NCBI RefSeq assembly: GCF_019278565.1
Contig: NZ_CP058988.1
Location: forward strand, 1,612,001-1,676,000
Origin: Cellulophaga sp. HaHa_2_95
GTDB taxonomy: Bacteria; Bacteroidota; Bacteroidia; Flavobacteriales; Flavobacteriaceae
Length of the DNA: 64,000 nucleotides
Direction: 5' to 3'
Shown piece by piece: positions 1 through 64,000 of the stretch. Both the position numbers and the translations under genes were made by a program. Below the pieces are notes generated by a model. The model saw only the letters and a program-made list of their open reading frames with translations, was not told the DNA's origin and searched no databases. The first letter of the stretch is position 1. Every line of letters starts with the position of its first letter.

Positions 1-261
1 GATTTGGTGATCCGTAATGAAAAGAATAGTGCTCGAAAAGATGGTGTTCATTTAACGGCATTAGGATATAAAATGTTAGCACAATCAATTTTTACCGCTT
101 TAGAAAGCAATGATTTGCTTCAGAAAAATCAGAAGATAATTTGCTTTGGAGATTCATTGACCTTTGGAGCAGGATTAAAAAAGGGAGGTGCCGTGATTGG
201 AGAAAGTTATCCTGCAGTACTTCAAAAACTAATACTTGAACATTTCGAATTAAAAAAATAG
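1..261 (+). CDS. SGNH/GDSL hydrolase, 3' part only, with a truncated second domain
   Basis: The reading frame is open from base 1, so the start lies outside the window. The first visible residues include DGVHLTALGY, which matches the C-terminal Asp-x-x-His block of SGNH hydrolases. After a short linker a new N-terminal SGNH block appears (CFGDSLTFGAG, with the GDS nucleophile serine), followed by SYPAVLQKLI. The protein then stops, so this second domain has block I but lacks the later blocks. The next gene starts 8 bases after the stop, which argues against a simple frameshift. SGNH enzymes in such loci are usually carbohydrate esterases; that role is inferred. It is probably co-transcribed with the lyase downstream. 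Confidence 0.75.
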   Translation, partial: DLVIRNEKNSARKDGVHLTALGYKMLAQSIFTALESNDLLQKNQKIICFGDSLTFGAGLKKGGAVIGESYPAVLQKLILEHFELKK

Positions 262-269
262 CATTAACG

Positions 270-3002
270 ATGATTAAAAATACACTAGCATTAGTAGTCT
301 TTATTTTTTGCGCGAGCTGGTCTCAAGCACAGATTCCGCTTCCTAAAAGTCAAGAATCAGGATATCCTCGTCTGTATGTCACACAAGATGAAAAAAAGGA
401 TTTGCAAAAGACCCTAAAGAAAGAAGCCTGGGCCAATGAGGTGTTAGCAGGAATTCATAAACGAATAGATACCCATGTAGAACGCCATGTTGATGATCCA
501 GAATGGATGGTTTCCCGTTTGCAAATGTATTGGAAAACAAAAGCAACCAATGTTTACGTTAATGGGGTAGATTATTCTCATGCAGATGGGGAAGCTCCTG
601 TGCCTACAGTACGGTTTACGGGATCTCGAAATTCTGCTACCGCTTATGGTAAACCCGCTCTTGAAGATATTTTGCCTTATATGGATGATCCGCGTGGGTT
701 ATACCTACCAAACCGAACTAAAGAAGGTAATCCTTTTGAGTGGGCAGAGCAATCGGAGACTGGTGGTATAATTATTTCAATTAATAGAGAGATAATGGGC
801 TTAGGTAAAGAAGCTGCTTTTCTGTATTGGTTAGAGAATGATGATGCGTTTGCTAAGTTTTCTTTTGATTTGTTTGATACCTATATGATGGGTATGTCTT
901 ACAGAAGCGAACCCATTGATATCTTAAATGGCCACATTCAAACCCTTGTGGGACTCACAAATTTTCAAGTAATACACGAAGGTACTTTGAGTGATATAGC
1001 TGAACTCTATGATTTTTTACACCCTTATATCGAAGCAAATTACCCTGAAAAGGTTGGTATGTATGATAAGACCATTAAAAAGTGGACAGATTTGGTAATT
1101 AAAAATGGCGTACCTCAAAATAATTGGAACCTTCATCAAGCAAATATCATTTTAAAAGCAGCGATGGTGCTGCAAGATAATAGCAATTATGAAGACAAAA
1201 AAGGACGCGAATACTACATCAATTATATATTGAATGTTACTTCTGCAAGACAATGGTCTTTAATCAAATTTATGGACTACGGTTATGATGAAAGTAATGG
1301 TGTTTGGAATGAATGTCCCGGATACTCTATAGGGGTAACAAAAAGTCTTACCAATTTTATTAGAGATTTTGACAATACTTTTGATCATAACATACTACCA
1401 TGTACTCCTGTAATGGAAAAAGCTGTAAAAATGTTGCCACAATATATATTCCCAAATGGTGAAATTGTTGCTTTTGGAGATAGCTATTATGGTCCACTAG
1501 ATACAGAAGCTATGAGTGATATGATTCGTATTGCTCAAAAAAATAAGGACACGAAACTAGAGGAAGAATTTACAGGCTTGTATCGCTTGTTTAATGATGA
1601 ATCAAAAAATTCAGACAAATTAAGAAAGCCTAAGGCCGAAATCGCTTCGTTTTTTGCGAGTAAACCTCTGGTATTGAATCCAAAGTATGGTAAAGGAAGT
1701 ATGGACGATTACATAACTCAAACTTTTTATGCTCCTAATGTCAGTTGGCATGTACAACGTATGGGAACAGGTAAAGATGGGATGATGGTATCGTTAAACG
1801 GATCATTAGGAAACCATATGCATGCCAATGGCATTAATATGGAATTGTACGGAAAAGGATTTGTGCAAGGAGCAGATCCAGGCAAGGGTGCAAATTATCT
1901 TCAACCTATTTATTTAGAATATTACTCACAGTTTCCTGCTCATAATACCGTGATGGTAGATGGTACCTCTTCATATACCGAAATGTTGAGTAACCATGCC
2001 TTTGATTTAGTGGGGCAGTATCCAAAATCAGAAGAAAAAGAAGGGTTTTATAAAGCTATTACGTATTCTGATGTATTCTTTTTAGAGCCAGAAAGCCGTA
2101 GTGATCAAAGCAGATTGGTGAGTATTATCAAAACCGGAGAAAGTACAGGGTATTATGTAGATATTTTTCGTTCTAAAAAACAACGTGGTGGCGATAAGTT
2201 TCATGATTATTTCTATCATAATCTAGGACAAAGTATGCAAGTGAGTGATGCCAATGGGAACCCATTGGAATTATTGCCAAGTGAAGAAATGGGTTTTGCT
2301 GGAGGTCATTTGTATGCCTTTGATTATATGTGGGATAAAAAATCTGTTCGCACGAATAAGGATTATCAGGCAGAATGGAAAATAGACATGCCTGAGGGTG
2401 AAGACGATGTTTTTATGAACCTTTGGATGAAAGGTACCGAAGGGCGTGAAGTATTTACTATCAAATCGCCTCCTAATAAAGCATTTAAATACAATAAAAA
2501 AATACCGTATGATGTTAGTGAGGCACCTTATTTGACCCTTGCAGCTAGGCAACATGGCGAGGCATGGAACAAGCCTTTTGTATCGGTTTATGAACCATTC
2601 ACATCTAGTGAAGGAAAAAGTGTTGCTACTATTTCAGGTTTTGAAGATGAACATGGGAGCACAGATTTTGTAGGCCTTCATGTAGTGCATAAATCGGGAA
2701 GAGAAGATTTTGTTTTTTCGTCAACAGAAAATAAAATAGCAAAATATAAAGAGACAGTTACTGATGCAACCTACGCTTTGGTTGGTCAAGAAAAAAATAA
2801 GGATATCATCTTATTTTTAGGAAACGGAACAGAACTTACCGCTAAGGGTTTTGAGATAGCAACAAATAAAAAGGGGAATGTAGTACTTGAAATTAAAGCA
2901 GGAAAATTGTTTTTAAACAATGAAGTTCCAGTAACCATAATACATGATAAAAAGGAAAAGCAATTTGCTGTTGGAGCATATCGGTCTGTGCAATTAGATT
3001 AA
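270..3002 (+). CDS. Heparinase II/III-like polysaccharide lyase (exported)
   Basis: A 910-residue protein with a clear signal peptide ending near SQAQ (residue 21). The first half is helix-rich, as in the alpha/alpha toroid of heparinase II/III-type lyases, and carries NNWNLHQAN (N285, W286, N287, H289). The second half is beta-rich and contains GNHMHANG (H516, H518, N520), resembling the His-x-His motif at the start of the heparinase II/III beta domain, here with Asn where Asp is common. Such lyases cleave uronic acid-containing glycans by beta-elimination and leave an unsaturated uronate end, which fits the GH88 and KduI/KduD genes of this locus. The exact PL family is uncertain; a PL37-like or ulvan-active relative is possible. 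Confidence 0.65.
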   Translation: MIKNTLALVVFIFCASWSQAQIPLPKSQESGYPRLYVTQDEKKDLQKTLKKEAWANEVLAGIHKRIDTHVERHVDDPEWMVSRLQMYWKTKATNVYVNGVDYSHADGEAPVPTVRFTGSRNSATAYGKPALEDILPYMDDPRGLYLPNRTKEGNPFEWAEQSETGGIIISINREIMGLGKEAAFLYWLENDDAFAKFSFDLFDTYMMGMSYRSEPIDILNGHIQTLVGLTNFQVIHEGTLSDIAELYDFLHPYIEANYPEKVGMYDKTIKKWTDLVIKNGVPQNNWNLHQANIILKAAMVLQDNSNYEDKKGREYYINYILNVTSARQWSLIKFMDYGYDESNGVWNECPGYSIGVTKSLTNFIRDFDNTFDHNILPCTPVMEKAVKMLPQYIFPNGEIVAFGDSYYGPLDTEAMSDMIRIAQKNKDTKLEEEFTGLYRLFNDESKNSDKLRKPKAEIASFFASKPLVLNPKYGKGSMDDYITQTFYAPNVSWHVQRMGTGKDGMMVSLNGSLGNHMHANGINMELYGKGFVQGADPGKGANYLQPIYLEYYSQFPAHNTVMVDGTSSYTEMLSNHAFDLVGQYPKSEEKEGFYKAITYSDVFFLEPESRSDQSRLVSIIKTGESTGYYVDIFRSKKQRGGDKFHDYFYHNLGQSMQVSDANGNPLELLPSEEMGFAGGHLYAFDYMWDKKSVRTNKDYQAEWKIDMPEGEDDVFMNLWMKGTEGREVFTIKSPPNKAFKYNKKIPYDVSEAPYLTLAARQHGEAWNKPFVSVYEPFTSSEGKSVATISGFEDEHGSTDFVGLHVVHKSGREDFVFSSTENKIAKYKETVTDATYALVGQEKNKDIILFLGNGTELTAKGFEIATNKKGNVVLEIKAGKLFLNNEVPVTIIHDKKEKQFAVGAYRSVQLD

Positions 3003-3060
3003 TACTTTAAGTATTGGATTTTCAAAATGAAATGGATTAAATAAATGAAAAGGGTGTTGT

Positions 3061-5025
3061 ATGAGAACAAATAATATAGATATGAAAAGAAAGAGTGCTA
3101 TGGTTATTTGCCTGAGTTTCTTATGTTCTTTTACGTTGGTATTTAGTGCTACAACTCAAAAAGAAGCGCCCTTAGATATACGAGAGTTTCTAAAACATGC
3201 GGACGGTGAAACAATTTACCCGTCAGCAAGGCAGCTAGAAATGCTAAAAAAAGTGATACCAACTAAAGCATACCAACCAGCACCTGCGGTTTCTGATCGG
3301 GTGTATTGGAATGCCATTGCCGCAACACCATCAGGAAAGGCATATTTGCAGGAAGCATTGACCATGTTATCTAAAGCTCCGGAAGTACCTATTTCCGATG
3401 AGATTTATAGACGTGCGAACAAGGAAGGGAATCGAGGGATATACAAACCCAGATATTACCGGACTATGGAGCGCTTAGAGCATTTTATATTGGCAGAATG
3501 TTTAGAAAATAAAGGGCAGTTTGTTCCACAAATACATACGTATTTACAGGCTATTCTAGATATGAGGTCATGGTTACATCCTAACCATGATGATGCTGAA
3601 AATGGTGTTCTTGAGGGTAGACGTGTGTCAATAGATTTAGGTGCACGAAAATTTGGAGGGGTATTGGCATTGGCATCATCACTCTTAGAAGATGAGCTTT
3701 CTGAGGCTATGCGTGAAGCTATAAAAGAACAACTGCAATGGCGCATTACGGATACTTATTTACAAAGTAGTAAAGTGCCCGATGAAAACAATCATTGGCT
3801 TAATGGTACGAGTAATTGGAATTCAGTCTGCACAAGTGGATCCGTTTTAGTTACGATTTCAAATTCTGACAGTTCAGAAGAACGTGTGGCAGCTATTGGG
3901 TCAGCAATAAATAGTATGAAGTATTATTTGAGTGGCTTTGGTGCCGATGGGTATTGCTCAGAAGGCTTAGGGTATTGGGGTTATGGTTTCAACCATTATT
4001 TGTACTTGGCACAAATGCTGTCTGATTATACGGATGGAAAAATAAATTTATTTACGTTTGATAATCCAGAGAAATTAAAAAGAGTAGGAAATTTTCCAGA
4101 GCATTTTGAAATACAGCAGGGTACTTGCGCTCCTTTTTCTGATGGCGTTTCACATATAAAAAGTTCTGGAAGTAATTTTGCTGAGGTCTTGTCTTCTAAA
4201 TATTATGGGGCAAAGAAGCCGTCAGAAATTAGAATGGAAGAAGCTGTAGAGCAAATTATGGCGTGGAATAATCCAATACTTTTTAGTGCAGCAGAAAGTC
4301 CTTCAGAACAAAAACCAGTTTTAAAAGGACACACGTATTTCGATGATTTTGGAATGGTCATTTCTCGTGGAAAACAGAAAGTTCCTTTTTCAATAGCGCT
4401 TAAAGCTGGGCATAATGCCGAAAATCATAACCATAGTGATGTTGGTACCTATAGTATCGTTCATGGGGAAGATTTTATGACTGGTGATATTGGAGCACCT
4501 TCATACATAGCGGGGTCATTTTCACCAGACAATAAAGCTCGAAGTTCTTGGGGGCATCCTGTACCTAAAATAAATAATACGCTACAAGCGAATGGTAGGG
4601 CGTTTGAAGGAAAAATTATTGAAACGGTCTTTGAAGAAAAGCTTGATAAAGTGATAATGGATCTCAAATCAGCCTATGCTATACCACTATTAAAATCTTT
4701 GACGAGAACGATACGAAACGATAAAGAAGGAACAGGAACAATAACGATAGAGGATGATGTTGTAAGTACTGCGCCTATCGCTTTTGGAACGGCAATTATG
4801 ACGTATTCACAGTATGAATTCATAGGTGATCATACTGTGTTATTGACTTCTGAACATCAGAAATTAAAAGTTGAAATTAAGAGCAAACAGGGGGCGTTAA
4901 AAATTACAGATGAGAAAGTGCCTGTTATACATTTAAGAGAGGGCGGAACAGCGTATAGAATTGGAATCGATTTTGTAAAACCCATAAAAAAAGGGAAAAT
5001 CACAATTACTTATACGCCCTTGTAG
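3061..5025 (+). CDS. Second heparinase II/III-like polysaccharide lyase (exported)
   Basis: A 654-residue protein. The first ATG is at 3061, but the signal peptide (MKRKSAMVICLSF...VFSA) begins at an in-frame ATG at 3082, which is an equally good start. The middle carries NNHWLNGTSNWN (residues 243-254), typical of the helical lyase domain. The beta domain carries GHNAENHNHSDVGTYS (H451, H456, H458, D460), the heparinase II/III family signature with its conserved histidines. It differs greatly from the lyase just upstream, so the two probably act on different linkages or on polymer versus oligomer. It lies 58 bases downstream of that gene and probably shares its transcript. Family assignment is firm at superfamily level only. 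Confidence 0.72.
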   Translation: MRTNNIDMKRKSAMVICLSFLCSFTLVFSATTQKEAPLDIREFLKHADGETIYPSARQLEMLKKVIPTKAYQPAPAVSDRVYWNAIAATPSGKAYLQEALTMLSKAPEVPISDEIYRRANKEGNRGIYKPRYYRTMERLEHFILAECLENKGQFVPQIHTYLQAILDMRSWLHPNHDDAENGVLEGRRVSIDLGARKFGGVLALASSLLEDELSEAMREAIKEQLQWRITDTYLQSSKVPDENNHWLNGTSNWNSVCTSGSVLVTISNSDSSEERVAAIGSAINSMKYYLSGFGADGYCSEGLGYWGYGFNHYLYLAQMLSDYTDGKINLFTFDNPEKLKRVGNFPEHFEIQQGTCAPFSDGVSHIKSSGSNFAEVLSSKYYGAKKPSEIRMEEAVEQIMAWNNPILFSAAESPSEQKPVLKGHTYFDDFGMVISRGKQKVPFSIALKAGHNAENHNHSDVGTYSIVHGEDFMTGDIGAPSYIAGSFSPDNKARSSWGHPVPKINNTLQANGRAFEGKIIETVFEEKLDKVIMDLKSAYAIPLLKSLTRTIRNDKEGTGTITIEDDVVSTAPIAFGTAIMTYSQYEFIGDHTVLLTSEHQKLKVEIKSKQGALKITDEKVPVIHLREGGTAYRIGIDFVKPIKKGKITITYTPL

Positions 5026-5307
5026 TAGCTACTATTTTACCATTTGTAAAATTTCATTGCTTAAAAATTGACATAATCTTCTAAATATGCTCTTATTTTA
5101 TGAGTATGGCAAAAAAAGTATCAATGTCAGTTTTAAAATTGGTGGATTTGAAGAAGTTTTGAATGTAAGTTTAAACCTTGGAATACATCAGTTGTGATTA
5201 TTTCATGCAGGATAGGATTACTCTTTTGTGAGCTACAGATTTGATGTGAAAATTGGCTGTTCCTAAAGTAATTCTCTAATACCAACTAACATTCAAATAA
5301 TTTTCTG
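5026..5307 (+). other. 282-bp intergenic gap within the first gene block
   Basis: This is the largest gap between genes of block A. It is AT-rich, holds no convincing open reading frame and no strong hairpin. An internal promoter for the sulfatase genes downstream is plausible, but I could not identify a good TAnnTTTG-type element. Confidence 0.4.
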
Positions 5308-6804
5308 ATGAATAAAATGATGTTCCTGTATAAATTAGGATTGATGGTACTACTAGTTACAAGTTTCTCTTGTAAGGAAGAGAAAAAGACAACTATAGAG
5401 AAGAAACCTAATTTTTTATTTGTTCTTGTTGATGATCAATCCCCTTTTGATTTACAGGTGTATGACGGTGCTTCCATTCTGGAAACTCCAACCATAAACC
5501 AATTAGCAAATGAAGGGACTGTATTTGACGGAGCCTATAATATGGGCTCCATGAACGGAGCAGTTTGTACTCCTTCACGGCATATGATTATGACGGGCCG
5601 TACTGTATGGCATTTACCACCAAGTGCAGAATTTCAAGAAAATACAGCTCCTAATCCTTTAGATGAACAAACCATAGGCGCTATTTTTAATAGGGCTGGA
5701 TATAAAACTATGAGAACCTGTAAGGTTGGTAACTCCTATCCCGGCGCAAATAAGCAATTTACCGTTGTTCATGATGCTACCAAAAGAGGTGGAACAGAGG
5801 AATCTGGTAGCGCTTGGCATTCTAAACAAGTACTTGATTATTTAGCAACTAGAGAAGAAGAGAAAGAAACGAATCCCTTTTTTATCTATTTCGGTTTCTC
5901 TCACCCACATGATACTAGAAATGGCACTCCAGAGCTTTTATCAAAATACGGTGCTACAAATCATACAGATAAAACCACATTACCACCAGCAAATGTAAAG
6001 CAGCCAGTTTTACAAGACAACTATCTTGCGGAACATCCTTTTTTTCATGGACACCCGGAATTGCGTGATGAAGAACGCGTAAGTGGCGTATGGAAAAATA
6101 GAGATGAACAGACGGTTAGAAATGAATTAGGCCGTGAGTATGCTTGTGATGAAAATATAGACAATCAATTACAAAAAGTACTTGCTAAGCTTAAAGAAAC
6201 GGGCGAATTGGAGCATACCTATGTGATATATACGTCAGATCATGGAATGTCAATTGGGCGCCATGGATTAATGGGAAAGCAGAACTTATATGAGCATACC
6301 TGGCGCGTACCATTTATGATTAAAGGGCCTGGAATTACTGCAAATAAAAGAGTGCAGGGAAATATTTATTTGCTAGATGTATTGCCTACGTTATGTGATT
6401 TGGCAGGCATAGAAATTCCAGAAACAGTAGAAGGGAAAAGTTTTGTGCCTGTTCTAAAAGGGGAAAAGGAAACAGTACGTGATGTGATGTATGGCGTATA
6501 TGCAGGAGGAACAAAACCGGGGATGCGAAGTGTAAAAAAAGGAGATTGGAAATTAATAAAGTATGATGTAATGGACGGTGCTGTGCGAGAAACACAACTG
6601 TTTAATTTAAAAGCAAATCCAAATGAATTCCTTCCAGAGCACCAAAAAACAGGAGCAATGGAAACAGATTTAGCGGAGAATCCTGAATATGCGGATAAAT
6701 TGGCGGAGATGGAACAATTGCTACTGGAACAAATGATTGAGAATGAAGATCCATATCGTTTATGGAATCAAACAGAAACGCCAAGTAGTCCAAGCGATAA
6801 ATAA
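5308..6804 (+). CDS. S1-type sulfatase 1 (lipoprotein)
   Basis: A 498-residue sulfatase with a lipoprotein signal ending TSFSC, so it is probably membrane anchored. The metal-binding start motif is FVLVDDQSP. The formylglycine signature is CTPSR, with Cys87 as the residue to be modified. SDHGMSIGRHG provides the later conserved Asp-His. FGFSHPHDTR is also typical of the family. It removes sulfate esters from sugars; the position on the sugar cannot be read from the sequence. It is separated by only 20 bases from the next sulfatase, so both are probably translated from one mRNA. A sulfatase-maturing enzyme is needed but is not present in the window. Confidence 0.9.
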   Translation: MNKMMFLYKLGLMVLLVTSFSCKEEKKTTIEKKPNFLFVLVDDQSPFDLQVYDGASILETPTINQLANEGTVFDGAYNMGSMNGAVCTPSRHMIMTGRTVWHLPPSAEFQENTAPNPLDEQTIGAIFNRAGYKTMRTCKVGNSYPGANKQFTVVHDATKRGGTEESGSAWHSKQVLDYLATREEEKETNPFFIYFGFSHPHDTRNGTPELLSKYGATNHTDKTTLPPANVKQPVLQDNYLAEHPFFHGHPELRDEERVSGVWKNRDEQTVRNELGREYACDENIDNQLQKVLAKLKETGELEHTYVIYTSDHGMSIGRHGLMGKQNLYEHTWRVPFMIKGPGITANKRVQGNIYLLDVLPTLCDLAGIEIPETVEGKSFVPVLKGEKETVRDVMYGVYAGGTKPGMRSVKKGDWKLIKYDVMDGAVRETQLFNLKANPNEFLPEHQKTGAMETDLAENPEYADKLAEMEQLLLEQMIENEDPYRLWNQTETPSSPSDK

Positions 6805-6824
6805 TTGATAACACAGAGAATGTA

Positions 6825-8279
6825 ATGGAAATAAAGGCTTTTAAATTGAAAGGGGTAGTAGCACTATTTTTAATGTGCTTCAGTGTTCCAGAAAATGGAT
6901 ACACTCAAAACGAACAACCAAATATTGTCGTTTTTTTATGTGATGATTTAGGGTATGGCGATTTATCATCTTACGGTCATCCATTTATTGAAACTCCAAA
7001 TATTGATCAATTGGCATTAGAAGGCATTAAGCTGACTAATTTTTATGCCGCAGCGCCTGTGTGTTCTCCTTCAAGAGTAGGGCTTTTAACGGGTAGAAGT
7101 CCAAATAGAGCAGGGATCTATGATTTTATTATTGGGGGGAATAAAAAAAGAGATGATAATAGAGATATGGTGCACCTGCAAGCAGATGAAGAAACTATTC
7201 CAGCCCGACTAAAATCTGTAGGCTATGCCACTTGCTTAGTAGGGAAATGGCATTGTAGCTCTCTTTTCAATTCGGAGGAACAGCCAAAACCTAGTCACTT
7301 TGGTTTTGATCATTGGTTTGCTACACACAACAATGCCGCTCCTAGTCATAAGAACCCTAAGAATTTTGTTCGTAATGGAGAAAAAGTAGGAGAGGTAGAA
7401 GGTTTCAGTAGCCAGATTGTGGTAGATGAAGCTTTACAATGGCTCGATAAAAAAGAAGATAAGAAACCTTTTTTCTTGCAAGTTACCTTCCATGAACCTC
7501 ATGTTCCTGTAGAGTCTCCACAAGAATTAGTAAACAAATACCTTCCAGTAGCTAAAAATGAAAATGAAGCTCAGTTTTTTGCTAATGTTGAGAATGTAGA
7601 TTTGGCCGTTGGCCGAATGATGGACTATTTAGAGAAAAATCATTCAGAAAATACCATTGTAATTTTTACTTCAGATAATGGTCCGGAAACACTTATGCGT
7701 TATGAAAAGGCCTATAGGTCTTATGGTTCTCCAGGAGCATTGAAGGGGATGAAACTTTGGACCAATGAAGCAGGATTTAAAGTGCCTTGTGTTATAAAAT
7801 GGTTGGGCAAACCAACGTTTACAGGAACATCTGATGCAGTGATTTCAGCGCTTGATTTTATGCCTACATTCTGTGAATTATCGGGTGCAGCGCTACCAGA
7901 AAATGCATTAGACGGTCAGTCCATGCAATCATTTCTACAAAATGGTAGGATGGAAAGAGATAAACCCTTGTTATGGAGTTTTTACAATGCTGAAAATGAT
8001 CACATCATAGCCATGAGAGATGGGGATTGGAAAATAATGGCACAGCTAAAAAATAAGGGAAACTATCTGCCTAAAATATTTAATGTCTACGATGGTAATG
8101 AAGCTTTTATAAAAGAAAGTAAGCTAACCGATTTTATCCTGTACAATTTAAAAGACGATGCTGGTGAAACAACAGATATAACATCAGAAAGCGGAAATAA
8201 ATATAAGGAGATGCGTAAAAAGCTAAAAAGAGAATATGAAGAATTACTAGCGGATAGCCATATTTGGATACGAGATTAA
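6825..8279 (+). CDS. S1-type sulfatase 2 (exported)
   Basis: A 484-residue sulfatase with an N-terminal hydrophobic signal (VVALFLMCFS) and cleavage probably near GYTQ. Visible motifs are VVFLCDDLGYGD (metal ligands), the formylglycine signature CSPSR with Cys80, GKWHCSS, and FTSDNGPE for the second metal cluster. The signature and overall sequence differ from sulfatases 1 and 3 of this locus, so it probably has a different regiospecificity. It ends 37 bases before the GH95 gene. Confidence 0.9.
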   Translation: MEIKAFKLKGVVALFLMCFSVPENGYTQNEQPNIVVFLCDDLGYGDLSSYGHPFIETPNIDQLALEGIKLTNFYAAAPVCSPSRVGLLTGRSPNRAGIYDFIIGGNKKRDDNRDMVHLQADEETIPARLKSVGYATCLVGKWHCSSLFNSEEQPKPSHFGFDHWFATHNNAAPSHKNPKNFVRNGEKVGEVEGFSSQIVVDEALQWLDKKEDKKPFFLQVTFHEPHVPVESPQELVNKYLPVAKNENEAQFFANVENVDLAVGRMMDYLEKNHSENTIVIFTSDNGPETLMRYEKAYRSYGSPGALKGMKLWTNEAGFKVPCVIKWLGKPTFTGTSDAVISALDFMPTFCELSGAALPENALDGQSMQSFLQNGRMERDKPLLWSFYNAENDHIIAMRDGDWKIMAQLKNKGNYLPKIFNVYDGNEAFIKESKLTDFILYNLKDDAGETTDITSESGNKYKEMRKKLKREYEELLADSHIWIRD

Positions 8280-8316
8280 AACGAAGAAATTTTAGAAGTG
8301 CCTAGAGTTGCTAAAA

Positions 8317-10827
8317 ATGAACATAGAGATGAAATTAAAAATTGCCTTATTACTTTTTTTGGGAGTAGGTTTAGGAACATGTTATTCTCAAGAAAACAAG
8401 GGTCTAAAGCTTTGGTATGATGCACCGGCATCAGATTGGAATGAGGCCTTGCCTATAGGTAATGGTCGTTTAGGGGCTATGGTTTTTGGTACTCCTGCAC
8501 AGGAAAATATTCAATTAAATGAAAATACGCTTTGGGCGGGCGGGCCACATAGAAATGACAACCCAAAATCAAAAGAAGCACTTCCAGAAATTAGAACACT
8601 TTTATTTGAGGGTAAATTTTCGGAAGCACATAAACTAGCCAATGAAAAATTCATTTCAGAAATTTCAGCAGGAATGCCTTATGAAACTGTAGGTAATTTA
8701 AGGTTGAATTTTCCAGGCCATGAAAGCTACACCAATTATAGTAGGGTTTTAGATTTAGAAAATGCAGTAAACACTATAACATACACCGTGGATGGTGTCC
8801 AATTTAAACGAGAGCTATTTACTTCGTTTACAGATCAAGTTATAGTTATAAAACTATCGGCCAGTAAAAAAGGTGAAATCAGTTTTTCAGCAACTATGGA
8901 CCGCCCCGAACCTGCAAAGGTGAGTGTTTCTACTGAGAATAATAATGTTTTAGTTATGACAGGGTGGAGCAGTGATAATAAAAATAAGCGCCTGCCTGCA
9001 GAAAGCCCAGCGATTAAAGGTCAAGTTGAATTTGATGCTAGAATTAAGGTTATTCCTGAAGGTGGAAAAGTGACTTCAACAAACAATCAATTAGTAGTTT
9101 CAAAAGCAAACAGCGTAACCCTATACCTTTCTATTGCTACAAATTTTGTGAACTACCAGGACCTTAGTGCAAATCCGCATAAAAAAGCAGAAGCGTATAT
9201 TATTGAGGCAGAAAATAAAAAATATCAGCAGTTGGTAGACGATCATACTGCTTTTTACAAAAACTATTTTAATCGGGTACGCTTAAATTTAGGAGAATCT
9301 GAAGCGGCAAAAAATACAACGGACATCAGGATTAAAAATTTTAGTACTGGTTTTGATCCTTCCTTGGCAGCGTTATATTTTCAATTTGGCAGGTATCTAT
9401 TAATTTCTTCATCACAGCAAGGAGGGCAAGCCGCAAATTTACAAGGACTTTGGTGTAAAGATTTAACACCACCTTGGAAGAGTGCGTATACGGTAAATAT
9501 TAACACTCAAATGAACTATTGGCCATCGGAGGTGACGAACCTTTCTGAAATGCATGATCCTTTAATTGATCTGATAAAAGATCTTTCGGTTACGGGTCAA
9601 AAAACAGCGGCCGATATGTATGGAGCAGAGGGATGGGTAACACATCATAATACAGATCTTTGGCGTATTACAGGTCCTGTAGATGGTGCTACTTGGGGCA
9701 TGTGGCCAACGGGTGGCACTTGGTTAAGTCAGCATCTTTGGGAGAAATACATGTTCAATGGCGATGTAAACTATTTAAGTTCGGTTTACCCTGCGATGAA
9801 AGGCGCGGCAGAGTTTTGTTTGAGTTTTTTAATGGAAGAACCAACAAATGGATGGTTGATTATTTCGCCAACAATTTCTCCGGAACATGGTCCCAAAGGG
9901 CGCGATAAATCAGTAAATATAGCAGCAGGTACGACCATGGATAATCAGCTGGTTTTTGATATACTAACAAAAACTGTAGCCGCTGCTAAATTATTAGATA
10001 CCGATAAAGAACTCATAAAAAGAATAGAACAGACACTTCCTAAATTACCTCCAATGCAGGTTGGTCAATACAATCAATTACAAGAATGGATACAGGATGT
10101 AGATGATCCGGAAGATAAACACCGTCACGTTTCTCATTTATATGGCTTATACCCATCAAATTTAATATCTCCGTATAGAAATCCAGAATTGTTTGAAGCG
10201 GCAAGAAATACCTTAATTCAAAGAGGCGATCCTTCTACGGGTTGGTCTATGAATTGGAAAATAAATTTATGGGCCCGATTGTTAGATGGTAATCATGCCT
10301 ACAAATTAATGGGAGATCAAATTAAATTAGTAGGCAGACCAGATTCGCCTAAGGGTGGCGGTACTTACCCAAATATGCTCGATGCACACCCACCTTTTCA
10401 AATTGATGGAAATTTTGGTTTTACTTCTGGTTTGACAGAAATGTTAGTGCAAAGTCATGATGGCGCTATTCATTTACTACCCGCACTTCCAGATGTTTGG
10501 AGCGAAGGTAACGTTAACGGATTACGCGCTAGAGGAGGTTTTGAAATAATCTCCTTGGAATGGAAAGAAGGTATGCTTGTAAAAGCAGTTATAAAATCGA
10601 CTTTAGGAGGTAATTGCCGCATCCGTTCCTATAGTGAATTGCGAGATGTAAAAAATGTTATAGAAGAAGCAATAGGCGAAAATGAAAATATATTTTATCA
10701 AACCCCAAAAACTAAAAAACCCTTGGTTTCTAAAAAAGTGATCTCAAAGGGCTTAGAACTAAAGCCAACCTACGTGTATGATATTCCAACAACAGTTGGC
10801 CAAGAGATTGTATTGATTAAAAAATAA
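8317..10827 (+). CDS. GH95 family alpha-L-fucosidase / alpha-L-galactosidase
   Basis: The protein begins [20 protein letters not shown], the typical GH95 opening, after a signal peptide. A TTG at 8308 is in frame, but ATG 8317 or ATG 8329 ([12 protein letters not shown]) are more likely starts; I use 8317 (836 residues). Catalytic elements visible are [10 protein letters not shown] (N394, N396), ISPEHG (E523, general acid) and IDGNFG (D697), which align with the Asn/Glu/Asp set of characterised GH95 enzymes. GH95 inverts alpha-L-fucosides, and some members prefer alpha-L-galactosides. Its presence suggests L-fucose or L-galactose in the glycan, which is not a usual constituent of ulvan. Confidence 0.9.
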
Positions 10828-10845
10828 CCCAACGGAACAAAACAT

Positions 10846-12267
10846 ATGTGGACAGAAAAGATAATTTCAGTAACTAAATTAGGTGTAGTAGGATTCTTGT
10901 TTTTACTATTTTCAAATAGCAATGCGCAAGTAACCGTACATTCTTTAAGTGAATTAATTCCCTATTTAGATGACGATAATGTACATGTAAAGCTAGCACC
11001 AGGCGTGTATTCCATAACAGTAAAAGATGTTGAGAATGGACTATATCAGCAAGAAACAAAAATTAAAAATGTTAGTAAGGTACTGTTGCTGTTTGAAGGT
11101 AATAAAAGCACCTATGATTTTACAGGAGTAACACTTAATATTGAAACTAAGGTTTTTGCAGCCTTTGGTAATGTGGAAGTTTATGAAATACAAATCTTAG
11201 GAAATAGTAATGTATTAAAAAATCTAACTTTAGTAGATGTGGGCTCTGTTCATGATAGCCCAACACGAAGAGCATGTAATATTGTAATGGATGGTGCACA
11301 TAATAGAATTGAAGGCTTTAATGTAACTACAAAAGGTTCTTTTCCATATGGCTATGGGGATGCCTTTGGTAAGGGTGGTGCCACGGTTATTCCACATCAA
11401 AAGCATAGTGCATGTTTAATTCGCGGGGAATCTAATCATCTAAAAAACTCTAGTTTTATACACCGAAGTTACGGGCACTGTATTTTTATGCAGGCTGCTA
11501 GCAACCCTTTAATTGAAGGGTGTTATGTAGAAGGTGAAATGCGTTCTACAGATGATATTTTAGCAGAAAAAGGAACGGGAACTCCAGCAGATAAGGTCGG
11601 TTTTATGACGGTTTGGGGTTATAAACTTCCGGCGGGCTATATGTTGAGTACAGGAGAAGCAGGCATCCGTGCCTACAATGCAGGAGAGACTAGTATTGAC
11701 GGAAAGTTTTATGTTAGAGGAACCTCAAATCCTACCGTTTTAAACTGCACCATTAAATTCATGAGAACAGGCGTTACGATAGCACATGCTACAGGTAAAA
11801 AATATGTAGAAGGCTGTACCGCTATAGCTTGCGAAAATGGTTTTTCTCTTGGTGCTGGTGATGTGGTCAATTGCAGAGCAGATTCCACCTATGGTCCGGT
11901 ATACACTTCTACTTATGAAACTGATGAAAACTACAATGCAGATATTACGATTATAGCATCAAGCTTACCGTATATGAACGGCTCGGGTAGTGTTGCTTAT
12001 ATTGGAGGTAGCGGTCATAATATTCTACTAAGAGGCTCAGACGAAGGAGCAAAATTAGGATTGAAAATTAAAGTAGGTGGTGATAAAAATAACATTCGAT
12101 TATTGCACGGCAATCTACCAGATCAAAATAATTTTAAAGCATCGAATTTTAAAATTCAAAACCTTACCCATTATCCTTTATTATTATCAGAAAAAAGCAC
12201 TGAGGTTAGCGGACAATCCTTAGGTGTTGTTACAGATTTAGGGAAGAAAAATAAGGTTAATAACTAA
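10846..12267 (+). CDS. Right-handed parallel beta-helix protein, function unknown
   Basis: A 473-residue exported protein (signal peptide ends NSNAQ). It opens with HSLSELIPYL...VKLAPGVYSI, the first coil pattern of pectate-lyase-type parallel beta-helices, and continues with repeated coils such as NRIEGFNVTTKG, NHLKNSSFIHRSYGH and NPTVLNCTIKFMRTG. Proteins of this fold include PL6, PL9, GH28 and epimerases. I cannot see the Lys/Arg pair of PL6 or the Asp set of GH28 with confidence, so no catalytic class is assigned. It sits between GH95 and sulfatase 3 with gaps of 18 and 38 bases, so it is surely part of the degradative operon. Confidence 0.7.
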   Translation: MWTEKIISVTKLGVVGFLFLLFSNSNAQVTVHSLSELIPYLDDDNVHVKLAPGVYSITVKDVENGLYQQETKIKNVSKVLLLFEGNKSTYDFTGVTLNIETKVFAAFGNVEVYEIQILGNSNVLKNLTLVDVGSVHDSPTRRACNIVMDGAHNRIEGFNVTTKGSFPYGYGDAFGKGGATVIPHQKHSACLIRGESNHLKNSSFIHRSYGHCIFMQAASNPLIEGCYVEGEMRSTDDILAEKGTGTPADKVGFMTVWGYKLPAGYMLSTGEAGIRAYNAGETSIDGKFYVRGTSNPTVLNCTIKFMRTGVTIAHATGKKYVEGCTAIACENGFSLGAGDVVNCRADSTYGPVYTSTYETDENYNADITIIASSLPYMNGSGSVAYIGGSGHNILLRGSDEGAKLGLKIKVGGDKNNIRLLHGNLPDQNNFKASNFKIQNLTHYPLLLSEKSTEVSGQSLGVVTDLGKKNKVNN

Positions 12268-12305
12268 ATAAAACCAACTCAACTTAATATCGAAAAAATA
12301 AAAAT

Positions 12306-14144
12306 ATGTGTGTATCACCTATAAAAAATATAGTACTCAGTAGTATTGCTCTTCTTTGTTTAGGGAGCTTCTTCTCATGTGAACCTAATAAAGAAATACC
12401 TCAAAAACCAAACGTAATCTTACTTGTCGTAGATGATCAAGGTTATGGTGATATTGGACGCCTAGGAAATACGGTGTTAAAAACACCAAATATTGATGCA
12501 CTTTATGACGAAAGTGCTCGATTTACACAATACCACGTGTCGCCAACTTGTGCACCAACCAGAGCAGCGCTAATGACAGGGCATCATTCTAATAGAGCAG
12601 GAGTTTGGCATACGGTAAATGGGCGTTCTTTATTATTAGAACGCGAAACAACCATTGCTCAAGTGTTTAAAGAGAATGGCTATGCAACCGGAATTTTTGG
12701 AAAATGGCATTTGGGAGATAACTATCCATTTCGTCCGCAAGATAAAGGGTTTGAAGAAGTTTTAGTGCACGGTGGGGGCGGAGTAGAACAAACTATGGAT
12801 TATTGGGATAATGATTATTTTGATGATACCTATACGCACAACGGTAAATTAGAAAAATTCAAGGGTTTCTGTACCGATATATGGTTTGATAATGCTAAGA
12901 AATACATGGAAGAAAATAAGAAGAACAATAAACCTTTTTTCTGTTATTTATCTACCAATGCAGCACACACCCCCTATTTTGTAGCAAACAAATATTCAGA
13001 CCCTTATAAAGACAATGAAAATGTACCTAATGCTGCGTTCTATGGTCTCATTGCCAATGTGGATGAAAATATAGGCAAGCTTGTAGCCTATTTAAAAGAA
13101 ATTGATTTGATGGATAATACCATTTTAATATTTACGACTGATAACGGCACCTCTGCAGGCGCTAAAATTGAGCAAGGAGGCGATAGATTAGATGGATTCA
13201 CAGATAAAGGATACAATGCAGGGATGCGCGGTATAAAGGCAAGTATGTATGAAGGTGGCCACCGTGTGCCACTTTTTATTCACTGGAAAGACGGAGGTAT
13301 TACCACCGGTACAGATATCAATGAATTAACGGCGCATTATGACATAGCACCTACCTTAATAGATTTATGTGGTTTGAAAGTTAAAGAAGATCTGAAATTT
13401 GACGGAAAAAGTTTGAAACCTTTAATAGCTGGAGAAAATGAAGAATTTGAAGATCGTGTGGTGATTACAAATTCTCAACGGATTGAAGTTCCAGAACCTT
13501 GGAGAAGAACAGCTTTTATGAAAGGCGATTGGCGATTGATTAATGGAACGGAACTTTATGATTTAAGCACAGATCCAGAACAACGTACCAATGTAGCCAA
13601 TCAATTCCCAGAAAAGGTGGAAGCGTTTAAGGTAGAATATACTACCTGGTGGGATGAGATTTCTCCTAGTTATAAAGATGAACCATACATTATAGTGGGC
13701 AACCCAAAAGATAACCCAACAACCTTACATGGTCACGACTGGCACACTACGGCGGTAGCAAGTCCATGGCACCAACGCCATATTAGACAGGGGTATATAG
13801 ATAATGGTTATTGGTTGGTAAAAGTCGCGGAAGGCGGGAGTTACAATGTAAAGCTACGTCGTTGGCCTATAGAAACTAATTTACCGCTAAACGGAATTGC
13901 GCCAGTACGCCCAACATTAGCAGGAACAACGGTTAGAGAAAGTGCAAAAAGTAAAGCTTTAACCATCAAAAATGCTAGAATTAAAGTTCAAGATCAAGAA
14001 CAACATACCATGGTAGATCCTAATGCAGAATATGTAGAATTCACGGTAGATTTAAAAGAGGGTGAGTCGCAACTTCAAACTTGGTTTACCTTAGACAATG
14101 AGGAAGAGCTTGGGGCGTATTATGTTACTATTGAAAAACTTTAA
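12306..14144 (+). CDS. S1-type sulfatase 3 with C-terminal extension (lipoprotein)
   Basis: A 612-residue arylsulfatase-family protein with a lipoprotein signal ending SFFSC. Motifs: ILLVVDDQGYGD (metal ligands), formylglycine signature CAPTR with Cys82 (the Thr variant of C-x-P-S/T-R), GKWHLGDNYPF, and FTTDNGTSAG. After the sulfatase core there is a further, mainly beta-rich region from about residue 470 (HGHDWHT, then YNVKLRRWP and QTWFTLDNE), which may be a substrate-recognition module. It is the last gene before a 220-base gap. Confidence 0.9.
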   Translation: MCVSPIKNIVLSSIALLCLGSFFSCEPNKEIPQKPNVILLVVDDQGYGDIGRLGNTVLKTPNIDALYDESARFTQYHVSPTCAPTRAALMTGHHSNRAGVWHTVNGRSLLLERETTIAQVFKENGYATGIFGKWHLGDNYPFRPQDKGFEEVLVHGGGGVEQTMDYWDNDYFDDTYTHNGKLEKFKGFCTDIWFDNAKKYMEENKKNNKPFFCYLSTNAAHTPYFVANKYSDPYKDNENVPNAAFYGLIANVDENIGKLVAYLKEIDLMDNTILIFTTDNGTSAGAKIEQGGDRLDGFTDKGYNAGMRGIKASMYEGGHRVPLFIHWKDGGITTGTDINELTAHYDIAPTLIDLCGLKVKEDLKFDGKSLKPLIAGENEEFEDRVVITNSQRIEVPEPWRRTAFMKGDWRLINGTELYDLSTDPEQRTNVANQFPEKVEAFKVEYTTWWDEISPSYKDEPYIIVGNPKDNPTTLHGHDWHTTAVASPWHQRHIRQGYIDNGYWLVKVAEGGSYNVKLRRWPIETNLPLNGIAPVRPTLAGTTVRESAKSKALTIKNARIKVQDQEQHTMVDPNAEYVEFTVDLKEGESQLQTWFTLDNEEELGAYYVTIEKL

Positions 14145-14274
14145 TAAAGTCAGATACTCGTTTTCTTAATTCTATTAGTGTAGCTAATTACACCGCTCAT
14201 AATGAACCATCATTTATAGGGAATGGGTGATGAATTATAAAACTAATCTAATTATTTCTTCAAATAGAGGGCTC

Positions 14275-14304
14275 ATAATCAGCTATTAGTTATAGGCTGA
14301 TTAT
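14275..14304. repeat. Inverted repeat in the gap before the GH39 gene
   Basis: Perfect 9-base arms (ATAATCAGC at 14275-14283 and GCTGATTAT at 14296-14304) around a 12-base spacer. It lies in the gap between sulfatase 3 and GH39, 61 bases upstream of the GH39 ATG. No T-run follows, so it is more likely a protein site or a leader hairpin than a terminator. Confidence 0.4.
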
Positions 14305-14364
14305 TACCTATTAAAAGGTTTCTATTTGAAACTTTTTTCAATTAATCCTTATAAAATTAATAGA

Positions 14365-15996
14365 ATGAATTTATTTAAATTTCTTGTTACAGGAGTTTTA
14401 ATGTACACTACAACTCTTTTAACGGCTCAAACTGTTACCGTAAATACAAATCAAAAAGGAACTGAATTTGATCATTTTTGGAGTAAGAGTGTGGGAGCAG
14501 GTCGTGCAAATGAAGCATTACGTGCGGGATGGTTAGAGCAACTGGAACAAGTACAAGAAAACTGTGGATTTGAGTATGTACGGTTTCATGGGCTGTTCCA
14601 TGATGATATGTTTCCAATTGTAGAAGAAAAAGGAGCATTAAAATACAATTGGCAATATATAGATGACGTTTTTGACCGAATGTTAGATTTAAAGGTGAAG
14701 CCATTTGTAGAATTGGCATTTTTACCTTCAAGTATGGCTGCCGAAAATTCAAAGACTGTTTTCTGGTGGAAGGCAAATATTACACCTACAGATGGAACTT
14801 TTGAACCGTGGCATCTTTTAGTGAAAGCCTTCATTGAACATTGTGTTGCTAGGTATGGAATAGAAGAAGTTGCTACATGGTATTTTGAAGTTTGGAATGA
14901 ACCTAATTTGTATCCTTTATTTTGGGACGGTACAAAATCACAATATTTCGAATTGTATAAACAGTCGGTTTTAGCTATAAAATCAGTAAATAGTTCCTTG
15001 CGAGTTGGTGGTCCATCAACAAGTAATTTTGTGCCAGATACTCGTTTTGATGGAGAAGTAACTAATGATAAAGCATCCGATGAGGTCTTTAGCTCAAAGG
15101 ATATCAATAGCTTACAATGGCACGGCGTATGGATAGAAGATTTTTTAAGCTATTGCGAAAAAGAAAAACTTCCAGTAGATTTTGTAAGTACGCACCCTTA
15201 TCCCACAGATTATGCTTTTAATCCTGAGACAGGAAAAGGAAAGGGACTTACTAGATATGCAAATTCAACAAAAGAAGATTTAGAATGGTTGAACGCGACA
15301 ATAGCAAAAAGTGCTTATCCAAATGCAGAAATTCACCTTACGGAATGGAACACCAGTCCTAGTAGTAGAGATGATATGCATGATAGGTTACCCGCCGCCG
15401 CGTATATTGTAAAAACGAATCTTGATTGTATTGGCTTAACCAATTCCCTAGCTTTCTGGACATTCACTGATATTTTTGAAGAGAAAGGTGGAGCAGCAAG
15501 TATTTTTCATGGTGGTTTTGGGATGATAAATTATCAAGGCCTTGTAAAACCATCCTACCATGCTTATAGGATGCTCCATGAATTAGGAGATGTGAGTTTG
15601 TATAAAAACGATTATCTCTTTGTTAGTAAAAATACTGCAACCAATACAATAGCCGCGATTGCTTATAATTACCCAGATGAATATTTAAATGCCGTTCCAT
15701 CAGGAGCTGATAAACGAGAAAATGGTAGCGTAAAGCAGTTGCATTTTAGGTTGTCAAATTTAAAGCCCGGAATAATGTTTAAGATAGAAACCTTAGATAA
15801 AGATCATGGCAATATTCATAATTTTTGGGAAGATATGGGGAGACCAGAACCACCGACTAGAGAAGAAATAAAAGTGATGAAAGCCCATGCAAACGCTCTT
15901 AAAACAGAATATGTATACGCAGATACCAAAGGTAATATTTCTATAAATCGCGAACTAAAATCATGGAGTTTAGTGTTAATTAAGCAAGTAAATTAA
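14365..15996 (+). CDS. GH39 family beta-xylosidase-like glycosidase (exported)
   Basis: I choose ATG 14365, because it starts the signal peptide MNLFKFLVTGVLMYTTTLLTAQ; an in-frame TTG at 14326 would add 13 unlikely residues. The mature protein is a TIM-barrel glycosidase with the GH39 acid/base motif FEVWNEPN (E179) and the nucleophile motif HLTEWNTSP (E327). C-terminal residues form the usual GH39 beta-sandwich region. GH39 contains beta-xylosidases, alpha-L-iduronidases and other activities. In this uronate- and sulfate-oriented locus both are possible. GH3 follows after 12 bases, so the two are co-translated. Confidence 0.85.
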   Translation: MNLFKFLVTGVLMYTTTLLTAQTVTVNTNQKGTEFDHFWSKSVGAGRANEALRAGWLEQLEQVQENCGFEYVRFHGLFHDDMFPIVEEKGALKYNWQYIDDVFDRMLDLKVKPFVELAFLPSSMAAENSKTVFWWKANITPTDGTFEPWHLLVKAFIEHCVARYGIEEVATWYFEVWNEPNLYPLFWDGTKSQYFELYKQSVLAIKSVNSSLRVGGPSTSNFVPDTRFDGEVTNDKASDEVFSSKDINSLQWHGVWIEDFLSYCEKEKLPVDFVSTHPYPTDYAFNPETGKGKGLTRYANSTKEDLEWLNATIAKSAYPNAEIHLTEWNTSPSSRDDMHDRLPAAAYIVKTNLDCIGLTNSLAFWTFTDIFEEKGGAASIFHGGFGMINYQGLVKPSYHAYRMLHELGDVSLYKNDYLFVSKNTATNTIAAIAYNYPDEYLNAVPSGADKRENGSVKQLHFRLSNLKPGIMFKIETLDKDHGNIHNFWEDMGRPEPPTREEIKVMKAHANALKTEYVYADTKGNISINRELKSWSLVLIKQVN

Positions 15997-16008
15997 AGAG
16001 ATTACAAA

Positions 16009-18417
16009 ATGAAATATACGTCAATAGTGTTCATCGCATCTGTTTTAATGTTACCACTTTCTACTAAAAAGGAGCAACAGAAGATATATCATAAAGGCTG
16101 GATTGATTTTAATAAAAATGGTATCATGGATGTTTACGAAAATCCTAAAGCGACTATTGATGCTAGGGTTGCAAACTTGGTCTCTTTAATGAATGTAGAA
16201 GAAAAAACCTGTCAAATGGCTACTCTTTATGGGTTCTCTCGTGTTTTAGCAGATGAATTACCTACAGAAAATTGGAAAAACGAGATTTGGAAAGATGGGA
16301 TAGCCAATATTGATGAACATTTAAATACTATTTGGAATCAGCCTAAAACCCAAACACCATATTCTTTTCCTTACAGCACACATGCAGAAGCGATTAATAA
16401 AGTGCAGAAATGGTTTATTGAAGAAACTAGAATGGGAATTCCTGTAGATTTTACCAATGAGGGGGTTCATGGTTTATGCCATAAAAAAGCAACGCCATTA
16501 CCCGCTCCTATAGGTATAGGGAGTACTTGGAATAAAGATTTAGTGTACAAAGCAGGAACCATTGTGGGTAGAGAAGCAAAAGCTTTAGGGTATACTAATA
16601 TTTACGCCCCAATATTAGATGTAGCTAGAGATCCAAGGTGGGGAAGAGTTCTAGAATGTTATGGAGAAGAACCGTTTCATATTGCAGAGATGGGCAAACA
16701 AATGACCTTAGGGCTTCAATCACAAAATGTAGCTTCAACGCTAAAGCATTTTGCAGTATATAGTATTCCTAAAGGAGCTAGAGATGGTGATGCGCGTACA
16801 GACCCGCATGTAGCGCCAAGAGAAATGCATCAGTTACATTTATATCCTTTTAAGCGTGTAATTGAAGAGGCTGCGCCAATGGGAGTAATGAGTAGTTATA
16901 ATGATTATGATGGCGTACCAATAACGGCCAGTCATTATTTTTTAACAGAATTGTTAAGAGAAAAGTATGGTTTTGATGGCTATGTGGTTTCAGATAGTGA
17001 AGCGGTAGAATACGTTTTTGAAAAGCACCATGTAGCAGAAGATTATAGGGAAGGCGTAAGGCAAGTAGTAGAAGCAGGGTTAAATGTGCGGACCACCTTT
17101 AGAACGCCAGAATCTTTTATTGAGCCTTTGAGAGCCTTAATCCAAGAAGGTAAAATAGCAATGAAAACAATTGATTTGCGTGTTTCAGAGGTGTTGAAAG
17201 TTAAGTTTCAGTTGGGACTTTTTGACCAACCTTATGTAGAAAACCCAAAAGCATCTGATGACCTTGTGCATACCAAAGCAGATGAGGAATTTTCAAAGCA
17301 AATCAATAGAGAGTCTTTAGTCCTTTTAAAAAACGAGAATAATGCGCTGCCGCTAGATATCTCAAAGCTGAAGAATATACTGGTTACTGGACCTTTAGCA
17401 GATGAAGTAAATTTCACGTATAGTAGGTACGGACCTGCAGAAAACCTATCCACATCAGTGTACCAGGGCATAAAAAAGTATGTGGCAGAGAAAGCTACCG
17501 TTACCTACGAAAAAGGGTGTAATGTGGTAGATGCTAATTGGCCTGAGAGTGAAATTATTCCTACGCCATTAGCTACTGAAGAGCAAGCAAGTATTGCTGC
17601 AGCAGTAGAAAAAGCTAAACAGTCTGATGTGATTATAGCTGTGGTAGGCGAGGATGATAAGCGCGTAGGAGAAACAATGTCTCGTACAAGCTTAGGATTG
17701 CCCGGCAGACAATTTGAATTGGTTCAAGCGTTATATGCCACAGGGAAACCTGTAATCCTTGTGTTAATTAACGGACAACCGCTTACTATAAATTGGGAAA
17801 ATAAATTTATACCGGCTATTTTAGAAGCATGGTTTCCTAGTACTGCTGCAGGAGAGGTTATTGCAGAAACACTATTTGGGGAGTACAATCCTGGAGGTAA
17901 ACTAAGTGTTACTTTTCCAAAATCTGTTGGACAAATTCCACTAAACTTTCCATTTAAACCAGGATCTCAGTCAGGGCAACCAAATTCGGGGCCTAATGGT
18001 TCTGGAAATACACGTGTGTTGGGTGCTTTGTACCCTTTTGGGTATGGGTTGAGTTATACTACTTTTGAGTATTCAAATATTATAGTACATCAAAAAAGCA
18101 AACAATCACAAGGTGAAATCAAGGTATCTTGTGTGATAAAAAATACAGGTAGTGTCGCCGGAGATGAGGTGGTTCAGCTCTATATAAAAGACAAAGTTAG
18201 TAGCGTGACGACCTATGAATCTCAGCTTCGTGGTTTTGAACGGATTCATTTAGAACCTGGAGAATCCAAGAAAATAAACTTTATACTACAACCAGATGAT
18301 TTAGCTATTTTAGATAAAAACATGAACTTCACGGTAGAACCTGGCGCTTTTGAAATAAACATAGGGGCTTCTTCTGTAGATATTAGATTGAAAGAAGAAT
18401 TTGAAATTATAAATTAG
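16009..18417 (+). CDS. GH3 family beta-glycosidase (beta-xylosidase/glucosidase type)
   Basis: An 802-residue GH3 enzyme with a weak N-terminal signal. Near residue 30 it carries DFNKNGIMD, an EF-hand-like calcium loop seen in other Bacteroidota GH3 proteins. The TIM-barrel domain has the nucleophile in YVVSDSEAVE (D329); the SDSxAV form is closer to GH3 xylosidases (SDCxAV) than to the SDW form of many glucosidases. The alpha/beta sandwich domain includes VVGEDDKRVGETMSR, and a C-terminal fibronectin type III-like domain follows (GDEVVQLYIKD). With the GH39 enzyme it suggests removal of beta-linked xylose or glucose. Confidence 0.9.
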   Translation: MKYTSIVFIASVLMLPLSTKKEQQKIYHKGWIDFNKNGIMDVYENPKATIDARVANLVSLMNVEEKTCQMATLYGFSRVLADELPTENWKNEIWKDGIANIDEHLNTIWNQPKTQTPYSFPYSTHAEAINKVQKWFIEETRMGIPVDFTNEGVHGLCHKKATPLPAPIGIGSTWNKDLVYKAGTIVGREAKALGYTNIYAPILDVARDPRWGRVLECYGEEPFHIAEMGKQMTLGLQSQNVASTLKHFAVYSIPKGARDGDARTDPHVAPREMHQLHLYPFKRVIEEAAPMGVMSSYNDYDGVPITASHYFLTELLREKYGFDGYVVSDSEAVEYVFEKHHVAEDYREGVRQVVEAGLNVRTTFRTPESFIEPLRALIQEGKIAMKTIDLRVSEVLKVKFQLGLFDQPYVENPKASDDLVHTKADEEFSKQINRESLVLLKNENNALPLDISKLKNILVTGPLADEVNFTYSRYGPAENLSTSVYQGIKKYVAEKATVTYEKGCNVVDANWPESEIIPTPLATEEQASIAAAVEKAKQSDVIIAVVGEDDKRVGETMSRTSLGLPGRQFELVQALYATGKPVILVLINGQPLTINWENKFIPAILEAWFPSTAAGEVIAETLFGEYNPGGKLSVTFPKSVGQIPLNFPFKPGSQSGQPNSGPNGSGNTRVLGALYPFGYGLSYTTFEYSNIIVHQKSKQSQGEIKVSCVIKNTGSVAGDEVVQLYIKDKVSSVTTYESQLRGFERIHLEPGESKKINFILQPDDLAILDKNMNFTVEPGAFEINIGASSVDIRLKEEFEIIN

Positions 18418-18495
18418 TAGTTTTATCTTTTTAGGGAATATGATTTGCTAGTTGATTTTAGTGCCCGTATTTAAAATTATTGTAAAGTAATGTAA

Positions 18496-21400
18496 ATGAA
18501 CATAAAAGTATATTTCACACTTATTTGCTGTTGTATCTTTCAATTTTCTATAGGTCAATTCAATAACTTAAAGTTTGAGAATTTAGATACTGTAGATGGT
18601 CTTTCTAGTAGTACTTGCTTAGAGTTATACCAAGATACAGAAGGCTTTTTATGGTTTGGAACTATAGACGGACTTAATAAATACAACGGGTATGAGTTTG
18701 AAATATATAGATCAATTTTAAATGATACCACTTCTATAAGCAATAGTAGAATTAATGCGATCCAAGAAGATAAGAATGGCAATCTATGGATAGGCACCAA
18801 CAATGGTCTAAACCTTTTCAATAAAAAGCGAAATAATTTTACACGAATAAATCTTTATAAACAAGTTTCTTTAACGAATAATCCCCGTAAAATTATTAAT
18901 GATTTACTTTTTGATGAGGCAAATAATACACTTTGGGTGGCCACGAATACAGGAGTGATTAAAATTTTACTAGGGGAGAATACTAATGACATTGAAGGTT
19001 TAAAATTTTCCTACTATATACATGATCAATCTAATTTACATTCCTTAGATAACAACAATGTTTATGTGCTTACTAAAGATAAAAATGATACCATTTGGGT
19101 AGGTACAAGTGGTCAGCATCTAAACAGGTACAATCCTGAACGTGATAATTTTGAACGCGTTTTTATCTCCAATTCTAAACCTTACGAACTAAACCATATT
19201 CATAAATTAGTTTTTATTGATCATGATGATGATTTTTGGATAGGGAATGATTTGTCTAACCTTATTGTTCGGAGTAAAAAAGAGAATAATTTTAGGCATT
19301 TGTCTCTCGTAGACGAGCATATAGCGGTAAGAGATTTTTATCAAGATAAAGAAGGTTTGTTTTGGATATCAACAGACGGGCATGGGATATTTTTATACGA
19401 TAAAAAGGAAAATAAAATAAAGAAACATATTGAAAATAACCTTTCCAATTCTTTCTCTCTGGCGAATGATAAACCTTCTAAAATTATTGAAGATTCTAAT
19501 GGCGTTTTCTGGATAGGAAGTTATGATAGAGGGGTTAGTAAATTAGATCCATCCTTGTATTCTTTTGGGCACTACTACTATCAACCAGATAATCCAAAAG
19601 GGTTGAGCGAAAAAATTGTACAGTCCGTTTTGCAAGATTCTAAAGACAGAATTTGGTTGTCTACGTATGAAGGGGGACTAAACTTGTTTGATGAAAAAAA
19701 TAATTCGTTTGAACATTTCGGACATGACCCTAAAGACAACAATACGATAAGTTCCAATAAAATATTATATACGTTTGAAACACATGATGGTAGTATTTGG
19801 ATTTGCACTTTAGACGGTGGTTTAAATAAATTTAATCCAGATACAAATACTGTAGAACGGTTTTATCATGATGAAAAAAATCCTTTTTCTATTGGACAAA
19901 ACTCTGTTTGGACAGGTGTAGAAGATTCAAAAAACAGATTGTGGTTAGGGCTAAGAACAGAAGGTTTAAGTTTGTTTGATCCGAATACTAAAAAATTTCA
20001 CAACTACAAAAACACTTCAAACCTAGAGAATAACTTATTGAGTAATTTTGTGTTTTGTCTCTATATCGATTCAAAAAACAGACTTTTGGTGGGGACTTCT
20101 TTAGGGCTTAATTATCTTGAATTAGATGATTTAAAAGATTTTACTCCTGAAGATATCACCTTTTCAGAAGTGAAAGAAAGGGGTATTGAGGCTAATAATA
20201 TTAATTATATAACTGAAGATCATCTTGGTAATATTTGGATAGGTACCGATAGCGGTATCTATAAATTAGATGAGAATCTAACATTAATGAAGTCTTTTTC
20301 TTCTCAAAACGGACTCCCTAATAATTTTGTTGTGGGGATTAAAGAAGATGATAGTCATAACTTTTGGATTACGACTAAAAGTGGACTTTCAACCCTCAAT
20401 ATAAAAACAAATCAGTTTAAAAATTTTAATATTCATGATGGTCTTCAAGGTACAGAATACCAAAGTAAGTCTATAGAAAAAACATCAGACGGACGTATTA
20501 TTATTGGCGGTTTAAATGGGTTCAATATTTTTAACCCAGAAGATATTGCTGTAAAAACACCCATTGTTTTAGAGCCAAAAATAACAGCACTTAAGTTATA
20601 TAATAAAAATATTGTTGTAGGCGATACTGTAAATAACAGAGTATTGCTTAAACAGTCCCTTGAAGAAACAGAAAGTTTATTATTACGGCATAACGAAAAT
20701 TATATTTCCTTTGAATTCTTAGCGCTTTATTTAGAAAACCCTGAGCAAGTTCAATACATGTATAAGATGAATGGTCTTGATAAGGATTTTGTAAATGTAG
20801 GGAATAGGCGAGAAGTGAATTACTCTAACCTCGTACCAGGAGAATATGAGTTTGAAGTTATGGCTTCTATTGATGGGCAATGGGAGGCCGCAAAATCTAC
20901 TAAATTCAAGTTTAAAATTACTTCTCCACCATGGAGTACTTGGTGGGCTTATTTAATTTATTGCATTTTAGGGATCGTTATATTTTGGGTAGTTATGCGG
21001 TATTATACCCAGAAAGTACAAGAAGTTCAGGAGCATGAATTAGACCAATTAAAGTTAGAGTTTTTTGTAAATGTATCGCATGAATTTAGAACGCCTCTAA
21101 CACTTATATTAAATCCGGTAGATAAAATACTGTCTAGCTTTAATACAGATCCTGATGTCATAAAAGAATCCGCAATTTCTATTCAACGTAGTGCTAGAAG
21201 ACTATTACATTTAGTAAATCAGCTTTTAGATTACCGAAAAATGGATGTTGGTATGGCGCCATTACAACTAGAAAATGGAGATGCTGTGAAATTCTGTGGA
21301 GATATATTTGCATTGTTCAAGGGCTTAGCAGCAAAAAAAAGTATTGAATATCAATTCATTAAAGGATCAGAGAATATCACATCGCTTTTTGATTTTGATA

Positions 21401-22674
21401 AACTCGAAAAGATCATAACAAATTTAATTTCGAATGCTATAAAATTTACAGATTACGGAGGCGAGATTACAGTATCCATAAATGAAGTAAAGGGTGAAAA
21501 AAAGGATGCTAAACTTTTTGTAGTGAAGAGAGATAAAGAGGCAAATTATTTAGAAATTATCGTAAAAGACACGGGCGTTGGGCTTAATAAAGAACAGTTA
21601 AAAAATATTTTTTCACGTTTTTATAATGTTGATGTTACTAAAACGGGGACAGGAATAGGTTTAAACTTTACCAAGGCATTGGTTGAGCTTCATGGAGGTG
21701 AAATTTTTGTAGAAAGCGAATATCTTAAAGGTAGCAAGTTTGTAGTACGTTTACCATTGGATATAGAAGCAGAACCGGAAATTGTAAAAAATATTAAAAA
21801 CGAATTTTTAATAAATTCGATGAACTCAGTAGATTATGAAATGTCTATTTCAAATACAGACGTATCTAATGAACCAATGAAGCAAGAGGAAAACGGAGCA
21901 AAATTACCTACCTTACTTTTAGTTGAAGATAATAAGGAGCTAAGAGTTCATTTAAAAAATGATCTGATCGGTAATTATGATGTCAAGGAAGCTGTAAATG
22001 GGGAGGAAGGCCTGAAAATGGTAAAGAAATATTATCCAGATATTGTCGTAAGTGATGTCATGATGCCAAAAATGGACGGGTTTGAAATGTGTAAGGCCTT
22101 GAAAAGTGAATTTGAAACCTGTCATATTCCTATAATTCTTCTTACCGCGAGAACCTTAGAAGATGATAGAATTGAAGGGTATGACAGTGGTGCCGATGGA
22201 TATATCGCAAAACCATTTGTAACTGCGGTTTTAAAAGCTAGAATCAAAAATTTATTGGAAACTAAGAAAAGACTACGAAAAAGATTCGCAGAAATAGGAG
22301 GCGTTTTTCCATCGCGTGAAGTGACCACCAATAATATTGATGAAATATTTTTAGATAAAGCAACTAAGATTATTGTAAATAATATTAGCGATGTAGATTT
22401 TAAACAAGAAGATTTATTAAGAGAAATGGGTATTGGTAGGTCTCAATTATATCGAAAGATAAATTCTCTGACGGGCAACAACCCAAGTTATTTTATTAGG
22501 ACCATACGCTTACGTTATGCCTCAGATCTATTACTTCAAAATAGATATTCTATCAAAGAAGTTACGCACCTCTCAGGGTTTAATTCAACCGCTTATTTTA
22601 GTAAAACTTTTCGAGAGCTATTCAACGTAACGCCATCGGAATTTATAGAGCAACATAAAAAAGAAACCGAATAA
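18496..22674 (+). CDS. Hybrid two-component system (HTCS) sensor kinase/AraC regulator
   Basis: A 1392-residue one-protein sensor and regulator typical of Bacteroidota PULs. Residues 1 to about 715 form the periplasmic sensor made of repeated propeller units (FLWFGTIDGLNKYN, LWIGTNNGLN, IWIGTDSGIYKLD), followed by a Y_Y_Y domain. One membrane segment spans about 818-838. The kinase part has H862 in VSHEFRTP, the N box around N976-N980 and DTGVG at D1025. The receiver domain has D1187 in SDVMMPKMDG. The AraC-type helix-turn-helix occupies about 1290-1390. It presumably binds an oligosaccharide released by this PUL and activates its genes. Confidence 0.97.
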   Translation: MNIKVYFTLICCCIFQFSIGQFNNLKFENLDTVDGLSSSTCLELYQDTEGFLWFGTIDGLNKYNGYEFEIYRSILNDTTSISNSRINAIQEDKNGNLWIGTNNGLNLFNKKRNNFTRINLYKQVSLTNNPRKIINDLLFDEANNTLWVATNTGVIKILLGENTNDIEGLKFSYYIHDQSNLHSLDNNNVYVLTKDKNDTIWVGTSGQHLNRYNPERDNFERVFISNSKPYELNHIHKLVFIDHDDDFWIGNDLSNLIVRSKKENNFRHLSLVDEHIAVRDFYQDKEGLFWISTDGHGIFLYDKKENKIKKHIENNLSNSFSLANDKPSKIIEDSNGVFWIGSYDRGVSKLDPSLYSFGHYYYQPDNPKGLSEKIVQSVLQDSKDRIWLSTYEGGLNLFDEKNNSFEHFGHDPKDNNTISSNKILYTFETHDGSIWICTLDGGLNKFNPDTNTVERFYHDEKNPFSIGQNSVWTGVEDSKNRLWLGLRTEGLSLFDPNTKKFHNYKNTSNLENNLLSNFVFCLYIDSKNRLLVGTSLGLNYLELDDLKDFTPEDITFSEVKERGIEANNINYITEDHLGNIWIGTDSGIYKLDENLTLMKSFSSQNGLPNNFVVGIKEDDSHNFWITTKSGLSTLNIKTNQFKNFNIHDGLQGTEYQSKSIEKTSDGRIIIGGLNGFNIFNPEDIAVKTPIVLEPKITALKLYNKNIVVGDTVNNRVLLKQSLEETESLLLRHNENYISFEFLALYLENPEQVQYMYKMNGLDKDFVNVGNRREVNYSNLVPGEYEFEVMASIDGQWEAAKSTKFKFKITSPPWSTWWAYLIYCILGIVIFWVVMRYYTQKVQEVQEHELDQLKLEFFVNVSHEFRTPLTLILNPVDKILSSFNTDPDVIKESAISIQRSARRLLHLVNQLLDYRKMDVGMAPLQLENGDAVKFCGDIFALFKGLAAKKSIEYQFIKGSENITSLFDFDKLEKIITNLISNAIKFTDYGGEITVSINEVKGEKKDAKLFVVKRDKEANYLEIIVKDTGVGLNKEQLKNIFSRFYNVDVTKTGTGIGLNFTKALVELHGGEIFVESEYLKGSKFVVRLPLDIEAEPEIVKNIKNEFLINSMNSVDYEMSISNTDVSNEPMKQEENGAKLPTLLLVEDNKELRVHLKNDLIGNYDVKEAVNGEEGLKMVKKYYPDIVVSDVMMPKMDGFEMCKALKSEFETCHIPIILLTARTLEDDRIEGYDSGADGYIAKPFVTAVLKARIKNLLETKKRLRKRFAEIGGVFPSREVTTNNIDEIFLDKATKIIVNNISDVDFKQEDLLREMGIGRSQLYRKINSLTGNNPSYFIRTIRLRYASDLLLQNRYSIKEVTHLSGFNSTAYFSKTFRELFNVTPSEFIEQHKKETE

Positions 22675-22703
22675 TAAAACGAGCTTAATTTTTTAATTTA
22701 ATT

Positions 22704-25523
22704 ATGAATAAAATCACATCGATTTCACTCTTTCTTGTGGGTATGCTTAATGTTTTTTGTGCGTACGCTCAAGTTGTATCCTATAGTGGAACAGTAAATG
22801 ATACAAAAGGTGAACCTATAGAGGGTGCCACAATATATTTAAATTCATCTTCAATTTATGGGATTACAAATGCTGCAGGAGCTTTTGAAATTCAAAATAT
22901 CCCATTAGGAACGTACAAAGTTTCGATTGCACATTTAGGTTATAAAAAACTCGATTTTGAAGCAGAAATTACAGAAAATGCAACCGATAAAAATCTTATT
23001 CTTGAAGCCGATTATCTAGGCTTACAAGCCGTAGTGGTTACAGGTAGTTTTACGTCTCTGGAAGCTATGAATACGGCAACTTCTATAAGCACGATAGAGC
23101 AGAAAAGATTAAAACAAATATACCCTCAAGGTACCGCAAGCCTTTTACAGAATATTCCAGGAACCTTTACTGATGCCTCTGCAGGTGAGGTTTTTACAAA
23201 GGTGTATACGCGAGGCATATCTGCTTCTGCGGAAGATGATTTAGGTTGGTACTATGTGTCTTTACAGGAAGATGGCCTTCCCGTAAGCTTAGTTCAACAT
23301 TCTTATTATAGCCCAGATCTTTTTCATCGGGTAGACTTAATGACTCAAAGAGTAGAAGCGATACGTGGCGGTAGTGCATCTATTACGGCGATGAATGCGC
23401 CCGGAGGTATTTATAACTTTCTTACACCAGGCATTAGAAATGAGTTAGGAGGAGAAGTACAAGTATTAAGTGCCTTGCAATATAGTGGTAATACCTTATT
23501 TAAGGTTGATGGCGTTATTGGAGGACCTTTAGGGAGTAATTGGTTTTTTAATGCCGGCGGCCATTACCGCAAGGATGAAGGGGCTCGGGATGTTGATTTT
23601 ACATTTAGCAAAGGAGGGCAATTTAAATTTAATGTGATTAAAAAGTTTGCTAACGGGTACTTGAAATTACATGGGAAACTATTGGATGATTATACGAATA
23701 GATGGACAGGTGTTGCAGCTACAAACTGGGACAATCCAGAAGCTGCATTTGGTCAAAATTTTAAATCTACTTCTTTGTTAATGCCGGCGTTTACTGCTGC
23801 GATTCCAGATGGTAGGAATCTTCAAGAAGGGGCAACAAATAGTTTTAATCCCGCACAAGGAGTACATGCAAAAGATCTAGCCTTCGGAGCAGATTTTTTT
23901 CAGGATTTGGGAAACAATTGGTCGCTTAAAAACTTAATTAAATATTCTAATAAGGATGCCAATTGGCAAACGTCTATTAGTAACGCCTTTGTTTCACTAG
24001 ATAATCCTTTAGCCTATTTTATCAGTGGAGCATCTTTTCCCATAGATGAGGTGGTTTTTCGTGATACTCAATCAGGTTCTGAAATTGCCCGAGTAAATAA
24101 TGCAGGAATCCTTGCAGGAGAGCCAGCGGAATATTTAGGGAATGGTACTTTGCCAAATGACGCGATCATGGGAACATCGGCTTGGTACAAAGAGAATAAA
24201 GCTAGTGAATGGATGAATGATTTCTCTCTTCATAAAAAAATAGCGCAGCATAATTTTACAGGAGGATTGGCTTTAGGTTTTTCAGATACGTCATTATTTA
24301 CGCAAGGCAGCTTTGGATACGTTACATATGAGCCAAATCCTAAAATGCTTCAAGTTTCCTTAGAGAACCCTAATCAGCCTACCATCTCATTATCAGATGA
24401 AAACGGAATTAGTAATTATGGCGGTTTATTTTTTGTGAATGCAGAAGCTCAAGTGAGTCAAATTGGAGCTTTTGCGAATGATCGATGGGAAATTACAGAT
24501 CGTATAAATGTAGATTTAGGCTTGCGGTATGAGAACATTCGACACAAAGGGAGTAAAGACCGTTATGCTCCGTTCTCGCAGGATGGAGGCTTAGATGGCG
24601 ATGCAACAACGGCTTATGATAATGGCATTTTGGCACCAACAGGGGATAAAGATGCCTTTGATTTTAACTATAACTACCTATCTTTTTCAGGAGGTTTAAA
24701 TTTTAAAATTAATAAAGTAGCTTCGGTGTTTACTAGGTTTTCAAAAGGAAATAAAGCTCCAGAGTTAAATTACTATTTTAATAATTTTGCTAATGTTCCC
24801 ATCAATCAAAAAGGAGAAGTTCAAAAAATTACCCAGGCTGAGGTTGGCATTAAATATAGCCTTTCAGACTTTTCATTGACGAGTACCGTTTTTTGGAGCC
24901 AGTTAGACAATATAGGGAATACAAATTTTGAATTTGATGGGGAAACAAATAGTGTTTTTTATACCCCCATTTTATTCAATACGTCCAGAACTTTAGGCTT
25001 AGAATGGGAAGCGGTATATACCCCTTTTCGTAATTTCAAATTTCTTTTTAATGGAGTCGTTCAAAATCCAAAAGCTACAGAATGGTTGGTATATGATGCA
25101 GCAGGATCAGTAGCCGTAGCAGATGATACTACAATAGATTACTCAGGAAACACAGTGCCATTTAATCCTAAATTAATGTTCAATGTACAAGGAGAGTATC
25201 AATTAGATAAGCTATTGGTGCATTACAAATGGCAATTTATGGGAGAACGTCAAGGCAATGTAGCAAATGCATTTACGTTGGCAGATTATAGTATCTCTGA
25301 TGCAGGTATTGGCTATCAGTTTACAAAGCATATTTCAGCAAATTTATTGGTGGTTAATATGTTCAATTCAGACGGATTAGCCAATTTTTTTGGAGGCAAT
25401 AGTTTTGGTGCTAATGCCAATGGAGCTACCTCAGAATTTATTCAGAATAATCCTAATGAAAGTTTTGTCGTTGTTCCTGTATTGCCAAGAAGTACCTCTT
25501 TAAGAGTAAACTACACGTTCTAA
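22704..25523 (+). CDS. TonB-dependent outer-membrane receptor without SusD partner
   Basis: A 939-residue receptor with a signal peptide ending CAYAQ, an N-terminal carboxypeptidase-regulatory-like domain (YSGTVNDTKGEPIEGATIYL), a TonB-box-like AVVVTGSF, a plug domain and a beta barrel ending in an aromatic residue (VNYTF). It is shorter than the SusC proteins of the window and no SusD gene adjoins it, so it resembles receptors for small ligands such as siderophores, vitamins or cofactors more than glycan importers. It follows the HTCS gene by 29 bases on the same strand and converges on the cytochrome-type gene. Confidence 0.88.
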   Translation: MNKITSISLFLVGMLNVFCAYAQVVSYSGTVNDTKGEPIEGATIYLNSSSIYGITNAAGAFEIQNIPLGTYKVSIAHLGYKKLDFEAEITENATDKNLILEADYLGLQAVVVTGSFTSLEAMNTATSISTIEQKRLKQIYPQGTASLLQNIPGTFTDASAGEVFTKVYTRGISASAEDDLGWYYVSLQEDGLPVSLVQHSYYSPDLFHRVDLMTQRVEAIRGGSASITAMNAPGGIYNFLTPGIRNELGGEVQVLSALQYSGNTLFKVDGVIGGPLGSNWFFNAGGHYRKDEGARDVDFTFSKGGQFKFNVIKKFANGYLKLHGKLLDDYTNRWTGVAATNWDNPEAAFGQNFKSTSLLMPAFTAAIPDGRNLQEGATNSFNPAQGVHAKDLAFGADFFQDLGNNWSLKNLIKYSNKDANWQTSISNAFVSLDNPLAYFISGASFPIDEVVFRDTQSGSEIARVNNAGILAGEPAEYLGNGTLPNDAIMGTSAWYKENKASEWMNDFSLHKKIAQHNFTGGLALGFSDTSLFTQGSFGYVTYEPNPKMLQVSLENPNQPTISLSDENGISNYGGLFFVNAEAQVSQIGAFANDRWEITDRINVDLGLRYENIRHKGSKDRYAPFSQDGGLDGDATTAYDNGILAPTGDKDAFDFNYNYLSFSGGLNFKINKVASVFTRFSKGNKAPELNYYFNNFANVPINQKGEVQKITQAEVGIKYSLSDFSLTSTVFWSQLDNIGNTNFEFDGETNSVFYTPILFNTSRTLGLEWEAVYTPFRNFKFLFNGVVQNPKATEWLVYDAAGSVAVADDTTIDYSGNTVPFNPKLMFNVQGEYQLDKLLVHYKWQFMGERQGNVANAFTLADYSISDAGIGYQFTKHISANLLVVNMFNSDGLANFFGGNSFGANANGATSEFIQNNPNESFVVVPVLPRSTSLRVNYTF

Positions 25524-25544
25524 ATGACGAAAAAAATAAAATGC

Positions 25545-25580
25545 AAAAGCCTGGAAATTTATAATTTCCAGGCTTTTTTT
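25545..25580. terminator. Bidirectional terminator between convergent genes
   Basis: Perfect 15-base stem (25545-25559 with 25563-25577), 3-base loop TAT, and a T-run continuing to 25580 on the plus strand. On the minus strand the A-rich stretch just before 25545 supplies a T-rich tail. It lies between the TonB receptor stop and the stop of the convergent cytochrome-type gene, so it can serve both. Confidence 0.93.
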
Positions 25581-25605
25581 AATTTTAGACTAGTAATAAC
25601 AAATA

Positions 25606-27849
25606 CTATTTTTTCTCCTTTTCTAAAGCTTCTAGTTCTTCTAAGGTCCAATAATCTTCTCTTCCTTCAGATTCTTTTCTGGCATTGCCAACAACCCGCT
25701 TATGTACGCCATCTTCATTGTTTAAAGCCCTTACATAACTAAGAACATCTGCGATCCATTGATCATCATTACTTTTTAAAGCCATCATTATGCCGTATTC
25801 TTTCCCTTCGATAGGGCCAATTAATCCGTTTAATAAAATCTTGCTTAATGTTCCTTTATCGCCTTTAACACGAGCGCTACCTATTAGGGAAGGGGCTATA
25901 AGTGCGCCATCTTCGGTAGGGACACCTTTTAAATCAGGACCGTGACACGTAATACACAATTGCTTATAAGAATCATAGCCTCTAAGAATACTTTGTTTGT
26001 TGCCCAATGATCTATTAGAAATTGCTGTTTTTAATTGCGATAATTTAGAGTCATCCTTTTTTAAACTTTCTTTAACCGCGTGGAAAACAATCTCATTTTC
26101 TGAGTAATTTTCTAGCATAGTATTCAGAATATCGGTTGCTATTTTGTCTTTACTATAACGAAGACTTAATGCAACTTGATTTGCTACATCAATATCTTTA
26201 TCCTTGCTTAAAGTTTCTAGTGCAGCGAATAAATCGGTAGCACCTTCTTTTAAAAAGGTCTCACTTAAACGAATAGCAGTTAATCGTACCCTAGGGTCTT
26301 CATCTGTGAATTTTGCTTTTAGAAGGTCTTTGTCTACAATACCTAGACCTTCTAAAGTCCAAAGTGCATGGACTCTTTCTATTCCAAGATCTTTATCAGA
26401 ACCAAATAGATTGTCAAAAAATGAAGTATTATCTAATGCGATTTCTTTTAATTCTGGAATCACCGATTGATCATCTTTTAAAATGATTAATTTTTGTGCT
26501 GTATCTCGATACCAGCCATTCGGGTGTCCTAAGTATTCAACCAATTCAGATGCATTTTTATCTAATAATTCAGGCGCCTTATCAGGCGTGATATCTTCAT
26601 GGACAATTCTATAAATTCTGCCTTTTCCAATGTTTTTATCTAAACCTTTTCGTTCAATAACGGGACGAATCACACTTCCTTTTCTAGTCCAATTACTTTC
26701 TTGAATAATACCTCTATACATATCTACTACATATAAAGTGCCATCGGGACCTGTTTTAGCCTGTGTTGGTCTAAAGTTTAAATCGGTTGAAGCCATAAAT
26801 TCTGCTTCATCATAGGCATTATACAACACTTTTTTACCATCTTCAACACGTACTTTAGCGCGTCTTATTAGCCTACCTACAGGTTCAGGAATAAATAAAT
26901 CACCATAGGTTGAAGGTGGTAATTTATGGCCTCGAAAAATTTCTTGTCCAGCAACGCCTGTGAAATGGTTTAGTGTACCGTCTTCGCGGAGTCTTTTTGG
27001 TCCACCTTGAACATCTGGGGTGCCTACAATAGGCCATGGTTCTATAAAGCCCTCGGATAATCTACCTTCCGGATTGTAATCGCCATAAGCGGCAGGTTGT
27101 TGAAAGCCGTACGCTGGATTTTCACTTCCTGCAGAAGAATAATACATATTACCCATATCATCTTGAGATAGTCCCCATTGTCCACTAGGCATATTTTCTA
27201 GAGAATCTACAACGACCTTTCCTTTTTTAAACTTAAATCGTATAGGGTTATAAGTTGTATATACCCAATTATCTAAATTCCAAAGTAAACCACTCTGTTG
27301 GTGTTCTAAGTTGCCACCACGACGATTTTCATTATAATAAACGCGTTCTTTTCTGTCTGCAACTCCATCGCCATCAGTGTCCTTATAACTCCACAAGTCA
27401 TAAGAATACGTTTCATTAACGATGAGCTCATTTTCGAGTGGTAAAATCATTCTAGGCAGCATTAAGCTATCTATAAAGACGGTACTTTTATCCATTTTGC
27501 CATCCCCATCCGTATCAATAAGCAATTTTATTTTACTCACAGATCTATTGGTTCCAGTACCATCTAAATCTTGCATGTAAGTATTCATTTCTGCTACATA
27601 CATTCGGCCATTTCCGTCCCAGGCTATGGTTATAGGTTCATCTATCATTGGTTCACTAGCGACAAGCTCTACTTTATATCCTTTAGGAAGGTAAAATGTT
27701 TTCATGCTTTCTTCTGGTGAGAGAAATTTAGAAGAAGCTTCTTTAATTATTTCCGGCTTCACATAAATTTCTTCGACATATTCTTTTTGCTTACAACCAA
27801 AAATAGTTGTAATCGTAATCATTAAAAAAAGAGCTTGGTTTAATTTCAT
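25606..27849 (-). CDS. Exported beta-propeller dehydrogenase-like protein with HEAT-like repeats and cytochrome c domain
   Basis: A 747-residue lipoprotein (lipobox TIFGC). Residues of about 45-430 resemble the 'membrane-bound dehydrogenase' propeller domain of Pirellula/Verrucomicrobia-type proteins, related to soluble PQQ glucose/sorbosone dehydrogenases (LPKGYKVELVASEPMIDEPI, AWDGNGRMYVAEM, KTGPDGTLYVVDMYRG). A helical HEAT-like region follows. Near residues 630-635 is a single haem-binding motif CITCH with flanks GPDLKGVP and MMALKSND; a Met in the latter may be the sixth ligand. It probably oxidises a sugar or sugar alcohol in the periplasm and passes electrons to a c-type chain. It may be the last gene of a susCD transcript. 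Confidence 0.8.
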   Translation of the reverse strand: MKLNQALFLMITITTIFGCKQKEYVEEIYVKPEIIKEASSKFLSPEESMKTFYLPKGYKVELVASEPMIDEPITIAWDGNGRMYVAEMNTYMQDLDGTGTNRSVSKIKLLIDTDGDGKMDKSTVFIDSLMLPRMILPLENELIVNETYSYDLWSYKDTDGDGVADRKERVYYNENRRGGNLEHQQSGLLWNLDNWVYTTYNPIRFKFKKGKVVVDSLENMPSGQWGLSQDDMGNMYYSSAGSENPAYGFQQPAAYGDYNPEGRLSEGFIEPWPIVGTPDVQGGPKRLREDGTLNHFTGVAGQEIFRGHKLPPSTYGDLFIPEPVGRLIRRAKVRVEDGKKVLYNAYDEAEFMASTDLNFRPTQAKTGPDGTLYVVDMYRGIIQESNWTRKGSVIRPVIERKGLDKNIGKGRIYRIVHEDITPDKAPELLDKNASELVEYLGHPNGWYRDTAQKLIILKDDQSVIPELKEIALDNTSFFDNLFGSDKDLGIERVHALWTLEGLGIVDKDLLKAKFTDEDPRVRLTAIRLSETFLKEGATDLFAALETLSKDKDIDVANQVALSLRYSKDKIATDILNTMLENYSENEIVFHAVKESLKKDDSKLSQLKTAISNRSLGNKQSILRGYDSYKQLCITCHGPDLKGVPTEDGALIAPSLIGSARVKGDKGTLSKILLNGLIGPIEGKEYGIMMALKSNDDQWIADVLSYVRALNNEDGVHKRVVGNARKESEGREDYWTLEELEALEKEKK

Positions 27850-28061
27850 TTTTAAAAAATTCTAGTTCAATAATGGGTTTGTTAATCTGGTAATTAAGGT
27901 ATTAATTAAAAGTTGCAGCGGCGAAAATTTAAAGCGCTATGACTATTAATTATTGGTAGTTTACTATTACTTATGGTTTTTTTTTAACCGAATTGTTCAT
28001 TTTGCTATAAAAATAGACATACGCGTAATTTAATCCATGCTAATTTGATACGAATAGGTAA

Positions 28062-28111
28062 AATACTTATAACCAAAAAGCAGTTATAAGTATTAAACTT
28101 ATAACCGCTTT
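28062..28111 (-). terminator. Overlapping, mutually exclusive hairpins downstream of susD
   Basis: Two alternative stems share one arm. Stem 1 is a perfect 12-base inverted repeat (28062-28073 with 28083-28094, loop 9). Stem 2 pairs 28077-28090 with 28098-28111 (14 bases, one mismatch that becomes a G-U pair in RNA, loop 7). In the minus transcript stem 2 forms first and is followed by a short U-run, so it could terminate transcription 34 bases after the susD stop. Stem 1 would compete with it. The cytochrome-type gene starts about 210 bases further downstream. Confidence 0.65.
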
Positions 28112-28144
28112 AAAAACTAACTAATTAACTCAAAAAAAATAATT

Positions 28145-29929
28145 TTAATATCCTGGATTTTGTAACATACTTGGATTTAAACCTATTTGAGAAGTAGGAA
28201 TAGGGAACAAGTAATTATCTCTAGAGAAATTTCTGATTGATGAGGGTTCTACCACAAGTGCACTTCTTGCGCCTACACCTGTAGTAGTTGTGGCTTCACC
28301 AAAACCATACCCTTCAGGAGTATATAAATCAGGATTGTTTTCGTAAACAGTACCTTCAATAACAGCACCAAATTTTGTTTCCCCAAGTTCTTCTTCTGCA
28401 ATACCCCATCTTTTTAGATCGTTGAACCTAGTAGCGCCTTCTGCATAAAGTTCTATAGTACGTTCTCTTCTAATTTCTGTTTCAATATCCATGTTATTGG
28501 CAGCTAAAAAAGAGGTGCTAATTGCAGGTAAACCTGCTCTGGCTTTGATTAGATTAATAGATTCGTTCATTTCAGCATCCGTTAGGCTTCCGTTTAACTC
28601 GTACAAAGCTTCTGCATACATTAAATAAACTTCGGCAAGGCGAATAAAAGGCATATCATAAGCTTCCGTTTTTGTTGCTCTGTACGCTTCATCAGTACCC
28701 CATTTCCAGCTCATGAATTTAGAGTTGAAATAACCAAAATTATTTGTTCCATTTAAAACAACGTCACCATTTTGAGGAATTTCACCAAGTGTTTTATGAT
28801 AAGTAAAATAAGCGGTCATTCTGTAATCTCTATCTTGAAATTCGTCAGGCGTATTATCATACCCTTGAAATAATGGAGACTGATCAATCGGTAACCCATC
28901 GGTACTCAAGAATAAATCCATCATTTTTCTACTAGGTTTTACTCTACCTTCATAAACATGACTTACAAGGTCGCCGGCTTGTCTAAATGTAAAATCGTAT
29001 TTACCGTAAAAAATAAACTCTTTATTGGTAGCCTTATCTAAACCAGCTGGGTTAGAACCACTATCTTCTAGATTAAAAAGAAAGTTTGAACTTAAATTAT
29101 TTAAGTCGTCATTATAATCCCAAAGTTCAAAACCACCTTGCTCCATTACCGTTTTCGTAAGTGTTACAACTTCTTGTAAATAAGGGTCAATATTAGAGGC
29201 ATCAAAGCCAGCACTACCAGCACCGGTACTTACACCATCACCATCTGTAGAAGTACCTACATTTTTCATCCATGTTGCCTCATGTAGTAAGACATCTGCT
29301 TTATAAGCCATTGCTGCCCATTTACTGATTTTACCTTTATCATTCGAACCAATTTCTTGTTCTGTAGGTAGCCCAGCAATAGCATCATCTAAATCTGCTA
29401 GTATTTGTGCTACAACTTCATATCTACTATTACGTGGTGCGCTTAATTCTTCATCACCTACATCTAATGATCTTGTAACCAAAGTAACCCCTCCAAAGCG
29501 TTGTACTAAGTTAAAATATTGATATGCTCTATGAAATTTAGTAGCAGCGACATAAGCTTCAATACTTTCATCTCCTTCATAAACCTCTGCGCGCTCCAGT
29601 AGAAGATTCATAGCTCTAATGGCTGAATAGGGGCTAGAGTAGTACCCGTCTGTTTCAGGTGCTTGAGTATCACCTCTACTATATTCTTGCATACCTCCAT
29701 CTTCGGTGTAACCCACCAAATCTGAACCGTGATCGGAATATATGCCTTGGTCGTTCCTCCAAGTCATTAAGTTGTTGTAAAACGTATTGGAACCTGTTAG
29801 AAAATGTTCAGCTTCGGTATAATATACCTGGTCAGTAATTGAAGCTGGCGGAGTTAAGTCTATAAAATCGTCTTCACATGAGGTGAAGAATACCATTAAG
29901 CACGGTATTATATATATTATTTTTTTCAT
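28145..29929 (-). CDS. susD: SusD/RagB family glycan-binding outer-membrane lipoprotein (pair 1)
   Basis: A 594-residue lipoprotein with signal MKKIIYIIPCLMVFFTSC. It shows the SusD hallmarks: EAYVAATKFHRAYQYFNLVQRFGGVTLV in the helical TPR-like region, RLAEVYLMYAEALYELNG, the RRERTIELYAEGATRFNDLKRWG block near the C-terminus, and the usual ending YLFPIPTSQIGLNPSMLQNPGY. It acts as the surface lid that delivers glycan to the SusC channel encoded immediately upstream (42-base gap). Ligand cannot be read from the sequence. Confidence 0.96.
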   Translation of the reverse strand: MKKIIYIIPCLMVFFTSCEDDFIDLTPPASITDQVYYTEAEHFLTGSNTFYNNLMTWRNDQGIYSDHGSDLVGYTEDGGMQEYSRGDTQAPETDGYYSSPYSAIRAMNLLLERAEVYEGDESIEAYVAATKFHRAYQYFNLVQRFGGVTLVTRSLDVGDEELSAPRNSRYEVVAQILADLDDAIAGLPTEQEIGSNDKGKISKWAAMAYKADVLLHEATWMKNVGTSTDGDGVSTGAGSAGFDASNIDPYLQEVVTLTKTVMEQGGFELWDYNDDLNNLSSNFLFNLEDSGSNPAGLDKATNKEFIFYGKYDFTFRQAGDLVSHVYEGRVKPSRKMMDLFLSTDGLPIDQSPLFQGYDNTPDEFQDRDYRMTAYFTYHKTLGEIPQNGDVVLNGTNNFGYFNSKFMSWKWGTDEAYRATKTEAYDMPFIRLAEVYLMYAEALYELNGSLTDAEMNESINLIKARAGLPAISTSFLAANNMDIETEIRRERTIELYAEGATRFNDLKRWGIAEEELGETKFGAVIEGTVYENNPDLYTPEGYGFGEATTTTGVGARSALVVEPSSIRNFSRDNYLFPIPTSQIGLNPSMLQNPGY

Positions 29930-29971
29930 CTGTATATTATTTTATGATATGTTAACTACTTCTTGATGGTA

Positions 29972-32900
29972 CTAAAGCGAAATTTTTAAACCTAATGCCC
30001 AAGTACGCATAAATGGGTAGGCACTATTATTAGAACTCGCTTGAAATTCTGGATCATAACCATCTTTTACACTGGTTATTTCAAATAAATCATTTCCTGA
30101 AAAATAAATTCTAATATTATCAATAGGAGTATTCTTTATTTGTAAATTTTTAAAGTTATAACCTATAATAAGAGACTTCAATCTCATATATCTATTATTC
30201 TGTAAAATATGATCTTTACTTCTGTAGTTCCACGCAGATAGCCCACGTTGTGTAGTTAATCTAGGAAATTCTGCATCTCTATTATCTTCGGTCCATGTTC
30301 TTCCTAACCATGTATTAGATTGGTTCTGCCATTCTGCTTGGAAAGGTTGGGCGAAATAACCCGTTCTATAAACATTATGTTCTAGAGCACCTTGAAAAAA
30401 TGCACTAAGGTCAAAATTCTTATATTTTACATCAAAATTAAATCCGTAAACATAATGTTGTGATGCATCACCACTATACGTTAAGTCTTCATTATCCAGA
30501 GTACCATCTCCATTAGAATCTACAACGATCATATCTCCCGGTCTCAATGCATCGTTAGAGCTTTGAGAAGGTAAAATACCACCTTCATCTAAACTTGCAT
30601 AATATTCATCAACTTGCGCCTGAGAATCAAAATAACCATTAGTCTCCCATAAATAAAATGAGTTAATTGGTTTTCCTAATATATTTCTACCACTATCAGC
30701 ATCGTTCAAATTCTCAAATATCGTTTGGGCACCGTCATATTCAGTGATTTCATTTCTAGAATCACTCATATTTGCACTTACGGTAAAATCAACTTCACCT
30801 ATTTTACCTTGATAGCCTAGCATTGCTTCCCATCCCTTGGTTTCTAAAGTACCAATATTGGTAAATGGCGTTGCCGTACCTAAAATATCGGTTTCAATAC
30901 CTCTAACCAACATACCTACATTGTCTTTTTGATAAAGGTCAAAAGAACCAAATACGTTGCTATTAAATAGTCTAAAGTCTACACCAATCTCTTTGGTTAC
31001 AATACGCTCCCAAGTAGTATTACTACTGAATAAGCTATTGGCACTAGAGGTAGCTTGTTGTCCTGCGTTTGTTTGGCCAAATACAGTTGTACCAAAGCCT
31101 ACTGTAGATAAATATCCAAAATCGCCAATCCCAGAAGTACTCCCTAATTCGCCATAACCACCTCTTAATTTTAAGAATGATATAAGGCTACTCTCTTTTA
31201 GGAAATTTTCGGAACTAAGTACCCAACCAGCTGAAACATTACCGTAGTTAGACCATTTTTTGCCATCTGCAAATCTTGAAGATCCATCGCGTCTACCTTG
31301 TACTTCTAATAGGTATTTACTTTTGTAGTCATAATTTAATCTACCGATGTACCCGAAGAAACCCCAAGAAGTACCACCACCCGATGTTGTTACCAATTGG
31401 TCGGTAGCTCCTAAATTAATATCATAGACACCATAATCTACAAAGCCATTTCTTCTAATACTGTATTCGTTAATATCATTTTTCTCAGCTTCTATAGCTA
31501 AAAGTCCTGATAGATTGTGATCACCAAATTGATTAGAGTAATTTAATGCACCTTTATAATTCTTATAGGTTATGTTACCATCATTTCTGTCAGGACCTGT
31601 GCCTTCTTGAATGGAAGTGGTGTTGTTTATGTTATTTGAGAAACTCCCGCCCCAGCTATAAAGTGGTACAGAAACCGAATAGGTTTGGTATTCACTATTT
31701 TGTCGGCTGATTGCATAAGAACCTGTAAAATCTAAATGATCCGTGAATTTGTATTTAGCTAGAGCAGATATTTTAAATTGCTCAATTGTTTTGTTCTCAC
31801 GGCCACCATCTATAACTTGTGCTACGCCATTTCTATCTCCTGTAATTAGATCACCTCCGAAGTTTGCATAGTATTGTCCGTCTGCATTATAGGTAGGAAA
31901 AAGTGGAGCATCGTAGGTTGCTGCTTCTCTACCTAAACCTCCAGAAGGTCCTGAAAATTTATTGTTGTAATAAGTGATGTTTGTGTTAATATTTAATTTA
32001 TCACTAATATCTGCACCATAGTTCATGGAAAAATTATATCTATCAGAACTATCATCTGCAACTTTTAGGCCTCCAACATTGTTGTCATACCCTGCAGATA
32101 TACGGAAGTTACTTTTTTCTGTTCCTCCAGATATACTAATGTTATGTTGGCTTGAGTACGAGTTACCGAACATTTCATCGAATCTTGGTGCGTTACCTAA
32201 CCAAATGTTTCCATTAATAGGTAAATCATAATATCCTTCTTCTCCAGAAGCAATTCTATCTACAGTGGCAAGATCGTTCCAAAAGAAATATCTAGGTGGC
32301 TTTCCGGACGCTATATCTTCACGAGCTGCAGCGGCATATAATTGCCCATATTGTGACATTGTTGGTGATGGTGGACGTATACCTATAGTACCAACTCTAG
32401 AAATGGTACTGATGTCAATTTTAATTTTTCCTTTCCCTTTTTTTGTAGTCACTAAAATCACACCACCCGCGGCACGAGACCCGTAAACAGATGCTGATCC
32501 CCCTTTTAGTACACTAATGCTTTCAATATCATTAGGGTTCATATCATTAAAGGAAGACGAGTTTATGGAAGGAATACCATCAATTACAATAAGTGGTTCT
32601 ATTCCATTTATAGAAGAAGCACCTCTAATAAGGAAGTTTACATTCTCATCGCCAGGTCTTGACGAGGTACGAGTAACTACCAAACCAGGTGTCCTACCTT
32701 GAAGTGCTAATGCAGGACTACCTACTGCTAAATCCTCAAATGCTTCTGCTTTTACTTGTTCAACAGATCCCGTTAAAGTTTCCTTTTTAGCAGTACCATA
32801 GCCTACCACAACAATTTCGTCAAGAGCACTTACATCAGAATCAAGCGTTACATTAATAACCCTATTAGATCCGACAGTAACTTCTTTTCTAGCATAACCA

Positions 32901-33178
32901 ATAGATGAAAATATAAGTACGCTCGTATTCGATATTACATCGATGGTGTAGTTCCCATCAAAATCTGTCACGGTTCCTGTGGTAGTTCCTTTTATTACCA
33001 CATTCACACCAGGTATGGGCATATTGCCATCTGCGTCTACTATTGTACCAGATATTTTTATGCTCTGTGGTAAAGTTGGATTTGCATGTGCCGTAATGCT
33101 GCAAATAAGAAAGCCTAAAATCCAAAATAGACTCGACAATTTTTTCAGATTTAACTGAATGCTTTTAAGTTTAGTCAT
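29972..33178 (-). CDS. susC: SusC/RagA TonB-dependent glycan importer (pair 1)
   Basis: A 1068-residue SusC-type receptor: signal peptide to about residue 32 (ITAHA), carboxypeptidase-like domain (ISGTIVDADGNMPIPGVNVV), TonB-box region DEIVVVGYGTAKKETLTGSV, plug (LIVIDGIPSINSSSFNDMNP, then SVLKGGSASVYGSRAAGGVI) and C-terminal barrel ending ALGLKISL. It imports oligosaccharides across the outer membrane using TonB energy with the SusD encoded next. It is transcribed away from the GH88 block; the 695-base region between them should hold both promoters. Confidence 0.97.
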   Translation of the reverse strand: MTKLKSIQLNLKKLSSLFWILGFLICSITAHANPTLPQSIKISGTIVDADGNMPIPGVNVVIKGTTTGTVTDFDGNYTIDVISNTSVLIFSSIGYARKEVTVGSNRVINVTLDSDVSALDEIVVVGYGTAKKETLTGSVEQVKAEAFEDLAVGSPALALQGRTPGLVVTRTSSRPGDENVNFLIRGASSINGIEPLIVIDGIPSINSSSFNDMNPNDIESISVLKGGSASVYGSRAAGGVILVTTKKGKGKIKIDISTISRVGTIGIRPPSPTMSQYGQLYAAAAREDIASGKPPRYFFWNDLATVDRIASGEEGYYDLPINGNIWLGNAPRFDEMFGNSYSSQHNISISGGTEKSNFRISAGYDNNVGGLKVADDSSDRYNFSMNYGADISDKLNINTNITYYNNKFSGPSGGLGREAATYDAPLFPTYNADGQYYANFGGDLITGDRNGVAQVIDGGRENKTIEQFKISALAKYKFTDHLDFTGSYAISRQNSEYQTYSVSVPLYSWGGSFSNNINNTTSIQEGTGPDRNDGNITYKNYKGALNYSNQFGDHNLSGLLAIEAEKNDINEYSIRRNGFVDYGVYDINLGATDQLVTTSGGGTSWGFFGYIGRLNYDYKSKYLLEVQGRRDGSSRFADGKKWSNYGNVSAGWVLSSENFLKESSLISFLKLRGGYGELGSTSGIGDFGYLSTVGFGTTVFGQTNAGQQATSSANSLFSSNTTWERIVTKEIGVDFRLFNSNVFGSFDLYQKDNVGMLVRGIETDILGTATPFTNIGTLETKGWEAMLGYQGKIGEVDFTVSANMSDSRNEITEYDGAQTIFENLNDADSGRNILGKPINSFYLWETNGYFDSQAQVDEYYASLDEGGILPSQSSNDALRPGDMIVVDSNGDGTLDNEDLTYSGDASQHYVYGFNFDVKYKNFDLSAFFQGALEHNVYRTGYFAQPFQAEWQNQSNTWLGRTWTEDNRDAEFPRLTTQRGLSAWNYRSKDHILQNNRYMRLKSLIIGYNFKNLQIKNTPIDNIRIYFSGNDLFEITSVKDGYDPEFQASSNNSAYPFMRTWALGLKISL

Positions 33179-33219
33179 AAAAATTAATTTTTAATAGTTC
33201 CATATAATTAAGTGAGTAC

Positions 33220-33239
33220 GTTTGTTAAGGCAATGTTAA
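33220..33239 (-). promoter_or_regulatory. Putative susC promoter element (copy 1)
   Basis: Read on the minus strand, this 20-base stretch is TTAACATTGCCTTAACAAAC. It matches 16 of 20 positions of the stretch in front of the second susC gene (56972-56991). It ends 41 bases before the susC ATG. Conservation between two otherwise unlike upstream regions suggests a promoter core. Confidence 0.5.
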
Positions 33240-33819
33240 TTATTAAGATCAATGACCATGATAAAATAATATTCAATCATTATAAATTATAGCTCTTTTT
33301 AAGTTATTTAGTAATATTCAGTGCTATTTTGTGCGGTATTGCAGAATAATTAGGTAAAAAATTTAATGATTTGTAAATGTATGTATTAATAATTGGTTGC
33401 TATAAAACTGTGGTTTAATTGCATAAAAAGAGCACATTATGTGAGATGAAAAATAAGTAATTGAAATTGTTTATCAGTAAGATTATCAACTTTTAGCCTG
33501 TAAGACATTGTAAATCAATATTTTGTAGCTGCATCCATTTTGCTTCAACAAAAGTGTAATTGCACATAACCATGAGGTTTGCTAATTTAATTCTTAAGCT
33601 TTTCTTTTTTATTCAAGTAATGTATTTCTGTAAAACACTCATTTTCTACGGTATATAGGATACGCATACTCTTGAATCTTATTTGTAGTATAATTCGTAT
33701 AAATACGCTAGCAAAAGGATGTTATTTTATCATGATTGAATGATAATTTATGTCTTAGGAGGCTTATTCTTTATAAAATTGTGATAGAGTTTATGCTGTA
33801 AATTTTAATTTAAATTTTT

Positions 33820-33870
33820 ATGAAAAATAAGCTCAATAAACACTTTTTAGATATAACCATAGATCCTTAA
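33820..33870 (+). CDS. Possible 16-residue leader peptide before GH88
   Basis: A short frame, MKNKLNKHFLDITIDP, ends 3 bases before the ATG of the GH88 gene. The tight spacing would allow translational coupling, but a frame of this size can occur by chance in AT-rich DNA, and no strong ribosome-binding site precedes it. I list it as a candidate only. Confidence 0.2.
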   Translation: MKNKLNKHFLDITIDP

Positions 33871-33873
33871 ATT

Positions 33874-35088
33874 ATGAGTAAATTTTTTCTAATGCTTACT
33901 ATTGTATTGATTGTTTCGTGTAGTCCTGCAAAAAAAGAAGCTCCCGTATTTAGCGCTCAAGAGATGCTAGATAAAAGCGTAATAAAAACAAAAGAAACAC
34001 TTAAAGGCTTATCTGTTAAAGATAGCTTTTTAAGAAATATTCCTGAAAACCAAACTAATTGGGAATCTGTAGGAGTAAATGATTGGTGCAGTGGTTTTTG
34101 GCCTGGAGTTCTTTGGTATGCCTATGAAGCTTCTAATGATGCATCTTTAAAAAAGGAGGCAGAAGCTTTTACGGCTCCAATAAAAACAATTGCTTATAAT
34201 CCTGCTCGGAATCACGATATCGGTTTTATGGTGTATTGTAGTTTTGGTAATGGGTATAGAATTACGGGAAATCCCGAGTATAAGGAAGTATTGCTTTCTG
34301 CAGCCGATACTTTGGCAACCTTATATAATGATAAGGTAGGATCAATACTTTCTTGGCCAGAAAAAAGAAAAGAGTACTCGCATAATACCATTATTGATAA
34401 TATGATGAATTTGGAATTACTTTTCTGGGCAGCAAAAAACGATGGAGACCAACGTTTATATGATATCGCTACTAGTCATGCAGAAGTAACCATGAATAAT
34501 CTTGTTAGGAAAGATAACTCCTTATACCATTTAGGATCTTTCAATGAGGAAACAGGTAAATTTTTAAAAGGATATACGCACCAAGGGTATGCAGATGAAT
34601 CTATGTGGGCAAGAGGACAAACATGGGGTATATACGGTTTTGCAATGGCGTATAGGGAAACAGGAAGAAAAGATTTTTTAGAAACTTCTATAAAGTTAGC
34701 AGACCATTTCTTAGAGCGTTTACCGGAAGATGGAATTCCTTTTTGGGATTTTGATGATCCAAAAATCCCTAATGCTCCTAAAGATGCTTCTGCGGCAGCT
34801 ATTGCCGCTTGTGGTATGTTTGAAATAGCAAGTTTAGTAGAGGATGTTACATTGAAAGATAAATTTAATACTGCTGCAACCAAGTTTGTAGAAATTTTAT
34901 CATCAGATGCCTATTATAGTGGTGACAAAAACCAAGCACTTTTATTGCATTCGACAGGTCATTTACCTAAGAATTCAGAAATAGATATGCCTATCATTTA
35001 TGCAGATTATTATTATATGGAAGCTTTGATTCGCTTGAAAAAATTAGAAGAGGCAACAGCCGCTAAGGCATTAGTCGCAAAGGAATAA
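33874..35088 (+). CDS. GH88-type unsaturated glucuronyl hydrolase (lipoprotein)
   Basis: A 404-residue (alpha/alpha)6-barrel enzyme with lipobox LIVSC. The two catalytic aspartates of the family are seen in NHDIGFM (D115) and NTIIDNMMNL (D175). WARGQTWGIYGFAMAYRETG is a further GH88 signature. The enzyme hydrates the double bond of the 4,5-unsaturated uronate left by polysaccharide lyases and so releases it as 5-keto-4-deoxyuronate. It links the heparinase-like lyases at the start of the window to KduI/KduD. GH105 is the related alternative family, but the motifs favour GH88. Confidence 0.92.
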   Translation: MSKFFLMLTIVLIVSCSPAKKEAPVFSAQEMLDKSVIKTKETLKGLSVKDSFLRNIPENQTNWESVGVNDWCSGFWPGVLWYAYEASNDASLKKEAEAFTAPIKTIAYNPARNHDIGFMVYCSFGNGYRITGNPEYKEVLLSAADTLATLYNDKVGSILSWPEKRKEYSHNTIIDNMMNLELLFWAAKNDGDQRLYDIATSHAEVTMNNLVRKDNSLYHLGSFNEETGKFLKGYTHQGYADESMWARGQTWGIYGFAMAYRETGRKDFLETSIKLADHFLERLPEDGIPFWDFDDPKIPNAPKDASAAAIAACGMFEIASLVEDVTLKDKFNTAATKFVEILSSDAYYSGDKNQALLLHSTGHLPKNSEIDMPIIYADYYYMEALIRLKKLEEATAAKALVAKE

Positions 35089-35110
35089 ATAAATTTTTAA
35101 AACCTAACGG

Positions 35111-36205
35111 ATGTTTAAAACCTTATGCTGCTTATTTTGTCTTGTTTCTACAGTGATGTGTGCTCAGAATAAGGTGTTTAGTAATTTATTGGAAGCACCA
35201 GTGAATGGAGGCTTACAGATGGACGACTATTGGGTTTGGGGGAGCTCTGTGATCAAAGGAGATGATGGTGTGTATCACATGTATGCTTCTAGATGGCCAA
35301 AATTTCTACCTTTTCATCCTGGTTGGATGACTAGTTCAGAAATTGTCCATGCCACTTCCAATACTCCAGAAGGACCGTATGTATTTAAAGATGTGGCTTT
35401 AGGAGCACGAGGAGCACAGTTTTGGGATGGCAGATCTTGTCATAACCCTAAAATTGTGAAATATAAAGACACTTATATTTTGTATTATATGGGCTCAACA
35501 CATCCTTTTGAGAATGTGTCAGAACAAAATGTAGCCCAATTTACACTTACTAGTAAATGGTGTATTTCGGCGCGATGGGGAAAGCGTATAGGAATGGCGA
35601 TTTCTAAAAACCCTAACGGGCCTTGGAAAAGGTATGATGCCCCAATATTGGATGTAAAACCGGATTCATTTTATAGTTTTTTAACCTCCAATCCGTCACC
35701 ATTACTAAAAGATGATGGTGCTGTAGTATTACTTTTTAAAGGTCGAAATTATAAAGAGGATGGTATTTCCAATTCAGATATGAGCATAGGTGTTGCTACG
35801 GCACCCTCTTTTAAAGGGCCATATACGGTAGTAGGCGATCAACCCCTTTTTTCTACGGAACATTTAGGGGAAATTGAAGACCCTCATATTTGGAAAGATA
35901 TAAATGGTATACACCTGGTGGCCAAAGACCAACGAGGTAAAATTACAGGAGTAGCAGGAGATGGCCTGTTGGCACATTCTAAAGATGGTATTCAATGGGA
36001 GGTAGATCCAAACCCAAAAGCATATACTAAATTAGTGAAATGGGACACCGGAAAAACTATAAAACAAGGACAATTAGAACGGCCATTTGTTTTGGTTGAA
36101 GACAATGTGCCTACTCATATTTTCTTTGCGACCATGGATGGACCTGGGGGTTTTAGTAAAGGATCAAAAACATGGAATATGGTTATTCCTTTATCTCAAA
36201 AATAA
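35111..36205 (+). CDS. GH43-like five-bladed beta-propeller glycosidase
   Basis: A 364-residue exported protein (signal ends VMCAQ) with propeller blades typical of clan GH-F and related enzymes: YWVWGSSVIKGDDGVYHMYA, CHNPKIVKYKDTYILYYMG, TSNPSPLLKDDGAVVLLFKG and GEIEDPHIWKDINGIHLVAK. Candidate acidic catalytic residues are in these motifs (DDY at the start, IEDP later), but I cannot assign the catalytic triad with certainty. Proteins of this type occur often in marine PULs and are usually annotated only as glycoside hydrolase family proteins. It follows GH88 by 22 bases and precedes the esterase by 27. Confidence 0.65.
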   Translation: MFKTLCCLFCLVSTVMCAQNKVFSNLLEAPVNGGLQMDDYWVWGSSVIKGDDGVYHMYASRWPKFLPFHPGWMTSSEIVHATSNTPEGPYVFKDVALGARGAQFWDGRSCHNPKIVKYKDTYILYYMGSTHPFENVSEQNVAQFTLTSKWCISARWGKRIGMAISKNPNGPWKRYDAPILDVKPDSFYSFLTSNPSPLLKDDGAVVLLFKGRNYKEDGISNSDMSIGVATAPSFKGPYTVVGDQPLFSTEHLGEIEDPHIWKDINGIHLVAKDQRGKITGVAGDGLLAHSKDGIQWEVDPNPKAYTKLVKWDTGKTIKQGQLERPFVLVEDNVPTHIFFATMDGPGGFSKGSKTWNMVIPLSQK

Positions 36206-36232
36206 TCATTCAACTTATTTAAAAATTACACG

Positions 36233-37828
36233 ATGATAAAGAATTTCACTTTAGTACTTATTGTTATTTTTTTTCTACCACTAGCGCTTCAAGCGGAGGT
36301 AACCGTAAATGCCATTTTTTCTGATCATATGGTACTGCAGCGCGACACAAAAGTGCCGGTATGGGGTTGGGCAGATCCTAATGAAAAAGTAATTGTTTCT
36401 GGTAGTTGGGGCAAAACAGCTTCCGTAGCTACAGGAGCCGATGGTAAATGGCGCGTAGACCTAGAAACACCTAATGCAGGAGGACCTTTTACTATAACTA
36501 TCTCAGGAAAAAATACTATTACAATAAACGATGTGTTATCTGGAGAAGTTTGGCTTTGTACGGGGCAATCAAATATGGATTTTTCAATTTCAAAATTCTT
36601 GAATGATTCTAAAGATCCCAAACATCAACCTTTGGTGGAATATATTAGAAATGAAGCGGCTACTGTTAATGATCCTTACTTAAGGCATATTGAAGTGCCT
36701 CAAGCAACATCCTTATTTGATACAGAAGATAATTTTGAGGGCAATTGGCGAAAAGCAACAACAGATGAAATAGGAAAGATAACGGCTACGGGTTATTTTT
36801 TTGCTAAGGAATTAAGGAAACAATTAAACGTACCCATAGGACTAGTAGAGTGTTCTTGGGGAGGAACACGTGTACAACCGTGGATTTCTGAAGCATCTTA
36901 TCTTGAGGATGAAAATCTCCGAGATTATTTTTTAGCCAATAGAAAAGAAGAGAAGGCATTAATTTCTAAAATGGATGCAGAAGATTATCAAGATACACAG
37001 TACAACGAGCAGATGGAAAACTGGAAAAGCAAAGGTGAAAAGGGCAAACAGCCAAAACCTATGACGCATCCCAAAGAAGATCGGCAAGCACCTGGAACAT
37101 TATATAATGCGATGTTACATACCATTATTCCTTATAAAATAAAGGGAGCCATTTGGTATCAAGGAGAAAGCAACGCCGTGTATATGCCCAATGAATATGA
37201 GGCATTCTTAACCAATATGATTCGCAGTTGGAGAGCAGATTGGGGGCAAGGAGATTTTTCTTTTTATATGGCACAACTAGCAGCGTGTACTAGAGGAAAT
37301 GATACTGCAGACAAAGGTTGGGCAACGGTTAATGATCATTTGAGGAGAACTTTAAAACTACCAAATACAGGCCTTGCCGTATTATATGATATAGGAGAAC
37401 CGCGCGATATTCATCCTCACAACAAAATGGATGCTGGTAAAAGATTAGCACTTTGGGCATTAGAAAAAGATTACAACGTAAAAACATCGGTTTATAGCGG
37501 ACCACTGTATAAAAGTAAGAAGGTTAAAAAGGATAAAACGATCATCTCTTTTGATCATGCGAAGTCGGGTTTAATGGTAGGATATAAAAACCTGCTCGAT
37601 GATACAATTTCAGTAAATGAACCATTAGAATGGTTTGAGGTTTTAAGTAGTGATGGTATCTGGTATAAAGCAAATGCCACTATAATCTCTAAAAATAAAG
37701 TAGCCGTTTGGAATGCTACTGTTTCAGAACCGCTAGAAGTGCGTTATGCTTGGTCAGGAAATCCTGAAGGGGCGAACCTTTACAATACGGGAGGTTTACC
37801 AGCAGCAGCTTTTAGTACAGAAGACTAA
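36233..37828 (+). CDS. Sialate O-acetylesterase-type carbohydrate esterase (SGNH fold)
   Basis: A 531-residue exported protein (signal ends LQAE). It starts with a beta-sandwich domain (FSDHMVLQRDTKVPVWGWA) typical of bacterial SASA proteins. The esterase nucleophile is S113 in CTGQSNMDF, WYQGESNAVY forms the second block, and DIHPHNKMDAGKRLALWAL carries the catalytic D392 and H394. These enzymes remove acetyl groups from sugars; members in PULs often act on plant or algal glycans rather than sialic acid. Its presence suggests that the substrate is acetylated. Confidence 0.9.
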   Translation: MIKNFTLVLIVIFFLPLALQAEVTVNAIFSDHMVLQRDTKVPVWGWADPNEKVIVSGSWGKTASVATGADGKWRVDLETPNAGGPFTITISGKNTITINDVLSGEVWLCTGQSNMDFSISKFLNDSKDPKHQPLVEYIRNEAATVNDPYLRHIEVPQATSLFDTEDNFEGNWRKATTDEIGKITATGYFFAKELRKQLNVPIGLVECSWGGTRVQPWISEASYLEDENLRDYFLANRKEEKALISKMDAEDYQDTQYNEQMENWKSKGEKGKQPKPMTHPKEDRQAPGTLYNAMLHTIIPYKIKGAIWYQGESNAVYMPNEYEAFLTNMIRSWRADWGQGDFSFYMAQLAACTRGNDTADKGWATVNDHLRRTLKLPNTGLAVLYDIGEPRDIHPHNKMDAGKRLALWALEKDYNVKTSVYSGPLYKSKKVKKDKTIISFDHAKSGLMVGYKNLLDDTISVNEPLEWFEVLSSDGIWYKANATIISKNKVAVWNATVSEPLEVRYAWSGNPEGANLYNTGGLPAAAFSTED

Positions 37829-37879
37829 AGCAAGCTTATTTTTTAAACTAATTATGAATATTATTTAAGATAAAAGTAT

Positions 37880-38629
37880 ATGAATTTTGAAAGATCGATA
37901 GGTCATTTTGTAGGGTATAGTGTGTTGCTATTTTCACTATTTGTCTTAAGTGCATGTAATTCTAAGATCAAATTGAATGATACTCAAACAGTCGATGCAA
38001 CCTTGCTATATAACGAGTCTTTTGATGAAAATTTAAATAATTGGAAGGTAGAGCAGATGCCGGGGGGAACAGTGCAAATCATCAATAAAAAGCTAGAAAT
38101 ATATGATGCTGCAGGATGTACTATTTGGTATACACAGAAGTTAGAAGGCTCAATTATGATAACCTATGATGCGACGGTCATTGATAACGGAAAATTACAT
38201 GATCGTGTATCAGATTTAAATTGCTTTTGGATGGCTACAGATCTTGAAAATCCGACTAATTTATTTGAAAATTCAGCACGTCGAGGTGGAAAGTTTTCAA
38301 ACTATGATTCGTTACAATTATACTATATGGGTGTTGGCGGACATAACAATACCAAGACCAGATTTAGACGTTACTTAGGTAATGGAGAAAGACCTTTATT
38401 GCCAGAACATGATTTAACGGCATCAAAGTTTCTTCTTAAAGCTAATACTACCTATAAAATTAAAATAATAGCCCATGAGGGCACCATTCAATATTATAAG
38501 GATGATTTGCTTATTGCAGATTTTCAAGATTCACAGCCTTATACTTCTGGGTATTTTGGACTTAGAACAGTAGATAATCATATGACCATTGATGAGTTTA
38601 AAGTATATAGGTTATCACCTGTCAATTAA
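37880..38629 (+). CDS. DUF6250/YesU-like lectin-fold lipoprotein
   Basis: A 249-residue lipoprotein (lipobox VLSAC). The pattern SFDENLNNWKVEQMPGG, then SDLNCFWMATD, RRGGKFSNYDSLQLYYMG, RFRRYLGNGERPLLPEHD and SGYFGLRTVDNHM resembles the DUF6250 family and Bacillus YesU-type proteins, which have a concanavalin-like fold and sit in rhamnogalacturonan gene clusters. The biochemical role is not established to my knowledge; binding or cleaving a uronate-deoxysugar unit is possible. It closes block D. Confidence 0.7.
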   Translation: MNFERSIGHFVGYSVLLFSLFVLSACNSKIKLNDTQTVDATLLYNESFDENLNNWKVEQMPGGTVQIINKKLEIYDAAGCTIWYTQKLEGSIMITYDATVIDNGKLHDRVSDLNCFWMATDLENPTNLFENSARRGGKFSNYDSLQLYYMGVGGHNNTKTRFRRYLGNGERPLLPEHDLTASKFLLKANTTYKIKIIAHEGTIQYYKDDLLIADFQDSQPYTSGYFGLRTVDNHMTIDEFKVYRLSPVN

Positions 38630-39118
38630 ATTAAAAGATCTTCTGTAAAGAAAACTTCTAGGATAATAAAAAAAGGAATAAAGGTTTTAATACCTACTAA
38701 ACTTCATCTAAATTTTATAAACTCCATTTTATATAGCTTGTATCGTATTCTTTAACCAAAGATGCTGTGAGAAGCATTGTAGGCTACCTATTGTTCTAAA
38801 ATGGATTATAGTTTATAGGCTTTGAATATTAATTTATCCTCGCGCTTTTCATTAAGTTTTATACTTGTTTCAAAGATTTTAGAACGCAAAAAGTATAATT
38901 TAATCCTATAAAAACAAGAGGCTCAACAGGTCTTTTAAAATCAAATTGATAAGTATTTTATGCTGTTTTTACATTCAAATTCAATCAGAATGAGCAGCGT
39001 TATTGTATAAAAATATTAAACGAATAGCCATTCTGGGAGTACCAAGAAAGTATAAGCATCATATGGAAGAATATAGGAAAGTTTACCTAGGCTAGAAGAG
39101 GAATAATTTAAAGACTAC
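38630..39118 (+). other. 489-bp intergenic region before the uronate uptake block
   Basis: AT-rich, with stops in all frames and no recognisable gene, tRNA or strong terminator. A 5-base stem (ATGCT...AGCAT near 38762-38777) is too weak to call. A purine-rich stretch AGAGGAATA about 15 bases before the MFS start may aid translation. It probably contains the promoter for the MFS-KduI-KduD-DUF4861 genes. Confidence 0.4.
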
Positions 39119-40420
39119 ATGAATAAAATAAAACAAAAAATTGGAAACTATCGCTTTAGAATTTTAGGCTTACTATTATTTGCGACGACCATAAATTATT
39201 TTGATAGAAGCATTATTGGTGTTATGGCGCCAACACTTCAAAATATGTTTGATTGGACCAATGAAGATTACGCAAACATTATCATTAGTTTTCAAGTTGC
39301 CTATGCTATTGGTATGTTAACCATGGGAGGTATTATAGATAAATTAGGAACAAAAATAGGATACACATTAGCCATTGCCATATGGAGTTTATTTGGTATG
39401 CTTCATGCTGCGGTTAGACCTGGATTTAGTGTTATTGGTTTTAGTCTAGCTCGTTTTGGTTTAGGTTTTGGAGAGGCAGGTAATTTTCCTGCAGCAATAA
39501 AAACAGTCGCAGAATGGTTTCCGAAAAAAGAACGTGCTTATGCTACCGGAATATTTAATGCAGCAACAAGCATTGGAGCCATTGCAGCACCATTTGTTGT
39601 AGGGTGGATTGTTCATGAAGATGGTACCAATTGGCAGATTCCATTTTTAATAACAGGCGCTTTAAGTGCTATTTGGGTTTTTCTGTGGTTAAAATATTAC
39701 AAAAAACCAGAGGATCATCCTAAAGTGAGCAAAGAAGAGCTTGAGTATATTATTAGTGATTCGGCCGTAGAAGTGAGTAAAGAAAAACTACCGTGGATCA
39801 AAATCCTAAAAAGACGAGAAGCTTGGGCTTTTGCAGTGGCAAAAACAACCGATGCTGTTTGGTGGTTTTACCTTTTTTGGGGTGCAAAATTTTTGGCAGA
39901 AACTTTTGGATTAAAACTAAAAGACATAGGAGTTCCATTCTTTATTATGTATGTTCTGGCAGATGGGGGTAGTATACTGGGAGGCTACTTATCGGGATAT
40001 TTTATCAAGAAAGGATGGTCTGTAAATAAAGCTAGAAAAACGACATTATTGCTTTGTGCAATTATGATTTTACCCGTTTGTTATGTGGCTTTTGCCGAGA
40101 ACAAATGGTTAGCTGTGTTCTTAATAGGAATTGGAGCAGCAGGGCATCAAGCATGGTCGGCAAACATATTTACCTTAGTATCTGACGTTTTTCCTAAAAA
40201 AGCCACAGCATCTATTGTTGGACTAGGAGGAATGATTGGTGCCGTAGCAGGTATTGTTAGTAATAAACTACTGGGTAAGTTTCTAGACCAGGCCGATAAT
40301 ACCGCTTATTTCTGGGCTTTTTTAGTGGCAGGTTCTAGTTATCTCATTATTTTAGGTATTGTTCATTTATTGATGCCGAAAATGATTCCGCTAGACGAAA
40401 ATTTAAAACAAATTCTATAA
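39119..40420 (+). CDS. MFS transporter, hexuronate (ExuT)-like
   Basis: A 433-residue inner-membrane carrier with 12 predicted membrane segments. INYFDRSIIGVMAPTLQ, GIIDKLGTKIGY and RFGLGFGEAGNFPAAIKTVAEWFP are characteristic of the anion:cation symporter family that includes hexuronate and galactonate carriers. The gene is 30 bases upstream of kduI, so it most likely imports the 5-keto-4-deoxyuronate (or unsaturated uronate) produced by lyases and GH88. A saturated uronate substrate is also possible. Confidence 0.88.
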   Translation: MNKIKQKIGNYRFRILGLLLFATTINYFDRSIIGVMAPTLQNMFDWTNEDYANIIISFQVAYAIGMLTMGGIIDKLGTKIGYTLAIAIWSLFGMLHAAVRPGFSVIGFSLARFGLGFGEAGNFPAAIKTVAEWFPKKERAYATGIFNAATSIGAIAAPFVVGWIVHEDGTNWQIPFLITGALSAIWVFLWLKYYKKPEDHPKVSKEELEYIISDSAVEVSKEKLPWIKILKRREAWAFAVAKTTDAVWWFYLFWGAKFLAETFGLKLKDIGVPFFIMYVLADGGSILGGYLSGYFIKKGWSVNKARKTTLLLCAIMILPVCYVAFAENKWLAVFLIGIGAAGHQAWSANIFTLVSDVFPKKATASIVGLGGMIGAVAGIVSNKLLGKFLDQADNTAYFWAFLVAGSSYLIILGIVHLLMPKMIPLDENLKQIL

Positions 40421-40450
40421 CTATATAATTAATATTAAATACAATTTTAA

Positions 40451-41293
40451 ATGTCAAATACTTACGAAACACGTTATGCTTCACATCCTGAGGCTGTAAA
40501 AAAATATGATACAAAACAATTAAGAGAAGAGTTTTTAATAACAGATTTATTACAAGAAGATACATTGAAACTAGTCTATTCTCATTATGATCGTTTTATT
40601 ACGGGTGGTGTTGTGCCAACAGCAAAGAAAGTGCTATTGGAAAGCATTGATCCATTGAAAGCTTCGTATTTCTTAGAAAGAAGAGAACTTGGTATCATCA
40701 ATATTGGAGACAGTGGAACAGTTACTGTAGACGGAGAAGAATTTCAATTAGATCATAAGGAAGCGCTTTATTTAGGCCGAGGTAACAAGGAGGTATATTT
40801 CGCTAGTAAATCAGAAAAAAGTCCCGCTAAATTTTATTTAAATTCAACTCCTGCTCATAAAGCTTTTCCGAATAAAAAAATTGGAATTAATGATGTAGAG
40901 GTGGTAGAATTAGGGTCTCCAGAAACAGCTAATGCCAGAACACTTAGAAAGTACATTGTAAATAGTGTGGTAGACGTATGTCAATTGCAAATGGGAATGA
41001 CGTCTTTAAAATCAGGGAGTGTTTGGAATACTATGCCAGCACATGTTCATGATCGTAGAATGGAAGTATACTTCTACTTTGAGATTCCAGAAGGGCAAGC
41101 GGTAAGTCATTTCATGGGACAACCTACAGAAACGAGACATATTTGGATGGATAATAACCAAGCTGTTATTTCTCCACCATGGTCTATACATTGTGGTTCA
41201 GGAACTTCAAACTATACTTTTATTTGGGGAATGGCAGGTGAAAACCTAGATTATGGCGATATGGATGTGTGTAAAATAACCGAATTAAGATAG
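40451..41293 (+). CDS. kduI: 5-keto-4-deoxyuronate isomerase (KduI)
   Basis: A 280-residue cytoplasmic cupin isomerase, the usual length. It converts 5-keto-4-deoxyuronate to 2,5-diketo-3-deoxygluconate. Zinc ligands match the family: H198, H200 and E205 in HVHDRRMEVY, and H247 in SPPWSIHCGSG. The sequence HVHDRRMEVYFYFEIPEG and the ending GENLDYGDMD are nearly diagnostic. It is 4 bases upstream of kduD, so the two steps are translated together. Confidence 0.98.
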   Translation: MSNTYETRYASHPEAVKKYDTKQLREEFLITDLLQEDTLKLVYSHYDRFITGGVVPTAKKVLLESIDPLKASYFLERRELGIINIGDSGTVTVDGEEFQLDHKEALYLGRGNKEVYFASKSEKSPAKFYLNSTPAHKAFPNKKIGINDVEVVELGSPETANARTLRKYIVNSVVDVCQLQMGMTSLKSGSVWNTMPAHVHDRRMEVYFYFEIPEGQAVSHFMGQPTETRHIWMDNNQAVISPPWSIHCGSGTSNYTFIWGMAGENLDYGDMDVCKITELR

Positions 41294-41297
41294 AACT

Positions 41298-42092
41298 ATG
41301 AGTATCTCATTATTTGATTTAAAAGGAAAAATTGCATTGGTGACAGGAAGTACTCACGGCTTGGGTATGGCTATGGCAATGGGTTTAGGAAAAGCAGGAG
41401 CTACTATTATTGTAAATGGTAACTCATCGCAAGACAAAATAGCTACAGCCTTAGCCGCTTATAAAGCAGAAGGTATCAATGCTTTTGGTTACAAGTTTAA
41501 TGTTACAGATGAAGACCAAGTAAAAGCTGCTGTGAAAAGCATTGAAACAGAAGTAGGTACTATTGATATCTTAGTCAATAACGCAGGTATTATCAAAAGA
41601 ACGCCACTCGAAGATATGGAAGTATCAGATTTTAGAGAAGTGGTAGATGTAGATTTGGTGAGTCCGTTTATTGTATCCAAACATGTTGTGAAAGGAATGA
41701 TAGCTCGTAAAAGTGGTAAAATTATCAATATTTGTTCTATGATGAGCGAATTGGGTAGAAATACGGTTGGTGCCTACGCTGCAGCAAAAGGCGGACTTAA
41801 AATGTTGACGCAGAATATGGCGACCGAATGGGCAAAACACAATATTCAGATTAATGGAATTGGTCCTGGGTATTTTGCAACGACACAAACGGCACCTATT
41901 AGAGTAGAAGGGCATCCTTTTAATGATTTTATTGTGAATAGAACGCCAGCAGCAAAATGGGGAGATCCTAATGATTTAAGTGGTGCTGCTATTTTCTTAA
42001 GCTCTAAAGCAAGTGATTTTGTAAATGGTCATATTCTGTATGTAGATGGCGGAATTTTAGCAACCATAGGAAAACCATCCAATGAAAACTAA
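41298..42092 (+). CDS. kduD: 2-deoxy-D-gluconate 3-dehydrogenase (KduD)
   Basis: A 264-residue short-chain dehydrogenase. The Rossmann motif is TGSTHGLGMAMAMGLGKAGA, NNAG follows, and the catalytic Tyr160 and Lys164 are in YAAAKGG. It reduces 2,5-diketo-3-deoxygluconate to 2-keto-3-deoxygluconate using NADH. Position directly after kduI supports the assignment over other SDR activities. Confidence 0.96.
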   Translation: MSISLFDLKGKIALVTGSTHGLGMAMAMGLGKAGATIIVNGNSSQDKIATALAAYKAEGINAFGYKFNVTDEDQVKAAVKSIETEVGTIDILVNNAGIIKRTPLEDMEVSDFREVVDVDLVSPFIVSKHVVKGMIARKSGKIINICSMMSELGRNTVGAYAAAKGGLKMLTQNMATEWAKHNIQINGIGPGYFATTQTAPIRVEGHPFNDFIVNRTPAAKWGDPNDLSGAAIFLSSKASDFVNGHILYVDGGILATIGKPSNEN

Positions 42093-42100
42093 AACAAACA

Positions 42101-43276
42101 ATGATGAACGTTAGTAAATTAGCCTTCTTTTTAAGTATAGGATTCGTATTACAATCTTGTGAGCCAGAAAAAAGTACCTCAGTTTTTATTGTTAAGAATG
42201 ATTTGAATGTGGAGCGCTCTTTTGAGACGGTAGAACTTTCCAAAGAATTTTTAGCAGATAAAGATTTGAATACTGTTGGCATTAAAGATATTGAAACAGG
42301 CAAATTACAAATTATTCAATTGGTAGATACGAATGGAGATTCAATAGAGGATCAACTGTTGTTTCAGCCTACATTGGGGCCTAATTCTGAAAGAAGATTT
42401 GAAATCGTAACCGCAACAAAAGAAGAGCAACCTACTGCTCCCGACTATTGTTATTCTCGTTTTGTACCAGAGCGTACAGATGATTATACGTGGGAGAATG
42501 ATAAAGTTGCTTTTAGAATGTATGGACCTACAGCGCAACAAATGATTGAAGATAGTATTCCTGGAGGAACATTATCTAGTGGCGTAGATGCATGGTTAAA
42601 AAAGGTAGAATACCCTATTATCAATAAATGGTATGAGAAGAATAGCAAAAGGGCAGGAGCCTACCATGAAGATACTGGTGAAGGTTTAGATAACTTTCAT
42701 GTAGGATCAAGTAGAGGTGTAGGCGGTCTTGCCATAAAAGAAGATACGACGTACTACTATTCTAAAAATTTTACAGAATGGAAAACAATCACAACAGGCC
42801 CTATTAGAACTAGCTTTTATTTAAAACATAAGGACTGGAAAGCTGGTGAAAATCAAATTCAAGAATCAAAAATCATAAGTTTAGATCTAGGAAGTAATTT
42901 TTCTAAATTTGAAATTAGCCTTGAAGGTTCAGAGCATATTTCTGTTGGATTAACGCTGCATGAAAAAGATGGTGTTGTTACAGGAGATGCAAACAAAGGT
43001 TGGGTGAGTTATTGGGAGCCACATGCAGATTCAGAATTAGGTTCTGCAATCATAGCAAGTAAGAAATACTTTATAGATTATGAAACCTATGATACGAATA
43101 TAACCGATTTAAGTAATGCGTATGCGAACTTAAAAGTTATAAATGAAAAGGTAGTTTACTACGCTGGTTTTGGTTGGAAAGAGAGTGGTCAGTTTAAAAC
43201 AAAAGAAGCATGGGAGCAGCATTTAAATAGTGTTTCTGAAAAAATAAATAACCCATTAATCGTTCGTAAAGAGTAA
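42101..43276 (+). CDS. DUF4861 family exported protein
   Basis: A 391-residue lipoprotein-like protein (VLQSCEPEK). Two adjacent ATG codons (42101 and 42104) can start it. Features visible are DTNGDSIEDQLLFQP, a calcium-loop-like acidic stretch, YTWENDKVAFRMYGP, and GAYHEDTGEGLDNFHVGSSRG, which are typical for DUF4861. The family is repeatedly found beside kduI/kduD and lyases. Its activity cannot be concluded from the sequence; a role in trimming uronate-containing oligosaccharides in the periplasm is inferred from context. It is followed by a strong terminator. Confidence 0.82.
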   Translation: MMNVSKLAFFLSIGFVLQSCEPEKSTSVFIVKNDLNVERSFETVELSKEFLADKDLNTVGIKDIETGKLQIIQLVDTNGDSIEDQLLFQPTLGPNSERRFEIVTATKEEQPTAPDYCYSRFVPERTDDYTWENDKVAFRMYGPTAQQMIEDSIPGGTLSSGVDAWLKKVEYPIINKWYEKNSKRAGAYHEDTGEGLDNFHVGSSRGVGGLAIKEDTTYYYSKNFTEWKTITTGPIRTSFYLKHKDWKAGENQIQESKIISLDLGSNFSKFEISLEGSEHISVGLTLHEKDGVVTGDANKGWVSYWEPHADSELGSAIIASKKYFIDYETYDTNITDLSNAYANLKVINEKVVYYAGFGWKESGQFKTKEAWEQHLNSVSEKINNPLIVRKE

Positions 43277-43303
43277 CAGCTAATCATTTTTGAATAATAA
43301 TAG

Positions 43304-43336
43304 AAAACCCTGTAACGTTTTGTTACAGGGTTTTTT
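43304..43336 (+). terminator. Rho-independent terminator after the kdu block
   Basis: Perfect 13-base stem (43304-43316 with 43322-43334), loop of 5, followed by T residues to 43336. It stands 27 bases after the DUF4861 stop. The A residues at its left side allow it also to stop transcription from the convergent TRAP operon. Confidence 0.93.
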
Positions 43337-43397
43337 AGTTTTAGGAACTAAGAGCGATAAAAGAGCTGTTAGCTAATTATTTTTAGGTCTGTTTATT

Positions 43398-44702
43398 CTA
43401 TAGATCAAACAATCTAGGTAAAAACATAGATATTTCAGGAATGTATAAGACCAGTAATAACACAATCACCATTATTGCTAGAAAGGGCAATAAGGGTTTA
43501 ATTACTTGCGATACGGATATTTTGGCAACGCCACTACCCACAAAGAGAATAGTTCCAACAGGGGGAGTACATAATCCAATACAAAGGTTTAATACCATGA
43601 CGATTCCAAAATGAACAGGATCCATACCTAAAGCTACGACTACAGGTAAGAAAATGGGTGTAAAGATGAGTACGGCAGGAGTAATATCCATAAACGTACC
43701 AACAATTAATAGGATAATATTGATCACTAAAAAGATGACAAACTTATTGCTAAATTGTTCTAGTAGAAAGTTACTCATAAGTTCAGGCACACTTTCAAAA
43801 GAAAACAACCATGACATCGCCATAGAAGTACAAATTAAGAACATAACTACCGCGGTAGTTTTGGCACTGGTCAATAATACACTAGGAAAATCTTTTACAC
43901 GAATATCACCATAAATTAAAGCAAGAATTGCAGCGTATAAAACAGCAATTACGGATGCTTCTGTTGCGGTAAAAACTCCTGCAACAATACCTCCAACAAC
44001 AATGAAAAGTAAAAGAAGGCTAAAGAAAGCCTTTCTAAAATACGTCCAGATTTCTTTTAATGGAGCTCTTTGTTCTTTTGAGAATTTTCTGCGGATAGCC
44101 ACAAATGCAACGTAACCCATTAATGCTAGACCTAGCAATATTCCAGGTAAATAACCTGCAATAAATAAGGCAGCTACAGAGGCAGTACCGCCACTAGCTA
44201 AAGCATAAACAATTAAAATGTTACTGGGTGGAATTAGAAGCCCGGTAGTAGATGAGGTAATATTTACCGAAGCACTAAACTCTCTTGGGTATCCTTCCTC
44301 TTCCATTCTGTCTGTCATGATACTACCAATAGCTGAGGTTGCCGCAATAGCAGAACCAGATATGGCGCCAAATAACATAGACGCCAATACGTTCACATAC
44401 GCTAGACCACCAGGTAAACTAGCAACTAATGATTTTGCAAAGTTGATAAGTCTATTGGCAATACCACCTCTTTTCATGATTTCACCTGCCAAAACAAAGA
44501 ACGGAATGGCAAGTAATGCAAAACTATCAATACCGGTAATCATTCTTTGGGCTATGGTGGTGATGCCTGGTAAACTATCAATATTCAGGAGTAAACTAAT
44601 GGTGGTAGAAATGCCAATAGAAAAAGCGACAGGCACTTTAAGCATTAATAAAATGAAAAAACTAACAAATAATACGATGATACTTATCACTTCAATACTC
44701 AT
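43398..44702 (-). CDS. dctM: TRAP transporter large permease (DctM)
   Basis: A 434-residue inner-membrane protein with about 12 membrane segments. Family marks include FFVLAGEIMKRGGIANRLI, SGSAIAATSAIGSIM and the C-terminal LCTPPVGTILFVGSGV. It forms the sodium-driven channel of a TRAP carrier with DctQ and DctP. It is last in an operon with uronate genes and starts 2 bases after the dctQ stop. Confidence 0.96.
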   Translation of the reverse strand: MSIEVISIIVLFVSFFILLMLKVPVAFSIGISTTISLLLNIDSLPGITTIAQRMITGIDSFALLAIPFFVLAGEIMKRGGIANRLINFAKSLVASLPGGLAYVNVLASMLFGAISGSAIAATSAIGSIMTDRMEEEGYPREFSASVNITSSTTGLLIPPSNILIVYALASGGTASVAALFIAGYLPGILLGLALMGYVAFVAIRRKFSKEQRAPLKEIWTYFRKAFFSLLLLFIVVGGIVAGVFTATEASVIAVLYAAILALIYGDIRVKDFPSVLLTSAKTTAVVMFLICTSMAMSWLFSFESVPELMSNFLLEQFSNKFVIFLVINIILLIVGTFMDITPAVLIFTPIFLPVVVALGMDPVHFGIVMVLNLCIGLCTPPVGTILFVGSGVAKISVSQVIKPLLPFLAIMVIVLLLVLYIPEISMFLPRLFDL

Positions 44703-44704
44703 AA

Positions 44705-45199
44705 TTATTCGGTTATTTGGTTAGAATTAATTTTAGCTATGTGGTAGATAGAAAAACACATCATAAGCAATCCGCTAAAGGGGAAAATGCTATATACATA
44801 TCCCAAAGGTATACGTAAGGTCCCCGAAAGTTGCTCTAAATCTAGGGTAGTATAGACTAAATTAAATCCGCCAATGACCATAACAATTAACGCGAATAAG
44901 AAGACACATACTTCAATTAAGAGCAGCACTTTTTTCTTTTTAGCCGATGAGAATTTTTGGTATAAAAAGTCCATCGATAAATGTTCTCTTTTTGCACTTA
45001 AATAAGCAGCTCCTAATATGGCAAGCCATATCAAAGAAAAGCGGGCAAATTCTTCGGTCCAAGAGAAGGACCTGTTTAAAAGGTATCTTGAGAATACCTG
45101 CCATAAAACGTCTAAAACTAATAATGCAAAAATAAAGATCAAAAGTACTTCCATTATTTTGCAAGTATTTTTAAAAAGGGTATCTAATCTATTCATCAT
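44705..45199 (-). CDS. dctQ: TRAP transporter small permease (DctQ)
   Basis: A 164-residue protein with four membrane segments and the family motif FSWTEEFARFSLIWLAILGAA. Its ATG overlaps the dctP stop as TAATG, which indicates translational coupling. It bridges the binding protein and DctM. Confidence 0.95.
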   Translation of the reverse strand: MMNRLDTLFKNTCKIMEVLLIFIFALLVLDVLWQVFSRYLLNRSFSWTEEFARFSLIWLAILGAAYLSAKREHLSMDFLYQKFSSAKKKKVLLLIEVCVFLFALIVMVIGGFNLVYTTLDLEQLSGTLRIPLGYVYSIFPFSGLLMMCFSIYHIAKINSNQITE

Positions 45200-46173
45200 T
45201 AGTTCTTTTTTATTTGTTCAATTAAGCTTGATAAATCAGGATTTTCCTTTTCAAATTCTTCTAAAACGGATTTAGATTTTTCAGCAAATAAAGATTTTTC
45301 AGGAATGATAATTTCTACACCAGCCTCCGTTGCTATTTTCATAGATTCTTCTACGGAATCATTCCAATATTTTTTTTCAGCTTCAGAAGATTCTTCGGCC
45401 GCTTCTTGTACCCATATTTTTTCTTGATCTGTTAACTTCTCCCAATATTTGGTACTTATTAAAAGTACATCTGGTACGGCAGAATGTTGATCTAAAGTAT
45501 AGTATTTACTGACTTCAAAATGGTTAGAAGAAACAAAGGATGGTGGGTTGTTTTCTGCGCCATCCACAACACCTTGTTGTATTGCAGTATACAGTTCTCC
45601 GTAAGCCATTGGCGTAGCAGAACCTCCCATAGCATTCACCATATTAATAGCCATTTGGTTGTTCATTACACGAATTTTTAAGCCTTTTAAATCATCAGGA
45701 GTTCTAATGGCTTTATTACTCGTGTAGAAACTACGACTTCCTGCATCATAATAACATAAACCACGTAAATAGAATTTACTTCCCTTTTCTAAAATAGATT
45801 TGCCGATGGGACCTTCTAAAACATCAAATTGATGTTCTTTATCTCGAAACAAATAAGGAATACCCAGTACATGATATTCTGGGACAAAATTAGACATGGT
45901 GGCAGCACTAACTTTGGTGATAGCCACACTACCAATTTGTAATAACTCTAATACCTCGCGTTCAGATCCTAATTGACCATCAGGAAATATTTTAATCTTT
46001 AAAGTGCCATTAGATTTTTTGTCTAAAGACTCTTGGAATTTTAGAATCCCTTTGTGTACCGGATGTGTTTGAGGTAGGGTATGCGCTAAATAAAGTGTTT
46101 TAGTTCCAGACTCTTCTTTACACGATGTGATAAATAAAGCGAAAACAACCCAGAGTAGTGTATAGTATTTCAT
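45199..46173 (-). CDS. dctP: TRAP substrate-binding protein (DctP), uronate type
   Basis: A 324-residue binding protein with a lipoprotein signal (ALFITSC). KGLKIRVMNNQMAINMVNAM carries the Arg that holds the substrate carboxylate, and AENNPPSFVSSNHFEVSKYY is a conserved block of DctP proteins for glucuronate, galacturonate and similar acids. Operon position next to uxaC-uxuA and a mannonate oxidoreductase-type SDR makes D-glucuronate the most probable ligand. Confidence 0.92.
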   Translation of the reverse strand: MKYYTLLWVVFALFITSCKEESGTKTLYLAHTLPQTHPVHKGILKFQESLDKKSNGTLKIKIFPDGQLGSEREVLELLQIGSVAITKVSAATMSNFVPEYHVLGIPYLFRDKEHQFDVLEGPIGKSILEKGSKFYLRGLCYYDAGSRSFYTSNKAIRTPDDLKGLKIRVMNNQMAINMVNAMGGSATPMAYGELYTAIQQGVVDGAENNPPSFVSSNHFEVSKYYTLDQHSAVPDVLLISTKYWEKLTDQEKIWVQEAAEESSEAEKKYWNDSVEESMKIATEAGVEIIIPEKSLFAEKSKSVLEEFEKENPDLSSLIEQIKKN

Positions 46174-46178
46174 GATGT

Positions 46179-47588
46179 TTAGTTGAATTTAAAATAATTT
46201 ACCGCGTTGTTATAGCAAATATCCTGGACCATTTTGCCTAAAAAGTTTAAATCATCAGGTACTAAGCCTTTGCGTACATCTTCGGCAAGTAAATCACATA
46301 AAATACGTCTAAAGTATTCGTGTCTTGGAAAAGATAAGAAACTTCTACTATCCGTAAGCATTCCTACAAATCTGCTTAATAATCCCATATTAGAAAGCGC
46401 ATTCATTTGCTTTTCCATACCGTCTTTTTGGTCTAAAAACCACCAGCCAGATCCCCATTGCATTTTTCCGGCACATTCTCCGGTATTGTAATTTCCCATC
46501 ATGGTAGCAAAAACTTCATTTTGCGAGGGATTTAAATTATAACTAATCGTTTTAGCCAGAATTCCCTCATGATCTAACCTTCCAAAAAAGGCAGACATAG
46601 ATTTGGCATGCGTATTATCACCCATAGAATCACAACCAGAATCGGCTCCTAATTCCTCCAATAAACGAGTATTATTATCCCTAAGTGCTCCTAAGTGAAA
46701 CTGTTGCACCCAGTTTTTTGCATGGTACATTTTGCTTAAATGGTATTGTATGCATGATTTGTAGCTATTTGTCTCAGCTTCAGAAAGCACGCTCCCAGAA
46801 AGTCTTTTTTTCAAAATAGTATTGGCTTCATCATCCGTAAAGTCAAAAGCATAAATTTGCTCTAGACCAAAATCAGACAAGCGACAACCATTAGTATTAA
46901 AGAAATCTACTCGTTCTTGAATCGCTTTTAATAAGTCCGCCAAAGTGTGAATAGGAAAAGAAACGCAATTTGCTAATTTTTCTAAATAACTTTCAAAAGA
47001 TATTTTATTGATTAAGAAAAGCTGATCAGGTCTAAACGTAGGATATACTTTAGTGAAAAAACCTTGTTTTGCTATTTCTTGATGGTACGCTAAATCATCA
47101 ATAGGATCATCTGTGGTACAGATAACTTCTACATTCATTTGTTCAAGCAGTTGCGCCGGAGTTTTATGTGCTAAAATAGTATTCGCTTTAGCATAAATTG
47201 CAGAAGCAGTACTTTCTTGTAAAATAGCATCAACATCAAAGTAACGTTTTAGCTCCAAATGCGTCCAATGAAATAAAGGATTTCGTAAGGTATACGGAAC
47301 CGTTTCTGCCCATTTGTTGAACTTTTCTTCTTGTGACGCGTTGCCTGTAATATATTTTTCATCGATACCATTAGCTCTCATAGCACGCCATTTATAATGA
47401 TCGCCGTTGAGCCAAGCATCAGAAAGATTTGCCATAGGCTTATTTGCTGCGATTTGCTTTGGGGATAAATGATTGTGATAATCAATTATAGGCATGTCTT
47501 TCGCAAAATCATGATACAGCTTTATGGCTATATCAGAATTCAACAAAAAGTTATCTGTAATAAAGTTCTTTGATGTTATGGAAGCCAT
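46179..47588 (-). CDS. uxaC: Uronate (glucuronate) isomerase
   Basis: A 469-residue amidohydrolase-superfamily isomerase, normal length for UxaC. It begins FAKDMPIIDYHNHLSPKQIA (HxH metal motif) and contains WTHLELKRYFDVD, CTTDDPIDDL and the late LTDSRSFLSFPRHEYFRRIL, all diagnostic. It converts D-glucuronate to D-fructuronate (or galacturonate to tagaturonate). The neighbouring UxuA and SDR point to the glucuronate branch. Confidence 0.97.
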   Translation of the reverse strand: MASITSKNFITDNFLLNSDIAIKLYHDFAKDMPIIDYHNHLSPKQIAANKPMANLSDAWLNGDHYKWRAMRANGIDEKYITGNASQEEKFNKWAETVPYTLRNPLFHWTHLELKRYFDVDAILQESTASAIYAKANTILAHKTPAQLLEQMNVEVICTTDDPIDDLAYHQEIAKQGFFTKVYPTFRPDQLFLINKISFESYLEKLANCVSFPIHTLADLLKAIQERVDFFNTNGCRLSDFGLEQIYAFDFTDDEANTILKKRLSGSVLSEAETNSYKSCIQYHLSKMYHAKNWVQQFHLGALRDNNTRLLEELGADSGCDSMGDNTHAKSMSAFFGRLDHEGILAKTISYNLNPSQNEVFATMMGNYNTGECAGKMQWGSGWWFLDQKDGMEKQMNALSNMGLLSRFVGMLTDSRSFLSFPRHEYFRRILCDLLAEDVRKGLVPDDLNFLGKMVQDICYNNAVNYFKFN

Positions 47589-47591
47589 TGC

Positions 47592-48767
47592 TTATAAACT
47601 GTTTTTAATACCTAATTCTAATCCTCTTAATTCCGCTAAACCGCGTAACCTTCCAATTCCTGAGTATCCAGGATTCGTTTTCTTATTCAAATCATCTAAC
47701 ATTTGATGTCCATGATCTGGTCGCATAGGTATTACGGCATCTTTTCTGCCTTCTTTAGCCCTACGCTTTTGCTCTATTAGAATTTCTTTAACCACACTAT
47801 ACATATCTACATCGCCTTCTAGATGGTTGGCTTCATAGAAATTACCTTGTGCATCTCTTTTGGTGCTTCTAAGGTGAATAAAGTGAACACGATCTGAAAA
47901 ATGTTTAAATATTTGAACCAAATCATTATCATCTCTAACCCCTAAAGAACCGGTGCAATAGGTAATTCCGTTGGAAATATGTGGTACTTGTTCAAATAAA
48001 TAAGCATAATCAGCCTCTCTGCTTACTACTCTAGGCAAGCCTAATATTGGAAAAGGAGGATCATCTGGATGAATGCACATTAAAACATTTTCTTGTGCAG
48101 CGATAGGAATAATTTCTTTTAAGAAAGCAACTAAGTTTTCTCTAAGTTTAGACGCATCAATAGTATCATAGGTATTTAATACTTTTTGAAACTGTTCTAA
48201 AGTATAACCTTCTTCTGCACCGGGTAAACCAGCAATGATATTGTTGATTAATTGCGTTTTATCAGCAGCTGATAGTTGGTCTAGATATGCTTTAGCTTCC
48301 GTTTTTTGAGTTGCTGAATAGGTGTTTTCTGCACCAGGTCTTTTTAAGAGGTAAAGTTCAAAAGCAGCAAAAGCAGTGACATCAAAACGTAGTGCTCTAG
48401 AGCCGTCTTCTACTTCATAATCAAGTGATGTTCTGGTCCAATCTAAAACAGGCATAAAATTATAACATACGATGTGAATGCCACAAGAAGCTAAATTTTT
48501 AATACTTTGTTTGTAATTTTCAATGTAGATTTCGAAATTACCAGAGCGTGTTTTTATGTTTTCATGAACAGGAATACTTTCCACAACACTCCATGTTAAG
48601 CCTACTTTTTCAATAATAGCTTTACGTTCTTTAATTGCAGCTACTTCCCAAACTTCTCCGTTTGAAATTTGATGCAATGCAGAAACAATACCTGTTGCAC
48701 CTGCTTGTTTTATATCTGATAAGGATACGGGGTCATTTGGCCCGTACCAACGCCATGTTTGTTCCAT
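47592..48767 (-). CDS. uxuA: Mannonate dehydratase
   Basis: A 391-residue TIM-barrel enzyme beginning [20 protein letters not shown], the hallmark of UxuA. Metal-binding parts are seen in [32 protein letters not shown] and MRPDHGHQM. It dehydrates D-mannonate to 2-keto-3-deoxygluconate. It lies 3 bases upstream of uxaC in the operon. Confidence 0.98.
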
Positions 48768-48785
48768 ACAATTTTATTTTTTCAA

Positions 48786-49601
48786 TTAAACGCCACTAAA
48801 TGCACTAAAACCTCCATCAATAGGAACTACAATACCTGTTACAAATTTTGAAGCATCTGCACATAAGTAATGTATAGTACCATTTAATTCGTCAGTTTCA
48901 CCAAAACGATTCATAGGGGTATTTTTAATAATAGTTTCCCCACGATCCGTGTATTTACCCGTTTCTTTATCTATTAATAAATCTCTGTTTTGATTGCCAA
49001 TAAAGAAACCAGGAGCAATGGCATTGACACGTAAACCTTCTCCGAATTTAGAGGCTAATTCTACAGACAACCATTTGGTAAAATTATCTATGGCCGCTTT
49101 AGAGGCAGAATAGCCAACAACTCGTGTAATAGCACTCTGTGCGGTCATGGAAGAGATGTTGATAATCACTCCTTTTTTATTTTCAACCATCTTTTTGCCA
49201 AACACTAATGCAGGTAAAATACTACCGAATAAATTTAAATCTACAACCTTTTTGAAGTCATCAATAGTCACATCAAAGATGGTCTGATCTACACCAATGG
49301 TTGCGCCCGGCATATTACCACCCGCAGCATTAATAAGCACATCTATTTTACCGTGTGTTGCTATAATTTGATCGGCAATTTCCTTTAAGCTAGTTTCATC
49401 TAAAACATTACATACATAACCAAACACATTGGCACTAACTTTTTTCAACTTTTCTAAAGAAGCATTTACGGTTTCCTCTCTACGGTCAAGTACAATTACG
49501 GTAGCACCATTACCTAGGAGGTAGTTAGACATTTCACCGCCTAAAACGCCGCCACCGCCTGTGATTAAGATTACTTTATTTTCTATATCAAACAAATTCA
49601 T
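48786..49601 (-). CDS. SDR-family D-mannonate oxidoreductase (fructuronate reductase)
   Basis: A 271-residue short-chain dehydrogenase: ITGGGGVLGGEMSNYLLGNG (nucleotide binding), INAAGGNMPG, and catalytic Tyr and Lys in VGYSASKAAI. The classical UxuB belongs to another family; SDR enzymes replace it in Bacillus and in many Bacteroidota. First position before uxuA and uxaC supports reduction of fructuronate to mannonate. It is the first gene of the minus-strand operon and faces the LacI gene. Confidence 0.88.
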   Translation of the reverse strand: MNLFDIENKVILITGGGGVLGGEMSNYLLGNGATVIVLDRREETVNASLEKLKKVSANVFGYVCNVLDETSLKEIADQIIATHGKIDVLINAAGGNMPGATIGVDQTIFDVTIDDFKKVVDLNLFGSILPALVFGKKMVENKKGVIINISSMTAQSAITRVVGYSASKAAIDNFTKWLSVELASKFGEGLRVNAIAPGFFIGNQNRDLLIDKETGKYTDRGETIIKNTPMNRFGETDELNGTIHYLCADASKFVTGIVVPIDGGFSAFSGV

Positions 49602-49673
49602 TCTATCTGTCGTTTTTCTTAGGTTATACTTCTAATTATGAAGCGTTACGAGTGTGTTTTAATCTAATTAAAA

Positions 49674-49697
49674 ATTTACGTGTACGCACACGTAAAT
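49674..49697. promoter_or_regulatory. LacI-type operator O1
   Basis: Perfect inverted repeat: ATTTACGTGT, centre ACGC, ACACGTAAAT. It is 73 bases upstream of the mannonate oxidoreductase-type start and lies in the gap shared with the divergent LacI gene. The even-length palindrome around a short centre is typical for LacI-family dimers. Confidence 0.85.
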
Positions 49698-49735
49698 ATA
49701 GACAGATTTTTTTCATTTTCACTATATTTACCAAA

Positions 49736-49757
49736 ATTTGTGTACGCACACGAAAAA
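49736..49757. promoter_or_regulatory. LacI-type operator O2
   Basis: Contains the same 13 bases GTGTACGCACACG as O1 with less symmetric flanks. The centres of O1 and O2 are exactly 60 bases apart. O2 ends 24 bases before the LacI ATG, so it may serve autoregulation. Confidence 0.8.
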
Positions 49758-49781
49758 TAATTCCAATTTGAAGATTAGCAT

Positions 49782-50834
49782 ATGATTACGATTAATGACA
49801 TTGCAAAAGAAGCTAAAGTTTCAGCTGGGACTGTAGATAGAGTAATTCATGAAAGGGGAGGAGTTTCAAAAAAAACGGCGGCTAAAATAAAGTCCATTAT
49901 AGCCAAGCATGATTTTCAAATCAATGCTATAGCTAGTTCTTTAGCATTGAATAAAAGAGTGCAAATTGCGGTGTTGATTCCTGATTATGATGCGGGGAAT
50001 ACATTTTGGAAATCACCAATGCTGGGTATTCTTAAAGCTAAAGAGGAGGTTAAAAAAATTGGTGCGAGTGTTTCTTATTTTAGTTTTAATCAATTTGACG
50101 AAGCTTCGTATGTGCGCCAATTTAAAGAAGTAATTGCCTCGAAACCTGACGCCTTATTATTGGCTCCATTGTTTGGGTCTGCCACTAAAGGTTTGGCAAA
50201 AGAATTGGATGATAAAGAGATTCCTTATGTGTTCTTAAACATTAATTTAGAGGGGTGTAATAATATTTCATTTATAGGGCAAGATGCTTATATGAGCGGA
50301 TTTCTGGCAGGGAAATTAATGCAACTCTCCATAAAGGAGAAAAGCGCCATTGCTATTATGCAAACCAGAGCGAACCTTGACAATAACCATGCTATTTACA
50401 AGAGAATAAAAGGCTTTGAGGATTATTTTTCATCGAATAAACTCAGCGTACCGCTCTTAAATATCAACCTAGTTGATTTAGAAAATACCGAGGTATTAGC
50501 AGAAAAATTAAAGACTATGTTTGTTGAAAATCCCTATATAAAAGGGGTTTATGTTCCTAATAGTCGTGTATTTCGTTTTGTAAAGGCCATTAATAATACA
50601 AAAATCAACGATTTAGTGCTTCTTGGTTTTGATGGTACTGAAGAAAATGTAAAATGTTTAGAAAATGAAAAAGTAGCTTTTTTAATCTCCCAACAACCCT
50701 TTAAAGAAGCATATGAAGCTATTAAATTAATGGTTGATTTTTTAGTAGATAAAAAAGAATTAGACGAAAGAATTTATTCACCAATAGAGATTTTAACTAA
50801 AGAAAATGTGCAATTTAGTAAACATAGTAAATAA
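49782..50834 (+). CDS. LacI family transcriptional regulator
   Basis: A 350-residue repressor. The DNA-binding domain is at residues 1-55 (ITINDIAKEAKVSAGTVDRV, with hinge helix INAIASSLAL). A periplasmic-binding-protein-like effector domain follows (QIAVLIPDYDAGNTFW, FIGQDAYMSGFLAGKLM, LLGFDGTEENVKCLE). It is divergent from the uronate catabolic/TRAP operon and separated by two matching operators, so it very likely represses that operon and itself. A uronate or pathway intermediate is the probable inducer. Confidence 0.94.
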   Translation: MITINDIAKEAKVSAGTVDRVIHERGGVSKKTAAKIKSIIAKHDFQINAIASSLALNKRVQIAVLIPDYDAGNTFWKSPMLGILKAKEEVKKIGASVSYFSFNQFDEASYVRQFKEVIASKPDALLLAPLFGSATKGLAKELDDKEIPYVFLNINLEGCNNISFIGQDAYMSGFLAGKLMQLSIKEKSAIAIMQTRANLDNNHAIYKRIKGFEDYFSSNKLSVPLLNINLVDLENTEVLAEKLKTMFVENPYIKGVYVPNSRVFRFVKAINNTKINDLVLLGFDGTEENVKCLENEKVAFLISQQPFKEAYEAIKLMVDFLVDKKELDERIYSPIEILTKENVQFSKHSK

Positions 50835-50840
50835 ATAAGA

Positions 50841-50872
50841 AAAACAGTAAAGCTTATGAGCTCTACTGTTTT
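50841..50872. terminator. Bidirectional terminator between lacI and GH78
   Basis: A 14-base stem with one mismatch (50841-50854 with 50859-50872) and loop TATG, with A-runs and T-runs on its two sides. The stop codon of the convergent GH78 gene (50863-50865) lies inside the right arm, so the hairpin overlaps the end of that gene. Confidence 0.85.
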
Positions 50873-52698
50873 AGTTGTATTACGTTAATTCCGCTTTTAA
50901 GAAGAATTACCAGTTTATTCTTTTTTATTTTCTTCCCGTTAAGCAAGACTTTTTTTGGACTGGAAGAAATCGTAAATTCGGCAGACATTCCTTCTGGAAT
51001 TTCTAGGGTGTATAGTTCAGATTTTTCACTCTTTTGGTATGTTCCAGAAATGATTCCATTTTTAGTAGGTACTTTAATCGTTGTATATGATAATTCTGCC
51101 AATTGAGGTTTTATTTCGGCAATTTTGAAACCTGCAGTTTTAGGTTTTATCCCCCACATGTAACGTGTTATAATATTTAACGGAGCGGTACCCCAAGCAT
51201 GGTTCCAATCAGAATTTGGTTTGTATTTTACATCCCAAGCTTCCATGGTCATGGTAGCACCTACTTCCATCATATTCCACCAATTTCTGTCGCCTTCAGT
51301 TTCCGTAATCAAGTCAAAACCATATTGCGCTTCACCATTTTTAAAAAGACCTTCTAATAAATACTGAGATCCATATACACTGCAGGCCATACCTCTAGTT
51401 TTTACAAAAGCGGTAACACTTTCAACGTGTTCTTTGGGTACTAAATCAAAAGCCAAAGGCAACATATTGGCATGTAGTGAAGCATGTGTACTGTTCTCAC
51501 CGTCTATATAATATCCTTTATCAGTATCAAATAACTTGGTGTTGATTACCTTTTTAACGGATGCTGCTTTATTTTTTAAAAAACTCACGTCTTCTTTTTT
51601 ACCAAGAAAACCAGCAATTTCAGTCATCAATTTTAAATTATAATAGTAAAAAGAATTCACGACTGTATTTACGGGTACAATTTCATACCCATCTCTTTCA
51701 CCTTCGGCAGTCGCTAGTTTCCATCCCGTATCTTTTTGTGCAGGAGGCCAATCTATAATATCTTTTATTTTAGTGTCTGGTTTTTTAAATCCTAGTTGTT
51801 TTATTAATTCTTGAGTTAGATGAGGAGAAGAAGAATTTATTAAGCCGTCTTCTCGTTCTAAATCCATTAAGGTTTTTAGTTTTAGATTTTCGTAATGTTT
51901 TTCAAGAGGAGCTAAGTCGCCCGTATACATATAATCGGCATGGAACATTAAAACGGTATGCAATAACCATTCTGTGGGCCAAGTAGGGTTGTCTATAAAA
52001 TATTCATTAGTTCTACGACCTATACTGTATAAACTATCTACACTATAATGGCTTAATTGATTGATGTAGGCATCCGCTTCATAAGGAATTCTTTCGCGAT
52101 CGCCATCAACATAATACCCGGTAAAGCTGGTTGCTTTTATCGTGTGTTTGCAAAGGTCCCAAATAGCATCTAACACCTTATCTGATGAGGTGAAATCGCT
52201 TGCGTTATCATGAAATCTATTGTGAACAGCCTTCTGAAAGAATTGTAATTCTTCCATTGGAATCGTTAAATTGGCTACTTCGCAATACCTGAATGGCATA
52301 ATGGTACCCAGAGTTTTTGGGAGTAGTATAGCCGCTCCGCTTGTATTCCTTTTATCAGGAGTAAGACTTAGATCCATTTTTTTATCTGCTGATAGTCCAT
52401 TTAAAACTACTTTTTGATAGCGGATGGTTCCTCCAGGATTTCTGTCTACCTTATTTTGATCGTTTAATTTTTCACCCAAATGGAAAACTAAAGAATCGTT
52501 CTGAGTCTTTTTGCTTTCTAATTGAACCGTACCAAAAAAGGCTTTTCCAAAATCTATAAGGTAAGAACCTTCTCCTAGTTTAGTGATTTTTTTAGGAGCA
52601 ACTAAAGTGGTTTCTAACTGTATTTTTTCAGGACTATCTTGAGCTTGGTTATTGGCAATAAAAGTAATAAAAAGGAGTAAAGTAATATACTTTCTCAT
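50863..52698 (-). CDS. GH78 family alpha-L-rhamnosidase-like protein
   Basis: A 611-residue exported protein (signal ends NNQAQ). The (alpha/alpha)6 domain carries VDGDRERIPYEADA (residues 197-210: D198, D200, E202, E207), the GH78 acidic cluster, then WPTEW and AWDVKYKPNSDWNHAWG. A C-terminal beta-domain ends the protein. It is shorter than many GH78 enzymes (about 900-1100), having only a small N-terminal beta region. GH78 releases alpha-L-rhamnose; related clades also act on other sugars. It is last in a minus-strand operon with two oxidoreductases and a DUF1080 protein. Confidence 0.85.
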   Translation of the reverse strand: MRKYITLLLFITFIANNQAQDSPEKIQLETTLVAPKKITKLGEGSYLIDFGKAFFGTVQLESKKTQNDSLVFHLGEKLNDQNKVDRNPGGTIRYQKVVLNGLSADKKMDLSLTPDKRNTSGAAILLPKTLGTIMPFRYCEVANLTIPMEELQFFQKAVHNRFHDNASDFTSSDKVLDAIWDLCKHTIKATSFTGYYVDGDRERIPYEADAYINQLSHYSVDSLYSIGRRTNEYFIDNPTWPTEWLLHTVLMFHADYMYTGDLAPLEKHYENLKLKTLMDLEREDGLINSSSPHLTQELIKQLGFKKPDTKIKDIIDWPPAQKDTGWKLATAEGERDGYEIVPVNTVVNSFYYYNLKLMTEIAGFLGKKEDVSFLKNKAASVKKVINTKLFDTDKGYYIDGENSTHASLHANMLPLAFDLVPKEHVESVTAFVKTRGMACSVYGSQYLLEGLFKNGEAQYGFDLITETEGDRNWWNMMEVGATMTMEAWDVKYKPNSDWNHAWGTAPLNIITRYMWGIKPKTAGFKIAEIKPQLAELSYTTIKVPTKNGIISGTYQKSEKSELYTLEIPEGMSAEFTISSSPKKVLLNGKKIKKNKLVILLKSGINVIQLKQ

Positions 52699-52730
52699 AG
52701 TATGTTGTACTAGAATAATTGATCAAAAAT

Positions 52731-53912
52731 TTATAATTTAGGATTTGAAACTATGGTATTATTGTACATAGCGTCTAAGCCCATTTGTATGCAAACAGCA
52801 GTATTTGCGCCTGTAACAATATCAGAGATGGGGGTTGTATTGGAAATAATACTATCTCTAAAATCAATTAAAGCTTGTTCACTTGGTTCTAAATGTTCCA
52901 TAACAATTGGAATACCTAAACCTTCTTCCCATTTTAGAGTGGCTCCAGATACGCCATCAAGAACCCCTATTTCTTTTTTTTCATTTCCTTCTGGGTAAAA
53001 CCATGCTTTTGAATATTCTAAAATAATAGAACCTTTATCGCCTTTAACGCGTATTTTGTATCCATCTTTAGCATTGCTAGTTAAACAGGTAAATGTTGCT
53101 TTTACGCCACTCGGGTAGCTGTAGATTAAGTGAATATTATCAAAAGTTTCACGGCCATCTTTCCAATAATCTACACCACCAGCACCCATTACTTGATGAG
53201 GTACTTCATCTAAAACCCAATTTGCAAAATCTATTTGATGAGAGCAAAGCTCTGCGAGTAATCCTCCGGAGTATTCACGGTACATACGCCAATTAATAGC
53301 TCTTTCTAACGCTGGCTCTGGAACCATACGTCTCCAATCTCCATGACGGTTCCATTGGCACTCAAAGGAAGCAATTTTTCCTATTTTTCCATTTTTTATC
53401 AAGTCTACTACGTGGGTGTAAAGCCTAGAGCTGTGGTATTGATGACCGGTTTGGAATATCGTATTCGATTGGCTTACTTTCTGAGTTAATTGATCAATTC
53501 CCTCATAACCTTTTGCCATTGTTTTTTCGCAATAAACATGCTTTCCAGCATCTAATGCCTCCATAGCAATTTGAGAATGGGTGCTAAAAGGTGTGGAAAC
53601 TAGAATGGCATCAATAGTTTTATTATCTAATAATCTACGGTAATCATCATATCCTTTTGCTTTTCCTTTTACGGCTTTTAATCCTTGTTCTAATCTAAAA
53701 GGTAAAACATCGCAACATGCGCTCACATTAAATTTATCAATTTTATTAATATTAGATATCATTCCAGTTCCTCGGTCACCGGTGCCTATAATTCCAATAG
53801 TTAAAGTATCATTTGCATTTTTAAAATCAAGAACGTTTCCTAAAGCTACTGCAGATGTTGATAAAGCTGCTGTTGCAACAGACCCTTTGATTATAAATTC
53901 TCTTCTTTTCAT
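52731..53912 (-). CDS. Gfo/Idh/MocA family oxidoreductase 1, Tat-type signal
   Basis: A 393-residue NAD(P)-binding oxidoreductase with a twin-arginine N-terminus (MKRREFIIKGSVATAALS), suggesting export with cofactor bound. The Rossmann motif is IGIIGTGDRGTG and the catalytic region YCEKTMAKG replaces the usual EKP with EKT. The C-terminal half has the family beta-sheet (RVKGDKGSIILEYSKAWFYP). Exported members of this family oxidise sugars at C3 or act as glycosidases by transient oxidation. It lies 32 bases upstream of GH78 and 48 downstream of the second oxidoreductase. Confidence 0.88.
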   Translation of the reverse strand: MKRREFIIKGSVATAALSTSAVALGNVLDFKNANDTLTIGIIGTGDRGTGMISNINKIDKFNVSACCDVLPFRLEQGLKAVKGKAKGYDDYRRLLDNKTIDAILVSTPFSTHSQIAMEALDAGKHVYCEKTMAKGYEGIDQLTQKVSQSNTIFQTGHQYHSSRLYTHVVDLIKNGKIGKIASFECQWNRHGDWRRMVPEPALERAINWRMYREYSGGLLAELCSHQIDFANWVLDEVPHQVMGAGGVDYWKDGRETFDNIHLIYSYPSGVKATFTCLTSNAKDGYKIRVKGDKGSIILEYSKAWFYPEGNEKKEIGVLDGVSGATLKWEEGLGIPIVMEHLEPSEQALIDFRDSIISNTTPISDIVTGANTAVCIQMGLDAMYNNTIVSNPKL

Positions 53913-53960
53913 GTAAAACTTTTAGTGGTGTTATAGGATAATATTAGATTTTTCGGATGA

Positions 53961-55322
53961 TTATACGGATTTAATCTCCCATCCTGGTTCGTACGTTCTA
54001 GACCATAATTTCATGGCTTCTCTATTAAATATACGTCCTGTAGTTTCATCAACTTCAAAAGAATCATCTATGCGGTACGCAATATTTGCATAATGTGTAA
54101 GCATTTGACTTATAGCACCTTGATCAATAGGAGAGGTTAATTCTGCTTTACCTCTAATAGCGTCAAAGAAGTTTACGGTATGTGCTGCAGAAAGCTGTCC
54201 GCCACCACCTAAAGCATTCCCATCTTCTATACCAGGAACAACATTTTCTCTGATTAATTCCCCTTTAAGGTTGTATAAACGGTAGCCATCACGATCTATT
54301 TTTGCAGAACCTTCTGATCCGTAAACAATAGTACCTCTTCCAGCGCCATATTTGTCATACCCATTACGGCTACGACCATCCCATTGGATTGTTTTTTTAT
54401 CTGCAAAATTAAAGGTAGCTTCCATAGTATCATACATTTCCCAACCATCGTCCTTGTATTGGAATTTTCCTGCATTAATGCCTACATGTTCTGGGTATTC
54501 TACATCTAAGGCCCAACGTGCAATATCTAATTCATGTGTCGCATTATTACCCATTTCGGCAGTACCATAATCCCAACCATACCAGTGCCAGTTATAATCC
54601 CAAGTGTTGTCTGTATACGCTCTTCTAGGAGCAGGACCCTGAAATAAATCCCAATCTAAACCAGCAGGTGGATTTGCTTTTACTTGATGCGGAACCGCAC
54701 CTCTTTTACTGGTATAAAAGGCAATTGCTTTGTAAGCATCACCAATAACACCATTATGTATGTCTTTTATAATCTCTTGCGATTGTAATGAAGAACGTTG
54801 TTGGTTCCCCATTTGCACTACCTTATTGTATTTTTTCTGGTAAGCAACCAATAATTCTCCTTCCTCAGGATTGTGGCTACATGGTTTTTCTAAAAACACA
54901 TGTTTCCCTGCTTGCATTGCCATACAGGCACCTGGAGCATGCCAATGATCGGGAGTTGCCATAAAAATAGCATCTACATTTTTATCATTGATGATGTTTC
55001 TAATGTCGTTTTCTAATTTTGGTTTTGCACCAATAGATTTAGAAACATTTGCAGCAGCTTTATCGCGCTGACTTTTCATAACGTCACATAAGTAAGATAG
55101 TTCAATATTGTTTTTCTTATCACCCATAGCAGAGATATAGGCATTGTATCGTCTTCCTAAACCTTGAATAGCGACATGGATTCTGTCATTTGAACCTATT
55201 ATCTTTGAGTAGCTCTTTGCAGACATTGCATTTACGCTATGGCTTCCTAAAGTAACCCCTACAGCTCCAATAGCTGTTTTTCTTATAAAATCTCTTCTGT
55301 TTGACCCCATCTTCTTATTCAT
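53961..55322 (-). CDS. Gfo/Idh/MocA family oxidoreductase 2, Tat-type signal
   Basis: A 453-residue paralogue with a classical Tat signal (NRRDFIRKTAIGAVGV). The start used overlaps the DUF1080 stop by 8 bases; ATG at 55310 in the same frame would leave a gap of 4 and is also possible. Nucleotide-binding motif VAIQGLGRRY, catalytic region LEKPCSHNPEEGELL and GNQQRSSLQSQEIIKDIHNG are those of the large exported Gfo/Idh/MocA group common in Bacteroidota and Planctomycetota. It probably oxidises a sugar hydroxyl in the periplasm. Confidence 0.9.
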   Translation of the reverse strand: MNKKMGSNRRDFIRKTAIGAVGVTLGSHSVNAMSAKSYSKIIGSNDRIHVAIQGLGRRYNAYISAMGDKKNNIELSYLCDVMKSQRDKAAANVSKSIGAKPKLENDIRNIINDKNVDAIFMATPDHWHAPGACMAMQAGKHVFLEKPCSHNPEEGELLVAYQKKYNKVVQMGNQQRSSLQSQEIIKDIHNGVIGDAYKAIAFYTSKRGAVPHQVKANPPAGLDWDLFQGPAPRRAYTDNTWDYNWHWYGWDYGTAEMGNNATHELDIARWALDVEYPEHVGINAGKFQYKDDGWEMYDTMEATFNFADKKTIQWDGRSRNGYDKYGAGRGTIVYGSEGSAKIDRDGYRLYNLKGELIRENVVPGIEDGNALGGGGQLSAAHTVNFFDAIRGKAELTSPIDQGAISQMLTHYANIAYRIDDSFEVDETTGRIFNREAMKLWSRTYEPGWEIKSV

Positions 55323-56703
55323 TTATAGTATTAATTGGACGAATTTTTACATTTTTAAAGGACACCAAATCACCATGATCTTGTAATAATATTTGTCCTT
55401 TTTCTAAAGCACCAAAATTTGGCCATTTTTCATATTTACTTTCAGATACTAATTTTAAGTACTCTTCACTATTTCTTTCGTATTCTAAAACTTTTACATC
55501 ATTTAACCAGTGTTCTACATGGTTGTCTTTAGATATAATATAGGCGGTATTCCATTCTCCGATTGGATGAATAGGTTTATTGGTGTCTGCTTGTATCAAA
55601 TCATACAAGGAAGAAACCGTTCTACTACCATCATGATTACCAAGCTTAGCATCAGGATGTAAGGCATCATCTAAAATCTGATATTCCAATCCAATAGAAG
55701 AACCATCACCTTTATTTAATTCCGTATCTACATAATACTTTATACCACTATTTGCGCCAGGTGTTAATTTAAAATCTACAGTTAATTCAAAATCAGCATA
55801 CAATTCATTCGTAACGATATCTCCGCCAGCAGTAGATTCTCCGCCACCAGAAGCTAGAACACTTAAGATACCATCTTCAATTTTCCAGCCAGTTTCAGGA
55901 AACTTTTCTAGTTTAGCACCACGCCATCCCTCAGTAGTTTCTCCATCCCATAATAATTTCCAGCCTTTCTTCTTCTCATCGATGGTCAATTGGTTTTTTG
56001 TGTTTATGGGTTGGATAGGTGATTTTCTGCTGTATTTAGCAAGACTATCCGTAAGAATCTTTACGTTTTTCCAAATAATCTCAGTTCCTTCTTTTTTATC
56101 AGCATGTATTTCATGAACCTGTAAGCATATGAAACCACTTCCTGTTTTCCCATCAATTAAATAAGCAGCAGGGACATCATTAATCCAAGTTTTTAAGGTG
56201 TCACCAATCGCTTCAATTCTATAGTGGTTCCAATCATTTTGCTTAAAAGCTTTTTGTGCTGCAGGGTTGCCATCTAACGGGTTTAACCAACCACGTCTAG
56301 ATTCATCATAAATACCACCACTCCATGCTCTATCAGAAGGGTCTATCTCTACTTGATAGCCATGAACTCTTCCGTCTCTATAATTAGGAAAACTGTTGCT
56401 GCGTATTTGTATGCCAGAATTCATGCTAGAATCTACCTTATAATCTAATTCTAAAATAAAATCGCCATACATTTTATCAGACGTTAAAAAAGTATTTGGA
56501 GTATCATGAACAGTACTCCCTACAATTGCTCCATCTCTAACTGTGTATTTTGCAATCCCTCCTTTTTGGTTCCATCCATTTAATGTTTCTCCATCAAATA
56601 AGTTTATCCAAGGAGTGTCATCTTTCGGTTCGTTCTTACAGTTAAAAAATAAGGATACTACACATAAGAGTAGTATTCTATTGAAGAAAATGGAATTTTT
56701 CAT
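55315..56703 (-). CDS. Tandem DUF1080 (3-keto-disaccharide hydrolase-like) lipoprotein
   Basis: A 462-residue lipoprotein (SLFFNCKNE) with two concanavalin-like DUF1080 domains. Domain 1 (about 30-215) begins INLFDGETLNGWNQKGG and has SGIQIRSNSFP. Domain 2 (about 245-458) begins WKLLWDGETTEGWRG and has NSGIKYYVDTE and NHDGSRTVSSLYD. DUF1080 proteins include enzymes that cleave 3-keto-glycosides made by Gfo/Idh/MocA oxidases. First position in the operon with two such oxidases supports that role here. The two domains are dissimilar, so one may be only a binding module. Confidence 0.88.
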   Translation of the reverse strand: MKNSIFFNRILLLCVVSLFFNCKNEPKDDTPWINLFDGETLNGWNQKGGIAKYTVRDGAIVGSTVHDTPNTFLTSDKMYGDFILELDYKVDSSMNSGIQIRSNSFPNYRDGRVHGYQVEIDPSDRAWSGGIYDESRRGWLNPLDGNPAAQKAFKQNDWNHYRIEAIGDTLKTWINDVPAAYLIDGKTGSGFICLQVHEIHADKKEGTEIIWKNVKILTDSLAKYSRKSPIQPINTKNQLTIDEKKKGWKLLWDGETTEGWRGAKLEKFPETGWKIEDGILSVLASGGGESTAGGDIVTNELYADFELTVDFKLTPGANSGIKYYVDTELNKGDGSSIGLEYQILDDALHPDAKLGNHDGSRTVSSLYDLIQADTNKPIHPIGEWNTAYIISKDNHVEHWLNDVKVLEYERNSEEYLKLVSESKYEKWPNFGALEKGQILLQDHGDLVSFKNVKIRPINTINE

Positions 56704-56760
56704 GGTAAATTTTAGTTTGTTAATAAGTTAGGCAAATTAGTGTATCTGTTGTTTTTTTGG

Positions 56761-56788
56761 ATGGATAAATCAATCCAAACCATGGACA
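56761..56788 (+). promoter_or_regulatory. Tandem ATGGAYA site A, 21-bp spacing
   Basis: ATGGATA at 56761-56767 and ATGGACA at 56782-56788, both on the plus strand and exactly 21 bases (two helical turns) apart. This spacing suits AraC-type or HTCS regulators. The site lies 58 bases upstream of the DUF1080 start. Confidence 0.6.
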
Positions 56789-56929
56789 TACTATTTAAAA
56801 TGGTTTCTAAAAATAATGTATCATAAATTAATATTTAGAATTTTAAGCCTAATATTTTTATAATAAAGTGCTTTTAAACTTCTGTTTTTTGTGAAATTGG
56901 CAACTATATTGAATTTCATATAGCAATTT

Positions 56930-56957
56930 TGTCCATATATCAGAATAATATGTCCAT
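56930..56957 (-). promoter_or_regulatory. Tandem ATGGACA site B, 21-bp spacing
   Basis: TGTCCAT at 56930-56936 and at 56951-56957, so the minus strand reads ATGGACA twice with 21-base spacing. It mirrors site A and shares the flank ATGGACATAYTATT. It ends 14 bases before the putative susC promoter element, a place suited to activation. Confidence 0.65.
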
Positions 56958-56971
56958 CCATTAACAGGCTC

Positions 56972-56991
56972 TTAACATTACTTTAGCGAAC
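56972..56991 (+). promoter_or_regulatory. Putative susC promoter element (copy 2)
   Basis: TTAACATTACTTTAGCGAAC, 22 bases before the susC ATG. It agrees in 16 of 20 positions with the element upstream of the first susC (33220-33239, minus). The inner TACTTTAG (56979-56986) resembles the Bacteroidota -7 box TAnnTTTG with one mismatch. Confidence 0.5.
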
Positions 56992-57013
56992 AATTAACTT
57001 AACATAGAATAAA

Positions 57014-60000
57014 ATGGAAAAACTAAAACTATTAATGGTTACCTTATTATTGGGTTTGTCATCAACATTATTGGCGCAGACTAAGGTGTCTGGTGTTGTT
57101 GCAGATGAGTTGGGTATGCCCATTCCGGGAGCAAACGTAGTCGTAAAAGGAACAACCAATGGGACTGTTACGGATTTTGATGGAATTTTTGAAATTGAAG
57201 CGAGTAGTGGAGCAACTTTACAGTTTTCTTATATAGGATACAGTACGAAAGAAGTAGCTTATAAAGGACAATCTTCCTTGAATGTAACATTGTCTGAGGA
57301 TACAGCATTGTTAGATGAAGTCGTTGTTATTGGTTATGGTTCAGTAAAGAAAAGTGATTTAACAGGAGCGGTTGCTTCTTTAAGTGCTGAGAATTTAACG
57401 GAACAAAAGAAAACAGATATTGGTCAAGCACTACAAGGTAGAGTTGCTGGGGTAGATGTTAGAACATTAAACTCAAAGCCGGGTGCACCTCTTAATATAC
57501 AAATTAGAGGTAATACGGTTATCACTGCCAACCAAGGTGGCGAAAGAGATGGGGTTAGTGATGATTTGAGTGATGATCCAGATCAACCATTATATGTTGT
57601 AGATGGAATCTTCTTTGATGATATTAATGTATTAAACCCTTCTGATATTCAGCAAATGGATATCTTAAAAGATGCTTCTGCAACGGCAATATATGGTTCT
57701 AGAGGAGCTAATGGGGTGGTTATTATTACCACTAAGAATGGTATTGAAGGAAAAACAGTATTTACTTATGAATCTAGTTTTGGTTTGCGTTCTGCAACGA
57801 ATATACCAGATATGCTTAGTGGAGATGAATATGTTGGTTTCGTAGATGACGTGTTACGTGCTAGAGAATGGTTAAACACTTCAAGAACAGTAGCAGATTA
57901 TAATAATGTAACTATAGACCGTTCTACAGAATATTTTAGTAGCAACGGCAATCAAGAGGTAGCAAATGTAGCTAGCGGTAATTATACTGATTGGATGGGC
58001 TTATTAAGAAAAACAGGAGTTCAAACAAGTCATACTGTAGGTATGTCAGGAGGAGCAAATGGTTTAGTATATAGTGGTTCTTTAGGTTATTTGCATGATG
58101 AAGGTGTAATGGGGATTGAAGAATTTGAGCGTTATAATATTAGTGCTTCTCTTTCAAAAAAGGTGTCAGATAAACTTACCGTAGGGATAAAAACATATTT
58201 AGCATTATCAGAACGTGAGCAAGGAAGTAGAGAATTATTTAGAAGTTCTTTACGATTAGCTCCTACTGTGAGTGCTTATGACGCTAATGGAGAACCTGTT
58301 CTTGCTCCAGATGCACAAGATGACCGTTTTCTTAATCCGCTTTATGAAGCAGATGGTGCTTGGAGGGTTAATGACAGATCTTTAGATGTAATTGCAAACG
58401 TATTTTTGAATTATAAGCCAAAAGAATGGTTAAATCTTAAAACGCAATTCTCTCCCAATGTAAGTGCCAAGCGTTTTGGTGAGTATCGTGGTTTGTTGAC
58501 AAAATCTTCCAGAAATGATGAAAGCAGAATAAGATCTTATTATGATACAGGGTTAAATACTTCATACACTTGGGATAACATTGCTGATTTTGATTTTGAT
58601 ATTGCAGAAGGTCATAATTTAAAAACAACCTTAATTACCTCTATCTATTATAACAACGAAGAAGGAAGTAATATTCAAGTTCGTGATTTTGATACCGATG
58701 CTTACTTATTTTTTAATACACAAGCAGGAGCAGATACGCCTAATGATTATGGAACTTTTTATTCTAAAGAAACCTTATCTTCTTTTGCAGGTCGTTTAAA
58801 CTATAATATTAAAGATAGATATCTTTTTACAGCAACAGGAAGGTATGATGGTTCTTCTAAATTATCAGAAGGAAATAAATGGGCATTCTTTCCATCGGCA
58901 GCCTTTGCATGGAAAGCAAGTGAAGAAGAATTTCTTCAAAATACAGACTGGTTAAATAATTTAAAATTACGTGTAAGTTATGGGGAGTCTGGAAATGATA
59001 AAACAGTAAACCCTTACAGTTCGTTAGCATTTTTGAGTCAAACAGGTTATTTGTTTGGCGATGAGTCAAATATTGGAAAAGTGGTTTCAAACTTATCTAA
59101 TGCAGATTTATCTTGGGAAATTTCTAAAGAATATAATTTCGGATTAGAAGTAGGTGTGTTAAACAACAGAATAAGTTTAGGATTTGAATATTACAATAAG
59201 AAGACAGAAGGTAGTGTTCTTGCGCGTCAGTTATCTTTCATAACTGGTTTTGGAGATGAAGAAAATACGCCAAGTGCAATTGGTAATTTTGGTTCTGTAC
59301 GTAATAGCGGTATAGAAGTAACTCTAAATACTGTGAATGTTAGAAATGATAATTTTACTTGGAAAACGAATATCAACTTCTCAAATAACAAAAACGAAAT
59401 TCTAGAGCTATATGGAGGTTTAGATCAAATAACTCTTAGCGATTCTCGTCTTAATGGTGTGTTACAAGTAGGTTCTCCTATTGATGCTGTATTTGATTAT
59501 GAAGTTGATGGTATCTGGCAAATAGATGAAGCTGCAGAAGCTGATGCTTTAGGAAGTATACCAGGGCAATATAAGTTTGTAGATCAATTAACGGTAGATA
59601 CTAATGGTGATGGTGTAGCAGATGCTACAGATGGTGTAATTAATCAAGATGATAAAAGAGTTATAGGTTCACAATCTCCTGATTGGATAGCGGGTATGAC
59701 CAATACCTTTAGTTATAAAAATTTAGAACTTAATGTTCAAGTGAATACGAGACAAGGGGTATTCGGACATTCAGAATTTCACCAGAATTTTGCAACGTTT
59801 AATGGCGATAAAGCGATATTTAATAGCCTAGACCAAGATTATTGGACCCCTAACAACCCAGGTGGTAAATATCCTTCACCTGAATATGGGGAGTCAAATC
59901 CTTGGTTCTATGAAGATATGTCTTTTGTTAGAATAGCGAATATTGGCATGGCATATGATTTCCCAGACACTCTTTTAGATAAATTTAAAATGTCAAGTTT

Positions 60001-60139
60001 ACGTATGACTCTAAACGTTCAGAACCCATTCACATTTACGGATTTTGAAGGTCCAGATCCAGAAACGGGATTACAGAACTCCTATAATATGGGGTATTCT
60101 GTAAAAACAATATTGTTCGGTCTTAAGTTATCCTATTAA
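57014..60139 (+). CDS. susC: SusC/RagA TonB-dependent glycan importer (pair 2)
   Basis: A 1041-residue SusC protein: signal ending STLLAQ, carboxypeptidase-like domain (VSGVVADELGMPIPGANVVV), TonB-box region LLDEVVVIGYGSVKKSDLTG, plug (LYVVDGIFFDDINVLNPSD, SATAIYGSRGANGV) and a barrel ending ILFGLKLSY. It differs from the first SusC along most of the barrel, so it probably imports a different oligosaccharide. It is divergent from the DUF1080/oxidoreductase operon and upstream of SusD 2 and GH115. Confidence 0.97.
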   Translation: MEKLKLLMVTLLLGLSSTLLAQTKVSGVVADELGMPIPGANVVVKGTTNGTVTDFDGIFEIEASSGATLQFSYIGYSTKEVAYKGQSSLNVTLSEDTALLDEVVVIGYGSVKKSDLTGAVASLSAENLTEQKKTDIGQALQGRVAGVDVRTLNSKPGAPLNIQIRGNTVITANQGGERDGVSDDLSDDPDQPLYVVDGIFFDDINVLNPSDIQQMDILKDASATAIYGSRGANGVVIITTKNGIEGKTVFTYESSFGLRSATNIPDMLSGDEYVGFVDDVLRAREWLNTSRTVADYNNVTIDRSTEYFSSNGNQEVANVASGNYTDWMGLLRKTGVQTSHTVGMSGGANGLVYSGSLGYLHDEGVMGIEEFERYNISASLSKKVSDKLTVGIKTYLALSEREQGSRELFRSSLRLAPTVSAYDANGEPVLAPDAQDDRFLNPLYEADGAWRVNDRSLDVIANVFLNYKPKEWLNLKTQFSPNVSAKRFGEYRGLLTKSSRNDESRIRSYYDTGLNTSYTWDNIADFDFDIAEGHNLKTTLITSIYYNNEEGSNIQVRDFDTDAYLFFNTQAGADTPNDYGTFYSKETLSSFAGRLNYNIKDRYLFTATGRYDGSSKLSEGNKWAFFPSAAFAWKASEEEFLQNTDWLNNLKLRVSYGESGNDKTVNPYSSLAFLSQTGYLFGDESNIGKVVSNLSNADLSWEISKEYNFGLEVGVLNNRISLGFEYYNKKTEGSVLARQLSFITGFGDEENTPSAIGNFGSVRNSGIEVTLNTVNVRNDNFTWKTNINFSNNKNEILELYGGLDQITLSDSRLNGVLQVGSPIDAVFDYEVDGIWQIDEAAEADALGSIPGQYKFVDQLTVDTNGDGVADATDGVINQDDKRVIGSQSPDWIAGMTNTFSYKNLELNVQVNTRQGVFGHSEFHQNFATFNGDKAIFNSLDQDYWTPNNPGGKYPSPEYGESNPWFYEDMSFVRIANIGMAYDFPDTLLDKFKMSSLRMTLNVQNPFTFTDFEGPDPETGLQNSYNMGYSVKTILFGLKLSY

Positions 60140-60157
60140 TTTTTAAACTAGAAAAAG

Positions 60158-61825
60158 ATGAAATTATTAAAAAACATAAATAATGTTATAGTCTTGTTCG
60201 CTGTTCTGGTAACAACAAGCGCATGTAATGACTATATAGAGGAAGATATTTACTCAGATATTACCAGTGAGAACTTTATTGATCAAGATAATGCAGATCA
60301 ATTAGTGGTAGGTGTCTATACAAGTATGCGTACAGTATATAGAGATTACACCTTTAAATTTGATGGTACAGATATTTTTGCGAACAAAGGAGATCTTTCT
60401 TCGCTTTCTGCAACCAATGATTATTTTAATTTAACCTCTAGTGCAGGGCAATCTGTTTGGGCAAATAACTATGGCGTTATTGGTAAAGCAAATTTTGTAA
60501 TTAACCGTTATGAAAATCAAATCCAATGGAGCGATTCTAATTTAGAGGCTAAAGCATATGGTATTGCACAGGCAAAAGGATTAAGAGCATTGGCTTATTT
60601 TAATTTAGTGCAACAATATGGTGGTGTGGTTCTAGAAGTTGAGGAAGCGCAGAGTATCCGTACTGATTATGTAAGGTCTTCAGAGCAAGAAACGTACAAT
60701 CTTATTATTTCAGATTTAGAAGCGGCTATACCAAGCTTGGAGGAAGCTCCAGAAACTGGACGTTTTTCTAAAAGAGCAGCACAACATGTATTAGCAGACG
60801 TATACCTTACAAGAGCCTACACTTCTTTTGGCGAAAGTACAGATTTTGCTACGGCAGCAGCATTAGCAGAAGAAGCAATAAATGGCTATGATATTAGAAG
60901 TCAGTCTTTTGCTGAGCTATTTGCGTATGATAATCAAGTAAATGATGAAGTGCTTTTTGCAATGCAATGGGGTACTAGTGGTTTTACAGCAGACAAGGAT
61001 AACAATAAGCATTCGTTATTTATGAATCAAGTGTCTAATTATCCTGGTGTTAACAGAGCAACAACGCCTTACGGGTTTAGTGATTTTTCAATGATGCCAA
61101 CACCATTCTATTATTCTTTATTTGCGGCTAATGATAGTAGAGATGATGTTACTTTTCATAGAGCCATTTTAGCTGATGCAGATGATGAGCTGAAAGATGC
61201 TAGCGGAAATTTATTAGATAATATAGTGGCTGGAGATACCGTAGTGTATTATCCAAAAGTAGCTTTAGATGCAGCAGAATTAGTAGCACATTTAGATCGT
61301 CATTGGGTATACCAGCCAGATGAGTATTTATTTGGAAGACCAGACGCCATAGCAGGTGTAAACTATTTGTACACTTTAAATGCAGAATTGACCAACTTTC
61401 CAATTTTCAAAAAGTTTGATGATGAAGATTTTAATGAAACAAGATTGGGAGCACGTGATACGTATGTATTTAGAGTAGCAGAAACGCATTTAATAGCAGC
61501 AGAAGCTTATTTAGGAGCAGGAAATTCTTCTCAAGCGTTATTTCATATTAATAGGGTGCGTGAAAGAGCTACAGGTGTGGCTAATGAATATACATCAATT
61601 ACTATAGATGATATTCTTGATGAGCGTGCTTTAGAGCTTGCAGGTGAAGATAATAGATGGGCGGTATTAAAGCGTACTGGTAAGTTAGAAGAAAGAATAA
61701 CGCAATATAACCCTCAAGTTATAGATCACGGAGCATTTGATGCAAGTACTCATTTATTACGTCCGATACCAGCTAGTGAGCTACAATTATCTCCAGAGAC
61801 GATGACTCAAAACCCTGGATACTAA
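60158..61825 (+). CDS. susD: SusD/RagB family lipoprotein (pair 2)
   Basis: A 555-residue lipoprotein (lipobox VTTSAC). SusD features: AYGIAQAKGLRALAYFNLVQ with QYGGVVLEVEE, RFSKRAAQHVLADVYLTRAY, VAETHLIAAEAYLGAGN, ILDERALELAGEDNRWAVLK and the standard ending RPIPASELQLSPETMTQNPGY. The gene follows its susC by 18 bases. A terminator lies downstream. Confidence 0.96.
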   Translation: MKLLKNINNVIVLFAVLVTTSACNDYIEEDIYSDITSENFIDQDNADQLVVGVYTSMRTVYRDYTFKFDGTDIFANKGDLSSLSATNDYFNLTSSAGQSVWANNYGVIGKANFVINRYENQIQWSDSNLEAKAYGIAQAKGLRALAYFNLVQQYGGVVLEVEEAQSIRTDYVRSSEQETYNLIISDLEAAIPSLEEAPETGRFSKRAAQHVLADVYLTRAYTSFGESTDFATAAALAEEAINGYDIRSQSFAELFAYDNQVNDEVLFAMQWGTSGFTADKDNNKHSLFMNQVSNYPGVNRATTPYGFSDFSMMPTPFYYSLFAANDSRDDVTFHRAILADADDELKDASGNLLDNIVAGDTVVYYPKVALDAAELVAHLDRHWVYQPDEYLFGRPDAIAGVNYLYTLNAELTNFPIFKKFDDEDFNETRLGARDTYVFRVAETHLIAAEAYLGAGNSSQALFHINRVRERATGVANEYTSITIDDILDERALELAGEDNRWAVLKRTGKLEERITQYNPQVIDHGAFDASTHLLRPIPASELQLSPETMTQNPGY

Positions 61826-61869
61826 TTAGCTAAATGAATTAATTTTTAGTGATTTTAATTTTTTAGTCT

Positions 61870-61902
61870 ATAGGCAGGCGAGAAATTGCCTGCCTATTTT
61901 TT
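61870..61902 (+). terminator. Rho-independent terminator after susCD 2
   Basis: Perfect 10-base GC-containing stem (61870-61879 with 61888-61897), 8-base loop and a T-run to about 61902. It stands 44 bases after the susD stop and 43 before the GH115 start, so GH115 is expressed by read-through or its own promoter. Confidence 0.9.
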
Positions 61903-61945
61903 AAAAATTCTATTCCCGTTTTTAAGTCTTTTATAGATCAAAATT

Positions 61946-64000
61946 ATGACGACTACTCTTTATAAAAAAAATGTGGCAATGACTTTATGTGCCATAGCTT
62001 TTTTCCTATTTTTTTCGTGTTCAAAACCTCATATAAATCAGTACTTTTTAATTATTGGTTCTTCAGCTAATCCTGTTGAATTAGAGACCATTAATGATCT
62101 TAAAAAAGATTTATCTAAGGTTGTTTCAGAAGAAATTTTAATTCTAACCGATGAGGACGAAGTACCCACGTCAGGGACAATTTTTGTCTTAGGGACAACA
62201 ACATCTAATACACTACTAAAAGATTTAGCAGCGGCTAAAAAAATAACATTGTCTGCAGAATTGCCAGGATCAAGAGGAGGAATTTGGGCAAAAACAAACT
62301 TAGAAAACGGACAAGAAGCAATCGTTATTGGCGGGTCTGATGTAGAAGGACTGCAATACGCAATTTATGATTACGCAAAAGAAATTTTAGGAATAGATCC
62401 TTTTGAATATTGGACAGGGAAAATGCCTAGCGCCAAATCTAAAACGGCTATTTACGATTTTAAAGCAAAAACTATAGCACCACCAAAAGTACCTATTCTA
62501 GCCTATTTTGAGAATGATGTAGATGAATTGGCAAATTACCGAGGTAAACTTTTAGAATATGATTGGGAGAGTTATACAGAAATGATAAACTCTTTAGTAC
62601 GCTTACGTTACAATGCAATCCAATTTTTTGACATGTTGGGCAGGCCAGAATTTTTTGTAAGACCTGAATATAAAAAATTAAACCCAAACTATCAGATAGA
62701 TATTGAATATCTAGACAAGATGATAGACTACGCCAAATTGAAAGGCATGAAAATTCAAATAGATTTTGAATTAGGGTATCAAATACATCCAATGGATGAA
62801 AGTAAAGCAGAATGTTGGGCAACGTATAAAGAAGACTGGATCACTGCGTGGAAATATTATTTAGAAAAAACACCATTAAGTAAGACGGATATTTATGTGC
62901 TACGTCCTAGAAACCAAGTTTGGGATTGGGAATATAAAAGCTCTTGTGGCGAATCTAAAATTGATGTTTTTAATGAAGTTTATGAGGCCTTTGGTGCTCT
63001 TGTAGATCAATACAATCCTGAAGCTATAAAAGTAGCCATCTGTTATAGTGATGGGATGGAAATGTTTAATGAAGGGTTCAGTCCTCCAAAAGATTGGACT
63101 GTAGTTTGGTCAGACCATGGTTTTGGAACCTTTGACCACGAAATAAAGGATACAAAAGGATATGATTTTGGTACTTATATGCATGCAGGGTATTGGTTAA
63201 ATCACACTGTTCATAACCCGTATCCAGAGCTTGTTGAAACAGTAATGAAAGACATGTTTCAAAAATATGAAGCAGATAAATATTGCTTAGTTAATGGACA
63301 AAACTTTAGACCATTCTTATTAAATCTTGAGGCTTATAGTCAAGTTTGTTATGATCCAGAAACTTTTACAAGTGATGGTTTTTATAAAAATTGGACAGAG
63401 CGATATTTTACTCCCGATGTTGCAAAGCATGCCGTTACTTCAATGCAATATTTACATAAAGCACAGGAAGGCAGAAAAGGGTATGTAGAACATTTATGGG
63501 AAATTAGAGAAGCGGTCTCCTACCTTTCAAATGCTCCAATAGTGCGCCCAGGAAAAACACCAATTCCTTTTGATTATGAGCGTGTTCTAGGGGATTTGGA
63601 AAATACAGCAAGAACCAAATCATATCTAGAAAAAGCATTTGCTGAAGCTGAAACAGGCTATGAAAAAGCAAATAAGAGGGATGCTTTTTACCATTCCTAT
63701 ATTTTACTTCCAGTGCAATTATACTCAGATTTAATTGCGTTTGAAACAGCGCTTCATGAAATGGCAAAGCTTAAAAGTCAATACGAAACTACAAAGGATA
63801 AGAAGTTCCTAGCAGAAGCCATAACAATACTTCCAGAAGCGAAAAATAAACTTAAGATAGTTTTTGATCATAGAAGCTCGGGAGATTTAGATGATAAATG
63901 GAAAGATTGGTATTCTATTGCTATTCGCAGACAGAATAATGGTTTTCCAACCTATGAGATGTTAGATGCCATTGAGGCAAATCTTAAAAAAATGACACTA
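61946..64000 (+). CDS. GH115-like alpha-glucuronidase, 3' end outside window
   Basis: The frame is open for 685 codons to the end of the window, so the C-terminus is missing. The N-terminus is a lipoprotein signal (FFLFFSC); ATG 61979 is an alternative start. GH115 features are the N-terminal domain GRGGIWAKT-type region (SRGGIWAKTNLENGQEAIVI), YAIYDYAKEILGIDPFEYW (matching the 'GVSPWYWW' block), the barrel segment RLRYNAIQFFDMLG, and the later WSDHGFGTFDHE, YMHAGYWLNHTVHNPYPELV and YCLVNGQNFRP. GH115 enzymes release alpha-linked glucuronate from polymers. The product would feed the TRAP/UxaC route of this locus. Confidence 0.82.
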   Translation, partial: MTTTLYKKNVAMTLCAIAFFLFFSCSKPHINQYFLIIGSSANPVELETINDLKKDLSKVVSEEILILTDEDEVPTSGTIFVLGTTTSNTLLKDLAAAKKITLSAELPGSRGGIWAKTNLENGQEAIVIGGSDVEGLQYAIYDYAKEILGIDPFEYWTGKMPSAKSKTAIYDFKAKTIAPPKVPILAYFENDVDELANYRGKLLEYDWESYTEMINSLVRLRYNAIQFFDMLGRPEFFVRPEYKKLNPNYQIDIEYLDKMIDYAKLKGMKIQIDFELGYQIHPMDESKAECWATYKEDWITAWKYYLEKTPLSKTDIYVLRPRNQVWDWEYKSSCGESKIDVFNEVYEAFGALVDQYNPEAIKVAICYSDGMEMFNEGFSPPKDWTVVWSDHGFGTFDHEIKDTKGYDFGTYMHAGYWLNHTVHNPYPELVETVMKDMFQKYEADKYCLVNGQNFRPFLLNLEAYSQVCYDPETFTSDGFYKNWTERYFTPDVAKHAVTSMQYLHKAQEGRKGYVEHLWEIREAVSYLSNAPIVRPGKTPIPFDYERVLGDLENTARTKSYLEKAFAEAETGYEKANKRDAFYHSYILLPVQLYSDLIAFETALHEMAKLKSQYETTKDKKFLAEAITILPEAKNKLKIVFDHRSSGDLDDKWKDWYSIAIRRQNNGFPTYEMLDAIEANLKKMTL

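Follow-up and report, generated by a model that had tools for sequence, protein, structure and literature searches.

Hydrolases and lyases of families GH2, GH67, GH79, GH88, GH105 and GH115 are usually credited with freeing glucuronate from the glycans of algae and plants. The BT2156-BT2159 oxidative glycoside pathway of Bacteroides thetaiotaomicron, which with its lyase chemistry is reportedly the subject of 2024 papers in Nature and Nat Commun, is represented in the PDB by 8tdf, 8tdh, 8tda and 8rr2, the last two being BT2157. This pathway (NCBIfam BT_2158_fam and BT_2159_fam) shares with the locus described here a periplasmic Gfo/Idh/MocA 3-dehydrogenase, a DUF1080 cleavage protein and two Gfo/Idh/MocA genes; in contrast, the Cellulophaga locus fuses two DUF1080 domains in one protein, lacks a TIM barrel in its cluster and is linked to glucuronate catabolism. 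BT2158 is termed a periplasmic glycoside 3-dehydrogenase (PMC11300592) and BT2157 a 3-ketotrehalose hydrolase (PMC9007349). The LacABC-DUF1080 lactose pathway of Caulobacter and Pedobacter likewise couples periplasmic 3-oxidation to a proposed DUF1080 cleavage, its own traits being a LacABC-type oxidase and a single DUF1080 (PMC9007349). Another relative is the P2B11 glucuronide-3-dehydrogenase (PDB 8tdi), a Gfo/Idh/MocA protein named for C3 oxidation of glucuronides. Compared by two proteins alone, polysaccharide utilization locus (PUL) 8 of Maribacter sp. MAR_2009_72 also belongs here, as a Gfo/Idh/MocA protein without known function and a mannonate dehydratase are expressed on arabinogalactan (PMC11036162).

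We analyzed a stretch of 64,000 nucleotides (the window) from the marine Cellulophaga sp. HaHa_2_95. ORF listing and Pfam searches revealed a four-gene set on the minus strand at 50863-56703 and agreed with the gene content given in an earlier note on this DNA, namely a double-DUF1080 lipoprotein, two Tat-type oxidoreductases and a GH78 protein, divergent from a susCD pair and a short GH115 (Table 1). The double-DUF1080 gene overlaps the gene for the oxidoreductase with the catalytic motif EKP by 8 bases, and the remaining gaps in the set are 48 and 32 bases. From sequence comparisons, we propose with a probability of roughly 0.55 that the set encodes a module of the periplasm which, without hydrolysis, takes terminal glucuronic acid or a closely similar hexuronic acid off the oligosaccharides of the neighbouring SusCD system. 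In such a pathway, the GH78 enzyme would strip capping L-rhamnose, the EKP enzyme with bound NAD would oxidise C3 of the uncovered hexuronide, and the C-terminal DUF1080 domain would eliminate the aglycone to yield a 2-hydroxy-3-keto-glycal. Hydration would then fall to the N-terminal DUF1080 domain, or with lower probability to a TIM barrel from another part of the genome, and the 3-keto acid would be reduced by the EKP enzyme or its EKT-type neighbour, closing the redox cycle. The TRAP transporter would take up the acid, and UxaC, mannonate oxidoreductase and UxuA would convert it to KDG.

Table 1. Features of the module and its surroundings (positions in the window).
Feature	Coordinates	Strand	Details
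TRAP transporter	43398..46173	-	DctP 45199-46173, DctQ 44705-45199, DctM 43398-44702
UxaC, glucuronate isomerase	46179..47588	-	658.4 bits
UxuA, D-mannonate dehydratase	47592..48767	-	438.6 bits
SDR, D-mannonate oxidoreductase (PRK08277)	48786..49601	-	355 bits, cut-off 281
LacI-type operator core GTGTACGCACAC, copy 1	49680..49691		mannonate oxidoreductase/lacI intergenic
LacI-type operator core GTGTACGCACAC, copy 2	49740..49751		same operator search as copy 1
LacI-family regulator	49782..50834	+	LacI 43.7 bits, Peripla_BP_4 130.7 bits
GH78-type 6-hairpin glycosidase, putative alpha-L-rhamnosidase, operon's last gene	50863..52698	-	611 aa; Pfam
EKT-type Gfo/Idh/MocA oxidoreductase, Tat-type signal	52731..53912	-	393 aa; Pfam
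EKP-type Gfo/Idh/MocA oxidoreductase, Tat-type signal	53961..55322	-	453 aa; Pfam
Double-DUF1080 protein (PF06439 x2), lipoprotein-like signal, operon's first gene	55315..56703	-	462 aa; Pfam
susC	57014..60139	+	divergent from module
susD	60158..61825	+	divergent from module
Short GH115-like protein	61946..64000	+	open frame 688 aa, end just beyond window

The double-DUF1080 protein matches PF06439 (DUF1080, 3keto-disac_hyd) in two stretches (293.5 bits, cut-off 26.8 in Pfam), an N-domain at about residues 31-222 and a C-domain at about 236-458. It matches PDB 4jqt_A with 536 bits over residues 31-457 and shares the two-domain architecture of that protein, whose record name, 'putative glycosyl hydrolase', carries no assigned function. 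An NCBIfam search with the double-DUF1080 protein returned no named family at E 1e-5, and a scan of viral contigs gave no relative. The C-domain shows kinship to two proteins of solved structure, 8tda and 8rr2 (126-127 bits), which places it among the DUF1080 cleavage domains, whereas the N-domain is distant from both (24 bits). Together with the likeness of the EKP enzyme to BT_2158_fam, 8tdf and 8tdh described below, this homology backs the earlier proposal of an oxidative 3-keto cleavage module. In a tree with 15 doubles, the two domains lie on opposite sides of a branch with 98% SH-aLRT support and represent different DUF1080 subfamilies, and we rejected a recent tandem duplication on this ground. 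Across 82 dereplicated doubles, 50 of 185 N-domain and 80 of 213 C-domain positions are at least 95% invariant, and Q117, E119, R125, Q195 and H197 of the N-domain are kept in all 82 (positions in the top rows of alignments A1 and A2 are one too low, as the initial Met is missing there). Given that the domains come from separate subfamilies and that each is strongly conserved, the N-domain may stand in for a TIM-barrel hydratase.

A search of the window found no TIM-barrel partner besides UxuA. The earlier note was thus right that the cluster lacks one, and wrong to see in this a peculiarity of the cluster, since it is the rule for doubles: a TIM barrel lies within 5 kb of 4/118 doubles versus 12/24 single-DUF1080 loci of the C-type (Fisher 4e-8), and of 2/26 versus 12/24 when the doubles come from an evenly drawn phylum sample (p 0.0013). 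For these counts, 27 C-type single loci and 27 phylum doubles were fetched, and those without the focal ORF (L184, L196 and L199; L161) were dropped. N-domain and TIM barrel thus show an exclusion pattern across loci. The N-domain is still kept in the four doubles whose neighbourhood of 5 kb includes a TIM barrel, and in two of these, L055 and L101, where the TIM gene directly adjoins the double, 0 and 2 invariant N-positions are changed, which weakens the replacement idea. It is quite conceivable, if not our preference, that the N-domain is carbohydrate-binding or structural and that hydration is non-enzymatic or left to a distantly encoded TIM barrel. These four doubles speak for that view, as do the low N-domain score against 8tda and 8rr2 and six AP_endonuc_2 proteins above cut-off elsewhere in the genome, each more than 250 kb away, of which two lie in an oxidative cluster of the LacA type; against it stand the invariant polar set, the rarity of TIM barrels beside doubles, and N-type domains that occur solo beside Gfo genes (L167) or fused to a putative haem dehydrogenase (L162-L166). 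We take the cluster at C1:202-220 kb of this genome to be of the LacABC-like kind.

In the window, an operon of mannonate oxidoreductase, UxuA, UxaC and TRAP genes adjoins the module and completes the isomerase pathway of D-glucuronate (UxaC 658, mannonate oxidoreductase 355 with cut-off 281, UxuA 439 bits). Our genome search found UxuA in a single copy; its gene ends 2.1 kb away from that for GH78. Such an operon beside the module, which the earlier note does not mention, suggests what the product of the module is. UxuA/UxaC genes lie within about 10 kb of 31/118 doubles, near-copies with the same gene content included (L022/L109 and L044/L102), versus 1/52 single-DUF1080 loci (Fisher 7e-5), which argues for a hexuronic acid context; some fetched stretches end at contig ends. 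All 28 single loci from relatives are included in the 52, 13 of them without a BLAST-visible focal ORF, and rechecking all 28 for UxuA/UxaC gave 0/28. In the evenly drawn phylum sample, linkage is seen in just 3/26 doubles versus 1/24 singles. The genes share one co-directional run with the double in 21/118 cases, exemplified by mannonate oxidoreductase-UxuA-UxaC-KdgK-Eda-TRAP-double-EKP-EKT in L072, L090 and L097, and such runs also occur in other families (L147, L149). A quickly built tree of 105 doubles calls for 14 changes of the linkage trait, at least 9 of which are forced by well-supported branches.

We built a LacI-type operator pattern from four promoters (the LacI/SDR promoters of the window and L022, and those of L082 and L095) and then searched the last 350 bases or fewer of each intergenic region. 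With at most two mismatches, it occurs in 12/801 regions, six before a double-DUF1080 gene and the other six before a LacI gene, mostly in common with the uronate operon (6), that is, in 6/118 double promoters versus 6/683 other regions (Fisher 0.004; the shuffled control preserved single-base composition alone). The six non-double regions are all LacI or LacI/mannonate-oxidoreductase promoters. Sites outside the derivation set are in L030, L031, L103, L106 (two), L111, L113 and L157, and L109 repeats L022. In the Cellulophaga genome, GTGTACGCACAC has only two exact matches, at 49680 and 49740. In some genera the double-DUF1080 module and glucuronate catabolism have a putative operator in common; 112/118 doubles, the module in the window included, are without it.

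The module might instead act on neutral sugars (xylosyl, glucosyl or rhamnosyl ends) as in B. thetaiotaomicron, with the uronate operon nearby since the glycan holds glucuronate released by GH115. Two GH115 genes in the PUL, the 87/118 doubles without UxuA/UxaC in the fetched stretch and the requirement of BT2158 for glucose disaccharides, stated in PMC11300592, fit this account. We nevertheless consider it rather unlikely, as uronate operons accompany the module where the flanking ORFs contain no GH family (L072, L082 and 10/11 ORFs of L097; the uronate operons of L090, L095 and L149 were inspected by eye or partly scanned for GH families), the double lies inside or within the uronate run in L066, L147 and L149, and the operator is common to double and LacI/uronate promoters. 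Extended beyond Cellulophaga, the hexuronide reading would make the module a widespread bacterial 'oxidative glucuronidase' in which a double DUF1080, one domain acting as 3-keto-hexuronide lyase and the other as hydratase, works with a BT2158-like oxidase and is co-regulated with glucuronate catabolism by LacI in several genera; we offer this extension only tentatively. If true, a large Bacteroidota group (both-domain matches in 68/395 evenly drawn genomes, two ending early, at residue 402) would have an extra, oxidative route of glucuronate release, which CAZyme-only diet predictions for marine bacteria would overlook. This reading also yields testable predictions for the 4jqt structure and the N-type DUF1080 domain.

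Gfo/Idh/MocA Pfam models match both oxidoreductases, whose translations contain Tat-type RRxF motifs and the catalytic motifs EKP (residues 145-147) and EKT (residues 129-131), respectively. The earlier note had read EKP versus EKT as setting the cluster apart from known ones. Since the motifs are traits of two families (EKP in 67/67, EKT in 30/32), they are no mark of cluster divergence, and we rejected EKT as a divergent motif of the Cellulophaga cluster. The best NCBIfam model for the EKP enzyme is BT_2158_fam 'glycoside 3-dehydrogenase' (147 bits), followed by an inositol 2-dehydrogenase model (79 bits). Its profile scores 146 and 143 bits against 8tdf and 8tdh, 92 against DgpA and at most 58 against all inositol dehydrogenases among the matches listed, so that the kinship with inositol dehydrogenases that the earlier note had named as a ground for refutation does not apply to this enzyme, which is probably a glycoside (hexuronide) C3 oxidase. 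Counting against the hexuronide reading, the EKP enzyme reaches merely 147 bits of the BT_2158_fam equivalog cut-off of 750, which the EKT enzyme (104 bits) also misses, and 8tdi, no close relative, is matched by the EKT profile (87 bits) and is absent from the 30 matches of the EKP profile at a threshold of 1e-10. The EKT profile matches best 3ezy (111 bits, named only 'dehydrogenase'), 3ec7 (106) and the inositol dehydrogenase 3cea (101), then DgpA (99) and 8tdf (96); among family models, BT_2158_fam (104 bits) and the inositol 2-dehydrogenase model (102) score almost alike, so that the EKT enzyme may be kin to either. It is an accessory member of the set and may be a second oxidase or a reductase of the 3-keto sugar.

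The grouping recurs beyond chance: among the best 80 of 320 relatives from a scan of genome contigs (genome_contigs), an EKP-type gene (at least 40% identity) is present in the fetched stretch of 75/80 and directly adjoins the double in 73/80, as in 12/12 near relatives, whereas in the evenly drawn phylum sample (at least 38% identity) it does so in merely 13/26; an EKT-type gene is found in 33/80. Tat-type motifs in 90/100 EKP and 35/41 EKT sequences indicate the periplasm. That the two oxidoreductases act on free inositols or amino sugars in an accidental gene neighbourhood is very improbable given this adjacency, the Tat-type motifs and the clearly BT2158-like EKP profile, even though the EKT profile ranks 3ezy, 3ec7 and the inositol dehydrogenase slightly over DgpA and 8tdf.

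The GH78 protein carries the catalytic 6-hairpin domain (PF17389 Bac_rhamnosid6H, 135.9 bits, cut-off 24.5), shows weak kinship to PDB entries (42 bits) and contains DGDRERIPYEAD and HAWG blocks conserved across 25 sequences. Among the same best 80 of 320 relatives, GH78 occurs in 20/80 loci, the full four-gene set in 10/80 and the set plus GH115 and susC, close to the co-occurrence for which the earlier note had suggested a search, in 8/80. That note had also placed the module in a sulfated-glycan PUL. We rejected this label for the module's own unit, as a PF00884 search found no sulfatase within about 37 kb of the module; on the left the nearest lies about 37 kb away (12306-14144 in the window), on the right about 50 kb. 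The module's side of the locus encodes two GH115, GH92, two GH29, GH3, a PI-PLC-like protein and an HTCS regulator. On the basis of its GH92, GH29, GH115, GH78 and GH3 content, we considered diatom or brown-algal glucuronomannan, arabinogalactan and ulvan-like Rha-GlcA termini as candidate substrates. In the genome search, the GH115-like protein starting at 61946 matched part of the GH115 model with 58 bits. GH115 of the same PUL could be an alternative supply of glucuronate, by hydrolysis.

The Cellulophaga genome is a single contig of 4.54 Mb, and the first gene of the module is 97% identical to its counterpart in C. baltica, the nearest named relative in the scan. As the earlier note had described, the four genes lie divergent from a susCD pair and GH115, and both Gfo/Idh/MocA enzymes carry Tat-type signals. 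An 8-base overlap is followed by gaps of 48 and 32 bases, and the first gene encodes a lipoprotein-like protein with two PF06439 (DUF1080) domains detected by Pfam. The description of this unit as a sulfated-glycan PUL did not hold: no PF00884 sulfatase lies closer than ~37 kb on the left or ~50 kb on the right, so the label suits the left neighbouring cluster instead. In the genome search, the short GH115-like protein matched only part of the GH115 model (143-331 of 335); another GH115, full-length at 1001 aa, is encoded ~10 kb beyond it. At five other loci (L026, L030, L031, L046, and L096), the GH115 and double-DUF1080 proteins are 56-81% identical to those of the window while the adjacent SusC (and SusD) shows 25-33% identity or no match, apparently through an exchange of the transporter genes.

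Features of the region, in window coordinates unless stated otherwise
Feature	Position	Strand or orientation	Content
Unassigned protein	270-2999		910 aa, in glycan-degradation cluster
Unassigned protein	3061-5022		654 aa, in glycan-degradation cluster
Haem-binding protein	25606-27849	minus	DUF7133-HEAT-cytochrome c, PVC-type; adjoins second susCD
Possible uronate cluster	33874-43276		GH88-, SASA-, MFS-, KduI-, SDR-, DUF4861-type genes
Unassigned protein	35111-36202		364 aa, in glycan-degradation cluster
Palindrome copies	49680 and 49740		between LacI gene and mannonate oxidoreductase operon
Opposite side of module			LacI regulator, then D-mannonate oxidoreductase, UxuA, UxaC, TRAP transporter
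Four-gene module	50863-56703	minus	double-DUF1080, two Gfo/Idh/MocA, GH78-type; head to tail
Transport and GH115 genes	57014-64000	divergent from module	susC, susD, short GH115
Short GH115-like protein	61946-64000		~688 aa
Right flank	past window		GH92, two GH29, GH3, PI-PLC-like protein, full GH115, metallophosphoesterase, HTCS regulator
Possible oxidase-DUF1080 pair	L016 14934-17524 (C1:1608934-1611524)		just left of window; single DUF1080 beside PF12831 FAD-dependent oxidoreductase
Putative LacA-type cluster	L018 (C1:202001-220000)		two differing DUF1080 proteins, two TIM barrels, Gfo-like protein, transporter

The module is best read as an oxidative hexuronide-cleaving system, probably for glucuronic acid, in which GH78, judged from gene order, would remove rhamnose and thereby uncover the glucuronic acid. 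UxuA or UxaC genes were found within ~10 kb of 31 of 118 double-DUF1080 genes but of only 1 of 52 single-DUF1080 loci (Fisher 7e-5). By sample, linkage was seen at 26/80 scan loci (the best 80 of 320 relatives), 2/12 near relatives and 3/26 loci drawn evenly across the phylum; this last sample alone showed no clear difference from singles (1/24). The double gene shares one co-directional run (gaps ≤250 bases) with UxuA/UxaC in 21 of the 118, in several gene orders. L072, L090, and L097 have the order mannonate oxidoreductase-UxuA-UxaC-KdgK-Eda-TRAP-double-EKP-EKT, L066 has the double inside the uronate run, and the double is also part of such a run in L147 and L149, which belong to other families. 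A quick tree built from 105 doubles called for 14 changes in uronate linkage, at least nine of them forced by well-supported branches. UxuA is single-copy in the Cellulophaga genome, and its end lies 2.1 kb from the GH78 gene.

The main rival explanation is that neutral sugars are the module's substrate and that GH115 supplies the glucuronate. The four-gene set does recur with GH115 and susC, as the earlier note had proposed to search for, but in a minority of loci: among the best 80 of 320 relatives, 10 have the full set and eight have it with GH115 and susC, including Mariniflexile fucanivorans, Algibacter lectus, Flavivirga, and Maribacter polysaccharolyticus. At uronate-linked loci, Pfam scans detected no GH family among the ORFs on either side in L072 and L082, which include thiamine, galactokinase, and housekeeping genes (with a polysaccharide deacetylase 8 kb off in L072), nor in 10 of 11 flanking ORFs of L097; a GH32 lies near L147. 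The name of PDB entry 8tdi, 'glucuronide-3-dehydrogenase', indicates that glucuronide 3-oxidation itself has already been reported. The titles and abstracts searched, a body that excludes many subscription papers, contained no link between DUF1080 and glucuronate catabolism; published context for the module comes from five papers (PMC9007349, PMC11300592, PMC11036162, PMC9723552, PMC10628242).

The EKP oxidoreductase, named after its catalytic motif, scored 147 bits against NCBIfam BT_2158_fam, below the cut-off of 750, and is thus no equivalog. In profile comparisons, 8tdf (146 bits) and 8tdh (143) were clearly ahead of DgpA (92), inositol dehydrogenases (≤58), and GH109 (55). For the EKT enzyme, BT_2158_fam (104 bits) and inositol 2-dehydrogenase (102) scored alike, and profiles gave 3ezy 111, 3ec7 106, 3cea 101, DgpA 99, 8tdf 96, and 8tdi 87 bits. 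The motif difference, once taken as a sign of an unusual cluster, proved regular: EKP occurs in 67/67 members of its dereplicated family (with a downstream xNNxTH in 66/67) and EKT in 30/32 of its own. EKT and GH78 are accessory genes, being present at ≥40% identity in only 33 and 20 of the best 80 of 320 relatives, compared with 75 for EKP. EKP directly adjoins the double in 73 of these 80, in 12/12 near relatives, and in 13/26 of the phylum sample.

The double-DUF1080 protein matched PDB 4jqt over residues 31-457 (536 bits). Its C-domain is kin to 8tda, 8rr2, and others (126-127 bits), and its N-domain only weakly so to these two (24 bits). Given that a 98% branch separates N- from C-domains (quick tree, 60 domains, 15 doubles), the protein joins, on this phylogeny, members of two DUF1080 subfamilies and is not the product of a recent duplication. 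C-type singles such as L172 nest among the doubles' C-domains in the same tree. In 82 dereplicated doubles, 50/185 N-domain and 80/213 C-domain positions are ≥95% invariant, and Q117, E119, R125, Q195, and H197 of the N-domain occur in all 82. Such conservation is not what would be expected of a domain in decay.

The TIM-barrel partner is indeed absent here, but this is no peculiarity and is typical of the double form: 4/118 doubles and 12/24 C-type singles have an AP_endonuc_2-like gene within 5 kb (Fisher 4e-8; phylum sample, 2/26 versus 12/24, p 0.0013), as do 5/6 of the singles nearest to the C-domain (54-62% identity). The simplest reading of this distribution is that the N-domain performs the TIM barrel's job, which we assume from work on related pathways to be hydration. 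Counter to replacement, a TIM barrel directly adjoins the double in L055 and L101, where the N-domain is conserved, and lies within 5 kb of it in L157 and L181. The Cellulophaga genome has six other AP_endonuc_2 proteins, two of them in a LacA-type oxidative cluster. Five loci (L162-L166; BLAST on all, Pfam on two) encode a fusion in which an N-type domain follows a DUF7133-HEAT-cytochrome c protein, an arrangement suggesting that this domain can work downstream of a different oxidase.

We derived a candidate LacI-type operator from four promoters (the LacI/SDR promoters of the window and of L022, plus one promoter each from L082 and L095). The palindrome TGTGTRCGYACACA has two copies in the window, the only exact matches to its 12-base core in the Cellulophaga genome. 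With ≤1 mismatch, 3.50 Mb of fetched loci contained 10 sites, compared with a mean of 1.3 in three shuffles. All 10 are intergenic: five lie upstream of a double-DUF1080 gene (L082, L095, L103, L106, L157) and five between LacI and a uronate operon (L022, L030, L031, L109, L111), the L109 site repeating that of L022. With ≤2 mismatches, sites occurred in 6/118 double promoters and 6/683 other intergenic regions, every one of the latter a LacI or LacI/uronate promoter; five of the six site-bearing doubles have a LacI gene nearby, and none was seen at L157. The site is absent from 112/118 doubles and from the window's own module, leaving LacI control of the Cellulophaga module unsupported by this operator.

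Homologues of the window's haem-binding protein (28-31% identity) include the L162-L166 fusions and lie near double-DUF1080/EKP/UxuA genes in eight Maribacter loci; it is possibly a further sugar oxidase supplying DUF1080 lyases. The L016 pair is a possible additional oxidase-DUF1080 pairing. The L018 cluster resembles a LacA-type GMC oxidoreductase set, and in two relatives (G001, G012) both DUF1080 matches fall in one ORF (534 or 549 aa). The 910-, 654-, and 364-aa proteins had no Pfam match at 0.001 and no NCBIfam match at 1e-5. The gene cluster at 33874-43276 is perhaps a separate unsaturated-uronate route besides UxaC-UxuA, with its SDR as a putative KduD.
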